Of a stretch of 64,000 bases of DNA, positions 1-64,000 are shown piece by piece. Location: assembly GCA_030062745.1 (NCBI GenBank), contig CP099852.1, forward strand, positions 21,102,266 through 21,166,265. Direction: 5' to 3'. Position numbers and translations under genes: made by a program. The notes under the pieces were generated by a model. That model saw nothing but the letters and a program-made list of their open reading frames with translations, was not told the DNA's origin and made no database searches. The DNA comes from Capitulum mitella (taxonomy: Eukaryota; Arthropoda; Thecostraca; Pollicipedomorpha; Pollicipedidae). The first letter of the stretch is position 1; each line of letters opens with the position of its first letter.

Positions 1-1911
1 TTGTGCTTTACACCCATGTGGTACACACCTAAGTGGGTGCTTAAGAGAAGACGGCACCAAGATCGGCCTCATGTTTGCAGATCTATAGGCAATGCAATGA
101 CGTTCTTTGATAAATGTCGGTACGTTCTCTGTACTTTGTGCTCTGTGGGCAAACGGTCTCTCGTTTGCCGCTGCCTTCGGCGGTTGTTCTTTGGAAAATA
201 AAGTATTATAAATATCACGTCAGTTTGAAGTTTCAGACTTATGTACGGTTTTCAGTTCGATTTCATTTCTTTATTTATTTCGGTCAAGTCGGATTTCAGA
301 ATTCGATGGGTTTTCAGTTTTAACCAAATTTATCCATATTCCACGCCTATATCGTCTACTGTCTTCAGGCTTGCTGATTCACGGGTGCCGCCCTGCAAGC
401 ATGTTGCTCCGCCCACGACGGTGACCTCTAGAGAGCCGCCGGTCTGAATGGCCCGTACGGCCAGTGATCTGATTAATCCGTACGACCGGTAGCGGCGGCC
501 GGATTAACAGGCCTTGATCTAAGCGAGGTTAACGGCAAACTATGGCGGACCAGATTCTAACTAGGGCAAGGTATTTAGACGGGTGCTGCAGACGGGTTTA
601 GACGGGTTGCTGGAGCAGCAAGCGCAGCATTTAAGCGTGCAAAATACAGATATAGGTAAAATAACTGTTGGAATACCATAGTGTACATCATTACACCAAG
701 TCAACACAAATCACGCATTTGACCCGAGGAAACGGTGTTTGGCTGTTTTCGAGAAACGTTGCCGATTCATTTGTTTTGTGCTTTACGCCGATGTAGTACA
801 CACCTAACTGCATGTTCGCAAGAAAACGGCATCAAGATCGGCCTCATGCTTGCAGACCTATAGGCAACGCAATGACCTTCTTGTCTGATAAATATTGGTA
901 TCCTCTCTGTACTTTGTTCTCTGTAAAACACTTGTGGCCGACAGACGTAGACCACACTATGCCCTACAGGTCCTCAGAGGCGACGGACACGAGTTTACAA
1001 AGAAAGCACGCAAGCTGTCGTTCAATACTCACATAGTGTGCTGGATAATCACCGGGCTTCCATTGAACGTTTCAAGTAGCTGTGACGACCTGCTGTGACG
1101 AACGTACCGATTACAATCTGAAAATACTAGCGGACCGATTTGGTTCAAACGAAAAACCCAATGCTGCTAAAACACATTCACCAGTAACTTGTCTTTCAAA
1201 TCCGATGATATAAGAAGGTGGTAGAAACCAAAACCAGGAAGAAATCACACGGTAGACGTACTGGACTAGATTGGCACTAGACGAGTACCACGGCACCGAC
1301 TTTCTTCCAGTAAAAAGCGCAAGATTTGTGTGCTCAATATACACGCAATTCCAAAGCACGTGTTCCAAACCGATATTAAACAATGCCATGGTAAGCACAC
1401 AAGGGGAATATAAATCCCGGATCTCACCGACGCAAAGATTGTTTGACCGCTTTTTTCCACCTTTAACGTTTTCCAATCCGCGGAATTCCATTAAGTAAAT
1501 CTTAGGGATGCGGGAACCGAGAGTCACCTAACCATGCACGCAATCACAAAGCCAACATCAAATTCGGCTTCCGCGTCTTGTTTTACGCCAAAAACATTAT
1601 CTGAAACACTATTCAGAAGGTTTGCCATCATTTCACCACGGCCCACCCGAAACCCACAAATTTTGACCTTTGACCCCGCTTTTGACCCGTTTGCGTTGAC
1701 TTTAGACGGCAATATGGCATTGGAAAGTTGTTCAGAATGCTCGATTTATCCTAAAACCGTCGTCAAAATGACACTTTTCGAAAAAAAGTTTCGGGCCCCA
1801 AAAAAACGGCAAGGGCATTCTGGCCTTTTCCAGGCATTTTGGCCGATTTTGGCCATTTGCAACTGAGGGTAGTTTTATACGTAAAATGGCATGGCGAACA
1901 ACTTTGCGATG
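1..1911 (+). repeat. Left arm of long inverted repeat, family R1
   Basis: This stretch is closely similar to the reverse complement of 8003-9878: base 1 pairs with 9878 and base 1911 with about 8003. It runs into the window edge on the left and into the N gap on the right. A block of about 150 bases at its start is repeated in the same direction near 775-930, so the arm has an internal duplication. Near 430-620 it has CCGGATTAAC and several TAGACGGG motifs. I see no open frame that looks like a gene; the short frames here are chance. Confidence 0.85.
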
Positions 1912-2411
1912 NNNNNNNNNNNNNNNNNNNNNNNNNNNNNNNNNNNNNNNNNNNNNNNNNNNNNNNNNNNNNNNNNNNNNNNNNNNNNNNNNNNNNNNNN
2001 NNNNNNNNNNNNNNNNNNNNNNNNNNNNNNNNNNNNNNNNNNNNNNNNNNNNNNNNNNNNNNNNNNNNNNNNNNNNNNNNNNNNNNNNNNNNNNNNNNNN
2101 NNNNNNNNNNNNNNNNNNNNNNNNNNNNNNNNNNNNNNNNNNNNNNNNNNNNNNNNNNNNNNNNNNNNNNNNNNNNNNNNNNNNNNNNNNNNNNNNNNNN
2201 NNNNNNNNNNNNNNNNNNNNNNNNNNNNNNNNNNNNNNNNNNNNNNNNNNNNNNNNNNNNNNNNNNNNNNNNNNNNNNNNNNNNNNNNNNNNNNNNNNNN
2301 NNNNNNNNNNNNNNNNNNNNNNNNNNNNNNNNNNNNNNNNNNNNNNNNNNNNNNNNNNNNNNNNNNNNNNNNNNNNNNNNNNNNNNNNNNNNNNNNNNNN
2401 NNNNNNNNNNN
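1912..2411. other. Assembly gap (500 N)
   Basis: Exactly 500 N, a conventional filler for a gap of unknown size. The sequence just right of it is a Tigger-associated repeat that is nearly identical to one beside the second gap. Confidence 0.98.
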
Positions 2412-2688
2412 CAATCACGCGCCAGAACCCGTCTAAAAACCCTGCGCCATGGTTTGCCGCTGACCGTATTTAGACGGAATCTCGCCAATCCGGACGCCGC
2501 TACTGGCGCACCGCGATTCTCAACCAATCACAGGCGAGAACACAGACACATCCGCTACGATGGCATCACCGAGCTCTAAGACAGTAAACTAGCTAAAATG
2601 TTGAGTACCCTTCCTGCTTTTAATTGAAAAAAAGAATTTTGAAAATCGGTCCATAAATAGCAAAATTACAAGGCTCTAAGGGAATTTT
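2412..2688 (-). repeat. Tigger-associated 3' flank and promoter-like block, family R2
   Basis: Read on the minus strand, this follows the transposase stop. It contains a conserved AT-rich stretch, then TTAGAGCTCGGTGATG, then two or three ATTGG (inverted CCAAT) boxes, then TTTTTAGACGGGTTCTGG. Copies occur at 33905-34251, 35781-36056 and 36410-36720. The last part resembles the R1 block at 27640-27765. Confidence 0.7.
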
Positions 2689-3336
2689 TCAAGCATGGGT
2701 GACGTTTTTTGGCCACAATTTCCTCCAACTTGCAATCAGTGTCTGCTCTTTCATCTCATTAAGAGCATTCTGAATGTTGACCAGGCACGTTGCAATGTTG
2801 TATCCCCGCCAATAATTCTTCAGGCTGAAGGCCACGTTGTCTTCGTCGATGGAGGAGATGAGGCCCTTCATCGTTGACCTCGTTAAAGGGCCTTGAAGGC
2901 ACGAATGACCCCCTGATCCATGGGTTGTATAGGGGAAGTGGTGCTGGGGCGCAGGAACTCCACTTGGACCCCGTCATAATAGAGACTAGTTGCATGTCCT
3001 CCTGCACAGTCCATGAAGAGGACGATTTTAAAGGGCAGCCCGTTTTCAGCGAGGTACAGCTTCACCTGCGGGATAAAGGAGTTTACAAACCAGTCGAGTG
3101 TGAGGGCTTTTGTTATCCATGCCTTTTTGTTGTGCATCCAGTGGACGGGCAGCATGGCTTTGTTTTTGTTTTTCAAATCCCGAGGATTCAGGGACTTGTA
3201 AATTAAGCCGGGCTTGAGCATGAAGCCCGCAGCATTCCCACACATGAGGAGAGTCACTCGATCTTTGTGGGCCTTGAACCCTGGCCTCTTCAATTCGTCT
3301 TTGTAAAGGAACGTCCGGGATGGCATCCTCTTCCAT
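2689..3336 (-). pseudogene. Tigger/pogo-type DDE transposase, C-terminal half, broken
   Basis: The main frame (3326-2883) has two catalytic-domain signatures of the DDE_1 superfamily used by Tigger, pogo and Jerky proteins: LFMDCAGGHA with the second Asp, and PIQPMDQGVI with the third. The frame stops at FKAL, and the family-like C-terminus (2871-2689, ending in WPKNVTHA) continues in another frame, so a one-base shift is present near 2885. The N-terminal DNA-binding half and the first Asp are missing; 3337 onward is simple sequence. A near-identical copy is on the plus strand at 35415-35780. It is a decayed element, not a working gene. Confidence 0.8.
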
Positions 3337-3520
3337 CTTCCATCCTCATCCTCATCCTCTTCCTATTTATTAGTTATTATTAAGTTATTGTCATTATTAA
3401 CTTATTATTGTTATTATTATTGTATTGATATAATAACTTATTATTATTATTATTATTAGCTTTATTATTGATTGCTATTTTTTTTTTATTTATTATTACC
3501 TTTATTTATTATTTATTGAC
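3337..3520. repeat. AT-rich TTA microsatellite
   Basis: Runs of TTA/TTAT units after a short CATCCTCATCCT tract. The mirror image lies at 31765-31915, so it is part of the inverted pair 3340-4760 / 30505-31925. Confidence 0.85.
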
Positions 3521-3960
3521 CGTGCGAAACCTCACTCATTACAAACGCCGTTCGACGGAAGGTTGTTGTTACCAGCTCAGGGCTGGACTGTCGTTCTCGT
3601 TGTCTCCTTGGGTTTCGGAACTGGTCGAGTCGCAGAGCAACTTCAAAACCGCCGACTACGGCGACGGCGGCGCCACCGTCCTTCGCGCCGTGCCGTCGTG
3701 TTCGCCGTCCACGCCACCACCGCCGCCTGCGCTGTGATACTCGGTTTTGGAACAGGTCGAATCCCAGAACCGTTTCAAAACCGGTATTCACCGCGTAGGC
3801 GGCACTATCACCTTCGCCGCCGCCGCCGCCATCGCCGTGACCGTCCGTTTTTGAACTGGTCAAGTCGCAGAACCGCTTCAAAAGTGCCGACGACGGCGAC
3901 AGCGGCGACAACGTCCATCCCGCCGTGCCGTCTTTGTCGCCTTGGGCTGCCCGTGACTTA
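3521..3960 (-). repeat. GC-rich palindromic satellite, three to four units
   Basis: Units of about 100 bases each carry an imperfect palindrome of about 36 bases that starts TTTTGGAACAGGTCGA and ends CAGAACCGTTTCAAAA, separated by CGG-rich spacer. Palindromes lie near 3612-3652, 3743-3783 and 3848-3885. Larger arrays of the same unit lie at 28830-30440 and 31331-31764. The long frames seen here (Arg/Pro/Ala-rich) arise from the CGG spacer and are not gene-like. Confidence 0.75.
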
Positions 3961-4250
3961 GTTTCCAGAAATGTGATCGGAATTTGATCACTGTTGGGAA
4001 AGCACTTTTGACCCAGGCGTCGATTTCAACGAAGCGATGTAAACGGTCTCACTCATGCCGACCTCAGCGTGGATATCGGCGACGCAAAATCTAGTGCCTC
4101 GGTGAAGTAGGATCTGAGTTATTTACCTGCAAACATGGTGTCATTTCAAACTCCATTTCATGTCGGTGTCAATTAAATATTGGTGTCATTTCAACGTTCA
4201 CCTCCGGGTCAGGTGCCATTATTTATTTTTGTCGTCGACGTCCACAGCAA
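3961..4250 (-). repeat. Dispersed repeat R4 (ACACCAA ... TCAAAAGTGC unit)
   Basis: Shares long near-identical stretches, inverted, with 31061-31330 and with 32450-32700, 33060-33250 and part of 29531-29640. Landmarks on its minus strand are AATGACACCAATATTTAAT, AATAACTCAGATCCTA and TCGTTGAAATCGACGCCTGG. No coding frame. Confidence 0.75.
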
Positions 4251-5053
4251 TGGAGAGAGAGAGCGCCGACGCCCCCCCCCCCCCACCGCCTGGGAGCAGC
4301 AGCTCCCGGCCTCTGGCCCGGACAGCCTGGCTGTCTCGCTGGCGAAGAGCCGGCGCAGCCACTTCAACTTCCGCCGGACGGAACGGCATTGGTACCGGCG
4401 GCGCCGAAGAGAGAGGCAGGTAAGGAACAGAAACATTGTGGCTGTGAATGTGTGTTGTTCTACAATTGAGCCCACGCCAATTTTGGCCGCTTGCTTTCGA
4501 CAATAACAAAGCACTAGAATCCGTTAAATTGTTCACTGCAACCGACTTATCGCACGACCTGTACGTGGTACCCGACCGTGCACCTTAAGAAAACATGACG
4601 GGATGTACAACTGGACAATCTGCCGGGAGATTCTTTGGGAGTGCATTTTCACATTCAGACCTAACATTTCGCACTTTTCTCCAGGCCCGGCCGTGAGTCG
4701 GCCAGCGGTTGGCCGACGTCCGGCGCCTGCCGTCCCTCCTGCCTGTGCCGTCCGGCCGGTGTTGTCCGTTCCCTGCTATCCGGCTGCTGTCTGGCCCCTG
4801 CCGTCGGGCTGACGGCGTGCGGAGCAGCTCATCCCCAGTTTCGTCTGCTCGGTCCGCTTCGGCGTGCTTTCCGCCACGGGCCGGGGTCTCAGTTCTGGGT
4901 CAACAAAAACGGAGACGCGGTCTGTTGTGGCTGCCTTCTCGCGGCAGACCGTGTTTCATACCGAAAGCCACAGAAAGCGCCAGGTAAGTGGGCAAACACC
5001 CGGCTCGCGTCTTGTCGACACGGACAACTGACGCCGCCCCGTCGCCTCCACCG
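4251..5053 (+). pseudogene. Duplicated fragment of the tyrosine-recombinase gene 3' end (exons 15-16 and their intron)
   Basis: From about 4363 the sequence matches the minus strand of 12290-11600. It includes the end of the SANT-like exon (frame ...RRTERHWYRRRRR...) with its CAG/GTAAGG donor near 4419, the whole following intron with its long pyrimidine tract, and the next exon (4842-4986, WVNKNGDAVCCGC) with its GTAAGT donor at 4987. The sequence left of 4363 is unlike the real gene and may come from a paralog. The copy ends at about 5053, 15 or so bases before the last acceptor, where a retrotransposon begins. There is no start or stop context, so it is scored as a gene fragment. Similar fragments lie at 28563-28790 and 30441-31060. 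Confidence 0.7.
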
Positions 5054-6590
5054 CTGGTTGGTGGGTTTTCGGGGCTTAGGGGCGCACCGACTGCAGGGTC
5101 ATTCGGCGCCCAGAACTTCTTGAAGCAGCTCCATTAACAAGAGTCACGACGATCAACATAATCCGACGGCGTAACACAGCGCAATTATGTCAAGACAAAA
5201 AAGTTGCCTACAACCGCATGCACAAAATAAAACGCATATGACTAGTAGCGTGAAAACACCGCAGAAAAACCGATATCCGATAAAAACCGGAACAACTGAC
5301 CCGCCTCTATAAAACGAGACTCATCACCCAGCAAATCCAGCAAAGTGCGAGGTGTCGCACGGTGCCCAAAGTGCCGCAAACGCTCTGAAATCGAACCATT
5401 GCATGTGATCAGCACATGGCGCACAGTGAGGGGCTCACTGCAGCGGTGGCGCATCCCTCTCTCTTCGCCCTTCAACAGCTGGTGATGCGTTACATGCGTG
5501 TGGCCTAGGCGCAAACGGCAGACAATAACCTCCTCTCGCCGGTGTTCGCGTGAACTTGAGGCCCAAGTTCCTAGGCGGGGTTTGGTACTTTTAAGCTTAT
5601 TCGGACCGAGCTCATCCCACTCACGCTGCCACAAGTCATACATATACGACGAAAACACACGATAAAAGTCCCTAGCAGGCAATGACATTCGTCGCGTGAC
5701 ACACACGCGTGGCGCACGCTTCGAGGCTGCATCGGCTCGTTCGTTGCCAGATATCCCCACGTGGCTTGGGATCCAGCAGAACGTCACTCTCTTTTCATGT
5801 CGATCTAACGCTGTCGGTCGTCTTAAAATATCCCGCATAACGGGATGACGCGGGCAGAAACACTTCAGCGCTAAAAGGCTGCTTAGCCAGTCTGTAAAAA
5901 GTACGTAAAAACCATCGTCGCTTGCCTCATTAAAACACGGCGCCTTGCCAATAGCCACGACGTATAAACCGATGCATGGGGTGGCAAAGTAAACGACCGA
6001 GTGTCAGGGCCACACACGAAAGCACAGCCCACACCAGCCTCCGTCGTCGATCCATCGGTGAAAGCAGTCATCTGCCCATCGTGGGATGCCATGTGCTCCA
6101 GTGCTCTGCACCGTAACTCCTCCGGGGCCACGTCGCGCTTCCGGTTCCCAGCCAAAGACACGTCGACCACAGGGGACACCAGTTCCCAGGGAGGTATGTC
6201 TAAATCGTAAGAACGCGCCACGGACCTCAGTCGCACACGGCTCTCAGTTAACAGGTCATGGACTCTCACACAGAAAGGAGTGGCTTTCAGAGATCGTCTG
6301 GTGCGAAATAGGCCTATTGTGCCCGGAGAAAACACCGCTTCATATGTGCGGTGGTCGGCCAACTGAGCCAACTTGCATGCATACCGCAACCCGAGCATCT
6401 TCTGTCGCAAAGCCAGAGGTGGCTCGTTAGCTTCCACCAAGATACTAGCGGTGGCAGACGTTCTGAAGGCATCCGTAGCAATGCGGAAGGCAGAGTTGTG
6501 CACTGTGTCCGACGTACGCTTGCTAGAGTCGCATGAAGAGTCATCCACAAAACAAGCACTTAGAGCGAATCAGGGATCTGTATAGACAGA
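5054..6590 (-). mobile_element. Non-LTR retrotransposon, family B, 5'-truncated
   Basis: Minus-strand frames 6548-5883 and 5958-5242 give the end of a reverse transcriptase and an RNase H domain. TAFTDGSTTEAGVGC contains the first RNase H Asp, and FCWIPSHVGISGNERAD is the classic C-terminal RNase H motif of I/Jockey-like elements. The two frames overlap near 5883-5958 but are out of register, so the copy is frameshifted. The C-terminal part (RHRCSEPLTVRHVLITC) has the usual Cys/His tail. The 3' UTR runs from 5241 to about 5054 and matches 28375-28562. Endonuclease and most of the reverse transcriptase are absent. Confidence 0.85.
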
Positions 6591-8002
6591 GCAACGTCAC
6601 TCTGTCCGCACCGTATGATGTACCTGCGACACGCTATAGAACGTTCAGTGATTTAAACACAAATAATAGCGCTTGATCTTGGCTATCCAGCGGTGAAAAC
6701 TGCATCTCGATAGCTCTTGTCGTTCGGGAGCAGGAGGCTGTTAAGTGGAGACACTTTCCACCACTGTTTGAACATTACGGACTTGGAAGATTTTCGGCGG
6801 TCGCCCCATCCGCACTTTGTGGTATTTGTGGTCATGTTAGGTTACGTCAAGCTACGTTGGATTACACCCCCCTGGCCCCCCTCCCACTTCCGTTTCTTAA
6901 GACCAAAAAGTTTGCTCAACTCAGTCCATGTTTGTGCTAACTCACGACATTCAGTGAGTTAGTGAGTTAGGGCCGACATCTTACAACGCCAAAGACCTAC
7001 GTTTATGGGCTATTGGCTGGTGAAAACCGCTTGTTCAAATCTTACACTGTTTTGGAGAATCTTGCACATCTGTCAACCCCTTTTTCCCATTGCTTTAAAA
7101 TAATCTAATGAAAAGAATTCCCAAGTCCATCTTTTTCAACCCGTTATGCCTCTGTACTTTGAAGAGCTAGAAGAAACTTGGCGACAATAAATTTTAGCCC
7201 TGGATCTTGGCTATCCAACGTTCAAAGCCGCATGGCGATAGTTGTTACCGTTTAGGAGCTGGAGGCTGTTCAGTGAACGCTCTTCCCCCCGCTGGCTTCA
7301 ACATTACGGACTTGAAAATTTTCGCCGATCACTCCATCCGCACTTTGTGGTATTTGTGGTCATGTTACGTTACGTTAGGCTAGGCTGGGTTAGGTTAGGT
7401 GACGACAAGTAAAAAACAACCCCTGTCCCCCTCCCACTTGCCAAAAACCGGGTTCGGACGTACATACATGAAATTATCTCGCTTTCTAATTGTGCTATGT
7501 CAATTTTATGGCCACCAAACGATTCTGCACGTCGTTTTAGTTGTAGAGCAAGTGGTTTCAGGCACTTCGCGGTGTATTTTTCAGGTCTTAGGAATTGGAA
7601 AACCGCCATTTGCACCATTCTCCAATGTTATGTGCCTTTAGAGACGTCGAATGAAGAGCAGGAAACAACTGTTTTGGAGAAAAACATAGGCCGTTTAATT
7701 CTCCATCGTTTGGTTTTTAATTCGTCAAAATCGACCCAGCCGTTCGGAGGGGCGCAATTTGTGAATGGAGGCATGTTCGTCTTCCTGACTTCTTGGCCTT
7801 CACCCCGTTTTTTGACCGCCTATAACTAGAAAAGTACGACAGTTAGAGAAAAAAGGATTTATAACGATTACGTACATTTTTCTGTGCTCTATCTCGTAGC
7901 ACCATCAAAAGAAGTGTTACAATAATTTTGTGACTCCCAAAAATTTTGAAGTCCAAAAATTGACAATAACTTTGTTGTGGTAGGTTTTTCGCGACACAAA
8001 TA
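6591..8002. other. Non-coding interval with a 0.25-kb direct repeat
   Basis: No credible gene. Two direct copies of a 240-base repeat lie at 6668-6900 and 7196-7440, about 527 apart. Both share CTTGGCTATCCA, ACATTACGGACTTG and CCGCACTTTGTGGTATTTG and end in CCCCTCCCACTT. TTAGGTTAGGT-like runs near 7380-7400 are too short to be telomeric. 6895-6975 is an inverted copy of the block also found at 10915-11020 and 23338-23430. Confidence 0.6.
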
Positions 8003-10048
8003 CATTGCAAAGTTGTTCGCCATGCCATTTTACGTATAAAACCACCCTCAGTTGGAATAACCCCTTGCCGTTTTTTTGGGGCCCGAAACTTTTTTTTCGA
8101 AAAGTGTCATTTTGACGACGGTTTTAGGATGAATCGGGCATTCTGAACAACTTTCCAATGCCATATTGCCGTCTAAAGTCAACGCAGACGGGTCAAAAGC
8201 GGGGTCAAAGGTCAAAATTTGTGGGTTTCGGATGGGCCGTGGTGAAATGATGGCAAACCTTCTGGATAGTGTTTCATATAATGTTTTTGGCGTAAAACAA
8301 GACGGGGAAGCCGAATTTGATGTTGGTTTTGTGATTGCGTCCATGGCTAGGTGACTATCGGTTCCGGAATCCCTAAGATTTACTTAATGGAATTCCGCGC
8401 ATTAGAAAAAGGTTAAAGGTGGAAAAAAGCGATCAAACAATCTTTGCGGCGGTGAGATCCGGGATTTATATTTCCCTTGTGTGCTTACCATGGCATTGTT
8501 TAATATCAGTTTGCAACACGTGCTTTGGAATTGCGCGTATATTGAGCACACAAACCCTGCGCTTTTTACTGGAAGAAACTCGGTGCCGTGGTACTCGTCT
8601 AGTGCTAGTCTAGTCTAGTACGACTACCGTGTGATTTCTTACTTGTTTTGGTTTCTACCACCGTCTCATATCATCGGATTTGAAAGACAAATTACTGGTG
8701 AATGTGTTTTAGCAGGATTGGGTTTTTCGTTTGAACCAAATCGGTCCGCTAGTATTTTCAGATTGTAATCGGTACGTTCGTCACAGCAGGTCGTCAGAGC
8801 TACTTCAAACGTTCAATGGAAGCCCGGTGATTATCCAGCACCCTATGTGAGTATTGAACGACAGCTTGCGTGCTTTCTTTGTAAACTCGTGTCCGTCGCC
8901 TCTGAGGACCTGTAGGGCATAGTGCGGTCTACGTCTGTCGGCCACAAGTGTTTTACAGAGAACAAAGTACAGAGAGGATACCAATATTTATTAGACAAGA
9001 AGGTCATTGCGTTGCCTATAGGTCTGCAAGCATGAGGCCGATCTTGATGCCGTTTTCTTGCAAACATGCAGTTAGGTGTGTACTACATCGGCGTAAAGCA
9101 CAAAACAAATGAATCGGCAACGTTTCTCGAAAACAGCCAAACACCGTTTCCTTGGGTCAAATGCGTGATTTGTGTTGACTTGGTGTAATGATGTACACTA
9201 CGGTATTCCAACAGTTATTTTACCTATATCTGTATTTTGCACGCTTAAATGCTGCGCTTGTTACTTCAGCAACCCGTCTAAACCCGTCTGCAGCACCCGT
9301 CTAAATACCTTGCCCTAATTAGAATCTGGTCCGCCATGGTTTGCCGTTGACCTCGCTTAGATCAAGGCCTGTTAATCCGGCCGCCGCTACCGATCGTACG
9401 GACCAATCAGATCACTGGCCGTACGGGCCATTCAGACCGGCGGCTCTCTAGAGGTCACCGTCGTGGGCGGAGCAACATGCTTGCAGGGCGGCACCCGTGA
9501 ATCAGCAAGGCTGAAGACAGTAGACGATATAGGCGTGGAATATGGATAAATTTGGTTAAAACTGAAAACCCATCGAATTCTGAAATCCGACTTGACCGAA
9601 ATAAATAAAGAAATGAAATCGAACTCAAAACCGTACATAAGTCTGAAACTTACAACTGACGTGATATTTATAATACTTCATTTTCCAAAGAACAACCGCC
9701 GAAGGCAGCGGCAAACGAGACACCGTTTGCCCACAGAGCACAAAGTACAAAGAACGTACCGACATTTATCAAACAAGGTCATTGCATTGCCTATAGGTCT
9801 GCAAACATGAGGCCGATCTTGGTGCCGTCTTCTCTTAAGCACCCACTTAGGTGTGTACCACATGGGCGTAAAGCACAAAACAAATGAATCGGCAACGTTC
9901 CTCGAAAACAGCCAAACACCGTTTCCTCGGGTCAGATGCGTGATTTGTGTTGACTTGATGCAATGAGGTACACTATGGTATTTCAACAGCTATTTCACCA
10001 ATATCTGTATTTTGCACGTTTAAATGTTGCGCTTGTTACTTCAGCAAA
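8003..10048 (-). repeat. Right arm of long inverted repeat, family R1
   Basis: Reverse complement of 1-1911, extending about 170 bases beyond the point where the left arm leaves the window. The sequence continues across 8003 to the left in a way that the left arm cannot show because of the N gap. The same internal duplication is seen (the block near 9000-9120 and again near 9780-9900). No gene-like frame. Confidence 0.85.
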
Positions 10049-10389
10049 ATCGATTGCGTATTGCTTGTTTGGACTGAACTGCAGCGCTACTGACGGTTTA
10101 CGTGTGCGATTTCAGTATTTGCCTCAGATTTCAAAAACATTTTTCAATGCGTGCATTCCGGCAAGAGACGGCATTAGCTTCTCCTTTGATCGAAACCGGT
10201 CCTCTGGTATCTTTGCAGGTAGTTTGACTCAGCTGGACATTTTTACTTCGTCCTATTTTCTTCACCTTCCGATGCCAATGCCGAAAACAGCGGCACAGAG
10301 CCGAAGCAGGAGCTCTGTCATTATTTGCAATGTGGTGGTGACAAAATGCATGCAAGATATTAGGCAATTCCTAGGTATATGTCAACCCA

Positions 10390-10640
10390 CCGCCACGCAG
10401 ACGCCGCGTGGCCACGGGCTGAACGGCCGCCGGCCCGCTTTGGAGGGTCAGCCGGCCGCGGCTACCCCTCCCCATCTCCCCTCGCGAGCACCGCGGGAAC
10501 GGCCGCGGGCCGTCTGCCGGAGGGTCAGCCGGCCGCGGCTACCCCCTCCCCATCTCCCCCCCACGAGCACCGCGGGAACGGGCGGCCGGCCGGCGCCGGC
10601 GCGCGGAGCCTGCGTCGCGCGCGTCAGGCTGCCGTTAGCG
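10390..10640. repeat. GC-rich tandem repeat, period 77
   Basis: Two copies starting at 10443 and 10520, each with GAGGGTCAGCCGGCCGCGG, TCCCCATCTCCC and GAGCACCGCGGGAACGG. The plus-strand frame running through it (9963-10694) is low-complexity at its end and lacks any family features, so I do not call it a gene. Confidence 0.7.
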
Positions 10641-10899
10641 CTCTTTCTCGGTCGTCGAGTTCGGACCGAAAACTTGTTTGCCTTTGCTGATTGAGAACTC
10701 GACGGGTGACGGGCGGACACACCTGATTTTTACACGAGACGATCGTTCGTTTCCTTGTGCGACCCCCACGGAATTGAGACTATGGTGGACCTGGCATTAG
10801 TTAATTGAATAGACCACACCATAAGTGAGTTCTTAGGAGACATCAGCTCAGCTGCACAAACCAGCCACCGTTCCGAAATCGAAAAACCCAGAAATAAGG
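10579..10899 (+). repeat. Dispersed repeat ending in a retrotransposon endonuclease fragment
   Basis: The stretch 10579-10870 is a direct repeat of 25226-25515. Its last 119 bases (10781-10899) are a diverged copy of the endonuclease region of retrotransposon A (compare 55979-56097: CTATGGTGGACCT, GACCACACCATAAG, GGAG-CATCAGCTCAGC). It is a short non-coding relic. Confidence 0.7.
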
Positions 10900-11020
10900 C
10901 AGGTCTTTTGCGCTGCAAGATGTCGGCTGCAACTCACGGACTCAGTGAATGTTGTGAGTCAGCACAGACATCGAGTGAGTTAAGCAAACTTTTTGACCTT
11001 AGGAAATGCCTTTTCACGCT
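10900..11020 (+). repeat. Short dispersed repeat (TCGGCTGCAACTCACGGACTC block)
   Basis: Near-identical to 23338-23430 and similar to the reverse complement of 6895-6975. It holds several ACTCA/TGAGT elements, such as GAGTGAGTTAAGCAAACTTT. Likely a small non-autonomous transposon remnant. Confidence 0.55.
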
Positions 11021-11350
11021 CATGTTCCGCAGCGATGTTGTGGCAAATAAACGTGGCAACACAAACGGCGAAAAAAGTACAGTGTATTTTGACATTTTCC
11101 TTCTTTTAATCGGGGTCCACGTCAGCAACAGCATGTCAACAGCGGAACGGCCGGACGGCGGTGACAACAGCAGCAGCAGGAGGCAGCGGCAGAAGCAGCA
11201 GGAGCACGAGCAGCCGGGCGGCGAGGGCCAGTCGGCGAAGGGTCGGCCGGGGGACGCCAGCCGGCCGTCGGCTGACGACTCGCGCTGGGGGAAACAAAGT
11301 CAACGTCACGTGTTTCGGGGCAATGGGCCAGCACAACCTTCCTCGCCGTA

Positions 11351-11356
11351 TTTATT
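11351..11356 (-). promoter_or_regulatory. AATAAA poly(A) signal of the tyrosine-recombinase gene
   Basis: TTTATT on the plus strand reads AATAAA on the minus strand, 123 bases after the proposed stop codon at 11479-11481. This is a normal distance for a 3' UTR and supports this being the end of the transcript. Confidence 0.6.
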
Positions 11357-11478
11357 ATGGCTTGTTTTGTCCTTTATCTTTCGTTACACGCACCGTCATG
11401 TTGGCGGCGGATCGCACCACAATTACATCAGGCGACAATTGGATTGCACACGATGACAACCAGCTGTTGGCCGGCGTC

Positions 11479-11570
11479 TTAAAAAGCGCTGTCCATTTTG
11501 GATTCGCAGCGATATCCCGACATTTTTTTGGCGGCCAGTTCCAGGAGCGTCGGCGGCGGCGGCCCCGCTA
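11479..11570 (-). CDS. Tyrosine-recombinase gene, exon 17 (terminal)
   Basis: Acceptor CCGCAACAG, phase 1; then VAGPPPPTLLELAAKKMSGY and a stop at 11479-11481. An AATAAA follows 123 bases later. The upstream intron is only 76 bases, and a retrotransposon entered this intron in the duplicated copy at 5054. Confidence 0.55.
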
Positions 11571-14500
11571 CTGTTGCGGTGTAGGCGACGGGGCGGCGGC
11601 AGTGATCCGTGTCGACAAGACGCGAGCCGGGTGTTTGCCCACTTACCTGGCGCTTTCTGTGGCTTTCGGTATGAAACACGGTCTGCCGCGAGAAGGCAGC
11701 CACAACAGACCGCGTCTCCGTTTTTGTTGACCCAGAACTGAGACCCCGGCCCGTGGCGGAAAGCACGCCGAAGCGGACCGAGCAGACGAAACTGGGGATG
11801 AGCTGCTCCGCACGCCGTCAGCCCGACGGCAGGGGCCGGACAGCAGCCGGACAGCAGGGAACGGACAACACCGGCCGGACGGCACAGGCAGGAGGGACGG
11901 CAGGCGCCGGACGTCGGCCAACCGCTGGCCGGCTCACGGCCGGGCCTGGAGAAAAGTGCGAAATGTTAGGTCTGAATGTGAAAATGCACTCCCAAAGAAT
12001 CTCCCGGCAGATTGTCCAGTTGTACATCCCGTCATGTTTTTTTGAGGGGCACGGTCGGGTACCACGTACAGGTCGTGCGATAAGTCGGTTGCAGTGAACA
12101 ATTTAACGGATTCTAGTGCTTTGTTATTGTCGAAAGCAAGCGGCCAAAATTGGCGTGGGCTCAATTGTAGAACAACACACATTCACAGCCGCAATGTTTC
12201 TGTTCCTTACCTGCCTGTCTCTTCGGCGCCGCCGGTACCAGTGCCGTTCCGACCGGCGGAAGTTGAAATGCAGCCCGGCCTGCACGAGGAAGGCCCGCAT
12301 GCTCCGGAAGGTACGCCCGTCCGGAGACACCAGGCGGTGCTGGACCTCCTCGTGCCAGCGCATGACTGCCATCTCGGCCGGGCTCCAGCGGGCGTAATGC
12401 CGCCCGCTGGGCCGACCGACGACCGCCTGCTGGCCGGGCTGCTGCTGCTGTCCGCTGCTGTACGTGTCGCCCGGCGCCAGCCCCTGCTCCAGCCGAGCGG
12501 GCTCGTCGTAAGGCTGCAGGGCCTCCATCTGGGAACATAAGCCGAAACGCCGGACATCAACATCACCGCTCGCGCTCCGGTGCAAGGTTCGACTCGGACA
12601 GTGAATAACGCTTAATGGTACGCTGTATAGTACGGGTATGCAGTATGTAGGTATATGGTACCGATAGGTAAAGGGCTGACGGTACAGAGCATTCTCCCCG
12701 CTCCCTGCAACCACTACTTACGATCCTGATGCCGGTCGCCTCCTCTACCGCCACCACCGGGCCGGTGGGGAATCGCACGATTCCCGCTGGTGGCTGTCGG
12801 CGAGACACAATCATTAACGTCGACATCAGTGACATTGACAATGGTCTGTTTTTCGTTTGACTTGAGGTGTGCTTCTCGTATATGTTGTAGTTTATCACAC
12901 AAATGGAGACCGACCAAGAGATGATGACATGAACACTTCATACATTGTTTTTGACGCATAAGAGAGGTTGAAGAAAATTATGTTGTGTCTGCGAGTCATA
13001 GAACGTTTTCTCAGCGCTTTCATGAGATTTCTTGACGACTGTTATTATTTTGACTTACCGGGGCGACCGGCATCGGCGCTCCTTGAGCGGGCAGGGGCGG
13101 GACGCCGGACGGGCCGGGCTGCGGCGGGCCCGCGGCCGCTGCCCAACCGCGGGCGGCCGCCACGGTGGCGGCGACGGGCCACGCGGCGGGCTGCGGCGGA
13201 ACGGCGGGCCACACTACGGGCGGCGGCGGAGGGCCGGCGGGCCACACTACGGGCGGCGGCGGAGGGCCGGCGGGCCACGCCACGGGCGGCGGAGGGCCGG
13301 CGTGCTGCGGCGGAGGGCCAGCGGCTGCGGCGCCTCCAGGCCGGCGGGCCGCGGCTCCAGGCCGGCGGGCTGCGGCGAGTCGAGATCACGGCCACCAGGA
13401 GGCTCTTCCGGGCTGGCCGACCCGTCCGAGAAGGACCCCGGACTCCCGCCGGGCCACACGGGGTCCGGGGCGCTGGACGGGCCGGGCTGCGGCTCCTGCG
13501 GGGCTGCTGCGACAGCAGCAGCCTCCTGCGGGCAAAATCCGAGACCGACCGTTGGCAGTGAGGCGATACGGTACACGTCAGACACCGGCCCGCACGCAAA
13601 GCACATTGGTCACGGAGAGCACTGCTGCCGCCATAATGCGCACGACATTGCCGCTGACAAAACGATGGATCCATTCCGACCGGGATTAGTAGCCGGCGTT
13701 TCGTTCTTTTGCCCGTTGACAGTTTGACCACTGGTGACAACGGGCAGCAGACACCGCCGCGCTCACCTGCAGGACCCCGCGCCGGAAGGCAGAGGCATAC
13801 CCCTGTACGCGCTCCTGGTGGCCGTGGGCGCTGTAGTGCCGCTCGGCCGTCTCCGTCGAGTGCGCACAGGCCTCAGCGGCCGTGGCGGCGCTGAAGCCCG
13901 GCAGACGGCCGGCGGCACGGAGTTGGCGATCCTGTCAACAGCGAAGCCCACCGTTCAGTCCTGAGGCGTGTCACGGCCACGGCAGTCGGCTCTGGAGTGT
14001 CAGTCGGGACGAACCATGCGTACGGAAAGAACTGCGAATGCGGCTTTTGCAACGCCAGCTCAACGACATCCGAACACTGGCACACAAGCGCGCACGCACG
14101 CACACAAGCAGAACGCATTTCCGAAAACTGCCGTGGATCACTGAACGCGCAAGAAAGTGCGCAGCGCAATGCACGTTTTTTTCCGCGAATCAACCGTATC
14201 GTAGAAAGACGTGTTGCAAACACGCACACGCACAGACAGAGGACGTGCCGCGCACATCTGGTGCATAACACGCGGCTGTTGCGCTCATGCCTGTCCACTC
14301 ACCATGATGTTCTGGAACGCCCTGTTGCGGCTGGCGATGAAGCGGCCGACGAGCCGGGGCGCCGGCCCCAGCCCCAGCTCGGCGGCGGCAGCCTGGAGGG
14401 TGGCGTCAAGGGCGAACGTCGAGGTCCGGACGCCGGGCAGCACGGTCTGCGTCGCGGCTGCAGCACGGAGCGAGTGCGACGGCGGGTCACGCGCAGCTCA

Positions 14501-17500
14501 GGGTACACGGTCTCTCGGCCGCGCTGCCGAGGCGCGTCGGCTTGCCCAATGCCAGCCTCATGTTGCCACCGTTGCCGGCCCCTGCCGCCTCCGCCGGGTC
14601 CGGCAGCCGTTGGGCGTGCGACCGTTCGCGCAGGAACTGAGGCCCGCGACGGCCGGCTTTCGAGTGACTCGCGCGGGACGGCTTTCAAGTGAAGAACAGC
14701 ACACTGATTACACGACGCCGACCGCTGCCCTTTGGCGAACTCTCACCTGAGCGCTCCGTCTGGCTGAGCAGGAGGGGTCGGAGGACGACCACGAAGTACT
14801 GGAGCGCCCTCCAGACCCACTCCGTCACCACGACGAGCACTCTGCCGCGGCTGCCCAGCGTCTTGCTGGCCGTGGTGTACCACGACCAGCTCACCTCGCC
14901 GTCCACCTCGCGCATCTGCCAAGGGAAAGACGGTCATTGCGCTGCGTGATGCCGCCGCCGTCGACACGCGAGAGCCCTGCATCCGTTTGCGGCGCGCGCC
15001 GCGACAAAGCACACGGACCGCGCGTCGAGACACGTACCTGCCCTGCGGCCATTTCGGCCAGGGTTGTGCCGGCCACCGCGCCCGTCCGCAGGCCGCTCAG
15101 GTTGGAGATGGCGATGTAAAGCATCCTGAAGCACGCACACCGAGCAGCATTAAACACACACACACGGAGAGCGCCGCGGTCCATGGCGGGCGGCCATTGG
15201 TCGGCGATCGGTGGACGAGCGCGGCACAATGGCCGCTCTATTGATCACAGTTTGCCGCCGCGCCAGCTGTCCGCTTCGAACGCACTGGCGATCCGCGCAG
15301 CGCAAGCCGGCGATACCACAAAACGGGTAACGAATGCGCGCCCACCGGCGGCCGGATGGCGCGCACAGTCGACATCGTCACACGTACTCCCTGAACCTGA
15401 CGGCCAGGTCCCTGGACGGCGCGGTGGGCGGCTCCGGCCAGCTGTGCCGCTGCAAGAAGCGCCGGCAGACGTCTTCAATGGCGACCCGCTCCTCCAGGCC
15501 GAGCTGGAGGCGCGGGTCGCGCTTGGCGTCCTGCCGGCGCGCCATGGCCTGGTCGATCTCTGCGAAAGCGCCGTGTTGTTTCAGTTCGGCTTCAGAACGG
15601 CAAAATGCATTAGCTCCTGAGCGAAAGAAGCTGGCAACATCAAATACGCGGCAGATGAATCCCCGCGTTGTTCCGGATCGTATGCACGCCAGACATTGCG
15701 GATTAAAGCAGCATCATATCCTACTAAGCGAGGTCAGACGAGATCGGGCTATCAATCGCAGACACCGAGTTGTTATCGCATGGACCCACGCGACACACAC
15801 AAGGAATATTTCGGGCGAAAGAAACCACAGCCTTCAACGAATCTCTGACGTCACGACACGTTAAACGCACGTAGTGAGCACTGTATGCAAGTAAAAGTAA
15901 CAACGCCCGCAGGACAGGTCTCATGGTGCATTTCTGAACTACTGTTCATGGCAGTAATCATGCAAGCTGCACGACAAGTACCCGTCCGTCTGTACCAGGC
16001 CTGCTTTGCTACGTGTCATGTCATTCGATGTATGATCAGAGGCAGAACTGAAACTATTGTCAGTGTCATCTGAAAACGACTAGCATTTATCAGAGGGCCT
16101 TTATCCGAGGAAATGGCTGCGTTTTCTAAGCCCAATTTTCGGATGCCAGCGGTGAAGACAAATTTAACCCTATTCCCGGCAGCGGGGAGGGGGGGCGGAA
16201 TCCGCATCCTCTGCGCGCGGCGTTTCCAATGGCCACGGACAACGCAGAATGGCCGACGCAACAACTCGACGGAGACCGGACTATTGCGATCGCTCGTCGG
16301 AGCTCGACGTTCGCTCGTCACTAACCGGATTTGTGCTGCCGCCTGAGACCGACCAGGCCCTCCGCCACCTGCGCGAACTGGCGCGTCACGGCCGCCGACC
16401 GCAGCGCCCACGCCGACTGGGCGACGCGACTGCAGAAATGCTGCAGGGCCTTGATCAGCCGCAGGCCGTTGAAGGGCTGGGCCCTGAGCGTTGCTGCAAT
16501 CGCGCCGAACACCTGTCGGCAGAACAGCGACGTCTCGGAAAACGGCCGGCCCGCGGCCGCGGTGCGGCGCGCAATACAGTCACGCCGCGCACAGAATGCG
16601 CACGCAAAAACTCGGCGTGACGCGGACACCGCCCCTGTTCAAACGGGGATTATCGTGCCGTGAGAAAAATTGAACGCAACTCCATTTGCCCGCTGCCGCG
16701 GCGGTCGACTCACCGCTGCGGTCGACGTCCGGTCGCAGACGATGTGGCGCCAGTCGTCGTCGCCGCCGCCGACGTCGGCCAGTCGCAGCAGCTGGCTCAG
16801 CGCCTGGCTGTTGGCCAGCTGCTGCTCCCGGTACTGAAAACAGAGAATCGCCTTTCAGCACGAGGTGCCGCTCGCGCAAAGCGTGACGACTCGTCTCGCG
16901 GGACCGCGGACACTGCCGGCCGTCTGTACGCAAGCGGGCTGGCTCGAGTGCCGGGGCTCGACGACGCTTTTTCGTCACGCGGCCGGTTACCCGTGCCAAA
17001 AGCTTGTCGCGAAAAGCGACACCATTACCACCGCCGTCAGGTGCGCGTGCGACTCACCGTGCCCGTGTGCCGGAAGAGATCGTTATCCGCGCCGTCCAGC
17101 CGCACAGACGCCGCGAGCACGCGTTCTGGCAGCGGCTCGCCGAGCAGCTGCGCCTCCTCTTCCTCCAGCTCCTGTGCACGGCGCCGCGCCCGAATCGCTT
17201 GCTGCGAACACGCGCCGATCGTCAGCCGCCTCCTCGCGGACGACCAAATAGCTCACGAGGCAGCCGCGTGACGCAAGGCACGAGGCGCACTGCGGCACGT
17301 GCGCGTCGGCGCGTCGAGCTCAAGCATTCAGGCGTGTTGCGGCGCCGACCACTGACGCGCGCCGCCATTGTCTGTCGTCTGTGGACCCCGCGGCCGTAAC
17401 AAATGCCATGCAAAACGGCTGGCGATTCACAGACAATAGGACGAGCCAACACGGCAGCAGCCAATACGGCGCTCACTCACGTTGATCCGATCGCTGGCCT

Positions 17501-19792
17501 CCTCGTGCACAGGAGCCGGAAGCTGTCTGGCCGCCGTCTCCGTCATCGCTCGCAGGCACTGCGGCGCACGTGAAAGTTGGCGCGTCACAATTCACATTTG
17601 GCAAATTGCGCGCGGCCATCTGACAGCCGACGGCACGGACGGCCACAGAGGGTACACCTGCATGGGAATCTGCAGACGAGGCACGAGTAGCTCCACAATG
17701 CAACAGCCACCCGCGACGTGTCCGACATTCAGGGTACAGCCATGCTCGGAAATTTCGAACCAAATGGTCTTCGGGACACCAGCACGCACGCACAACTCGA
17801 TGGATTTGAAATGCGGCACAAGGATAATTTTTTTTCCGACGCGCTCGGTCGGCGGTGGACGTTTCCGGATCGGGCCGATCATTTCAGCCACGGGCTCACG
17901 TCTCGCTTCAGTGTCCTAAATTAGTTTTGGATAGAGTGGAGGTGGAGATCGGTATTCCTCTGGGAGGTAAAAAAGGAATATTTGAACTCTGTTGTGATTT
18001 ACGTCAAAAGAATTCCATCAAAAGTTTGACTAATCTCCCTCTCACTGATACCCTATTGTTATTATTGTTGTTTTTACTGAAGAGTACTGACACGACCGGC
18101 ATCACATCTTCCCTATTGCCTGTTACTCATGGTTACGCATGAGTAGCAGGCAGTGTTGCTGTGCTGCAGGTTCAGTGGCCATCACTGTATTAGGTATTAC
18201 TCCTGACTCCAGACAAACCCTGACAGTGAGATCCTGTTGCCATAAATGTATCACCGGCTAAGGAAGACTAAGTGCAGAATGCCAACGTGTTTATCGTTAA
18301 CGTCTTCCAAACTAGTATTCCACAGCACGCAGTCTTCGGCGGCACAAATCAAGATGCATATAATTACCGGGATACTCTAAACTTGCATCTCACAGCTAAA
18401 GGACTCATGCTGCGGTTGGAGAGGTGAAACACAGTAGCGGCATGTGCCAAACGACGCAGCAGTCATCACGCACGTAGACCTTGATCGCATGACAGTGGAC
18501 TTAGACTAATGCGAACCTCGAATGTAGGCGAAAAAAACTTAACTAATGCGGACCCTGAGTGCAGGCGAATGGATGGGGATGATAGGCCAGAGGCATGCAG
18601 TGCATAATGTCTGACGACACACGGTAAGCCAAGGTTGAACACACCACGTGCTTTTCGGCGGCACAAGTCAAGACTCATATAATTATATGATTGAACAGAA
18701 TCTGAGGTGTGGTCATTATGATCGTGAGAGAGGTAAAAAATAATATTGCTGAGTGTGTATTTCCACTCAAAATTAGGAATTTCAGGTCACTGTCTCGCTT
18801 TGACTTACCAAGGTGCGCGCGAACACCTCCTGCTGCCGCACCTGCCGCCCCTGCTCCGGGTGCGTGCGCCGCACGTGGCTCTGAAAGTTGCGCAGCCCGT
18901 TGCGGCCGGCACCGAACCAGACGGTCGGCCGGCACAACGGGCAGCGCACCTCCACGCTGAAAACGCACAGCAGCGCGTCAGCCACCGTCCAATGTCGGAC
19001 CGTGCTCGTGCGTCAAGAACAACACAACGTTCTTCGGATGGCGATCGCTCTTCCGACGGTTTCCACTGCTACTGTCTGCGTTTACGCCATTGCAACATTT
19101 ACGTTACTGCATCATGTGCGTTAATCATTGGATCTCTTTCGCTCTGCCGAGGACGAATGGTGACTCACCGGTCGGCGGCGGCGCGCCGGTACACCCGGAG
19201 CTCTCCGCGTGCCACCAGCCGCCGGGCCGTCTTAAAGAAGGCCGCCTCCGCCTCGTGCTCGGAGCCACGCCGCCTCAGCACCCAGACGTGGTGCCGGACG
19301 CTGTCGCCGGAGGCGAACAGCTTGCCGCAGCAGCACGGCACAAGGTTGTCGCCGACCGGCTCTGCCAACAACGACGGCTACAGGTTAAACGGCCGCATCT
19401 CCTCGCACCACAACACGACTGGATGTTGCAAAAGCAGAGAGTCCATGAACTTGATGAAACCAAGCAGCAATGTGACTTGATCTCGGCAATCGCGTTCCCG
19501 CTCGCCTCATTGCCTCATTGCCTGCCAGTGCACATTGCCTGCTGAAATCGGAAAACATTTGCTCAGAAATCCAGTTGCCAAATGCAGATGACATCCAGAC
19601 CACTTTACAATGGGTGCAAGACGTAACTTACCGAATCCTGCCGGCACTGGTTCGGCGACCAGAGGCGACAGAGCCCGTGCCGGCTGCGACGACGACGGAA
19701 GATGGCGCTCTGCCGGCGGCAAAGGGGCCGTCGTCGTCGGCGGCGGCGGCGGCGGCGGTGGCGTCTTCGGCGAAGACGTCTCCGACGATGGG

Positions 19793-19848
<56 letters not shown>

Positions 19849-20331
19849 GGGAGGCGGCGTCTTCGGCGGTGGAGACTGCGGCGGCTGCGGCGAGGGCGTC
19901 TTCGGCGGTGGAAACACCAGCCGGCGGGCCGCTGCGGGCCGCGTGTCGCCGAGCTCACTCCGCTCCGGCCGCGACGGCGGCGACGGCGGAGCGGGGGCGG
20001 CGGCGGCGGGGGCGGTCGCGGCCGTGCCGGCGGCCGCGGCCGTACCAGCCGCAGCGGCGGCCGTGGCGGCCGCGGTCGTGCCAGCGGCGGCCGTGGCGGC
20101 GGCGGCCGTGGCGGCAGCGCCGGAAATAGATCCCGGCCACGACCCGCCGTGGTGAGGCAGCCTGCCGCTGCCCTGATGTCCCAGGCCGGGCGGATGGCGC
20201 CTGGCGTGCTGCCGGTGCTGGGACGGACGGCCTCCGGTCGCGCCGATCGGCGGCCGCCACGGGCTGGCGCGGTCGCGTGCCGCCGGGGAAGACGCGCACG
20301 CGCACACGCCGGGCCGCTCGCTGCGCCGGAC
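11479..20331 (-). CDS. Multi-exon tyrosine-recombinase-domain gene (zinc fingers, integrase-like catalytic domain, SANT-like domain)
   Basis: At least 17 exons read on the minus strand. Each is bounded by AG acceptors and GT donors (mostly GTAAGT, GTGAGT or GTACGT), and from exon 2 to exon 17 every junction keeps frame: phases 2,0,0,0,0,1,2,0,1,0,0,0,0,0,1. Estimated length is about 1,100 residues. Domain order: Pro/Ala-rich N-terminus, two Cys/His zinc-finger-like motifs, a helical core-binding-like region (exons 5-8), a tyrosine-recombinase catalytic region (exons 9-12), a Pro/Gly-rich region, a SANT/Myb-like region (exon 15), a Cys-rich exon and a short tail. Catalytic candidates are Arg in GLRTG, Lys in TASKT, His in CAHS and Tyr in ERHYS (codon 13833-13835). 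The expected HxxR box is not clear (APRLVGRFIAS). Known members of the fold cut and rejoin DNA or are domesticated; the role here is inferred, not shown. It could be a Crypton-type mobile gene or a host gene. One frame problem lies in exon 13, and the first exon is unresolved. Confidence 0.75.
11647..11791 (-). CDS. Tyrosine-recombinase gene, exon 16 (Cys-rich)
   Basis: The acceptor CATCCCCAG follows a long pyrimidine-rich tract; donor GTAAGT at 11641-11646. The phase that fits both neighbours gives FWVNKNGDAVCCGCLLAADR, with a CCGC cluster that might bind metal. The other two frames are open as well, so the frame rests on phase agreement with exons 15 and 17. Copies of this exon with its donor occur at 4842-4986 and near 28630-28775. 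Confidence 0.6.
12211..12528 (-). CDS. Tyrosine-recombinase gene, exon 15 (SANT/Myb-like domain)
   Basis: Exactly 106 codons, phase 0 to 0, between TTCCCAG and GTAAGG. A Gln/Gly-rich start is followed by ARWSPAEMAVMRWHEEVQHR, a middle helix (RTFRSMRAFLVQAGLHF) and a very basic end (RRSERHWYRRRRR). The spacing of Trp/aromatic residues over three predicted helices resembles a Myb/SANT or trihelix DNA-binding domain. The last part of this exon is the piece found duplicated at 4363-4419 and in 30441-31060. It begins with ATG, but the acceptor and phase fit an internal exon. Confidence 0.7.
12722..12793 (-). CDS. Tyrosine-recombinase gene, exon 14
   Basis: Exactly 24 codons, phase 0 to 0, between GTCTCGCCGACAG and GTAAGT. 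The product PPAGIVRFPTGPVVAVEEAT then GIRI is a short linker. Confidence 0.65.
13059..13525 (-). CDS. Tyrosine-recombinase gene, exon 13 (Pro/Gly-rich, internal frame break)
   Basis: The acceptor TTTTGCCCGCAG opens phase 0 (EAAAVAAAPQEPQPGPSS...) and the donor GTAAGT closes phase 0 in the frame ending GAPMPVAP. The exon is 467 bases, 3n+2, so the two ends are in different frames: the first frame hits a TAG near 13248. Between them lie three to four tandem 30-33-base repeats encoding AGPPPPPVVWP-like units (about 13200-13300). A copy-number change or assembly error in this GC-rich repeat would explain the mismatch; otherwise the gene is truncated here. Confidence 0.55.
13767..13931 (-). CDS. 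Tyrosine-recombinase gene, exon 12 (box II His and nucleophilic Tyr)
   Basis: Exactly 55 codons, phase 0 to 0, between TTGACAG and GTGAGC. The product includes EACAHSTETAERHYSAHG, which fits the H-x-S/T ... Tyr pattern at the end of the catalytic domain: His in CAHS and Tyr in RHY (codon at 13833-13835). Spacing between His and Tyr is 9 residues, as in the family. Confidence 0.75.
14303..14457 (-). CDS. Tyrosine-recombinase gene, exon 11 (box II region)
   Basis: Two bases plus 51 codons, phase 1 to 0, between CCGTGCTGCAG and GTGAGT. The product runs from TQTVLPGVRTSTFALDATLQ to GPAPRLVGRFIASRNRAFQN. The position corresponds to the HxxR box, but His is not at the expected place and only nearby Arg residues remain. 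This could reflect divergence or lost strand-exchange activity. Confidence 0.7.
14747..14915 (-). CDS. Tyrosine-recombinase gene, exon 10 (beta-hairpin Lys region)
   Basis: 56 codons plus one base, phase 0 to 1, between CCCTTGGCAG and GTGAGA. The product has TASKTLGSRGRVLVVVTEWV: Lys in a beta-hairpin followed by a hydrophobic strand and a helix with aromatic residues (RALQYFVVVLRPLLL). This is the expected fold region between box I Arg and box II, where the catalytic Lys sits. The very hydrophobic segment could be mistaken for a membrane helix. Confidence 0.75.
15038..15125 (-). CDS. Tyrosine-recombinase gene, exon 9 (catalytic Arg I)
   Basis: One base plus 29 codons, phase 2 to 0, between GTGCTTCAG and GTACGT. 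The product IAISNLSGLRTGAVAGTTLA matches the box I pattern of the tyrosine-recombinase fold (hydrophobic helix, GLR, then a short helix), with Arg at residue 13 of the exon as the first catalytic residue. An in-frame ATG in a good Kozak context lies upstream at about 15183, so an alternative start that skips the earlier exons is conceivable. Confidence 0.75.
15388..15559 (-). CDS. Tyrosine-recombinase gene, exon 8
   Basis: 172 bases, phase 1 to 2, between GCTTTCGCAG and a GTACGT donor at 15382-15387. The product (DQAMARRQDAKRDPRLQLGL, then EERVAIEDVCRRFLQRHSW) is basic and helical. If the donor were ignored the frame would stop two codons later (FREYV-stop); the strong donor and the phase match with exon 9 argue for splicing. 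It leads directly into the start of the catalytic region, as in the family. Confidence 0.75.
16164..16205 (+). repeat. End fragment of a TTAA-target element in intron 7
   Basis: TTAA followed by CCCTATTCCCGG, a G run and GGCGGAATCCGC: the same terminus as the elements at 38811 and 62213. Only about 40 bases are present and no second end is seen nearby. Confidence 0.6.
16326..16512 (-). CDS. Tyrosine-recombinase gene, exon 7 (helical core-binding-like region)
   Basis: 62 codons plus one base, phase 0 to 1; acceptor CTGTTCTGCCGACAG, donor GTTAGT. The product is all predicted helix (GLRLIKALQHFCSRVAQSAW, then a run of Ala/Val/Gln-rich helix). This fits the N-terminal, SAM-like core-binding domain that precedes the catalytic domain in tyrosine recombinases; that assignment is inferred from position and helical character. 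Confidence 0.7.
16714..16833 (-). CDS. Tyrosine-recombinase gene, exon 6
   Basis: Exactly 40 codons, phase 0 to 0. The acceptor has a good pyrimidine tract (TTCTCTGTTTTCAG) and the donor is GTGAGT. The product (YREQQLANSQALSQLLRLAD then GGGDDDWRHIVCDR) is helical then acidic. Confidence 0.75.
17058..17201 (-). CDS. Tyrosine-recombinase gene, exon 5 (charged helix)
   Basis: Exactly 48 codons, phase 0 to 0, between CAG at 17202-17204 and GTGAGT at 17052-17057. The product starts QAIRARRRAQELEEEEAQLL, a strongly charged amphipathic helix that could be a short coiled coil, and ends in DNDLFRHTGT. Confidence 0.75.
17481..17558 (-). CDS. Tyrosine-recombinase gene, exon 4
   Basis: Seventy-eight bases, phase 0 to 0, between GCCGCAG and GTGAGT. 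Product CLRAMTETAARQLPAPVHEE followed by ASDRIN. It is short and polar with no recognised domain, but it joins cleanly to exons 3 and 5. The intron before it is 1.25 kb and holds no other exon I can support. Confidence 0.65.
18809..18956 (-). CDS. Tyrosine-recombinase gene, exon 3 (C2H2-like motif 2)
   Basis: Acceptor TTTTCAG at 18957-18963; donor GTAAGT at 18803-18808; phase 2 in, phase 0 out. The product contains CPLCRPTVWF followed by NFQSHVRRTHPEQ, a C-x2-C then H-x4-H finger with normal spacing. This suggests nucleic-acid binding, as expected at the N-terminus of recombinase-type proteins. Confidence 0.75.
19169..19377 (-). CDS. Tyrosine-recombinase gene, exon 2 (Cys/His zinc-finger-like motif 1)
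   Basis: The acceptor is CTGTAG just before 19377, or GTTGGCAG before 19361; the second keeps phase with the Pro-rich frame of the previous exon. The donor GTGAGT lies at 19163-19168, phase 2. The product has CCCGKLFASGDSVRHHVW, a C-x-C ... H-H arrangement like a degenerate C2H2 finger, followed by a basic helix (FFKTARRLVARGELRVYRR). Confidence 0.65.
19632..20331 (-). CDS. Tyrosine-recombinase gene, exon 1 of those seen (Pro/Ala-rich; 5' end unresolved)
   Basis: Minus-strand frame open from a stop at 20332-20334 down to a GTAAGT donor at 19626-19631. The product is very rich in Ala, Pro and Thr, with a homopolymeric Pro run encoded by the CGG/GGC tract at 19788-19852, and ends ...LVAEPVPAGF. 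No ATG is present in this frame, so the start is in an upstream exon or the 5' boundary (for example the AG at 20317-20318) is elsewhere. The Arg-rich alternative frame is also open, but Pro/Ala-rich linkers are the more usual product. The whole block is a CpG-rich island. Confidence 0.5.
19788..19852. repeat. GGC/CCG trinucleotide repeat inside the Pro-rich exon
   Basis: About 20 near-perfect GGC units on the plus strand, reading as CCG (Pro) codons on the gene strand. Long CGG runs are unstable, and this one may differ among individuals. Confidence 0.9.
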
Positions 20332-20459
20332 TTAGAAGTCGGCCGCCGGCGGCCGGCCGCCGCGGGCTGTCCGCCGATGGTCGGGCGGGCGCGCCCACGG
20401 GGCTCAAGGCCGGGCCGGCGACGCGAAAGCCCGGACGGCTTTAGTATTAGGACGGTATT

Positions 20460-21073
20460 AGTTTGTGTACGAGCGCGCGCGTGGAGGTAAGATTCCTGAT
20501 ACCCCTGACGTTTTTCTAATACCAAACGACGAAGGACTCAAAAAAAACATGACTGATATGGATTTTATTATTGTGAAATAAAAGACTAAAAAAGGTGCTT
20601 TAGTACCTCTTCAGCACCCTTGAAAAGACAAATTAGCTATAAAAACATGGTCATAAGTAAGATGCAACGGAGGATGTTAGCCGTTCACAAGTGGAACATT
20701 TTGGAACGATGACGTGACCTGACCTGACCCCTGTGAAAGGCCAAAATTGATAGCAATGAACTCGCTATTATCTTACGGTTCAGTATATGTCGCTTAAGTT
20801 CAGCTTTTCAGGGACAAGGTATTGTGTCTATTTACCTAATTCCAAGGACGTGTTTTGACCTTTCATGGCGTCTGGTGGCCTCAAAATTGACCTGAGGTCA
20901 AAACTCTTGAATGTTTTCGTCTCGGTTTGACAAAACCTTTCCGCCGGTGTTTTCCTTTTTTCCGTGCGATATATGGGAGCCGAGATCCTGGGAGGTGCGG
21001 AAATCCGCGCTCCTCCTCCGGCCGAGCAAAGGGCATTCTGAGCCCGCCCGGAGACGGGTTAAAAAGACTTCAT
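20460..21073. other. Gene-free interval
   Basis: AT-richer than the preceding gene. It carries several TGACCT/AGGTCA hexamers (20710-20730, 20850-20910) but no gene-like frame. Confidence 0.5.
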
Positions 21074-22455
21074 TTAACCCTATTCCCTGTGGGGGGGGGG
21101 GCAGATTCTGCTACCCGTGTCTTTTTGCTTGTCGCTCCCACACTGTTTGCCGCAGCGCCACAAGATTTTCTGGCATTTCATGGAATTGATACACACGTGT
21201 TTTGTCAACATTTAAAAAAAAATCGGTCCCGCAGAGGCGGTTCCAAGCCCCCGTTTTCGCGGTAATGTGCTGTGCGTGAAGCTGCAAAGTTGTGCGGTTC
21301 ACTATCGTGACATTCTGAGTAGAAATAAAGATCACTGACTCATTTATATAGTCATACACATCCTAAACAATGCGTATGCACACACATTTTCAGGCGAACG
21401 CACACCCAGGTACTGAAAAAATGGGGGAGCACACTATTGTGCTTATGGTGCCCTCCCAATTTTGTTTACCTGGATCCACCTCTGCGCTACATATAAACTT
21501 AAACTGGGTTGCTAGTTGTACATCTGATGTTTATATCACCCAAAACAAACAAAAACGAAGGAAATTTCTTATTTCAAAAATCACCCTTCTTGCCCTCCCT
21601 GGAACTGCCTATGATTTACTATTTTAAATTTCAGCTTTCGGTATATAAAAGACTTGGACGTTCCCAGCTGAACCGTGTTATTCCCATGAAAATTGGGTGG
21701 TAAACACGGCCGCAGTGACCTTTCAAAAATTCCGAAATTTTGGAGTTTGTTTGCCCCCACGCCCTATTTTCTGAATTTTTGAATTTTTGGGGTCCGGAAT
21801 TGGCGATCTCGTTGAAACATATTAAATGGCATTCATCCCATCAACATTGGACGAATGCATCTTGAGATCACTGGAAGGGCGGGGAGGGGAGGGGGCAGAA
21901 TTGGTAATCTTCACCTTTCGGCCAATGCATATTTTTCGAAGGTGCAAAAGTGGCAACGGCTCATATCATGTTTGAGTTTGGGTCCTCACTTCTGCGTCTA
22001 CAAAAATAATGTGTCAGCCGAAAGGTGTTTCGGCCAGTTGATATTTTTTTCGGGAACGCAGGAGTGGTAACTCGAACCGCATGGACAATGTAGCCTGTCC
22101 TCCAAGTTAAAAATGATTTAACCTAACCTAACCTGAAACCTACTGTATGGTTGCAGGGATTGCCCTAGATGGGCACGCAAAACTAATTTTTTGTTAGGTT
22201 CAATTTGCCTGTTTTTTGGTTTGGTTAGCTCGTATCGGCTGAAGGCAAACATGTGTCAACTGAATCAAAATTCAAGAGTTACCTAACCAAGTCAGTTTAC
22301 ACATCCAGTAGGGGGCAGAGCTTCGAAAAATACCTGAATGGGCTAAATTGTTCACACAACTTGTGTTGCCACTTCCGCGTCTCCAAAAATTACGCGTAAG
22401 CGTCGGCCGAAAGATAGATTACCGCAGATCTGCCCCCCCCCCCCCCAGGGTAATG
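21074..22455 (+). mobile_element. Probable diverged TTAA-target element
   Basis: It starts TTAA-CCCTATTCCCTGT followed by a 12-G run and GCAGATTCTGC. It ends GCAGATCTGC followed by a 15-C run and AGGGTAA. Layout and size (about 1.37 kb) match the 1.2-kb TTAA elements at 38811 and 48335, with a degenerate right end. No transposase frame is present. Confidence 0.5.
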
Positions 22456-23149
22456 TGAATCTCACTGCCTGCAGAGAATATGGTTAAGGCAAATAGTCCA
22501 AGCAATAGTCGACAAGCTTCATAATTATGCTTCACTACTGACAACTTCTTGTGCACATTCTGTTCTCAACAGACATAAAGACGTACAGGCGTAAAGACGC
22601 CTTGATGGGACATTTTAGTGTCAGGTAGTTAAAATTTCAGGCCAGTCAAGAATCAATCACCACTCCATCACCCCATGGACACCACAGATCCAAGGCCATG
22701 GCGGCAGTAATCATGTGCTCAACAGCCTTGAGTGATCTTAGCGGGGAACCGTGTGGCGGTGGTAAGCAGTCCGTGACTAACTTGAGACAACATTGAAAAC
22801 TGCCGTCAGCTGGCTGTTCCAGCATAAATGACAATAACTTTGATATCTTTTAGCCTGAAAAATGACGACTGGTTAATTTATCATTTTAAGTAATATCAAA
22901 CTTACGCATAATTCAATACTTTTGTCCCAAAAGAGACCAAAGTCAGCTGGCCTTTATACTGAACCATTGCCGCCAGCTTGCCGTCAACGTTTATCAGCTG
23001 ACGAATATTGTCAACAAGTCTACTCCGCGATTGTCAGCTGAGTGCGCGCCCCAGCCGCGCTTGTATCGCCGCACGCTATTGGGCGTTGGCTATTCAAGTA
23101 GCCAATGGTGTGTGCCGATGCAAATAAAGCCGGGCGGTGTCTATAAGGA
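22456..23149. other. Gene-free interval
   Basis: No credible coding frame. A CAGCTGACAATCG-like block near 22960-23110 with an ATTGG and a CCAAT box resembles the promoter-like blocks of R1/R2 only weakly. Confidence 0.4.
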
Positions 23150-23325
23150 GTTTAAAAAGTAACGGAGTAACGGAGTAACGGACCAAAAAGTAACGGAGTA
23201 ACGGACCACAAAAGTAACTTCCGTTACTCAGTCCGTTACAGTAAAATAAAAGTAACGGGTCCGTTACTCCGTTACTCAAAAAAGTAACTTCGTTAGTAAC
23301 GGAGTAACGGAGTAACGGACCAGTG
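23150..23325. repeat. AGTAACGG subterminal-type repeat cluster
   Basis: More than ten GTAACGGA/TCCGTTAC units in both orientations, including an inverted block near 23220-23275. Short degenerate repeats in both orientations are typical of hAT subterminal regions. The transposon body is not identifiable. Confidence 0.65.
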
Positions 23326-23337
23326 CCCACCTATGGT

Positions 23338-23430
23338 TGTAACTCACGGACTCAGTGAATGTTGTGAGTCAGCACAGACATCGAGTGAGTTAAGCAAACT
23401 TTTTGACCTGAGGAAATGCCTTTTCACTAA
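23338..23430 (+). repeat. Short dispersed repeat (same as 10915-11020)
   Basis: AACTCACGGACTCAGTGAATG through GAAATGCCTTTTCAC is nearly the same as in the earlier copy. Confidence 0.6.
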
Positions 23431-24089
23431 AATGAGGGTAAAATGAGGGTCCGTCCCGTACGATGACGTAAGTCCAAGCACCAATTTCGTTTGGTGCATA
23501 TGAGGCAGTGGATACTTGAGATACTTACTGGAATTGTGAAAGGAAATGCTGGCGTCAGCCACATGCGTATGCAGGTGTTCTCCTGAGGTTGGACTATAAT
23601 CGTGGATCTACTGAAACTCGACCTCGAAGATACGTGATATAACAAAAAAATCATTTCACATTCGTAAGGACTGGACGTCTGTCTTGCATAACCAGCGAAA
23701 CGTTCAGCCCTGTGTTCGACCACTACCAATGCAGATCCACGAGGGGGAGTGGGTGGAGGAGCTGATGCCGTGTGAACAATTTCAAGACTGATCTTTTACA
23801 TGCCCTTGTGAAATCAGCCATCGACCCCACTTGGGGTGTTCTGAACATTTCCTACCTCCGTGTTCTGCACACCACCTCCCCCACGAGCAGGGAGGAAGAC
23901 AATGACCTGATGAGCGAATCTGAACCCGGATCACAGGGATAGGGCGGCTTTCAGTACATTCAAGTAAGATTACATGACATAACATGACCACGGAACGGAA
24001 GACAAAAAAGTTCATACCAATCATCAGAAGCGCATTTTTATTACATTTTGAACACTGAACACGGCGATGGCTCCCACGTCCACGCAGAT

Positions 24090-24310
24090 CCGCTGCCGCT
24101 GGGATGGCGGTCGGCTCCTCCATATGCGCAGAGCCGCCGCGGCCGGGGCTCCGGCCGGCTCCTCCGTCCGCGAGGAGCGGCGGCGGGCTATTCTGTCGGC
24201 ATAAAGAGGCCGCGGCCGTGGCGGTCTCCGGCTTCCCAGTCTTTGGAGGCTGCCACATTTCTGAAGTCGGTCGGCTACTCCGTACGCCAAGAGCGGCGGC
24301 CAGCTTTTCA
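24090..24310. repeat. GC-rich imperfect tandem repeat
   Basis: Three loose units containing CGGCT(C/A)CTCCGT and GAGCGGCGGC. Its minus-strand frames are low-complexity and not convincing. Confidence 0.4.
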
Positions 24311-24427
24311 GTGGGCGTAAAATACGCCAGGCTCGAACAGGACCTACTAATCACCATTTACATGAGATCCCCTGCCCCGTAATGCCTGCGCCACAGGACC
24401 ACTAGAAACAGGGCCGGCATTTTTCAC

Positions 24428-24555
24428 CTTGGACATTAGCAGGCGGTTTGCTTTCCGAAGCCCCTGAAGTGGGCCATGTGTGAAGTTGCCGTTCCGGTAG
24501 TACGAAGTCTTGACAAGGTCAATGGCCTTCTCCACGCTTTGATGGTTGAATTTAC
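24428..24555 (-). CDS. Candidate orphan exon, function unknown
   Basis: Minus-strand open segment between CAGTCTAG and a GTGAAA donor. The product includes VEKAIDLVKTSYYRNGNFTH and then LQGLRKANRLLMSK, with normal amino-acid composition, unlike the GC-driven frames nearby. No partner exon was found within 1 kb, so it may be a stray exon of a decayed gene or transposon. Confidence 0.3.
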
Positions 24556-25225
24556 CTAGACTGGTGCTTTTCTACCCTATGCGCTGTCTCCCATTGGATT
24601 TAACATGGGACCTTATGCAACTGATTTCGGCGGTCCCCTTCGATATAGCCCATCTCTTCTGCACTGGTACCCAGAACCGCATCCACATGAAACCATCACC
24701 AGAACTCCATGGCATTGATATTCACGCGGTCAAATTATGATGGCATGACAAGTGACATGAATGATGCGAAGGAGCAGCGGAAACGCAGAAAAACAAACAG
24801 AACGTCTCCATGCCTCCAGAAATGTTGTTTGTTCATGCAACTCCAACGGAGACAAAGAACCAGAACGTCACACTCCAAGTTGCCACAGCTCCAGCGGACA
24901 ATACTCGGTATTGTCGTATTGCCGGCACGTTATTGTCGCAGTCGTGAAAATGACGTGCCGGTGATGCCCCTGTGGTTAGCTTGAGCTTGCTGCGCTGATC
25001 AAGCAGAATCAAGCCAGCACTTTGTAGACAATGGCTTTACTTCGTTAGGACTTACTTCGCTTTGCTTCGAGCGAAACTTTCTAGTTGTAGCTAAATACAA
25101 CCGTTTTTCTACCCCATGCGCTATTTCCCACGGGATTTAGCTGCTTACCTGCTTCTTTTGTGCTTATTATTGTTCTCAAAGGTAAAATATTTCTGGAGAT
25201 GAAATCCATGCAGCGTAATCGCCAC

Positions 25226-25512
25226 TGCCACCGGAGTAGCCGCTGGCCGGCCGGCGCCGGAGCCTGCGTCGCGCGCGTCAGGCTGCCGTTGGCGCTCTTT
25301 CTCGGGCGTCGAGGGCGGAGCGAAAACTTGTTTCACTTTGCTGGTTGAGAACTCGACGGGTGACGGGCGGACACACCTGATTTTTACACGAGACGATCGT
25401 TCGTTTCCTTGTCTGACCTCCACGGAATTGAGACTATGGTGGACCTGGCATTAGTTAATTGAACAGACCACACCACAAGTGAGTTCTTAGGAGACATCAC
25501 CTCAGCTGCGAA
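25226..25512 (+). repeat. Dispersed repeat, second copy of 10579-10870
   Basis: Begins GCCGGCCGGCGCCGGAG and ends with the retrotransposon endonuclease fragment (GACTATGGTGGACCTGG to CACCTCAGCTGC). It is cut at 25512 by the Tc1 sequence. Confidence 0.7.
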
Positions 25513-26540
25513 AACCAGTTTCTCTGTTCACCGCCGCACTGTAAATCGAAGACTCTGTGCTGCTGGGCTGAAGGCATACCGCCCGAGAAAGAAGCCGCGA
25601 CCAACTGAACGAATGAAGAAGGCTAGGTATGGTTGGGCCATTCAACACAAACACTGGACAGAGGCAGACTGGGCTCAGGTATGTCTGTTTTGCCTTATAA
25701 TGTTTCTTAAGTGAAAAGAGAACACTGTCATGTTTTACATTTGACATTTATTTACATGTATTACATTACATTACATGTATTTCTGTCTTTCCAGTGCATT
25801 GCAAGGCCTAATTCAAACTTCTTACGAAGTAGATTCATTCATCCTATGTCAAGTAGCAATCTTTTATTTTAAACATTTACTTCTCTTTTCAGGTTGTCTT
25901 CAGTGATGGGTCCACCTTTGAGGTTCTGGATGACAGAGTGCAAACAGTCAGAAGAAGGCCAGGAGAGGAATTTCTTCCCGAATGTTTGCAAAAGACTGTG
26001 AAGTTCGGTCAGAAAATTATGGTATGGGGTGCCATTTCTGTTCATGGCACCAGTCGACTCCATATCGCAGAAGGTACCATGAATGCCCAGAAGTATGTGC
26101 AAATGATGGACTCTCGTTTGAAGCCACAAATCCAGAACTGGTATGGAGATGATCCATGCACATACCAACAGGATTCTGCCCCATGCCACACTGCCAAGTC
26201 TGTTTATGCATGGCTAGAGAAAACCAAGATTTCTGTGTTGCCATGGCCCGGAAATTCCCCAGATATGAACCCAATTGAAAGTCTGCGGAACATTCCAAAA
26301 GATGAGATCCACAGTGAACCAATAACGACCAAGACAAAACTGATAGAAAGACTGATTCATATGTGGTTCCACTCGGAAAAAATTAAAGGTTTATGTCAGA
26401 CCCTCATTCGAGGCATGCCACGTCGAGCTGAGGCGCTGCGCCTGGCCAGAGGTGGTACTACCAAGTACAAAATAAACTGTTGGATTATTCACAAATCAAT
26501 TATGGTGAATATCTTGTCAGTTACGAATTATATGAAATGA
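25513..26540 (+). CDS. Tc1-like transposase, N-terminus missing, one intron
   Basis: Exon 25513-25678 encodes the second helix-turn-helix region (VHRRTVNRRLCAAGLKAY) up to TEADWAQ. A 213-214-base GT-AG intron (25679-25892, ending TTCTCTTTTCAG) follows, then exon 25893-26540 in the same phase. The catalytic DD34E residues are in FSDGSTFE, QQDSAPCHTA and SPDMNPIES. The frame ends in NYMK-stop. The first helix-turn-helix is gone because the left part of the element is replaced by another repeat at 25512. Introns are uncommon in Tc1 transposases. The catalytic part has no other break, so decay is recent. Confidence 0.85.
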
Positions 26541-26589
26541 TTTTAACGAAAATTGACGTCATGTACAAAAATTGCCAATAATTTGTCCA
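26541..26589 (+). mobile_element. Right end of the Tc1 element
   Basis: After the stop, the sequence ends ...ATTTGTCCAGTACTG followed by TA, the standard Tc1 terminus and TA target. The matching left terminal repeat is not in the window. Confidence 0.65.
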
Positions 26590-26976
26590 GTACTGTATGC
26601 CAACTTGCTGAGGCAGCTGCGACAGGCTGTCAAGTCAAAACGGCCTGGACAACTGACGAACGGGGTCTTGTTTCACCAGGACAATGCTCCTGCTCACATG
26701 TCGGTGCTTGCAATGGCTGCTGTGCATGACCGTGGCTTTCAGCTGGTTGATCACCCCCCATATTCTCCTGATTTGGCACCATCTGACTATTTTCTGTTCC
26801 CAAACAAAAAAAAACACTTCGCTGTGAAGCAGTACCGGACTGATAGTAAGGTCATATCTGCTGTTCAGGACTTTTTTCGTGATCAGGATGAGAGCTTCTA
26901 TACCAACGAGATCCAAGCGCTCCAACACCGCTGGAAGAAGCGTGTGGACCGCAGGGAAGACTATGTTGAAAAATAA
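26588..26976 (+). pseudogene. Mariner transposase, C-terminal half
   Basis: The frame starts at YANLLRQLRQAVK and carries FHQDNAPAHMS (second Asp) and HPPYSPDLAPSDYFLFP (third Asp of the mariner DD34D triad), then KKRVDRREDYVEK and a stop. The N-terminal half is absent. The break falls at the TA of a Tyr codon, where the Tc1 element ends, so Tc1 inserted into this mariner and the left side was later lost. Confidence 0.85.
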
Positions 26977-27334
26977 AGCATTTATGGTCTTATTCGACCA
27001 GTGCATCATTCCGAGCCTATGAACTTTTCACCCCATCCTCGTAAATAAGTGCCGTACAGAAAGGCGGATCCATCACAACTCAGTTGACAGCACCGAGAAA
27101 GTTCCTAACTGTCGGACGTCACTGGCATGGACTCAATGACGACCATTATTGTAGGCATGAAGCCAATTGAACAAACGCCAACATTCCGCTTTTTGCCTTA
27201 TTTTGCCGATGTCTGAACTTGACCAAAACCAGGACCTTCAATGGTGTGGGTCGCGGAAATGCAGTCAGCTGCACAGAAAGCGGCTTTGTGATGGCGAAAA
27301 AGTAAACAAAAAAAGTAAAGTAAAAGTAAACACA
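26977..27334. other. Mariner 3' flank and non-coding sequence
   Basis: No gene. An AATAAA lies just after the mariner stop. A short AAAGTAAA-rich stretch near 27300-27330 leads into the R1 repeat. Confidence 0.5.
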
Positions 27335-27766
27335 GCGGCAAACGGTGTCTCGTTTGCCGCTGCCCTCGGCGGTTGTTCTTTGGAAAATGAGGTATTATAA
27401 ATATCACGTCAGTTTGAAGTTTGAGACTGTTCTACGGTTTTCAGTTCGATTTTATTTCTTTATTTATTTCGGTTTAGTCGGATTTCAGAATTCGATGGGT
27501 TTTCAGTTTTAACAAAATTTATGCATATCCCACGCCTATATCGTCTACTGTCTTCAGCCTTGCTGATTCACAGGTGCCGCCCTGCAAGCATGTTGCTCCG
27601 CCCACGACGGTGACGTCTAGAGAGCCGCTGGTCTGAATGGCCCGTACGGCCAGTGGTCTGATTGGTCCGTACGATCGGTAGCGGCGGCCGGATTGGCAGG
27701 CTTTCATCTAAGCGAGGTCAGCGGCAAGCCATGGCGGACCAGATTCTAACTGGCGCAAGGTATTAC
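27335..27766 (+). repeat. Third copy of R1 (partial)
   Basis: Matches 155-575 in the same direction, with intact TGATTGGTCCGTACG and CCGGATTGGCAGG where the inverted-repeat arms have AATTA/TTAAC changes. It ends at GGTATT, where retrotransposon B begins. Confidence 0.85.
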
Positions 27767-28562
27767 GTCATGCCCTTATGCGGGATATTTTAAGACGACC
27801 GACAGCGTTAGATCGACATGGAGAGTGACGTTCTGCTGGATACCAAGCCACGTGGGGATATCTGGCAACGAACGAGCCGATGCAGCCTCGAAGCGTGCGT
27901 CACGCGTGTGTGTCACGCGACGAATGTCATTGCCTGCCAGGGACTTTTATCGTGTGTTTTCGTCGTATATGTATGACTTGTGGCAGCGTGAGTGGGATGC
28001 GCTCGGTCCGAATAAGCTTAAAAGTACTAAACCCCGCCTAGTAACTTGGGCCTCAAGTTCACGCGAACACCGGCGAGAGGAGGTTATTGTCTGCCGTTTG
28101 CGCCTAGACCACACGCATGTAACGCATCACTAGCTGTTGAAGGGCGAAGAGAGAGGGATGAGCCACCGCTGCAGTGAGCCCCTCACTGTGCGCCATGTGC
28201 TGATCACATGCAATGGTTTGATTTCAGAGCGTTTGCGGCACTTTGGGCACCGTGCGACACCTCGCACTTTGCTGGATTTCCTGGGTGATGAGTCTCGTTT
28301 TATAGAGGCGGGTCAGTTGTTCCGGTTTTTATCGGATGTCGGTTTTTCTGCGGTGTTTTCACGCTTCTAGTCACATGCGGTTTATTTTGTGCATGCGGTT
28401 GTAGGCAACTTTTTTGTCTTGACATAATTGCGCTGTGTTACGCCGTCGGATTATGTTGATCGTCGTGACTCTTGTTAATGGAGCTGCTTCAAGAAGTTCT
28501 GGGCGCCGAATGACCCTGCAGTCGGTGCGCCCCTAAGCCCCGAAAACCCCCGAAAACCAGCG
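27767..28562 (+). mobile_element. Retrotransposon B, 3' end (RNase H C-terminus and 3' UTR)
   Basis: Frames 27825-28133 and 28137-28370 are the same protein end as at 5958-5242 (WIPSHVGISGNERADAASKR to FSAVFSRF), interrupted by one stop at 28131-28133. The 3' UTR ends at about 28562, next to a fragment of the tyrosine-recombinase gene, exactly as in the copy at 5054. Confidence 0.85.
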
Positions 28563-28790
28563 GTGGAGGCGACGGGGCGGCGTCAGTTGTCCGTGTCGAC
28601 AAGACGCGAGCCGGTTGTTTGCCCACTTACCTGGCGCTTTCTGTGGCTCTCGGTATGAAACACGGTCTGCCGCGAGAAGGCAGCCACAACAGACCGCGTC
28701 TCCGTTTTTGTTGACCCAGAACTGAGACCCCGGCCCGTGGCGGAAAGCACGCCGAAGCGGACCGAGCAGACGAAACTGGGGATGAGCCGG
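28563..28790 (-). pseudogene. Fragment of tyrosine-recombinase gene (exon 16 and flanks)
   Basis: Minus-strand copy of exon 16 with its GTAAGT donor (near 28625-28630) and the start of the following intron, fused to retrotransposon B at 28562. The junction with B is the same as at 5053, so both derive from one ancestral insertion. Confidence 0.7.
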
Positions 28791-28829
28791 TCAGCCGGAC
28801 GGCAGGCGCCGGACAGCAGGGGCAGGACA

Positions 28830-29395
28830 GTTCCAAAACAGATGGACACGGCGGCGGCGGCCGCCACGTCCCTTGCGGTGACCGGCTTTGGAACGGTTCT
28901 GCAACTCGAGACGGTCCAGAAGACCTTCACAGCGCCGGCGGCAGCGGGGGGCGGCAACGACGGTGTCGCCTCTGCTGCTTTCAAGGGGCAGAAGTTTTCA
29001 AGCGGTTCTGCGACTCGACCGGTTTGAAAACAAACAACGACGTCGGAGGCCGCGTTTTCGCCGACGGCGGCGGTGATGGCAACGGCGGTGTTTCCGCTTT
29101 CGCTGTGATGATCCATTTTGAAACGGTTCTCGGACTTGACCAGTTCCAACACAGATCGTCACGGCGACGGCGGCGGCTACGGCGGTGTTGCCGTTTTCGA
29201 GGTGCTCGGGCGAGGCGGTGTTTCCGCTTCCGCGGTGATCACATGTCTTGAAACAGTTCTGCGACTCGATCTGTTCCAAAACACGTAAACACTGCGTCCG
29301 CGGCGACGACGGCATGGCAGGAAGGACGGTGTCGCCGCTGACGGAGTCATCGACGGTTTTTTGAGGTCATTCTGCGACTTGTCTAGTTCGAAAAT
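28830..29395 (+). repeat. Palindromic satellite array, diverged units
   Basis: Units with palindromes near 28880-28922, 28992-29030, 29115-29155, 29247-29285 and 29352-29395, each TTTTGAA-CGGTTCTG ... GACC-GTTC-AAAA, separated by CGG-rich spacer with changing spacing (about 105-130). Confidence 0.7.
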
Positions 29396-29530
29396 CGGTG
29401 ATCGCGGCGCGGTGATCGCCCGTCCCCTGCAGCCGGACAGCAGGGGACGGACGGCACAGGCAGGAGGGACGGCAGATGCCGGACGTCGGCCAACCGCTGG
29501 CCGGCTCACGGCCGGGCCGAGTGAGACCGT
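29396..29530 (-). repeat. Fragment of the intron-15 pyrimidine tract of the tyrosine-recombinase gene
   Basis: GGCCGGGCC through the CAGGCAGGAGGGACGGCA run matches 11895-11945, the tract before the exon-16 acceptor. It is sandwiched between satellite units. Confidence 0.6.
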
Positions 29531-29640
29531 TTACATCGCTTCGTTGAAATCGACGCCTGGGTCAAAAGTGCTCTCCGAACAGTGACGAAATTCCGATAAC
29601 ATTTCTGGAAACTAATTCACGGGCAGCCCAAGGCGAGGAA
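29531..29640 (+). repeat. R4 repeat fragment
   Basis: GAGACCGTTTACATCGCTTC to CACGGGCAGCCCA, as in 31230-31340. Confidence 0.7.
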
Positions 29641-30440
29641 GACGGCACGGCGGGATGGACGTTGTCGCCGCTGTCGCCGTCGTCGGCACTTTTGAAGCGG
29701 TTCTGCGACTTGATCAGTTGAAAAACGGACGGTCACGGCGATGGCGGCGGTGGCGGCCAAGGTGGTATTGCCGCCTCCGCGGTTACAACCGGTTTTGAAA
29801 CGGTTCTGGGATTCGACCTGTTCCAAAAGCGGCTGTCACAGCGTCGGCCGCCGCAGCGACGGCGACGAAGACAGACTGGACCAGTTCAAAAACAGACGGT
29901 CACGGCGATGGCGGCGGCGGCGGGGAAGATGATGTTGCCGCCTCCGCGGTTACAACCGGTTTTGAAACGGTTCTGGGATTCGACCTGTTCCAAAAGCGGC
30001 TGTCACAGCGTCGGCCGCGGCAGCGACGGCGACGAAGACAGACTTGACCAGTTCAAAAACAGACGGTCACGGCGATGGCGGCGGCGGCGGGGAAGGTGAT
30101 GTTGCCGCCTCCGCGGTTACAACCGGTTTTGAAACGGTTCTGGGATTCGACCTGTTCCAAAAGCGGCTGTGACAGCGTCGGCCGCGGCAGCGACGGCGAC
30201 GAAGACAGATTTGACCAGTTCAAAAACAGACGGCCACGGCGATGGCGGCGGCGGCGAAGGTGATGTTACCGCCTCCGCGGTGAATACCGGTTTTGTAACG
30301 GTTCTGGAATTCGACCTGTTACAAAAGCGGCGCTCACAGCGCAGGCGGCGGTGGTGGCGTGGACAGCGAACACGACGGCATGGCGGGAATGACGGTGTTT
30401 TCTTTTTGGCGGGAAGGACGGTTTTTGAAGCCATTCTGCT
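29641..30440 (+). repeat. Palindromic satellite with a 167-base tandem array
   Basis: Identical landmarks (CACGGCGATGGCGGCGG) recur at 29741, 29908, 30075 and 30242, so the period is exactly 167. Each 167-base unit holds a full palindrome (TTTTGAAACGGTTCTGGG ... GACCTGTTCCAAAA) and a half version (TTGACCAGTTCAAAAAC). Identity between neighbouring units is very high, suggesting recent unequal exchange. The small Arg/Ser-rich frames that repeat here are by-products. Confidence 0.9.
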
Positions 30441-31060
30441 ACTTGTCTAGTCCGAAAATCGGTGATCGCGGCGCGGTGATCGCCCGTCCCCTGCAGCCGG
30501 ACAGCAGGGGACGGACGGCACAGGCAGGAGGGACGGCACAGGTAGCATGGACGGCAGGTGCCGGACGTCGGCCAACCGCTGGCCGGCTCACGGCCGGGCC
30601 TGGGGAAAAGTGCGAAATGTTAGGTCTGATGGTGAAAATACACTCCCAATGAATCTCCCGGCAGATTGTCCAGTTGTCCATCCCGTCACGTTTTCTTTAG
30701 GGGCACGGTCGGGTACCACGTACAGGTCGTGCGATAAGTCGGTTGCAATGAACAATTTAACGGATTCTAGTGCTTTGTTATTGTCGAAAGCAAGCGGCCA
30801 AAATTGGCGTGGGCTCAATTGTAGAACAACACACATTCACAGCCACAATGTTTCTGTTCCTTACCTGCCTATCTCTCCGGCGCCGCCGGTACCAATGTCG
30901 TTCCGTCCGGCGGAAGTCGAAGTGGCTGCGCCGGCTCTTCGCCAGCGAGACAGCCAGGCTGTCCGGGCCAGAGGCCGGGAGCTGCTGCTCCCAGGCGGTG
31001 GGGGGGGGGGCGTAGGCGCCCTCTCTCTCCATTGCTGTGGACGTCGACGACAAAAATAAA
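30441..31060 (-). pseudogene. Fragment of tyrosine-recombinase gene (end of exon 15 and intron 15)
   Basis: Inverted relative of 4250-4760. The minus-strand frame RRTERHWYRRRRR with its GTAAGG donor and most of the intron are present. Exon 16 is missing: the copy ends in the pyrimidine tract near 30505, and satellite follows. Confidence 0.7.
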
Positions 31061-31330
31061 TGATGGCACCTGACCCGGAGGTGGACGTTGAAATGACACC
31101 AATATTTAATTGACACCGACATGAAATGGAGTTTGAAATGACACCATGTTTGCAGGTAAATAACTCAGATCCTATTTCACCGAGGCACTAGATTTTGCGT
31201 CGCCGATATCCAAGCTGAGGTCGGCATGAGTGAGACCGTTTACATCGCTTCGTTGAAATCGACGCCTGGGTCAAAAGTGCTTTCCGAACAGTGATCAAAT
31301 TCCAATCACATTTATGGAAACTAAGTCACG
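31061..31330 (+). repeat. R4 repeat
   Basis: Near-identical, inverted, to 3961-4230 and similar to 32450-32700 and 33060-33250. Confidence 0.75.
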
Positions 31331-31764
31331 GGCAGCCCAAGGTGACGAAGACCGCACGGCGGGATGACGTTGCCGCCGCTGTCGCCGTCGTCGGCACTTT
31401 TGAAGCGGTTCTGCGACTTGATCAGTTCAAAAACGGACGGTCACGGCGATTGCGGCGGCGGCGGCCAAGGTGGTATTGCCGCCTACGCGGTGAATACCGG
31501 TTTTGAAACGGTTCTGGGATTCGACCTGTTCCAAAATCGATACGCACAGCGCAGGCGGCGGTGGTGGCGTGGACGGCGAACACGACGGCACGGCGCGAAG
31601 GACGGCGGCGCCGCCGTCGCCGTAGTCGGCGGTTTTGAAGTGGCTCTGCGACTCGACCAGTTCCAAAACCCAAGGAGACAACGAGAACGACAGTCCAGCC
31701 CTGAGCTGGTAACAAAAACCCTCCGTCGAACGGCGTTTGCAATGAGTGAGGTTTCGCACAGTCA
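31331..31764 (+). repeat. Palindromic satellite, inverted copy of 3521-3960
   Basis: Three palindromes near 31397-31436, 31498-31537 and 31632-31672 with CGG-rich spacers, ending in AATGAGTGAGGTTTCGCAC as the mirror of the first copy. Confidence 0.8.
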
Positions 31765-31915
31765 ATAAATAATGAATAAAGTTAATACAAATTTAAAAAA
31801 TAATAATCAATAATAAAGCTAATAATGATAATAATAATAAGTTAATATATTAATACAATAATAATAACAATAATAAGTTAATAATAACAATAACTTAATA
31901 ATAACTAATAACTAA
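31765..31915. repeat. AT-rich TAA microsatellite
   Basis: Mirror image of 3360-3520. Confidence 0.85.
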
Positions 31916-31924
31916 AGTCTGCAG

Positions 31925-32310
31925 CTGAATAATTCAGGTAACACCCCAGTGAGACCGTTCACACCGCATCGTTGAAGTCCACGCCTCAGTAAGCCACAGT
32001 CGACAATATCGAGCCGTTCCATTCGACAGGAGAACACCTCTGAGTGACACCTGAACCACGGAAGCCGTGAAGGCGAAGCAGACGACTGTTTGACGGTGTC
32101 GCCGTCGGTGCCATCGTCGTCGGTTTTCGAATCCGTTCTGCGCCTCGACCAGTTCCAAAAGAGATCGCCTCGACGACGGCGGCCGCCATACATTTCCACA
32201 AATTTTCCGTCGTCGTCGGTTTTGAAGCGGTTTTGAGCGTCGACCGTCTCCAAACAGATAGCCAGGGCGACGGCAGTGGCCATACATTTCAATGGGCACA
32301 CCACGGAATG
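31925..32310 (+). repeat. Satellite and R4 remnants
   Basis: Two further palindromes near 32119-32160 and 32217-32258 (TTTTCGAATCCGTTCTGCG ... CCAGTTCCAAAA), preceded by an R4-like GTGAGACCGTTCACACCGCA. Confidence 0.6.
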
Positions 32311-32340
32311 TCGGCTGCACCTTTAGCTAAAAATTTCGGG

Positions 32341-33250
32341 GTGCGAATTTTTCCCACTGCATTTCAAGCACTCAATTGTCGCAGGATGCAAATGGACAAA
32401 AGATTTCTCCGTCAAGTGGCGTGTGCCGTACCGCCTGAGTGGTGGACTTGGAAATGACACCAATGTTTGAACTGACACCGACGTGAAATGGAGTTTGAAA
32501 TCACATCATGTTGCCGGGTGAATAACTCAGATCCTAGTTAACTGAGACACTGGATTTTGCGTCGTCGATATCACGGCTAGGTTCGGCATGAGTGAGACCA
32601 TTGAAATCGCTTCGTTGAAATCGACGCCTGGATCAAAACTGGTTTTCGAACAGTGATCACTTTTCGAGAACTTTCTGGAAACTTAGTCACGGGCAGCCCA
32701 GAAATTCCACTTTCACAGGACACTGATGACGCCCTGCTGTTCAAAGCTAGGCTCAAAAAAATGCATCTCTTGACGTTAACCATACATTATAACGGGAGCG
32801 AACTAGAACAACTTGAGGACTTTAAACGAATCCAAATAAATACGAATACTAATGCCAATGGAACGTCTGGCATTTGGCTCCTGGCTGCAATGAACTTGCC
32901 GTGTACCAAGGTATCAGTGAATGACGTGCTGCCGTCATTGTTTTTATTCTTGATGTGAATTTTTCCGACTGCATTTCAAGCACTCAGCTGCCGCAGGATG
33001 CAAATGGATGAAAGATTTCCCCGTCAGGTGGCGTGTGCCGTGCCGCCTGAGGGGTGGACTTGGAAATGACACCAATGTTTGAACTGACACCGACGTGAAA
33101 TGGAGTTTGAAATAACACCATGTGTTGCCGGTGAATAACTCAGATCCTAGTTAACTGAGACACTGGATTTTGCGTCGTCGATATCAACGCTAGGGTCAGC
33201 ATGAGTGAGATCATTTACATCGTTTCGTTGAAATCGACGCCTGCGTCAGC
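32341..33250 (+). repeat. Direct repeat, period about 615, containing R4
   Basis: Landmarks TTTCAAGCACTCA, GCAGGATGCAAATGGA, GGCGTGTGCCGT and GGACTTGGAAATGACACCAA occur near 32365 and again near 32980. Both copies then run into R4. No gene frame; the short frame at 32653-32958 is not family-like. Confidence 0.75.
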
Positions 33251-33555
33251 CACAGTGAACAATATCGCGCCCTTCAATTCCACGGGGAAACAACCCTGAA
33301 TGACGGCTGCACCTTGATGTAAGAATTCAGCGACAAATAAATACGAACACGAATTCTCATTTGTTCACCAGAAACTGACGCAAAAGCCACGTCAGCTGGC
33401 GTGGGACTTACCTTTCGTATCGTGGCTCCGTCCACATGCAAACGCGACCACTGCTCTCACGCGACTGAGCGCCGGTGCGCCGAACTGCGTGTTAAAACGG
33501 CCTACAGGTGATGAGTCATCACTCCCGAGCCTTCGTGCGTTTGCCGGAGGGTTGT

Positions 33556-33672
33556 TCTTAGGGATGCACCGGATATCCGGTCCGGCCCGATATCCGGCCG
33601 GATATTTGAGATTATCCGGTATCCGGTATCCGGCCGGATATTTTCATGATCCGGCCGGATATTGTCGGATAT
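33556..33672 (+). repeat. hAT-like terminal region
   Basis: GGGATGCACCGGATATCCGG followed by about eight CCGGATAT/ATATCCGG units in both orientations. A GGGATGCACCG start with subterminal ATATCCGG repeats is a recurrent hAT end in animals. The rest of the element is missing. Confidence 0.6.
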
Positions 33673-33793
33673 TTGGCCTTGCGGTGCACAATAGAGACGT
33701 TCTTACGTCTGTCTATAAAACTGTTTCAGGAGCAACGTGCCTTGCTATATCACACTGTCGATGTGTCTGACAGTTCCAGGGTCTGTCTGGAGC

Positions 33794-34251
33794 ACTACTT
33801 TTTCATTGCAACGTGCCTGGTCAACATTCTGAATGCTCTTAATGAGATGAAAGAGCAGACACTGATTGCAAGTTGCAGGAAATTGTGGCCAAAAAACGTC
33901 ACCCATGCTTGAAAAATTCCCTTAGAGCCTTGGAATTTTGCTATTTATGGACCAATTTTCAAAAATTCTTTTTTTTATTCTGTTTATATTTATATATATT
34001 TATTCTACATTTTTAAAAAAATTTTTATTCATTTTAGCTAGTTTACTGTCTTAGAGCTCGGTGATGCCATGGTATCGCATGTGTCTGTGTTCTCGCCTGT
34101 GATTGGTTGGGACGCGCAATGCGCCAGTAGCGGCGTCCGGATTGGCGGGATTTCATCTAAGTACGGTCAGAGGCACACCATGGCGCAGGGTTTTTAGACG
34201 GGTTCTGGCGCTGATTGGTCTGTTTTTGAGGCCGACACGAATAACAATAGA
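33794..34251 (+). repeat. Tigger 3' end and R2 block (solo)
   Basis: Contains the last transposase codons (LNEMKEQTLIASCRKLWPKN, ending 33912) and the R2 flank with ATTGG boxes and TTTTTAGACGGGTTCTGG. It is cut at GAATAACAATAGAGAT by the 5' end of retrotransposon A. Confidence 0.75.
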
Positions 34252-34812
34252 GATCACACTCGCCAGCGGGAAGCGGAAGAGGAAGCACGTCGGCCGAAGG
34301 CGAGAAGAAGAAAGAGAAGAACGAAGAGAAGAGGCACCTGTGGGGCGCGTTCCCAGGGCGTCCTGTTACTCGCAGTAAGCCGGCTCGGAGCTGCTGCGGG
34401 GTCTGAAGCAGGCGTCCGTCGCAAACCACAGGAAATCCTCCCCAACCTACTCCTCTTTTTCTCTCTTTCCTATCGACTAACAAACCGGTGGAAACCTAAC
34501 GGTGTATACCCCCCTGCTTGGGGCCATTGCGGCCAGGGCAGGTAGGCCCCTGGGCTAACGCCTGGGCCAAGGGGTCAACGAAGCCGGTCTTTCTCTTTCT
34601 GGGGCCACTAGTGCCCCACAACCACTAACACAACACAAGCACTTTCCTAAAAACATGGCCAATCCTGCCACCGCCGACGACGGCTCTTTCGTCGTCGGCA
34701 TATACACGGACTCCACGCACGACATCGCCAAGGAGTCGGCGTTCACCCTCACGAAGACATTGGAACACCACATACAACAGAAAAACCTCACCGTCACCAG
34801 ACACCACAAATT
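34252..34812 (+). mobile_element. Retrotransposon A, 5' UTR and start of ORF1 (fragment)
   Basis: Matches the minus strand of 55430-54870. The 5' UTR (ACTCGCCAGCGGGAAG to CTAAAAAC) is followed by ATG at 34655 and the frame ATADDGSFVVGIYTDSTHDI. It breaks off at CACCACAAA into simple TTACACAG repeats. The left edge marks the 5' end of the element. Confidence 0.85.
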
Positions 34813-34914
34813 TACACAGTTGTTACACACAGTTACACAGTTACACAGTTACAAACTTACAGCAATCGTTGCCGACGGCCCAGGGCCCAGAAAAGTGCGA
34901 CGATAAGGTCAACG
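34813..34914. repeat. TTACACAG simple repeat and start of R7
   Basis: Four to five TTACACAGT units. Then TTACAGCAATCGTTGCCGAC through GTCAACG matches 37838-37897. Confidence 0.7.
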
Positions 34915-35414
34915 NNNNNNNNNNNNNNNNNNNNNNNNNNNNNNNNNNNNNNNNNNNNNNNNNNNNNNNNNNNNNNNNNNNNNNNNNNNNNNNNNNNNNN
35001 NNNNNNNNNNNNNNNNNNNNNNNNNNNNNNNNNNNNNNNNNNNNNNNNNNNNNNNNNNNNNNNNNNNNNNNNNNNNNNNNNNNNNNNNNNNNNNNNNNNN
35101 NNNNNNNNNNNNNNNNNNNNNNNNNNNNNNNNNNNNNNNNNNNNNNNNNNNNNNNNNNNNNNNNNNNNNNNNNNNNNNNNNNNNNNNNNNNNNNNNNNNN
35201 NNNNNNNNNNNNNNNNNNNNNNNNNNNNNNNNNNNNNNNNNNNNNNNNNNNNNNNNNNNNNNNNNNNNNNNNNNNNNNNNNNNNNNNNNNNNNNNNNNNN
35301 NNNNNNNNNNNNNNNNNNNNNNNNNNNNNNNNNNNNNNNNNNNNNNNNNNNNNNNNNNNNNNNNNNNNNNNNNNNNNNNNNNNNNNNNNNNNNNNNNNNN
35401 NNNNNNNNNNNNNN
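34915..35414. other. Assembly gap (500 N)
   Basis: Exactly 500 N. Confidence 0.98.
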
Positions 35415-35780
35415 CCTCGCTGAAAACGGGCTGCCCTTTAAAATCGTCCTCTTCATGGACTGTGCAGGAGGACATGCAACTAGTCTCTATTATGACGGGG
35501 TCCAAGTGGAGTTCCTGCGCCCCAGCACCACTTCCCCTATACAACCCATGGATCAGGGGGTCATTCCGTGCCTTCAAGGCCCTTTAACGAGGTCAACGAT
35601 GAAGGGCCTCATCTCTCCATCGACGAAGACAACGTGGCCTTCAGCCTGAAGAATTATTGGCGGGGATACAACATTGCAACGTGCCTGGTCAACATTCAGA
35701 ATGCTCTTAATGAGATGAAAGAGCAGACACTGATTGCAAGTTGGAGGAAATTGTGGCCAAAAAACGTCACCCATGCTTGA
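35415..35780 (+). pseudogene. Tigger/pogo transposase, C-terminal part, second copy
   Basis: Plus-strand near-identical counterpart of 3052-2689 (FMDCAGGHATSLYYDG, PIQPMDQGV, WPKNVTHA). It has small indels at 35566 and 35615 that differ from the first copy, and the same shift at FKAL. The left side is lost in the gap. Confidence 0.8.
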
Positions 35781-36950
35781 AAAATTCCCTTAGAGCCTTG
35801 TAATTTTGCTATTTATGGACCGATTTTCAAAATTCTTTTTTTCAATTAAAAGCAGGAAGGGTACTCAACATTTTAGCTAGTTTACTGTCTTAGAGCTCGG
35901 TGATGCCATCGTAGCGGATGTGTCTGTGTTCTCGCCTGTGATTGGTTGAGAATCGCGGTGCGCCAGTAGCGGCGTCCGGATTGGCGAGATTCCGTCTAAA
36001 TACGGTCAGCGGCAAACCATGGCGCAGGGTTTTTAGACGGGTTCTGGCGCGTGATTGGTCCGTCTTTGAGGCCGACACGAGTAACAAAAGAGATCGACAG
36101 CTCTCCACTGTATTCATCCAAATAACGGTACGCCGTTTCACTCCGTGCCGGAGAATCGTGGTCAATGAGGCATGTGGCAGGTGGACACACCACCCGAAGT
36201 CTGGGCAATTTATACATCAAAAAAAAGTAGGCGATCAAGCATGGCACAAAGCTCGACGTTGTCAAGTTCAGTTGGCAGCCGATCTGAAATGGGATGTCAA
36301 ATTTGCAGATCATGCACTAAGATTCAGTTCATTGCAGTTGGGGAGTGGCACGTTTGTAGACACTGTTTGCAAGTTGGAGGAAATTGTGGCCAAAAAACGT
36401 TACCCATGCTTGAAAAATTCCCTTAGAGCCTTGTAATTTTGCTATTTATGGACCGATTTTCAAAATTCTTTTTTTCAATTAAAAGCAGGAAGGGTACTCA
36501 ACATATTAGCTAGTTTACTGTCTTAGAGCTCGGTGATGCCATCGTAACGGATGTCTGTGTTCTCGCCTGTGATTGGTTGAGACTCGCGGTGCGCCAGTAG
36601 CGGCGTCCGGATTGGCGGGATTTCATCTAAATACGGTCAGCGGCAAACCATGGCGCAGGGTTTTTAGACGGTTTCTGGCGCGTGATTGGTCCGTCTTTGA
36701 GGCCGACACGAGTAACAATAGAGATCGACAGCTCTTCATTGTACTCATCAAAATAACGGTACGCCGTTTCACTCCGTGCCCGAGAATCGTGGTCAATGAG
36801 GCATGTGGCAGGCGGACACACCACCCGAAGTCTGGGCAATTTATACATCAAACAAAAGAAGGCGATCTAGCATGGCACAAAGCTCGACGTTGTCAAGTTC
36901 AGTTGGCAGCCGATCTGAAATGGCATGTCAAATTTGCACCGGAACACCGG
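35781..36950 (+). repeat. R2 flank in two tandem copies
   Basis: GCAAGTTGGAGGAAATTGTG at 35735 recurs at 36369 (period 634). Each copy has the AT-rich flank, three ATTGG boxes, TTTTTAGACGG, a GAGATCGACAGCTCT block and GGCATGTGGCAGG-GGACACACC. The second copy ends at about 36940 in a short CACACCGG run. This tandem arrangement implies an unequal exchange or a nested insertion. Confidence 0.75.
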
Positions 36951-37837
36951 CACACCGGCACACGGGGTGCCGGATATCCTTGTTCATTTTTATTAACATC
37001 TTTTTACTGAAAAAAAGAACGCAAAATGACTGAACTGAAAAGGAAAAGGAAGGTATCGTGACCGCAGTTATTGCGAGGTTTCATTGTACAAAGAAACAAC
37101 AAAACAAACAAAGAAGACCACGATCACAGCGCCGCTCACCATCCCTCACTGCAGGTAAATGCTCCAGAAGATGGGGAATGTCATCATAGCATCTGGGTGC
37201 AACTAAAAGACTTGGATTGATGAGACGAACACTCAAGTTGTTGCAGTATCATGTCCCTTAATGCACTTGTCCCGGAGTATTTAGGAAAAAGAAAAAAGAT
37301 TTTTGAAAAAATTGGGAGGGTTATGCACCACACATGGGCTGATGAGTCAATGTTTGCCACTGTTTCACAGCGTTGAGCTGAAGTCCACACATCTGAGCGG
37401 GTTATATTAATGCATTTCAACTGCAACCCGCAATGAACACGCCAATCAGAATAGCCCGTTTCGCTACGTGCACAACTATGCGTGTCGTGGTCAGTTAGGC
37501 AAGCCAACACAATCGGCAGGCGGACAAACCGCCCGATATCTAGGCAGTTGATAAAAGTCTGCTGCGCTGCGACACCGTGAGTTTGAATAAAGCAAACCCG
37601 GGTTCCGGCGACGGCATTTCGCCAAGCGATATTACACCAAACTTGGAGCTAAATAAATACCATGCCTTTACGCTGACACTCGACGATAGCTCGTTTCATT
37701 CCGTGCGAAAGAGATGCATTAAATGGGTTGTGACAAAAGCGGCATGCGAAAAAATCGCCAGCAAGCAAAAACATGACGCCGTTAACGGCCGGGCGAGCTG
37801 AGCCGCCGCCGACGGCGTGAAAAATTTGGAGATGACT
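36951..37837. other. Gene-free interval with a diverged R2-like block
   Basis: No gene frame. 37370-37560 loosely resembles the GCCGTTTC ... GGCGGACACACCACCCGA part of R2 (here GGCGGACAAACCGCCCGA). Confidence 0.45.
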
Positions 37838-38655
37838 TACAGCAATCGTTGCCGACGGCCCAGGGCCCAGAAAAGTGCGACGACTTTAGGTCAACGGGCA
37901 AAAGCCGAACGATGAGTTTCCGTACGCCAGATGGGCCTTTGGTACACGTGACGCTGGACGGCCTTTGGTCAACAAACGCATGCTCAGCAAGGGAGGAAAA
38001 ACATACCGCCGTTGACGCGAGGCCGAGTGCAGCGGCGGCCCGAGTCGCAAGGCAACGTGCAATGTTGCTCCGAGCAGCACCTCTTCCCCGTGCGGAAGCT
38101 CTCAGCAGACTGGTTTGGCGCGCAAACGACTCTGGAATTTTACCGCGCGGCTTCCGATGCCAGAAAATGTACCGGCATCGGAAGGTCCGAGCAGAAATCA
38201 AACAGGCGGCATGACTTCCGTGGACCGGAGGCCGACGGCGCGTACCGCCGGTCAATAAAGGTCCGGAGGCCCCAAAGGGTTGCCTGATAAGCCCACGTCC
38301 GTTTCTGTGACCTTGAAGCGCCTGTGACGAAAACGGCCTCAAGTCAACGAAAAGATGCCTGGGCAGGTGGCGCCACATGCGCCGGCAGATGGCGCCGCAT
38401 GCGCCGACGGCCTTTGGTAGCGGAAAATCGCAAGGTGGCTAGAATTTGGCGGTGAATAACTCGAGTGAGAACGGTCGGAGACAAGCGATTCGCGCACGAG
38501 AGGATAGGCGGCTTCGTCGCGCGCGCGGGCGTCACCGGCACGGTGCGCCGGCGACGGCGGAAAAGTCCGAAAACGGCGTCGGCGCAGAGGTCTGTGGCGA
38601 CCTTTGGTCAACGAAATCGTTCCGGACGGCGTTTGGTCAACGAAAACATGCTATA
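37838..38655 (+). repeat. Repeat R7 with scattered TTTGGTCAACGAAA motifs
   Basis: At least five variants of TTTGGTCAACGAAA (near 37887, 37960, 38340, 38600, 38625) in GC-rich sequence. A fragment of R7 is also at 34857-34914. The Arg-rich frames here are not gene-like. Likely the subterminal region of an unidentified DNA transposon. Confidence 0.5.
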
Positions 38656-38810
38656 GCCAACTGAATATCGCCCTACTGATTGATTGATATTGGGTTTTGA
38701 GGCGTGCCTCGACCTTTTGGTCATTATGCGCCGCCTGTCAAGTCTGTGTGAGTTACGTTACGTTAGAGTGTATGTGGCGATTTTAAAGATAGCAGAAGTG
38801 TTTCATTTAA

Positions 38811-40022
38811 CCCTATTCCCGGAGGGCTAGACGGTATGGCCGATTCCCGGCAGGGGGGGGCGGATTCGGCCCCCCCCTGAGATCTCGAGAACTACTTATC
38901 CGATTTCATCGCATCAAACGGCAATCGATTTGCCGTGACGTGAACTACATTTTGATAAAAAGAAATTTTCAAAATTTTGAAATTTGTGGATGCAGGGGGG
39001 AAAAAATGTCAAAATGGGGGGTACTTTTTGACTTCTTATAACTCCGTTGTTTATAGACCGATTTCGATGAAACTGGCATCAATCGAGAGATTATGGATAG
39101 GGCTTTTACCATGGGTAGGCAAATTTGAAATTTTGAGAAAATTCATGGGCGTTCACAGGGTTTCAAAAATAGGGGGATTAGTTTTCCAATAACGGAATGA
39201 ACAAAAGAGGCCAAAACACTTTTTTAGCTTCTGCTAGTCATGTTATGCTAAAGAAGTACAAATCGCATTACAATGTTTGTATAATGTTAGCATAGGCGGT
39301 GCCAGGGACATAAAAAAGGGGGAACTGTCATGGTCACACGTTTCTCAGATCAACTTGTGACCTTTGACCTTAAATGACCTCCAGTGACCTTGGGGTCACC
39401 TGGAATGATGTCGTGTGCATTCAATATTATCTGTAAACGTTTTTAATCGATTAAATTCACTCTATTCCAAAAAATTCATTTTTTGGCTTTTGCGATATAG
39501 GGTACGTGCACTGACATTTTAGGTCATAGCTCCGTGACCTGACCTGATATCAAGCTGAAACTTGGTACACAAGTAGAGGGCATCTTTCTACGTCATATAT
39601 ATTTCGGGTTTGGCATTTGAAAAAACGGCGCTGAAATTATTGCGAAAAAAACAAATTTTGACTTTTGACCTTGACCTGACCCTGTAAAGTGACCTCAGAT
39701 AAACAAAATTACATATGCACATTGCTCAACTATTTAGCTATATATTCATATAAAGTTTTAAGTTCTATCTTAAAAACTCTGTTTTTGGCAGACATTTTCC
39801 TTTTACCCTCAACATGGCCAAAAATGACCTGAGGTGCCTCCCAAAAACGTTGCCTGGCTCCGCCCCTGACCAAAATAGAATTTCGAAATTTTGTCACGGC
39901 GCGTAGAAGGAATAGCTAGGAAAAGTCACCAAGTTTCGTGAAGCTGCGTCAAAAAGCCTGGAATTGGCGAGCAAAAAACCCGAGGGGGGGGCGGATTCCG
40001 CCCCCCCCTGCCGGGAATAGGG
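38811..40022 (+). mobile_element. TTAA-target non-autonomous element, family A, copy 1
   Basis: 1,212 bases between two TTAA (38807-38810 and 40023-40026), with ends CCCTATTCCCGG and CCGGGAATAGGG. CCC-starting ends plus TTAA duplication are the mark of piggyBac-type transposition. Inside each end is a poly-G palindrome (GGGGGGGCGGATTC-G-CCCCCCC). No transposase. The body has many TGACCT hexamers. Copy 2 at 62213 is about the same length, inverted. The empty site is at 55593-55596. Confidence 0.85.
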
Positions 40023-40436
40023 TTAACGTTACAGGTTGAAAGAGCAATGGACACAAGTGCTTTTTACGTTAAGTTGTGTGTGTGACAAGAAATTTTGGGT
40101 GCCGCTGAGATCGGCATGGTGTGGGGCCTCCGTGAAGCGGGGGCAAGACGCGCAGGGGAAAGAGGAAGGGAGTCGCCGCCTCTGTTATTGTCAGCTACGT
40201 TACTTTTAGCCCTCCTCAAAAACTAGGAATTTAGGATTTAGATTTGATTTTGCCAAGGTGCCGGCACGTGGCCTACTCCTCGCGAAAAGCACCGAGGGGT
40301 CTTTATCGTGCAGGCTAGGAGGAGATTGCCCACACCGCCTCTCACGCTGGCTAAGCGTTCACCCTCTCACGCCGGGTGTTGCGGAAGAAAGGAAGGAGTG
40401 AGAAGGATGTGCGGTGTTGTGTGGCGTTAGAGTTTT

Positions 40437-42075
40437 TCTCCTTGGTGTGTGTCATTTAGGTACGTGAATAGCAGCTGTAGAAGGTCTGGGTGCTGGTTAC
40501 CCAGTAGGGTACCCATGGTGAGCGGAATGTTCTTTTGGTGGCAGAAGGCCTTAATGGGTCGTTTTTGTGTTTCGAAATCCCTACATTCCAGCAGGAGGTG
40601 ATTTACGTTAAGAGGTGTGTTGCATGCGTGACATTGTGGTGCTTGGTAAGAGCCGTCCTCTAAGAGTGGTTGTGTGCATTGTGTGCGACCCGTTCTAAGT
40701 CTGGTGAGGACGACTTCTTGGCGCCTGTATTTTTTATTTGATGTGTCCCAGGCGCCAAGTGTGGGTTTGATATCGTACAGGTGTGCGTGGTGATTTTGTG
40801 TCCAGGTTTTCTGTTGGTGTTTACGGATGTGTTGTTACAGGGCGGCCTTACAGTCGTCGAGTGAAAATTTGGTGTCAAAGCATGTGTCAAATGCTAGTGA
40901 CTGTTTCACAGTCTGGTCTGCTCGCTCATTACCTTTGATGTTAGCGTGTCCCGGTATCCAAAGGAAGGAAATGTCGTTTACGTTAGGGGACACTTGCTGT
41001 TGTATGCAATCAATGATGTAGTGTGATGGGTCGGCCGTATTGCTGATGGCTTGTAGGACCGATTTTGAGTCAGAGCAGACAACAACGTTAACCACGTTGT
41101 GTCTGATTGCCATGCCAATGGCTATTAGTATGGCCATGGCCTCTGCAGTGAAGACTGATGTTTGGTCTGGGAGGCGGTTGCCGAGCTCAAAGCCAGGCGA
41201 TGAGAGTCCAAATCCGACTTTGTCGTCGATTTTGGACCCGTCTGTCTATATGAATGATTTGTGGTTGTTAACAGTGGTGTATTCGCGGAATTTTGCGAGT
41301 ATCTCTGTTTGAGTTATGTCTGTTTTGCGTTCTGTGAGAAGATATTCGATAGTGGGTGGTTGGTGAATCCAGAATGGCCTGAGGGGCGGTCTGGGTGCAG
41401 TGGGCGGTACGGCAAACTGAAGGTCTGCCAGAGCCGTGCTTATTTGAACGTGAAAAGGTTTGCTTGCTGCACGGCTCTTGTTCAATCTGTCATGTCTGAA
41501 GCAGACTGTGCCGGATGGTTTTCTGTAGTCTGAACTGTGATGTAGTACCGACACAGTTGTTGTGTTTGTCTGATCTGTAGGGATGGTATGTCCGCGTCGG
41601 CCAGAAGGCTGACAGTTGGGGTACTGTGCAATGCTCCAGTGACTGCTCGAATGCCGTGATTTTGTATGGCTTCCAGTTTTTGTGCTAGGGACGGAGAGAT
41701 GCTGTTGAAAATAAAGCTGTTGTATTCCAGAATGGGTCGAATGATGGCCTTGTAAAGTCTGAGTAGTGTTTGTCTGTCTCCGCCCCAGTCTGTTCCTGAG
41801 AGGCAGCGGAGGATGTTGGTGCGTTTTGCGCATCGTTTCGTGGTGTGTTTGATGTGCTGTTGGAATGTCAGTTTTTCGTCGAGGTGAATTCCCAGAAATT
41901 TGAAACTTTTAACCTGCTCTATGGCTTCGCCATGGATGTTCAGGTTGAGCGTGAGTGGTCCGGGGGCGCGAGCGTATGCGACTACTGCTGATTTTTCTGC
42001 GGACAGGGTGAAGCCCCATTTGTTACACCACTTTGCAATGTGTTCCAGTCCGGTTTGAACGGTGTTTTCGGCTTT
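40437..42075 (-). pseudogene. Retrotransposon A ORF2, C-terminal part (RT end, RNase H, zinc knuckle)
   Basis: Begins on the minus strand at AENTVQTGLEHIAKW, directly continuing the reverse transcriptase interrupted at 51286. It then has the RT thumb region (FKFLGIHLDEKLTFQQHIKH), an RNase H domain (YTDGSK, FTAEAMAI, VVCSDSKSV, WIPGHANIKGNERAD) and a C-terminal Cys/His motif (CHACNTPLNVNHLLLEC), stopping at 40437-40439. The RNase H triad is intact. It is separated from the rest of ORF2 by the hAT insertion. Confidence 0.85.
42068..42075 (+). repeat. Target-site duplication, left (TCGGCTTT)
   Basis: The eight bases TCGGCTTT immediately precede the left end of the hAT and are repeated at 51286-51293. 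Confidence 0.95.
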
Positions 42076-42504
42076 CAGGGGTGAAAAAAGTTATTTGGTG
42101 GTCGCCGACCAAATGTGGAAACTGCCGAGTGGTCACCCTAACCAAAACTGCAAATTTCACAAGTTGTATAAACGTTCTTAATGCAATGCCGTAATGCCGT
42201 GCCGAACACGAACGTAGCTGTGCGTGTGCGGTGGGTCTTATAAAAAGAAGTTACATATCGGTCGATGTCTTCAACAGTGAGTTCGTTGAATTGTAGGAGT
42301 CGCCAGCCAACGTGCGTCAGTGTCTGCGATTTGCCTCCTATTAGTCCTTGAAACTTTGTCAATGTCGGAGCTCACAAGGTGTATTTACATCACAATGACG
42401 GGACGATTCGGTCGGCGTAACCCATGCAACATAAGTCGACTAGAGCTACGCAGCTGATTACTGCGCAGCTGATATTATAAATATCTACGGCCACTTGCCA
42501 CATT

Positions 42505-42522
42505 TCACACACGCACACACAT

Positions 42523-42559
<37 letters not shown>

Positions 42560-42595
42560 CACACGCACGCATGCACACGCACACGCACACACAGC
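42505..42595. repeat. CA microsatellite
   Basis: About 40 CA-type dinucleotides interrupted by CG and TA steps, in the 3' region of the hAT. Confidence 0.9.
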
Positions 42596-42706
42596 TAGCT
42601 CTGCTACTCCCAGACTGTGCTCACACGGCACCTCCCCTACAATGTTCCTACACAGAGCTAGCGCTGCTCCTGCCGGATCGTCTTTGTACATGGCACCGGT
42701 ACACAG

Positions 42707-43381
42707 TCAGTCCTTAAAAATGTATGCGCGAGCACATCTGGTGGTCCTGTGGCGAGAAATCACTGTGCCCTCAAGAGCCGATGCAATTGCCACGTTCGAC
42801 CTCACAAAGTTGAAGTTATGCTTCTTCAGCACTGCCTGTATCAGCCAGTCCGCGTGTGCCGTGTCTGGGCCGTTCCAACGTATAATTAACTCTTTAGTAG
42901 CATTCACATGCTGGAGCTGCCGGTTGAGTCCGAACACGGCCTTGACGGTACTGGCCATGCTCTCCACCACGCTTTCCGCTGGACATATGAGCCACAGCCG
43001 AACTACCAGGTGAACATACGGTGCCAGGGATGGTTGCACCTTCGCCCTCTCCCAAAGAAATTTGAAGAGCTCCTGGTTTGACTGGTCGGGGCTGGTGGCC
43101 TGCAGTGCCTGATACGCCATTCTGACACTCTCACCAGACACTACGGCTGGGATCAGACTGCGCTTCTTCAGACGATGCATGGCTGTTTCCACGTCGATCA
43201 CGATGCTGGAGGTCTTCGATTGCCTGATAGACTGCAGGTCAGCGACGGTCCGAATGTCAGCCATTGCCTCCAGCATCCTGGCGTTATGGAACCCTTTCGA
43301 GGCTCCTCTGGCGTCGGTGCCCATCTCGCGGCGGCAGCAGTGATCCGCCAGTGCCTTCGTGAACCCTGCGATCTCCTCGAC
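42707..43381 (-). CDS. hAT transposase exon 6 (C-terminal dimerisation domain)
   Basis: Acceptor GTGTGGTTCTTCCAG, phase 0. The product begins VEEIAGFTKALADHCCRREM and carries WLICPAESVVESMASTVKAV with the third catalytic acidic residue, then ELIIRWNGPD, stopping at 42707-42709. Confidence 0.8.
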   Translation of the reverse strand, partial: VEEIAGFTKALADHCCRREMGTDARGASKGFHNARMLEAMADIRTVADLQSIRQSKTSSIVIDVETAMHRLKKRSLIPAVVSGESVRMAYQALQATSPDQSNQELFKFLWERAKVQPSLAPYVHLVVRLWLICPAESVVESMASTVKAVFGLNRQLQHVNATKELIIRWNGPDTAHADWLIQAVLKKHNFNFVRSNVAIASALEGTVISRHRTTRCARAYIFKD

Positions 43382-46300
43382 CTGGAAGAACCACACGAAA
43401 AAAAAAACAGATCAAAAGAAGGACTAACGTCCCGAAAGGATCCCATTACTTTACAACTGTTTGGGTCATATTTAGTCGCAAAAAGCACGGAGATGATTGC
43501 CGGTGCCGGTGAGACTCCAACAGATGACTATGCACGAATCACGGATGATTCGCTCATGTGCTAAGCGTCGATGCAGTACATGCTGGATAACTATTTGCAC
43601 TGTAGTAGTTATGACGCAAAAGCCAAACTGCTTATGCCATCAGAAAGGTCCTTTGCTCCTTCCCTGGGTCACATTTACAAGATTGAAATGAATCACTGGA
43701 ACAACGTAATGTTCCGCTAAGTCCACCATTAATCAGTACCTGTCTAGGAGAGAGGTTCTCGGCATGCTTGACCAGGTTCGGCCAGCGCGTCTTCATTTCT
43801 GCGGGGTCTTCCGCCTCGAAGGCCTCCAGGACAGCAGCCGAATCATGCAGCTGTGACGAGTACCGTCGAGCGGATGTCGGGACTGGGAGCGTGGCCTTCA
43901 TCAGCCGAAGGTCCTTGACCATCCTCCGATGCAGCTCCTGACGTTCCCAGGGAAGCTTCTGCAGATTCTGCAGGTGCTTGCTGGTTTGTCCCAAGACGCT
44001 GTACAAATCCAGTAGGGCTGTCACGCGCACTCTGAACGTTGCGTTGTCTCCTGTAACACAAGACAATAGGGACTTGGTAGTATATAACAATGGAACGATT
44101 GACGAAAACGCCACAGCCGCACGAGGTGATAAAGTCGAGTGGCCTAGAAATGCATACATCCAGTCCAGCAGAACTTACAAACGCACCCTGCATTTTGGTA
44201 TGCCGTCCAAAAAATGTATTACATGCTGTCACAGCTGGCATAGTAGTCTGCATTCTCATTGAGGGCAATTTTCATACCTTTTTAATTTGTCCCGTCTCTG
44301 TTACAATATCGACAACAAGACATGATCAACAGCAGCCCAAGCTGCTGTTGAAATGCTCAAGGCATCGCACAGCATTTCCAAACCCCTCATAAGTCGAAGA
44401 TCCGTCAACATCTCGTCGACGGCGCAGTATTTCGTCTGGGGAGAGCCCACCTGCTGCTCCAGAGCGGCGGCCAGGACGGGCATGTTGGTGACGAACGCCT
44501 GGAGGACGACGGCGGCATACGGCGAGAACCTTGTCTCAGACCAGAGGTGCAGTCCTCGCAGCGGTAGTCCGCGCTCTTCGCTGATGCATATCAAGATCTC
44601 TCTACCTTTGCCGGCTGAGAACCGCTGCGTGATGCTCGTCACTGCCTCAGTGGTGTCGTTCACCCAAGTGCGGTTTGGCTCAGTCCTGGCGCTCGAGTCC
44701 GCCAGATCCAGCAGGTGCGCCCCGTCCCAAAGACAAGGCACACATGGCGGCTCGGAGCGCGCAGCATAGTCGGGATTGGCTGCTGCCATGTTCTTCAGGA
44801 ACTTTGCGGGTACGCCGGCATGGTGATATTGGCCGTCGGTGCATATGGCAGAGAACTTCTTCACGTCTCTGACACCCACCTTCGAAGTCGTGTCTATCCA
44901 TTCATTCGCTAGCGAGGCCCCATCGTGCTCCTTCACCACCGGAGCTCCGATGACGAAGCTCTGGAACAGCGCGTCAGCTGGAGACTCGGGAACGATGCTG
45001 ATGATACCGGTGATGTCCAGGGTGCGGTGGTTGACTGTCACTTTGTCCACGATCAGCGAAACACAGGGTGCGGACTGGACGTGACGCGCCACCGTGCTCA
45101 GCACCACGTCGCTGAACGCGTCGCGGAAGCGGGACATTTGGACAGCTGAATGGCATATGTCACCCGCCTTCACACCATTCTCGTGCTGAAGGACGATCAG
45201 CTTCTCAAACTGGTCCCTTGGCAGCGAATTTTTCAAGACGTGGTATGCAGTGCGCAACACTCTACCGTTGATGGTGCCGGAAGTCTTCAGACGGGATGAA
45301 TTGACTTCACGCGCTTTCTGCATCACCTCTTGCTTTTTGCGGTGGCTTCCTCCCATCAAATGTGCCTTGATGGCAGCCTTTAGCAGGGTAAACGGTCGCG
45401 GCATGGGGTAGGACTTTGGGAAACGCCCATGGCGAAGTCATACCGGTACAGGCCCGAGGTGTTCGAAGTTGTCTTCTGCAGGTCTCGTGCGGGATCAAAC
45501 CCAGGTAGGCAGACCTTACAAAACACGACGTTGTGCTCAGGCGCGCAGACGAGTTGATGGCACGACACTTCCTGCAGAGCAGTGATGTCTCGTGCAGCTG
45601 ACAGCAAGTACAGGCCACTTAAGGAGGAACCCTTTTGGCTGTCTTCCTGGCCCTGAGCGTGGGGCTTTCCAAGGATTTGCAGTATACGTAGCTGATTTTT
45701 TTCAAGGTTAGCAATCCTCGCTTCACAGGCAGGTGTCATGTGAAACCTGGTGGATGCTTGCCCCTCAACGGCTTGGAATGAGGACGGTTCAGTGGTCATG
45801 TCCACACAGCCAAAGCTCGCCTGATGTTTGTCCGGCCCTGGAACAGACAAAAGATGCCACTGCTGTTGGAGCGGATTTGGCTTCGAAGAGACTGGGAGGA
45901 ACAAATTAGACAGCTGAATATGGGACAAAATGAAGCGCCGAAAACAGTCCCAACAGAGCCCACTTCCTTTTACAACTAGGATGGCACTGGAATTCAAAGG
46001 TGAAAAATTTGCTACAGCTAACCCGACAAAGGCGGGCGTGGGCTACATCTTAATACACATTCTGGTGCAAGATAACCCTGGACTAACTGGGGTATTCTGC
46101 CACCTTCCATTGCCTGGGTGGAGTTATGCCTCCCCCCATCTATCTCAAGATCCAATCGTCCGATTCGGCTGATTCAAACGCCAAACGATAGCGCCGAGTC
46201 TTGCGGTCCTGTGACATACATTCTTTTGCTTTTGGGTCATTGATGATATCACAGGTCAGGTCAAAGACGAAAAAGTGGTCATTTTCTCCAGAGCGCTTAA

Positions 46301-49300
46301 TCACAGTGAAGCGCAGACCGAGACTGAAGTTTGCGCTGGGCCATTTGACACGGAGATTCAAGAAAAGAGAACACTTTGAGAGAGCCTTGGGCACAAAAAT
46401 GCCTCGAAATGGCTCCAATGACCACGCACATGCAACACTGCAACATTCCGAAGTTTCAAAATCGGAGTACCATGAACACGCTAGCTGCCTCCATCTGACA
46501 TCTGTGAATGACCCTACAAGACAGTTTGTCCCATGTTACACATTTTCACGGGATGTTGAACAACATGGCAAAGGCCGATATTTCCAATGCAATGCACACC
46601 ACAGCCATACACTGTAATGGCACCAACAATACGGCGATGAAGTAAAACTGAACGTCGAATCGCAAAACATGGTCGTCTTTACGGCGCCACTGAGACGTGA
46701 CCTAGGATGACCTCGTTTCCAAATCTATGTGAGCAAATCAGTATTCTATGTCAGTATACGATTGATGCAAGAAAAGGCACGAAGTTTCAGGACAATGCCT
46801 TTATTCATTTAAGAGATATCTAAGAAGTGCACCAGGGCGAGAGGAGGGCCATTAAATGCCTCCTCCCAAGGCAATGACAGATTAAAAGGATGTTAGTTCT
46901 AGCAAAACTGTGAATGTTCAATTAGCACTTACCCATACTTTTGCACTGTTGGACTGTCACTGCAGCACAGCTTACGCCAGGTTGGGGAACGCTTCTGCCA
47001 ACCTCGGGAGGGTTCGTGACTGGCTCGGCAGCGCTCGTGACTGGCAGGGAAGCGCTCGTGGCTGGCTCAGGAGAGCTTGTGACTAACTGGGGAGTGCCTG
47101 TGACTGGCTGGGATGCATTCGTGCCAGCCTCAGGGTTGTCCAGATCTGTGAAGAGGGTTGTCTCAATGCTGACAGCCCATGTCATGAAGACAATGTCTTA
47201 GATACGGACAAGTTCATAAGCCAGTTAACCCTTATCAGGTACAAAGGTCCAGTATTGATAAGCTGGTGTACGGCAAAAGGATGTCAGCCATAGGCAAAGC
47301 TACAAAAAGTTATTCCACACCTACCAATGTTTTTGGAAATCTGGGATGCTCCTGCTTCACAGCTCATGCCAGACTGGGGAGTGCTTGTGCTGATATGGTG
47401 AGCACTGGTGCTGGGCTCAGTGTCATCCAAGTCTGTGAAGAGGGCCTGTTTCAAACAAGGTGTTGATGGTCCACACAGCCATGCCAGGAATGGCAAAATG
47501 AGGGGAGGGGGAGGTTGCCAAAAGGGCAATTGTAGAAAATGTAAAAAATGGCATGCTAACTGAGAATTGATGCATGGGAAGACAAGCCAAAAATACACAT
47601 CTTCAACTTTGCCAAAGTTTCACTGCCTTTGGGAACATGACTACATTCATCAGTACAATACACCACAATTGATTATTTACAATAAACCATGAGTGCCAAG
47701 ATGGCATATACAGACATCTGAATATCTAGAGATGATGCTATCCCAACTGTGTACCTCCAAATTTAAATTTCAAATGTGCATCCACAGTTTTAGTTGCACT
47801 GACCTTATGCTGTTTGAACGATGGATATAAGGTTAAGACACCTAGTTAAAATCAGGTGTTAAGAAAATAAATGGGATGCAACATAAGCTCATAGTTGATG
47901 CTGCTTTTCTGAAACCCTTACAACTGTTTGCCTAGGTTTGGCATAAGCTTCATTCAGATTTCAGGGTGGATGCACACAAATTCCAGCACAAATATGTTGG
48001 TGTTGATAGGTTTCATAATAAGCATAATGAATGAAGATAGGTAACATATGGAGGTACAAAATACAAGGGATGCCACATGACCTTATAACTGAGTTGCACA
48101 TAGCCCAAATCATCATGACTGACAGACATTCCACTTTTTTGACAAACCAATGACTAAATTTCAGTTTGGCATCAGCTTCATTCAAATTTCAGGGTGAATG
48201 TAAATGAATTTCAATGCTGATGTGCTTCAGTTTAAGTAAGAGTGTACCTAATTTTCAGCATACAAAGGTATGTGCCAGAGTTTGATTCATGTGACTTGCT
48301 GTGACAGACATGAATGTACACCAATGCACCTTAACCCGCGCACGACCGTCGGTCCGTCCCGAACACCGGCGACTGGGGGGGGGGCAGTTGACTGCCCCCC
48401 CTCTAACTCACGAACGGTTAGTCGCACGATAAAAATAAGCATACCGTTGGAAAGCCCGTCACGAGTAGAGCTCGCAACTGGTCTCATTTTTAGTTTTAGA
48501 TAATATGTAAGCCAATTTACGCCCTATATATGTTTTCTCATAGCCGACTGCATCAGACCGAGAAATGGCCTGAATCTCAAGGGCTGTAACTAATAACGCA
48601 TAGGTAAAGGCACCAGCGCACAAGTAAATGTCCGCGGATGCCGATACACGTCTAATTTCCTCAGATTTGTTCAATATGTACGCCGAAACGTTGAGTTAAA
48701 GACACCGTAATTCTCCCGTCAGGCGTCACTGTGCGCCGCTGCCGTATGCGGTACCAAATTGACGGGAACTAATTTTAGCGTTCCTTTATTTTCGCGAAAA
48801 AAGACGATCTATGCCAATTTTATTGATCTTTGTGATTCTTGTGATGGTTTCTCATGCTTAAATTTTGGAAAAATTGATTAGTTGCCAATCTACAAAGTTG
48901 GCGGAGCTTTATTCGCGAGGGCCTGTTTATTTCCAAAATATGCTACTTTTTAAACTTTTTGAGGTTCCTGGTATTACTTACGTCTGTGCTAGCTAGTTTT
49001 GCCATTTTCTACCCATTCTGAGTAATTCATCGTCGATTTTGACGGTGGTACATTTTGGCCCACTTCAGTTATTCGTGACCTGACCTCAGGTCAATGGCTG
49101 GAAGTCACTGATACTTTGCCCAATGACGGTAACTAGATGTCTGCTTCACTCCACACTAAAAATGTTATGAAATATTCCGTCAATTTCAGAAAAAACGGCG
49201 ATATGTCTTAAAAATGGGCTTGACCTTGGGTCAATGACCCGGAAAATTCCGAAAAATCCGAGATAGCAGATTTGTTGCATCTATCACGATCACTAATCCC

Positions 49301-50590
49301 TGAAAGTATTATTGAGATATCTTGTTTTGGAAAAAAGTTAGAGGACGCTAAACTTTTTTGGACTTAGGTCTGTTTGACCTGGTCTAGGTCAGGCACCTGA
49401 CCTGGCCTGAGGTCAAAATTTTGACGCGAGACGTAAAATTGATGAAGCAAAAGGTACACAAAGTTTTGTGATTCTGTGTTAGTTCGTTCTCTCGCAATCC
49501 CAGAAAAACCTCAGGGGGGGCAGTCAACTGCCCCCCCCAGTTGGGGACGGGTTAACAACATCAGAGGGATTGTGGTGGAATTCTGGCAGTATTGTGCCAG
49601 AATTTTCCCACATGACTTAACACTGAAAAGTGTGTTGAAATTATGGAACATTTGTGCAGATGCCAAACCTTAGATGATGCCACCTCACAATCTCATTTGT
49701 CAGCTAGAGAAGGGGCACCTACCACATGATTACCCCTCCATCCCTATAAGGCCAGTCTGCAGAACCTGGAAGATCTCAAAAGATGTCAGTGGGGCATGCT
49801 TAGGGCAAAATATGACATCTGGGGTAACTTTTGAAATTCTGAGACAAATTCTTGTATCAGGGCAGCTCACACTACTGGTGGCCTAAATCTGACAGAAATT
49901 GTGTTTTGATGGGTAGGTTAAGATACCAGAGACATGGCTCTTCCCCAAATGGATCAGCTTCTGCCTCATTCAGGGCAGGATTCCACATGGGTGTAGCCAC
50001 AGTTCAGAAACTGGGGAGGTCAAGCTGACTGCACTCCATCAAGAACAGGCATGGCAAGGGTAAAAATCACTTCTTTGGGCACTGTATAAACAACTATGGT
50101 TGAAACTACTATTTATTTATTGATTCTGAAGCCCAAGAAATTGTCTTATGGAAAATTCCTATTTGACACCTTAAATATGGGGGCAAATTGTCACTTCTGG
50201 AAAACTGTGGGGGGACATGCCCCTGCAGCCCATGAGAGATTATGCCCATGGGGATTCAGGCTGCCTGTAAAATTATGTTGGCATCCTTGCCGTGATTTGC
50301 AGATTGGTGCACATGAGTTCTCACTAAGTGTGCCCTACGTTGCAGACAAACTATAACGAATTAGGAGACCTTTGTCCCCTGAACTTACCTGTCATCCTGC
50401 TGACCCAGCTAGCCCATCGACCTTCAGGACAGAAGGGGCCTTGCGCCTTTATTTTCACAGGCATTCCCGGGTGTGTCAGCCTGGTGTGCCTCGGTAGACT
50501 CTGCTTGCCACCATCATACGAGCAGTTGGCATGCCCACACTGAACTTTCGGTCGAATTCTTTTCGGTTTGGCCGGCCTTCCATTCTCCAT
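42707..50590 (-). CDS. hAT transposase gene, six exons (zinc fingers, Ser/Thr/Pro linker, hAT catalytic and dimerisation domains)
   Basis: Exons on the minus strand: 50590-50389, 47432-47325, 47145-46933, 45891 to about 44300, 44050-43740, 43381-42707. Junctions 1-2, 2-3 and 3-4 are all phase 1, and 5-6 is phase 0; the 4-5 junction is unresolved. The product of about 1,000 residues has a C2H2 finger, two related Thr/Pro-rich exons, a second Cys/His finger, an RNase-H-like core with Asp in SLIVDKVT, Asp in ICTDGQ, the CLWDGAHLLDL motif, and the hAT C-terminal domain with Glu in PAESVVESMAS. It would bind and mobilise this element. Exon 4 has an apparent one-base frame shift near 45405. It lies inside its own element with good ends, so it is best read as a transposase rather than a domesticated gene. 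Confidence 0.85.
43740..44050 (-). CDS. hAT transposase exon 5
   Basis: Acceptor TTGTCTTGTGTTACAG; donor GTACTG; phase 1 to 0. The product (RVTALLDLYSVLGQTSKHLQ ... WPNLVKHAENLSPRQ) is helical, corresponding to the part between the second Asp and the C-terminal Glu of hAT transposases. Confidence 0.75.
44300..45891 (-). CDS. hAT transposase exon 4 (finger and catalytic core, one frame shift)
   Basis: Acceptor TTTGTTCCTCCCAG, phase 1. The first frame runs to about 45400 (VVFCKVCLPGFDPARDLQ ... MGVSQSPTP). The second frame continues from ATG 45404 (PRPFTLLKAAIKAHLMGGSH), completing a CxxC ... H-x5-H finger across the shift. So one base is gained or lost in the CCCC run near 45405-45412, by mutation or by assembly error. 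The rest to 44301 is one clean 367-residue frame with the hAT core. The 3' boundary is uncertain: the only good nearby donor (GTAACA, 44289-44294) is phase 2, whereas exon 5 needs phase 1. Confidence 0.75.
46140..46932. other. hAT intron 3, no further exon supported
   Basis: A 93-codon minus-strand frame (46418-46140) is open but lacks splice signals consistent with the neighbours, so it is left out of the gene model. Confidence 0.4.
46933..47145 (-). CDS. hAT transposase exon 3 (Ser/Thr/Pro repeats)
   Basis: Phase 1 to 1, between CCTCTTCACAG and GTAAGT. Product starts DLDNPEAGTNASQPVTGTPQ, has five to six PVT/PATSA-type repeats of about ten residues, and ends TVQQCKSM. Probably a disordered linker. 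Confidence 0.65.
47325..47432 (-). CDS. hAT transposase exon 2 (Ser/Thr/Pro-rich)
   Basis: Phase 1 to 1, between CCTCTTCACAG and GTAGGT. Product DLDDTEPSTSAHHISTSTPQ then SGMSCEAGASQISKNI. Homologous to exon 3: same CTCTTCACAG acceptor context and the same DLD start, so it arose by exon duplication. Confidence 0.65.
48335..49551 (+). mobile_element. TTAA-target non-autonomous element, family B, in intron 1 of the hAT
   Basis: 1,217 bases between TTAA at 48331-48334 and 49552-49555. Ends CCCGCGCACGACCG and GTTGGGGACGGG. Just inside each end is a palindrome, GGGGGGGCAGTTGACTG followed by CCCCCCC on the left and its counterpart (CAGTCAACTG) on the right. The overall plan and length match family A although the sequences differ. 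Body rich in TGACCT/AGGTCA. No transposase. Confidence 0.85.
50389..50590 (-). CDS. hAT transposase exon 1 (start, C2H2 finger)
   Basis: ATG at 50590 opens MENGRPAKPKRIRPK, then CGHANCSYDGGKQSLPRHTR with LTH, a C-x4-C ... H-x4-H finger. Donor GTAAGT, phase 1. A basic patch before the finger could be a nuclear signal. Confidence 0.75.
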
Positions 50591-51285
50591 CACAATCTCC
50601 CCACGACACCTCGTCACCACAGAATGCTGACTGATCAACACGTATGCACACTGACTTGGCTGGGTTTCTAGGGCTTGGACTTCGCTAGTTAAGTATAGGT
50701 ACGTTTGGAAACTTTTAACTTGGAACCGCTGCGTCTTTCTCGAGCCTGTCGTCCTCAACTGTCAACAACTGCACCTCGGGGTATTCCTCCCCAGTATCAT
50801 GAACACTTCTACTATTTCTGGTATGTTTATTCTTCTAGGTGACCACTTCGTCGGCGCTTTCAACCAGCCGGTCGGCGCTCTCGTGGCCATAGACTTAACA
50901 CGGCGGGTGACTACTGTGTCGGTGATCTCTGCCGATATTGTGACCAATGGTCACCCGGTATATTTCGTTTTAGACTAATGGAAATGGTTACCTACTGGAA
51001 ATGGCAGCCCGGTACGTTTTCACCACAAGTACGGGTACCTTTTGATGACTCAGAAAATATAAGCTGTTTTAACAGTGTTGTCAGTCGACTGATGTTATTA
51101 GCGTATTTGAATATGGACAAATGGTAAAGGTCATGACTCGATTGTTTTTCAAACGTCAGAAAATTTAGGGAAATTCTTCGTTCATTGCATGTCGATTTCC
51201 CTATTTTGGTCACCCAAATGCAGGCAAACGTAGAGCTGCTGGTCACCGACAATATCTGTCAGGTCGGCGTATTTTTTCACCCCTG

Positions 51286-51293
51286 TCGGCTTT
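51286..51293 (+). repeat. Target-site duplication, right (TCGGCTTT)
   Basis: Identical to 42068-42075 and immediately after the right end of the hAT. Confidence 0.95.
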
Positions 51294-53349
51294 GAAGAAG
51301 CAGTGGTCAGTGGCCCAAATGGCCACGTCGTCCCCAAAAAGTGAATAGTGTAGTGTTCTGCAGTGTAAGTCGTCAAACATGTCGTTGATCATGATGAGGA
51401 AGAGTGTTGGTGAAATGACACTTCCTTGTGGAAGGCCCTGGTCTTGTGCTCCATAGCTGGAGGTGGTGTTGCCGCATCTGACCTGTACCGTTCTGTCCCG
51501 GAGGAAGTTCAGTAGAAAGTGTGCTAGGTGTCCGCGTAGACCTAGCTTGTAGAGTTTGTGTGCAAGTGCGGACTTGTGGACTCGGTCGAATGCGGCCGTG
51601 ATGTCTAAGTATGCTGCTACTGTGGTGCGTTTGTAATTCATGCCGCGTTTGATGTAGTGTACGATGCGTATGAGATTGTCTGTGGTGGACTTGTGTTTTC
51701 TGAAACCGCACCGGTGTTCGTCGAGCAGCTTTTTGCTTTCCAGAAAGTGTCGGAGGCGTGTGTTTACCATGCGCTCGACGAGTTTGCTGGCACAGCTGGT
51801 GAGAGATATTGGTCGGTATCCTTTTGGCTGAGTGTGGTCTGTTTGGGGCTTGGGCAAGGGAATGATGATACTTTGTCGCCAATTTGGCGGAAAGGAGTCG
51901 TTTAAGAAGAGATTGTTAATGGCCGTCAACAGGTACGTTAAAGATACTTTGCTTAAGTGTCTGAAGAATTGGTAGTGAATGTCGTCCGGCCCAACCGACG
52001 TGTTGCCGCACGTGCTGAGGGCAAGGCGCAATTCATACATGGTGAATGGAGTGTTGTATGTTTCAGTGTTGGTCGACTGAATGTTTGCGTTTGCCGCAAG
52101 TGTTTGAAGTGAGGTTGTTAGTGCTGTGTCGTAAGTGTGGTTTGCGGAGACGTTGGTGTAGTGAGTTTTGAAGTGTTCCACGACGTCGCCAGGTTCTGTG
52201 ATGCGCTGATTGTTTATTGTGGGTTGTGGAAAGGGACCTGGCGGAGGGCGTTTGAGGTGGAAGCGTTTCATGAGTGTCCAGATGGTGCTTGTGGGTGTAA
52301 ATCTGTCAAATGTGGCTGCATGTTCCTGCCAAGCTGTTCTCCGCGCTCCACGTATGGTGGAGCGACAGAGTGCCTTTGCTCGGCGGTACTCCAGGAGATG
52401 CGCTTCGCACATCACCCTTTTGTACCGCTTCAAAGTTCTGCGTCGTTTTGCGATGGCTTGTTGGCATTCCGGGGTCCACCAAGGCGCTGATGCCTTGTTT
52501 CGGGGTTTTTTTGATTTTGGGACGGTGGCCTGTGCTGCTGAGCTGATGGCTCCTAAGACCTCGCTTATGGTGTGGTCCGTTGAATTTACTAGTGCGAGGT
52601 CCACCATAGCCTCGTATTTTGGCCAGTCCGCCCTTTTCAAATTCCATGTGGGTGCGTGGAGTTTGGTGTGGTGGATTGCAGCGGAGCTGAGCTTGATGTG
52701 TATTGGGTAGTGGTCGCTCAGTCCGGGGTCGTCCTCGACCGACCATTCAAAAAGATGACTAATTCGCGGGGTGCAGCACGAAATGTCTATTGCGCTGTCT
52801 ACAGCCCCTAATCTGGGGTTGTGTCTGGTGGCGGCCCCGGTGTTTAGCAGTGTAAGATTTTGACTCTCGATAAATGTGTGTATCATGTGTCCTCTGTTGG
52901 TTGTTATGTGGCTCCCCCAGCTGGGGTGGTGAGCGTTTATGTCTCCCAGAATCAGCACTGGGTGTGGAAGTTGTGAGATGAGGGTGGTGAGGTCGTGTAG
53001 TGTGGGGTCTGGTTCTGTGGGTGGGAGGTATATTGAAATAATGGTGGTTTGTATGTGGTTGATTTTTAGGTTTATGGCTACGCAATTTAAGTGACTGTTT
53101 ACGTTAATTCTGCTGTGGGGCATGCTGTTGGCAATGAGAATGGCAGCTCCCCCTCTTCTTTTTTGGCCCGTTGACATTGTCAACGTGCCACGTGAAATTT
53201 GGAATGTGAGTCCAGTGGGAATCTGTGTCTCGCAGATGTGTCTCCTGGAGGGCGGCCAGGAGTAGATTTTTGCGTTGAGTTAGTTCAGTTTTGAATTCGG
53301 TGAAGCGAGATGGAATGCCGCCCACATTCCATTGGAGAATGTGTGTCAT
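51286..53349 (-). pseudogene. Retrotransposon A ORF2, N-terminal part (endonuclease and reverse transcriptase)
   Basis: ATG at 53349 opens THILQWNVGGIPSRFTEF, the start of an APE-type endonuclease (QWNVGG, LLAALQETHL, LILGDINAHHPSWGS, GLSDHYPI). A one-base shift in the A-run near 53165 moves it to the 53183-51243 frame. The reverse transcriptase has PKGYRPISLTSCASKLVERM, AYLDITAAFDRV, LPQGSVISP and FGDDVAIWA (the catalytic Asp pair as FGDD). At 51286 the frame enters the hAT and stops by chance. Confidence 0.85.
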
Positions 53350-53352
53350 GAT

Positions 53353-54300
53353 TTAAGACATGGGGACTGGAGTGGGACGGATACGGCGTGTCGTGGGGGT
53401 GTCGGAGACCGAACTCGCAAGGTTTAGGGGTCTGCGGAGACGGCGTCGGGTCATGGCTGGCGGTGTGACACGCCGGACCAGAGAGGTGGTGCTGGTTTTG
53501 GATCGGGTGATTGGTCCGGCTTGGGGCTCAGTCTGGCAGGCCACGTTTGACGTGGATGGCCTGTCACACTGAGTCCCGGTGGAGGTCGTGGAGGCGGGAG
53601 CGGGGGTCTGAGAGGATTTGGATTGGGGCTTTCTTGGGACGTGGTGGGGGAGGGGTTTGGGTCCGGGTGGGGGGAGGGGGGGAACTGAGTGGAGGAGAGG
53701 AGTTGGGGACCTGGTGCTGGGTGAGCGGGTCGCCGGGATGCGGCCGCCGGGAAGGGGTATGGCCACTCGGGGCGGCCGGTTGGGGGCTGGAGCGACCGTG
53801 GGTGGGGGGGATGGGGGAGCAGGCCTGGCTTCGCTCCGGGGGTGCGTCGCCAGGCCCAGGGTGGGCCGAGGGGAAGGTGTGGGGGGTGAGGGAGCAGGCC
53901 TGGCTTGGCGCCTGGAGCGCGTCGCCAGGCCCAAGGGGGGCCAAGGGGGGGGAAGTGCTGGAGGGATCGGGGGTGGGGAGGGTGAGGGAGCAGGCCTGGC
54001 CTTGCGTCGGGTGCGCATTGCCAAGCCTGGGGGAAGCCGGGGGGTGGGTGGAGGAGTGGGCGACGTTGGAGGGAATGGGGATGGGGAGGGTGGGGAAAAA
54101 GGCCTGGTCGCGCTCTCGCGGGGCCAGGGCCGGTGCAGAGGGGTGGGTAAGGGGGACGGGGCGGGAAAACCGGACGTCGGACGCCCGGGGCGGGAGGGGG
54201 AAACGGTGGTCCGGAGGGGGTGGCAGGCGGAGAGGGGTGAGGGACGTTCAAGGACGATCGTGCTGCGGCGGCATAGGAGCGCCCGGGAGTGAGTAGCCGC
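53353..54300 (-). pseudogene. Retrotransposon A ORF1, Pro-rich C-terminal region with tandem repeats
   Basis: The frame 54024-53353 ends TAA four bases before the ORF2 start codon, so it is probably the natural end of ORF1. It encodes RPAPSPPTPSP-like and GLAT-R-ARPAP repeats of about 25 residues, seen in DNA as three to four repeats of about 75-110 bases in 53800-54100. Shifts near 54300 and 54025 separate it from the zinc-knuckle part. Confidence 0.6.
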
Positions 54301-54308
54301 CGTGCTGC

Positions 54309-55016
54309 TTAGAAGGATATGTCCTTAATGACCGCGAGCTCGTGGATGTCGTTTTCCCGCAGCCATACGGGACATTGTCGGTCGGAGGAAGGATGTGCGC
54401 CGCCACAGGCCGCACATTTGCGGACCGCGGAGGTGCACGTTGTGGTGGAGTGTGGCTCCGCGCACCGAGCACAGCGTGCGCTGGGTGAAGCGCAGGCCTG
54501 GTCTCCATGGCCGTAGCGCTGGCAGCGGTGAAGGCGGACGGGACGGGTGATGTGAGGGAATACTTTGTGCTGGATGTCGTTGATAGTGATGTGTGAGGGT
54601 CGGGTTTTTGTGGGGAAGGACAGTGTGAGGATAGTGGTCTGCCTCCAGTGCCTTGGGGCAGAGAACAAGGATGCCCCTGTTCCCTGGAGGGCTGCGGCGA
54701 TGTTGTCGTGACTGGAGGAATTGAATTCTGGCGTGTTGATGGTGCCTCGGCTGCTGTTGAGTGAGTTGTGGAGTGTGAAGCTGCACTTTTGTGAGTTAAA
54801 TGTTGTGAGTGACAGCAGCTTCTTTGTGTCTTTTGAGCTTGTCGTGCGCACAATGATGTGTTTGTGGTGTCTGGTGACGGTGAGGTTTTTCTGTTGTATG
54901 TGGTGTTCCAGGGTCTTCGTGAGGGTGAATGCCGACTCCTTGGCGATGTCGTGCGTGGAGTCCGTGTATATGCCGACGACGAAAGAGCCGTCGTCGGCGG
55001 TGGCAAGATAGGCCAT
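54309..55016 (-). pseudogene. Retrotransposon A ORF1, N-terminal and zinc-knuckle region
   Basis: ATG at 55016 starts AYLATADDGSFVVGIYTD. Near its end are three CCHC-type knuckles (CQRYGHGDQAC, CARCAEPHSTTTC, CAACGGAHPSSDRQC), as in Jockey nucleic-acid-binding ORF1 proteins. The frame stops at 54309, earlier than the Pro-rich continuation suggests. A 5' copy of this start is at 34655. Confidence 0.8.
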
Positions 55017-55448
55017 GTTTTTAGGGAAGTGGTTGTGTTGTGTTAGTGGTTGTGGGGCACTAGTGGCCCCAGAAAGAGAAAGACCGGCTTCGTTGACGCC
55101 TTGGCCCAGGCGTTAGCCCAGGGGCCTACCTGCCCTGGCCGCAATGGCCCCAAGCAGGGGGGTATACACCGTTAGGTTTCCACCGGTTTGTTAGTCGATA
55201 GGAAAGAGAGAAAAAGAGGAGTAGGTTAGGGAGGATTTCCTGTGGATTGCGACGGACGCCTGCTTCAGACCCCGCAGCAGCTCCGAGCCGGCTTACTGCG
55301 GGTAACAGGACGCCCTGGGAACGCGCCCCACAGGTGCCTCTTCTCTTCGTTCTTCTCTTTCTTCTTCTCGCCTTCGGCCGACGTGCTTCCTCCTCCGCTT
55401 CCCGCTGGCGAGTGGCCGCACTCCTGCGGCCACTGGCACTAGACTCCA

Positions 55449-55737
55449 TTCCTCTTCCCCCTGTGCGTTTTGCCCCCGCTTCACGGAGGCCCCCACCATG
55501 CCGATATTCTCAGCGGCATCCAAATTTTTTGTCACACACACAACTTAACGTAAAAAGCACTTGTGTCCATTACTCTTTCAACCTGTAACGTTAAATGGAC
55601 CACTTGCGCTATCTTTAAAATCGCCACATACACTCTAACGTAACGTAACTCACACAGACTTGACAGGCGGCGCATAATGACCAAAAGATCGAGGCACGCC
55701 TCAAAACCCAATATCAATCATCAGTAGGGCGATCACA
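55449..55737 (+). repeat. Retrotransposon A 3' region, second copy, with the empty TTAA site
   Basis: Reverse-complement match to 40180-38667, with GTAACGTTAAATGGACC at 55588-55604 where copy 1 holds the 1.2-kb TTAA element. It ends ATCAATCATCAGTAGGGCGAT, matching the 3' end at 38667. It abuts the 5' end of retrotransposon A head to head. Confidence 0.85.
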
Positions 55738-57187
55738 CTGCTAAACACCGGGGCCGCCACCAGACACAACCCCAGATTAGGGGCTGTGGACAGCACAATA
55801 GACATTTCGTGCTGCACCCCGCGAATTAGTCATCTTTTTGAATGGTCGGTCGAGGACGACCCCGGACTGAGCGACCACTACCCAATACACATCAAGCTCA
55901 GCTCCGCTGCAATCCACCATACCAAACTCCACGCACCCACATGGAATTTAAAAAGGGCGGACTGGCCAAAATACGAGGCTATGGTGGACCTCGCAGTAGT
56001 AAATTCAACGGACCACACCATAAGCGAGGTCTTAGGAGCCATCAGCTCAGCAGCACAGGCCACCGTCCCAAAATAAAAAAAAACCCGAAACAAGGCATCA
56101 GCGCCTTGGTGGACCCCGGAATGCCAACAAGCCATCGCAAAACGACGCAGAACTTTGAAGCGGTACAAAAGGGTGATGTGCGAAGCGCATCTCCTGGAGT
56201 ACCGCCGAGCAAAGGCACTCTGTCGCTCCACCATACGTGGAGCGCGGAGAACAGCTTGGCAGGAACATGCAGCCACATTTGACAGATTTACACCCACAAG
56301 CACCATCTGGACACTCATGAAACGCTGCCACCTCAAACGCCCTCCGCCAGGTCCCTTTCCACAACCCACAATAAACAATCAGCGCATCACAGAACCTGGC
56401 GACGTCGTGGAACACTTCAAAACTCACTACACCAACGTCTCCGCAAACCACACTTACGACACAGCACTAACAACCTCACTTCAAACACTTGCGGCAAACG
56501 CAAACATTCAGTCGACCAACACTGAAACATACAACACTCCATTCACCATGTATGAATTGCGCCTTGCCCTCAGCACGTGCGGCAACACGTCGGTTGGGCC
56601 GGACGACATTCACTACCAATTCTTCAGACACTTAAGCAAAGTATCTTTAACGTACCTGTTGACGGCCATTAACAATCTCTTCTTAAACGACTCCTTTCCG
56701 CCAAATTGGCGACAAAGTATCATCATTCCCTTGCCCAAGCCCCAAACAGACCACACTCAGCCAAAAGGATACCGACCAATATCTCTCACCAGCTGTGCCA
56801 GCAAACTCGTCGAGCGCATGGTAAACACACGCCTCCGACACTTTCTGGAAAGCAAAAAGCTGCTCGACGAACACCGGTGCGGTTTCAGAAAACACAAGTC
56901 CACCACAGACAATCTCATACGCATCGTACACTACATCAAACGCGGCATGAATTACAAACGCACCACAGTAGCAGCATACTTAGACATCACGGCCGCATTC
57001 GACCGAGTCCACAAGTCCGCACTTGCACACAAACTCTACAAGCTAGGTCTACGCGGACACCTAGCACACTTTCTACTGAACTTCCTCCGGGACAGAACGG
57101 TACAGGTCAGATGCGGCAACACCACCTCCAGCTATGGAGCACAAGACCAGGGCCTTCCACAAGGAAGTGTCATTTCACCAACACTCA
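55738..57187 (+). mobile_element. Retrotransposon A fragment (endonuclease end to RT)
   Basis: Plus-strand copy from the endonuclease (LFEWSVEDDPGLSDHYPI) to the reverse transcriptase (LDITAAFDRV, LPQGSVISPT), cut at ACACTC (57187). The frame 56155-57213 is open through the RT part; a shift lies near 56080-56155. Highly similar to 52850-51395, so the two copies are young relatives. 3' half missing. Confidence 0.85.
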
Positions 57188-59300
57188 TACATTGTTATAC
57201 GAACCCCAAATAATTTTCTTTGGCTCCGCGGGTACAGCTCCCTTTGCCATGCCGTAAAGCCCATTGTCGGCTAACACCGCAGACGGTGCGCGTAAAATCA
57301 TGGGTTTCGGCCGCAGCCTATTTGAGCAAATCTTTACTGCCTTTCCAAATTTTTCCGCTCCCGAAGGTACTGGTAAAGGTTTTTCGCAAACTCGTACATT
57401 AGGAGGTCTACTTTTGTGCAAGTTTTACCTCCATTTGGCAAAGCCGTCACATGCGACACGAGCAGCCATCTAGCTGCTGTCTGTACTGAAAATCGTGCAT
57501 CGCCGTCTCGGGATCGATGGTCGCGAGTGTGTCTTGTAACTTATGCTTCAGACGATTGACAGACGCCTGACGAAACACGAGACTTGACTCGAGAAACGGA
57601 CACTTGGGCCCAGGAGGCTGTGCGTCCTAACCCACAACAACCAAATAGCTTTTGGTTGATATGTATGTTTAGCCACTGCAGTTCTCCTTAAACGCGACTG
57701 TCATCAGGTGAAACAGCAATGGATATGCAATTCGGCCTGGGAAAGACTGAACGACAGACAGACGGACAGACAAGTGCACAAGACAGCGGCATGATGATTC
57801 GGTTGTTGCGATATCTGCTGGAGACATAAGACGAAAGGCATATATGAATATATGAAAAAAGATATATGACAATATGAAAGGTTGCTGTTCACAATGATAT
57901 TTTGCCAAGTCGTGATATCATTTCATGCTATCAAGAGTTTCATTCAAAGTAAAGCTTCTTCGACTGTTAAACTGATCAATTCAACTCAATGAAATCAATC
58001 AATAACTGATCAATCAATCAAACAACTATAAATATTGTTCATAGCACAAGGATGATATCGCTCGCCTTTTGCACAGATGAGTACCTGGCTGACGCTACAT
58101 GGTGCGTCAAACACTTGTTTTAACATGTATTTCCTAACACACGTTCCGCTGAGGGTGCGACATGACCGTGTGGTAGTTGGCTTGACCCTATGTTGGACAG
58201 TTGCCGGCTGGCCCACGAATCAAATATCGAGCGCTGGGGCGACCTCGAACCCGTGCTGCCAACCCTATATGCATACATAATGCAAACATATATCCATACG
58301 CGTGAGCTGGCGAGTCACGAAACTTTCCAACCAGGCGACCGGGCTTCCAGGACCTTCGTTGATCATATCGACCAGGAATAAGCTAGCCACAATTATCCGC
58401 CCAGTCCATTTTCTGCCACTTTTGTAAGCCAGCTGTTGTTATTAATCTGGCATCGATACGACAAAGGCAGTGATGCATCACATTTGTAATGATATTCCTG
58501 GGTCCCTGCAAAAATAAAAGCATACCACGGTGTCGTAGTGGACCTCCCTTATATTGCACTGACCCCCTGGAAAACCATTGCCTTGTGGACGCCTGTTTTA
58601 CCCATGCCCTTATGATTAAATATACTGCCGAGAACGTTATGTGTTCAGGCGAGAGGTTCGTAATCATTGGAAAATGAAGATGTGGCAACGAACAGATTTG
58701 GGCCCAGCACACAGATATGCGTTCAGACTAGGTTATGCAGGCCACTTCACCTCCCGGCCACCGGTACCCTCCCGGGCCGCGATTTCAGGGGTGTTGGGGA
58801 CATGGCTGAGGTTGGCAATCGTATGTCAACCCCACACACCGCAACCAAGCACACCACTTCCCCGGACAGGGGACGATCGTACTGGTAGAGTCGCGCCCAA
58901 AAGGAGTCGGTGAAAACACCGGTGTCCGGGCTGAGCTTCGCGTTTTTGTAAACTTGAACGATCGGGGTGGTTTCCGGAGGCAACACTTTGGAGGATGGTG
59001 GAAAATGTTCTCAACAAGCATGAGTAAATGTTCACCATCGCTTGCTTCTTTGCTTTCTCAGGAATTTAACCAGAAGGGTCGGTTTTTCTTTACACCGAGC
59101 TGCTTGGCGTACGCCTGACACCATATCGGACTTTGAAAGCTCAGTGACCTTTTAAAGACCGATTGGTGAAGTCTCTGATCTTATCTGACCTCAAAATACA
59201 TTGAAAACGTTCTTACGACGAATTTTGGGGCTGATTTTAGTGATGCAAAATAATTTTCTCTCTCTCGGTAGTCAGAACACTGTGGTAACAAAAGATGGTT
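57188..59300. other. Gene-free interval
   Basis: I find no recognised gene, repeat or RNA here. The short frames lack family features. Confidence 0.4.
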
Positions 59301-60780
59301 TTTTGGCACTAGCCGCGTCATAAAAGATGATGAGGATATTTCATCTATCGTTGACATGTCCTTCACCAGGAGAAACAAAAGCAGTAACTTAATGCAAGAA
59401 CTGGTCGAGTTCAAAGCAAAGTCGCGACAAAGGCATAGGTTTCAGGCACTGCTTGTACGGAACTATTACGGTGACAACGAAGATGACAAGTAATATCATC
59501 TTTTGCAGTGACCTGAAAGGCACTCGCCCGGTCGTCAGACCCGTGGGTGAAAATCCTTATGTCTGCAGGTACTTTTCATTTTCTGTTAAGTGAAAACGAG
59601 GAACCCTTCACTCCTGTGGTTGAACAAATACACCGAGTCTTCAGTGGACCTCAATACCTGCCATTAGTTCTGTAGCCACCTGTATGTCGGGCAATGGAGC
59701 ATTGTTAGCTTTGCTAATCTTATGCCCAAGCTTAAGACGGGCATACACAACCAGTTGCACAGCATACCTTACTGATGCAGCAAAGCAACACCGTGATGCA
59801 AACTATCAAGCGTAGCAAAATATTTCCAAAAAATTAAAACAGTAAGGCAGCGAATTCCCGAGAAAAAATGGTAACTTTAAGCCGATATGAAAAGAATGGA
59901 GTAGGACAAGACACGAAAGGTCCGACAACGAACAAGAAAAACGGAACAGCAATGCGACACCCCAACTTCTATTGACATACAATAAAAAATGGTGCACTTG
60001 ATAAGTGGATCGCTTTCAGAAAGCTCTAATGAAGAATCTTTGAAACTGAACTTTTCATCGAACGATAGGGTCGTTTCCTTCCTGTCTAAGATCTACCAGA
60101 ATACTCAAGAACCTGCTCATGAAAAAAGATGTTTCAAGAACAACACCGGGACATATAACAATGCTGTCTCACCGGCAAGCATTGGCTTCGACGAAGAGGT
60201 GATAATGCCAGACTTCTCTTGAAATTTAACAATTCAAGGGGCAAACCTATCACTCCGTTGGATCTGTTTTTCCCCAGCATGGTGCCAGAAAGAAATTCGC
60301 CTAGATCTACATTCATAGTTAAGACATGGCCAAGAAAGAAGAGCCCCGAAACAGGAAACAAATCCGTCGAAGCATGGACGCAGCCTGGATGATTCCATTG
60401 TACTTGACAACCCTTTTGTCACTGGTTTCAAGGCTGCAACAAAACTGCCAGGACAAGTGGTCGAGGAGACTAAGTTGGTCCCGAGAAAGGACAAAAATTC
60501 ACTAATAAACGAAGCAGAAGGTACAAGGTTCAACGGAAGGTTTCAGATCCAAATGGGACATTTCAAAGTCCTGCATCATGTGCTTCTCTTCCCATTTGGT
60601 GATGAGGGTGATTACCACATGGTGATTCCTATCAAATCAAAAATTTGGATCCAGAGGAAACAAAATCACGCCATCACTCTTCTGCAGCCAACGCCTGGAA
60701 GTCAGAGATGGAGAGTCATCATTCGAATCCATCTTTTTCATTTCTGCATTATTTGCCGTTCATTGTTTCATCTATTTTAG
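59301..60780 (+). pseudogene. Possible decayed coding locus, unidentified
   Basis: Several plus-strand pieces have normal, non-repetitive composition: near 59308-59490 (DDEDISSIVDMSFTRRNKSS ... FQALLVRNYYGDNEDDK), 60040-60222 (DRVVSFLSKIYQNTQEPAHE) and 60385-60780 (GRFQIQMGHFKVLHHVLLFP, FGDEGDYHMVIPIKSK). They lie in order on one strand but with stops and frame changes between, and no clear splice sites. I do not recognise the family. It may be an old transposon gene or a pseudogene. Confidence 0.3.
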
Positions 60781-61174
60781 CCTATCAGTAGGTCAACCCG
60801 GCTCATAAAAGAGTAGCGGTCGGACAGTACTACAAGATCGAAAGACAGAGACTCAGGTTGATTGCCTGCTTTTTGTCAACATACTCGTACACGAATTTTC
60901 AACTTTATATGATTTAAGAGATGAAATGATAATGAAGACCTTCATTGTTCCTTTTTGTCACTGTTGTTCCTTTAAAGCTGCAATATTCCGAGCTTACGTG
61001 GTAATTCTAAGCAAAAGCTAAGGGTTGAACGTTTTCACGATGGTCTGTTTTTGAAAACAAGGGAGAATTCCTCGCGCTGTCCCTCTCACGACATGACTAA
61101 TTCCAATTTCTGTTAGCTTTCCACTGAAGATGGGAGATGACTTGAGATGGAGCAGAGGCCGCTGAATGCGTCCT

Positions 61175-61235
61175 TTAACCCGCGCAGTGGAAGGGGGTTT
61201 CGCGCTAACGCGCATTGAAAGGGGGTCTTAAAGTG
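61175..61235 (+). repeat. End fragment of a family-B-type TTAA element
   Basis: TTAA then CCCGCGCAGTGGAAGG, the same first eight bases as the family B element at 48335. A GCGCTAACGCGC palindrome follows. No partner end was found nearby. Confidence 0.45.
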
Positions 61236-61728
61236 CCTCTCTCAGATCTCGGTAACGGAAGGAGCTTGAGTCATGAAATTTGATGGACAGCGTGGGGCTA
61301 TAACGGTTTACATTCTGTACGATTTTCATGATCCTAGGACGATATCGTCAAGGTCAAATAGGGTGGAGAAGGTCAACTTTGGACACTTTCTCAGCTCGTA
61401 CAGGCCATTTCGTAGAATTTTTCGAACCACACGGGAAAAGGCCGTTTGTTTGGCAGTTAAGACGTGGAATACGACAACTTCCATTCATTCGGCGTCTTGA
61501 CTGAGGACGAGGTCATGTCACCTATGGCGTCATTTTTTTATCTTTTGCAGATCAGATTTCGAACAACACGAAACAGTTTCAGACCAAATGAGGGCGCAAC
61601 ATGTACCTTTTAGCGTGTTTTTAGTGAAGGTAGCCAACATCGGTACATTTGGTCACTCCCAGTGTTTACATTTACGTATGTATGTATATGCATATATGTA
61701 TATACATGTGAGTACCAATGTGCCAAAC

Positions 61729-62150
61729 GTGTTTCAGTAGGGTCCTTGAATGCATGTTTCATACAAATCGACATATTGCAAAGCATATCTGGACCAGGTC
61801 ACAAAAAGTTGTCCTTGACCTGAAATGGCTCTAGTATATATGTATGCGTATCCATGTGCGCACGCGTTTTTATTAGGGTCTTTGACTGCATATTCCATAC
61901 AAATCGACATGTTGCAAAACAAATCTGGGCCAGGTCACAAGATATTTGACCTTGACCTTTAACGACCTTGATCCTCACTGACCTTGGTATATGTAAGCGT
62001 ATCAGTGTGCGCAGACGTGTTTTTATTAGGGTCTTTGAATGCATATCTCATGCAAACTGACACGTTGCAAAGCAAATCTTGGTCAGGTCACAAGCAGTTT
62101 GACCTTGACCTTTTGATGACCATGACACTTATTGACCCTGGCTGTGGTCT
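61729..62150 (+). repeat. Tandem repeat, three units of about 135-155 bases, rich in TGACCT
   Basis: TTTTATTAGGGTCTTTGA and CAAATCGACATGTTGCAAA recur at about 61729, 61864 and 62018. Each unit contains TTGACCTTGACCT or similar. Confidence 0.75.
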
Positions 62151-62212
62151 TGGTACATCCATCACTTATGCCTGAATGACATCGCCTGATTTTGTTCAAA
62201 CGATAGTCTTAA

Positions 62213-63421
62213 CCCTATTCCCGGCAGGGGGGGGCGGAATCCGCCCCCCCTCGGGTTTTTTGCTTGCCAATTCCAGGCTTTTTGACGCAGCTTCACGAAA
62301 CTTGGTGACTTTTCCTAGCTATTCCTTCTACGCGCCTTGACAAAATTTCGGAATTCTATTTTGCTCAGGGGCGGAGCCAGGCAACGTTTTTGGGAGGCAC
62401 CTCAGGTCATTTTTGGCCATGTTGAGGGTAAAAGGAAAATGTCTGCCAAAAACAGAGTTTTTAAGATAGAACTTAAAACTTTATATGAATATATAGCTAA
62501 ATAGTTGGGCAATATGCATACGTAATTTTGTTTATCTGAGGTCACTTTACAAGGTCAGGTCAAGGTCAAAAGTCAAAATTTGTTTTTTCGCAATAATTTC
62601 GGCGCCGTTTTTTCAAATGCCAAGCCCGGAATATATATGACGTAGAAAGATGCCCTCTACTTGTGTACCAAGTTTCAGCTTGATATCAGGTCGGGTCACG
62701 GAGCTATGATCTAAAATGTCAGTGCACGTACCCTATATCGCAAAAGCCAAAAAATGAATTTTTTGGAATAGAGTGAATTTAATCGATTAAAAACGTTTAC
62801 AGATAATATTGAATGCACACGACATCATTCCAGGTGACCCCAAGGTCACTGGAGGTCATTTAAGGTCAAAGGTCACAAGTTGATCTGAGAAACGTGTGAC
62901 CATGACACTTCCCCCTTTTTTATGTCCCTGGCACCGCCTATGCTAACATTATACAAACATTGTAATGCGATTTGTACTTCTTTAGCATAACATGACTAGC
63001 AGAAGCTAAAAAAGTGTTTTAACCTCTTTTGTTCATTTCGTTATTGGAAAACTAATACCCCTATTTTTGAAACCCTGTGAACGCCCATGAATTTTCTCAA
63101 AATTTGAAATTTGCATACCCATGGTAAAAGCCCTATCCATAATCTCTCGATTGATGCCAGTTTCATCGAAATCGGTCCATAAACAACGGAGTTATAAGAA
63201 GTCAAAAAGTACCCCCCATTTTGACATTTTTGCCCCCCTGTATCCACAAATTTCAAAATTTTGAAAATTTCTTTTTATAAAAATGTAGTTCACGTCACGG
63301 CAAATCGATTGCCGTTTGTTGCGATGAAATCGGATAAGTAGTTCTCGAGATCTCAGGGGGGGCCGAATCCGCCCCCCCCTGCCGGGAATCGGCCATACCG
63401 TCTAGCCCTCCGGGAATAGGG
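62213..63421 (-). mobile_element. TTAA-target non-autonomous element, family A, copy 2
   Basis: 1,209 bases between TTAA (62209-62212 and 63422-63425), the reverse complement of 38811-40022 with few differences. Ends CCCTATTCCCGG and CCGGGAATAGGG, with poly-G palindromes at 62227-62250 and 63357-63380. Confidence 0.9.
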
Positions 63422-63680
63422 TTAAGCAGAACGCTAGTTCTTTTACAAAGTTTCCATTTGTCAGGGACAACCGTCGTTTTCGTCATGTTTGCCTGACTTG
63501 AAATGCTTGAAACTTCGAAAATATCCTTCCGATTTCCGATTTTTCCGCGTCAGTCGACGAGTTATTCAATTGCCATCAATGTCACAAAGTAGCAGCAACC
63601 AGCTCTGGTCTGTTCTCGAGATATTCAAGAAAAACAGATGGGGGGGGCACAAAAAGACCCGCTTCCAGTGCGCGTGTTAA

Positions 63681-64000
63681 CCCTATTTCCGAGGGGCTAG
63701 ACGGTATGGCCGATGCCCGGCAGGGGGACGGATTCGGCCCCCTGAGATTTCGAGAACTATTCATCCGATTTCATCTCAACGATAATCGATTTCCCATAAA
63801 GTAAACTACATTAAACAATAAATAAATTTTCAAAATTTTGAAAGGGCGGATAAAGAAGAGCAGAAATATCCAAACGGGGAAACTTTTGGACTTCTTATAA
63901 CTTCGTTGTTTATGGACCGATTTCGATCAAATTGAGATGAATCGAGAGATTATAGCTGGAACTTTTACCACTGGTACACACATTTGAAATCTGAGAAAAT
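63681..64000 (+). mobile_element. TTAA-target element, family A, copy 3 (runs off the window)
   Basis: Starts after TTAA at 63677-63680 with CCCTATTTCCGAGGGGCTAG, similar to copy 1 but clearly more diverged, and continues to the end. Confidence 0.8.

Follow-up and report, generated by a model that had tools for sequence, protein, structure and literature searches.

A constrained, intron-rich candidate tyrosine-recombinase gene family clustered on one contig of Capitulum mitella

The stretch of Capitulum mitella contig CP099852.1 analysed here (64,000 nucleotides, referred to as the window) raises the question of whether an animal gene can encode a tyrosine recombinase (YR) that retains its catalytic residues. 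In the portion of Kojima and Jurka (PMC3212892) drawn on here, the eukaryotic YRs found are all encoded by mobile elements, and domesticated DUF3504 domains are without most of the catalytic residues. The features of the window gene model are as follows, with residue codons counted by hand and Cys/His motifs identified by eye:

19632..20331, minus strand, exon 1 of the sequence-only reading, an open Pro/Ala-rich frame with donor GTAAGT; 5' end not found
19169..19361, minus strand, exon 2, first Cys/His motif PCCCGKLF...HH
18809..18956, minus strand, exon 3, second Cys/His motif CPLC...HVRRTH
17481..17558, minus strand, exon 4
17058..17201, minus strand, exon 5, model frame second in the codon-usage test
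16714..16833, minus strand, exon 6
16326..16512, minus strand, exon 7, possible core-binding part, judging by its position
15388..15559, minus strand, exon 8
15038..15125, minus strand, exon 9, box I SGLRTGAVAGTT, Arg codon 15088-15086
14747..14915, minus strand, exon 10, candidate beta-hairpin TTASKTLGSRGRVLVVV, Lys codon 14864-14862
14303..14457, minus strand, exon 11, acceptor ctgcag/CCGCGA, box II Arg of PAPRLVG, codon 14356-14354
13767..13931, minus strand, exon 12, CAHSTETAERHY, His codon 13862-13860 and Tyr codon 13835-13833
13059..13525, minus strand, exon 13 of the sequence-only reading, considered noncoding (part of an intron, or an exon that is skipped)
12722..12793, minus strand, exon 14, phase fits exon 12
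12211..12528, minus strand, exon 15, C-terminal helical region, ARWSPAEMAVMRW...FNFRRSERHWYRRRRR
11934..11945, minus strand, last coding exon, ARP-stop
11576..12270, minus strand, 3' end with partial copies at 4360-5054 (98%), 30493-30924, 29434-29518 and 28560-28819

This multi-exon gene is real and goes beyond what chance would assemble. From exon 1 to exon 12 (20331-13767), each of the 11 introns begins with GT and ends with AG, and the spliced exons form a single open frame of 773 codons with 0 stops. Exons 2-12 exhibit a base composition of.72/.52/.90 (GC1/2/3), and in a leave-one-out codon-usage test, from which the low-complexity exon 1 was excluded, the model frame ranks top of six in 10 of these 11 exons. 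Translation of exons 1-3 contains no in-frame ATG, so the start codon was not found, and the inclusion of exon 1 with its Pro/Ala repeat run is unproven.

The sequence-only reading had joined 17 segments with splice signals and matching phases into one protein, which holds for exons 1-12 but breaks at exon 13. The frame of this Pro-rich segment (13525-13059, 467 nt) meets a TAG, and the frame downstream of it is shifted. A TAG is also present at its codon 13 in four of the five copies compared (L028, L029, L030 and L031, being absent from L027), and the changes in its first 165 nt are without codon-position bias. Its length is 467, 434, 399 and 405 nt in the window, L027, L028 and L031, respectively. 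When exon 13 is skipped, no stop interrupts the frame from exon 12 through exons 14 and 15 in the window, L027, L028, L030 or L031, and in the window this frame continues to the ARP-stop at 11934. Exon 13 is therefore considered not to be coding, because four of the five copies carry the stop and the window copy goes out of frame. The segment 11933-11479 lies past the ARP-stop. A candidate donor near 11664 and a candidate acceptor near 11286, both seen by eye, make further 3' exons possible.

The coding sequence is under purifying selection, as seen against copy L028. Across exons 4-12, 50 codons have changed, 20 of them nonsynonymously, where a proportion of 0.71 is expected (0 of 2000 simulations as low), and across exons 14-15 the count is 9 of 22 (11 of 2000 simulations as low), with the neutral expectation taken from the intron mutation spectrum and simulated against L028 only. 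A count without simulation against L031 gives 15 of 27 for exons 14-15. Overall divergence of the exons (4.2%) is little below that of the introns (4.6%). The dN/dS values are 0.20 (L028, exons 4-12) and 0.25 (L031, exons 5-12), but dS (0.106) is larger than the difference between the introns (0.046), and the simulation was therefore relied on instead of dN/dS.

The motifs GLRTG, TASKT, CAHS and ERHYS are present in the order that had suggested a YR, though taken alone such motifs would be weak evidence. A loose R-K-R-H-Y pattern is matched by 410 of 20000 shuffles and by 13 of 19 bacterial and phage YRs; of 143 long ORFs taken from this genome and from stretches of E. coli, 4 match it. Once [HW][ST] and T are required, the stricter pattern fits neither the window protein nor 18 of the 19 bacterial and phage YRs. 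Searches of Pfam, PHROGs, NCBIfam and the PDB with the window protein gave no YR profile match, PF00589 included, and PF12012 (DUF3504) is not among the matches listed. A profile of the 19 bacterial and phage YRs performed no better: in hmmsearch its score for exons 7-12 was reached by 781 of 2000 shuffles, hhalign gave 0.5%, hmmalign yielded no usable alignment (0 of 6 columns), and a semi-global score was reached by 12 of 1000 shuffles with only 2 of 6 catalytic columns matched. The second home-made profile, built from seven public animal proteins and the L034 ORF, scored the window protein no higher than 269 of 1000 shuffles. When control YRs were compared with 200 shuffles each, this same profile raised XerD (8), FimB (1), P2 (1) and Freya (8) above the shuffles, with Hail (43) not above. 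The library and home-made profiles thus all failed, formally the outcome that the sequence-only reading had named as refuting a recombinase. That test is strict, as only one of four public proteins from an animal family with a predicted fold matching XerH reaches PF00589, and this below cut-off; profile libraries easily miss animal YRs. Two of three public protein searches were empty: one scored 7992 candidates without a match at E<=1, the other had 5993 word-sharing candidates, drawn from 5.8 billion proteins, and no match at E<=10. Viral contigs searched with the pattern gave 6 matches, 0 of which were confirmed. The gene is not described in any title or abstract opening among the literature matches listed.

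These results would suit a fast-evolving, lineage-specific gene unrelated to YRs, with a motif order due to chance: both home-made profiles and the libraries are negative, the animal profile that recovers four of five bacterial and phage YRs does not recover the window protein, the loose pattern also turns up in shuffles, and the search among 5.8 billion proteins is empty. What makes this reading unlikely is the alignment to L044 (C8:7596344-7596808), a locus in the same genome. The spliced end of exon 8 through exon 12, aligned to L044 without guidance, gives a score that, at the three gap settings used, 1, 0 and 1 of 1500 shuffles equal; at these settings 5, 5 and 4 of the five catalytic residues fall in register, and no shuffle places all five; shuffled sequences are an easy null for such tests. 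The residues aligned at two of the three settings are Arg, Lys, Arg, His and Tyr, with the pairs SGLRTGAVA~FQRAGAIRN, ASKT~DHKS, LRP~FRP and HSTETAERHY~HQSDTQFKHY. When other regions of the gene and the reversed sequence served as controls, the counts were 49/500, 180/500 and 355/500. The box II His is absent from the window protein (PAPR) and likewise from L044 (TSLR). L044 also has a Cys/His motif (CxxC...HLRRHH, by eye) upstream on the same strand, as does the window gene, whereas its catalytic part is one exon and that of the window gene spans exons 9-12. L044 is the one match in the genome to a search sequence picked after the window gene was known, and its choice may be biased.

L044 is tied to YRs because the animal proteins P0003, P0006 and P0008 align with it above shuffles (0 of 300 each, with 4 of 5 catalytic residues). 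The predicted structure of P0008 matches XerH with an E of 2.4e-4 and a probability of 1.00, at TM-scores of just 0.27-0.32. Alone, L044 is marginal against XerD (15 of 300 shuffles) and not above shuffles against five other bacterial and phage YRs (73-233 of 300); it has 0 matches in Pfam, and a profile including it found no YR in the PDB. The proposal that the window protein is a tyrosine recombinase is thus supported, not proven, on sequence comparison: one unguided alignment to L044 speaks for it, but no library profile and neither home-made profile does.

The Cys/His motifs proposed at the N-terminus are visible by eye, but the best zinc-finger match in Pfam (zf-C2H2_4) reaches only E 2.9, with 9.3 of 27 bits and under cut-off. 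Exons 14-15 look coding, being in frame and differing from L028 in the manner of coding sequence. For exon 15, the region that the sequence-only reading called SANT-like, structure prediction gives helices at 50-62, 77-84 and 90-105 at modest confidence (mean pLDDT 63), with a homeobox as the best PDB fold (E 4.2). Pfam shows no match to Myb/SANT, and DUF3653 is below cut-off (E 0.018). The two exons are predicted to form a short C-terminal helical domain, perhaps DNA-binding.

Paralogs of the window gene lie on the same contig (C14). L027 is an inverted copy (99.46% identity over the 9.9 kb compared), and L028, L030 and L031 have introns in common with the window and flanks in common among themselves, so that the near-identical copies extend through introns and long flanks. 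Of the finger-exon matches, those with E below 1e-4 number 17, and all lie on C14. L029 and the relic L036 retain exons 2-3-4 in order, the exon 10 acceptor is gone from L029 and L030 (TG), and exons 5-8 of L031 are duplicated and rearranged. The Arg, Lys, His and Tyr motifs are retained in the window, L027, L028 and L031. Pieces of the family have spread to other contigs, as shown by fragments of exons 4-9, 94-99% alike, on C12, C13 and C16; exons 10-12 were not detected in these dispersed pieces. No common unit termini were found, the homology ends vary between copies, and the end of L043 is an assembly gap.

The most probable reading, at about 0.5, is a YR gene of transposon origin that has been multiplied by segmental duplication on one chromosome. 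Segmental duplication is favoured because the finger-bearing copies are confined to C14, introns and flanks are shared and no termini were found; on sequence grounds it appears to fit better than transposition. The retained motifs, the many copies including alike pieces on three other contigs and the partial 3' copies inside the window would also be expected of a still-mobile, intron-bearing Crypton-like transposon, whose YR excises a circle and reinserts it, with the cluster and dispersed pieces as its copies or derivatives; non-autonomous animal Crypton derivatives are known from the same portion of PMC3212892. This is possible but on the unlikely side, as the confinement of the finger-bearing copies, the variable ends, the dispersed pieces without exons 10-12 and the inclusion of introns and long flanks all speak against it. 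Less probable still, and below chance motif order, is a domesticated, catalytically silent DNA-binding protein of the DUF3504 kind. Purifying selection and a cluster on a single contig would suit it, but DUF3504 domains are without most of the catalytic tetrad in the cited portion of PMC3212892 and the window protein has R, K, R, H and Y, although residue retention across so small a divergence is weak evidence against silence.

For the preferred gene of transposon origin, the ancestor would most likely be a YR-encoding (Crypton-like) transposon, with a descendant now resident in the host and spread by segmental duplication on one chromosome, not by its own transposition. The protein would run from two Cys/His (probably zinc) motifs through a middle part to a YR catalytic domain, encoded across exons 9-12 and carrying Arg, Lys, Arg, His and Tyr, and then to the C-terminal helical domain. 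The fingers and the C-terminal domain would bind particular DNA sites, and YR units would pair, each cutting one strand through a Tyr-DNA bond and rejoining strands without ATP. Binding of zinc and of DNA, catalysis, any substrate and RNA splicing as modelled are inferred from the sequence. Nothing in it excludes continued DNA cutting. With all five catalytic residues and a coding sequence preserved by selection, the protein is a good, though unproven, candidate for a functional animal recombinase. It is a long shot that this catalytically complete, host-resident YR, locally amplified under selection, still rearranges DNA site-specifically, perhaps within its own palindromic cluster. A constrained, intron-rich animal family with all five residues would make it possible to ask directly if a working site-specific recombinase is maintained in an animal.

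Among known systems, the DUF3504 genes WOC, ZMYM2-4, QRICH1, KCTD1 and KIAA1958 are, in the portion of PMC3212892 used here, host genes with a YR-derived domain and in some cases zinc fingers. The window gene resembles them in these respects and differs in apparently retaining the catalytic tetrad that they have mostly lost, with no PF12012 match listed. CryptonA and CryptonI are animal YR elements for which that portion reports no terminal repeats found, and the window family is likewise without termini found; by contrast, the window gene model has at least 13 introns. Animal Cryptons are described there without a C-terminal domain, whereas the window gene has exons 14-15, a comparison made by description. 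The animal YR family P0001-P0008, which includes some fish records, has a predicted Xer-like fold and shows no direct similarity to the window protein above shuffles (269/1000). Relics of this YR type (L034, L035, L037 and L040) share their units with pieces of exons 14-15 and 9-10 from the window family.

The candidate gene is real and lies on the minus strand of the window. The spliced gene proposed by the sequence-only reading holds for exons 1-12, which join into one stop-free frame of 773 codons with GT...AG borders at all 11 introns and coding composition in exons 2-12 (GC1/2/3 of.72/.52/.90):

20331-13767, minus strand: joined exons 1-12
14457, minus strand: acceptor of exon 11 (ctgcag/CCGCGA)

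In a leave-one-out codon-usage test, from which exon 1 was excluded due to its repeats, the model frame ranked top among the six frames for 10 of the 11 exons. There is no in-frame ATG in exons 1-3, so the N-terminal end of the model is putative.

The window is placed at C14:21102266-21166265 of a 477 Mb genome of 16 contigs, in which parts of the gene recur. Six-frame searches gave at least 45 matches for exons 9-12 (E ≤ 10) and, at E ≤ 1, at least 23 for the finger exons, 67 for exons 4-8 and 31 for exon 15. Among the matches listed, all 17 finger-exon matches with E < 1e-4 are on C14, 16 of them between 20.81 and 21.12 Mb and the other at 6.04 Mb; exons 4-9 are found also on C12, C13 and C16, and exon 15 on C13 and C15. 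The copies were compared in a sample of 17 genomic stretches. L028 contains exons 3 (part) to 15, L031 exons 5-15 with exons 5-8 duplicated and rearranged, L030 exons 10-15, and L029 exons 1-3 and 10-14, exon 15 not being detected in the latter; TG replaces AG before exon 10 in L029 and L030. L032, L033, L036 and L039 are broken copies. The much diverged L036, far off at 6.03 Mb, keeps exons 2, 3, 4, 5, 10 and 12 in order, and the fingers and catalytic part have therefore probably long been joined in one gene. L027 is an inverted copy and forms the other arm of a large palindrome (window 1-9878 and beyond; arms 99.46% over the 9.9 kb compared) with its centre, from coordinates by hand, near window 4.9-5.0 kb. 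A lone exon 15 relative, 71% identical with a 172-codon open frame, lies outside the cluster at G000 C15:10420247-10420552.

The long Pro-rich exon 13 of the earlier 17-segment frame is ruled out as coding by frame loss, a TAG in copies and a lack of codon-position bias. It measures 467 nt in the window and 434 nt in L027, both 2 modulo 3, so the frame is lost; in L028 and L031 it is 399 and 405 nt. Its 13th codon is TAG in four of the five copies compared (L028, L029, L030, L031), and over its first 165 nt third positions are not favoured, with differences of 2/4/2, 1/6/1, 3/3/3 and 2/6/2, respectively, and zero in L027. Without exon 13, the exon 12-14-15 path stays open in all of the window, L027, L028, L030 and L031; the window sequence closes with ARP-stop, and both L028 and L031 close with RDR-stop.

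In exons 4-12 the window and L028 differ by 11/7/35 changes at the three codon positions, and the amino acid is altered in 20 of the 50 codons that changed. Simulated neutral change drawn from the intron spectrum predicts a nonsynonymous fraction of 0.71, and none of 2000 runs gave one as small. For exons 14-15 the changes are 8/1/16, with 9 of 22 codons nonsynonymous (11/2000 runs as low). Raw counts without simulation are 22/52 (exons 5-12) and 15/27 (exons 14-15) against L031, and 8/22 (exons 14-15) against L030. As a counterpoint to selection, the exons as a whole differ from L028 by 4.2%, only slightly less than the introns (4.6%). The finger exons of the window differ from L029 by 5 synonymous and 6 nonsynonymous codons, too few to judge selection by.

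A resident gene multiplied by segmental duplication is ranked first as the origin of the copies. Near-identical copies have introns and long flanks in common, and homology ends vary among the copies compared: at window 11760 (L028, L030, L031), at 17908 (L028 and others) and near 14955 (L041-L043, stretches with dispersed exon 4-9 pieces). A mobile element, ranked second, would account for the exon 4-9 pieces of C12, C13 and C16, which are 94-99% alike, but no shared termini were found among the copies compared and near-complete genes were seen only on C14. L042 is 5'-truncated relative to L041 and L043, L043 has an N gap at its other end, and L041 begins with a LINE RNase-H-like frame (by eye); pieces of the gene thus travel, perhaps as passengers. 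About 890 bp at window 17908-18795, absent from L029 (6-bp overlap at L029 1061-1066), seem to have been inserted into intron 3 at a later time.

Relics of a different animal finger-YR (tyrosine recombinase) gene, broken by stops, occur in L034 (702-1989), L035 (892-1998), L037 (587-2667) and L040 (reverse, 6437-5521), at C14:3.79, 20.97 and 21.01 Mb and C13:21.63 Mb. In these units the finger-YR is upstream of exon 14-15 pieces, with exon 9-10 pieces about 200 bp further, an order permuted relative to the window gene. Repeats with a TTTTGAAACGGTTCTG core (window 28995-31911 and 3370-3915; several copies 103-167 bp apart) adjoin copies of the gene's 3' end. By eye, a LINE RNase-H-like fragment fused to the 3' end repeat is present at 5058-5791 and 27821-28554 (98% alike), inverted LINE-like reverse-transcriptase frames at 51243-57213 (99% over 1452 nt), and adjacent Tc1-like and mariner-like transposase frames at 25857-26976. 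Two exact 500-N runs (1912-2411, 34915-35414) are assembly gaps or masks.

The assignment of the product as a YR is likely but not proven: alignment to L044, a single-exon animal YR gene on C8, places the catalytic residues in register, but no library or home-made profile matches. L044 was the one gene found in the genome with a query sequence for a second animal YR type, and its choice is possibly biased by prior sight of the window gene. Its open frame spans 311 codons and is preceded by Cys/His motifs; Pfam gives no hit for L044. When spliced exons 8 (end) to 12 were aligned to it without guidance, the semi-global score was 12.5, 23.0 and 40.8 under the three gap settings used, equalled by 1, 0 and 1 of 1500 residue shuffles, an easy null; after correction for three comparators and three gap settings, chance would give such a score roughly once in a hundred. 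The five catalytic residues (Arg, Lys, Arg, His, Tyr) all align under the first two settings (0 shuffles), and four of five do so at the loosest (10/1500 shuffles). Controls from other gene parts and reversed sequence gave 49/500, 180/500 and 355/500. If this alignment is right it supports the joins 8-9-10-11-12, since L044 spans the same stretch in one exon.

Public animal proteins P0001-P0008, found by way of an ORF in L034, are a YR family as judged from the predicted model of P0008 (mean pLDDT 60), which best matches XerH (E 2.4e-4) with YRs at all of ranks 1-11 and low TM-scores. P0003, P0006 and P0008 each scored above all 300 shuffles against L044 with 4/5 residues matched; among six bacterial/phage YRs compared with L044, XerD was borderline (15/300) and five were not above shuffles (73-233/300). 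One of four tested family members reached PF00589, under the cut-off, so libraries see little here.

No YR was named for the window protein when its sequence was searched against Pfam, PHROGs, NCBIfam and the PDB, a PDB search with a profile containing L044 found none, and none of 5993 candidate public proteins matched at E ≤ 10. Against a profile built from 19 bacterial/phage YRs, 781/2000 shuffles of exons 7-12 scored as high by hmmsearch, hhalign gave 0.5%, and the semi-global score was reached by 12/1000 shuffles; that alignment matched 2/6 catalytic columns, a count that does not exceed what shuffles give. A profile of seven public animal proteins and the L034 ORF did not place the window protein above shuffles (269/1000); it raised XerD (8/200), FimB (1/200), P2 (1/200) and Freya (8/200) above theirs, with Hail at 43/200, an unrelated part of the window gene at 10/200 and a reversed query at 95/200. 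The bare motif spacing is found in 2% of shuffles (410/20000).

The zinc fingers stand as Cys/His motifs recognised by eye, but the best Pfam match is zf-C2H2_4 at E 2.9. The C-terminal region, described earlier as SANT-like, may be so: exon 15 folded alone is predicted to form three helices (mean pLDDT 63), but no structural match is better than a homeobox at E 4.2. A DUF3653 match (E 0.018) is below the cut-off.

The gene is for now not classed as a Crypton, as its C-terminal domain sets it apart from animal Cryptons as described, nor as DUF3504, since catalytic residues are present. It belongs to the animal finger-YR kind, as a variant, with YR identity likely but not proven.
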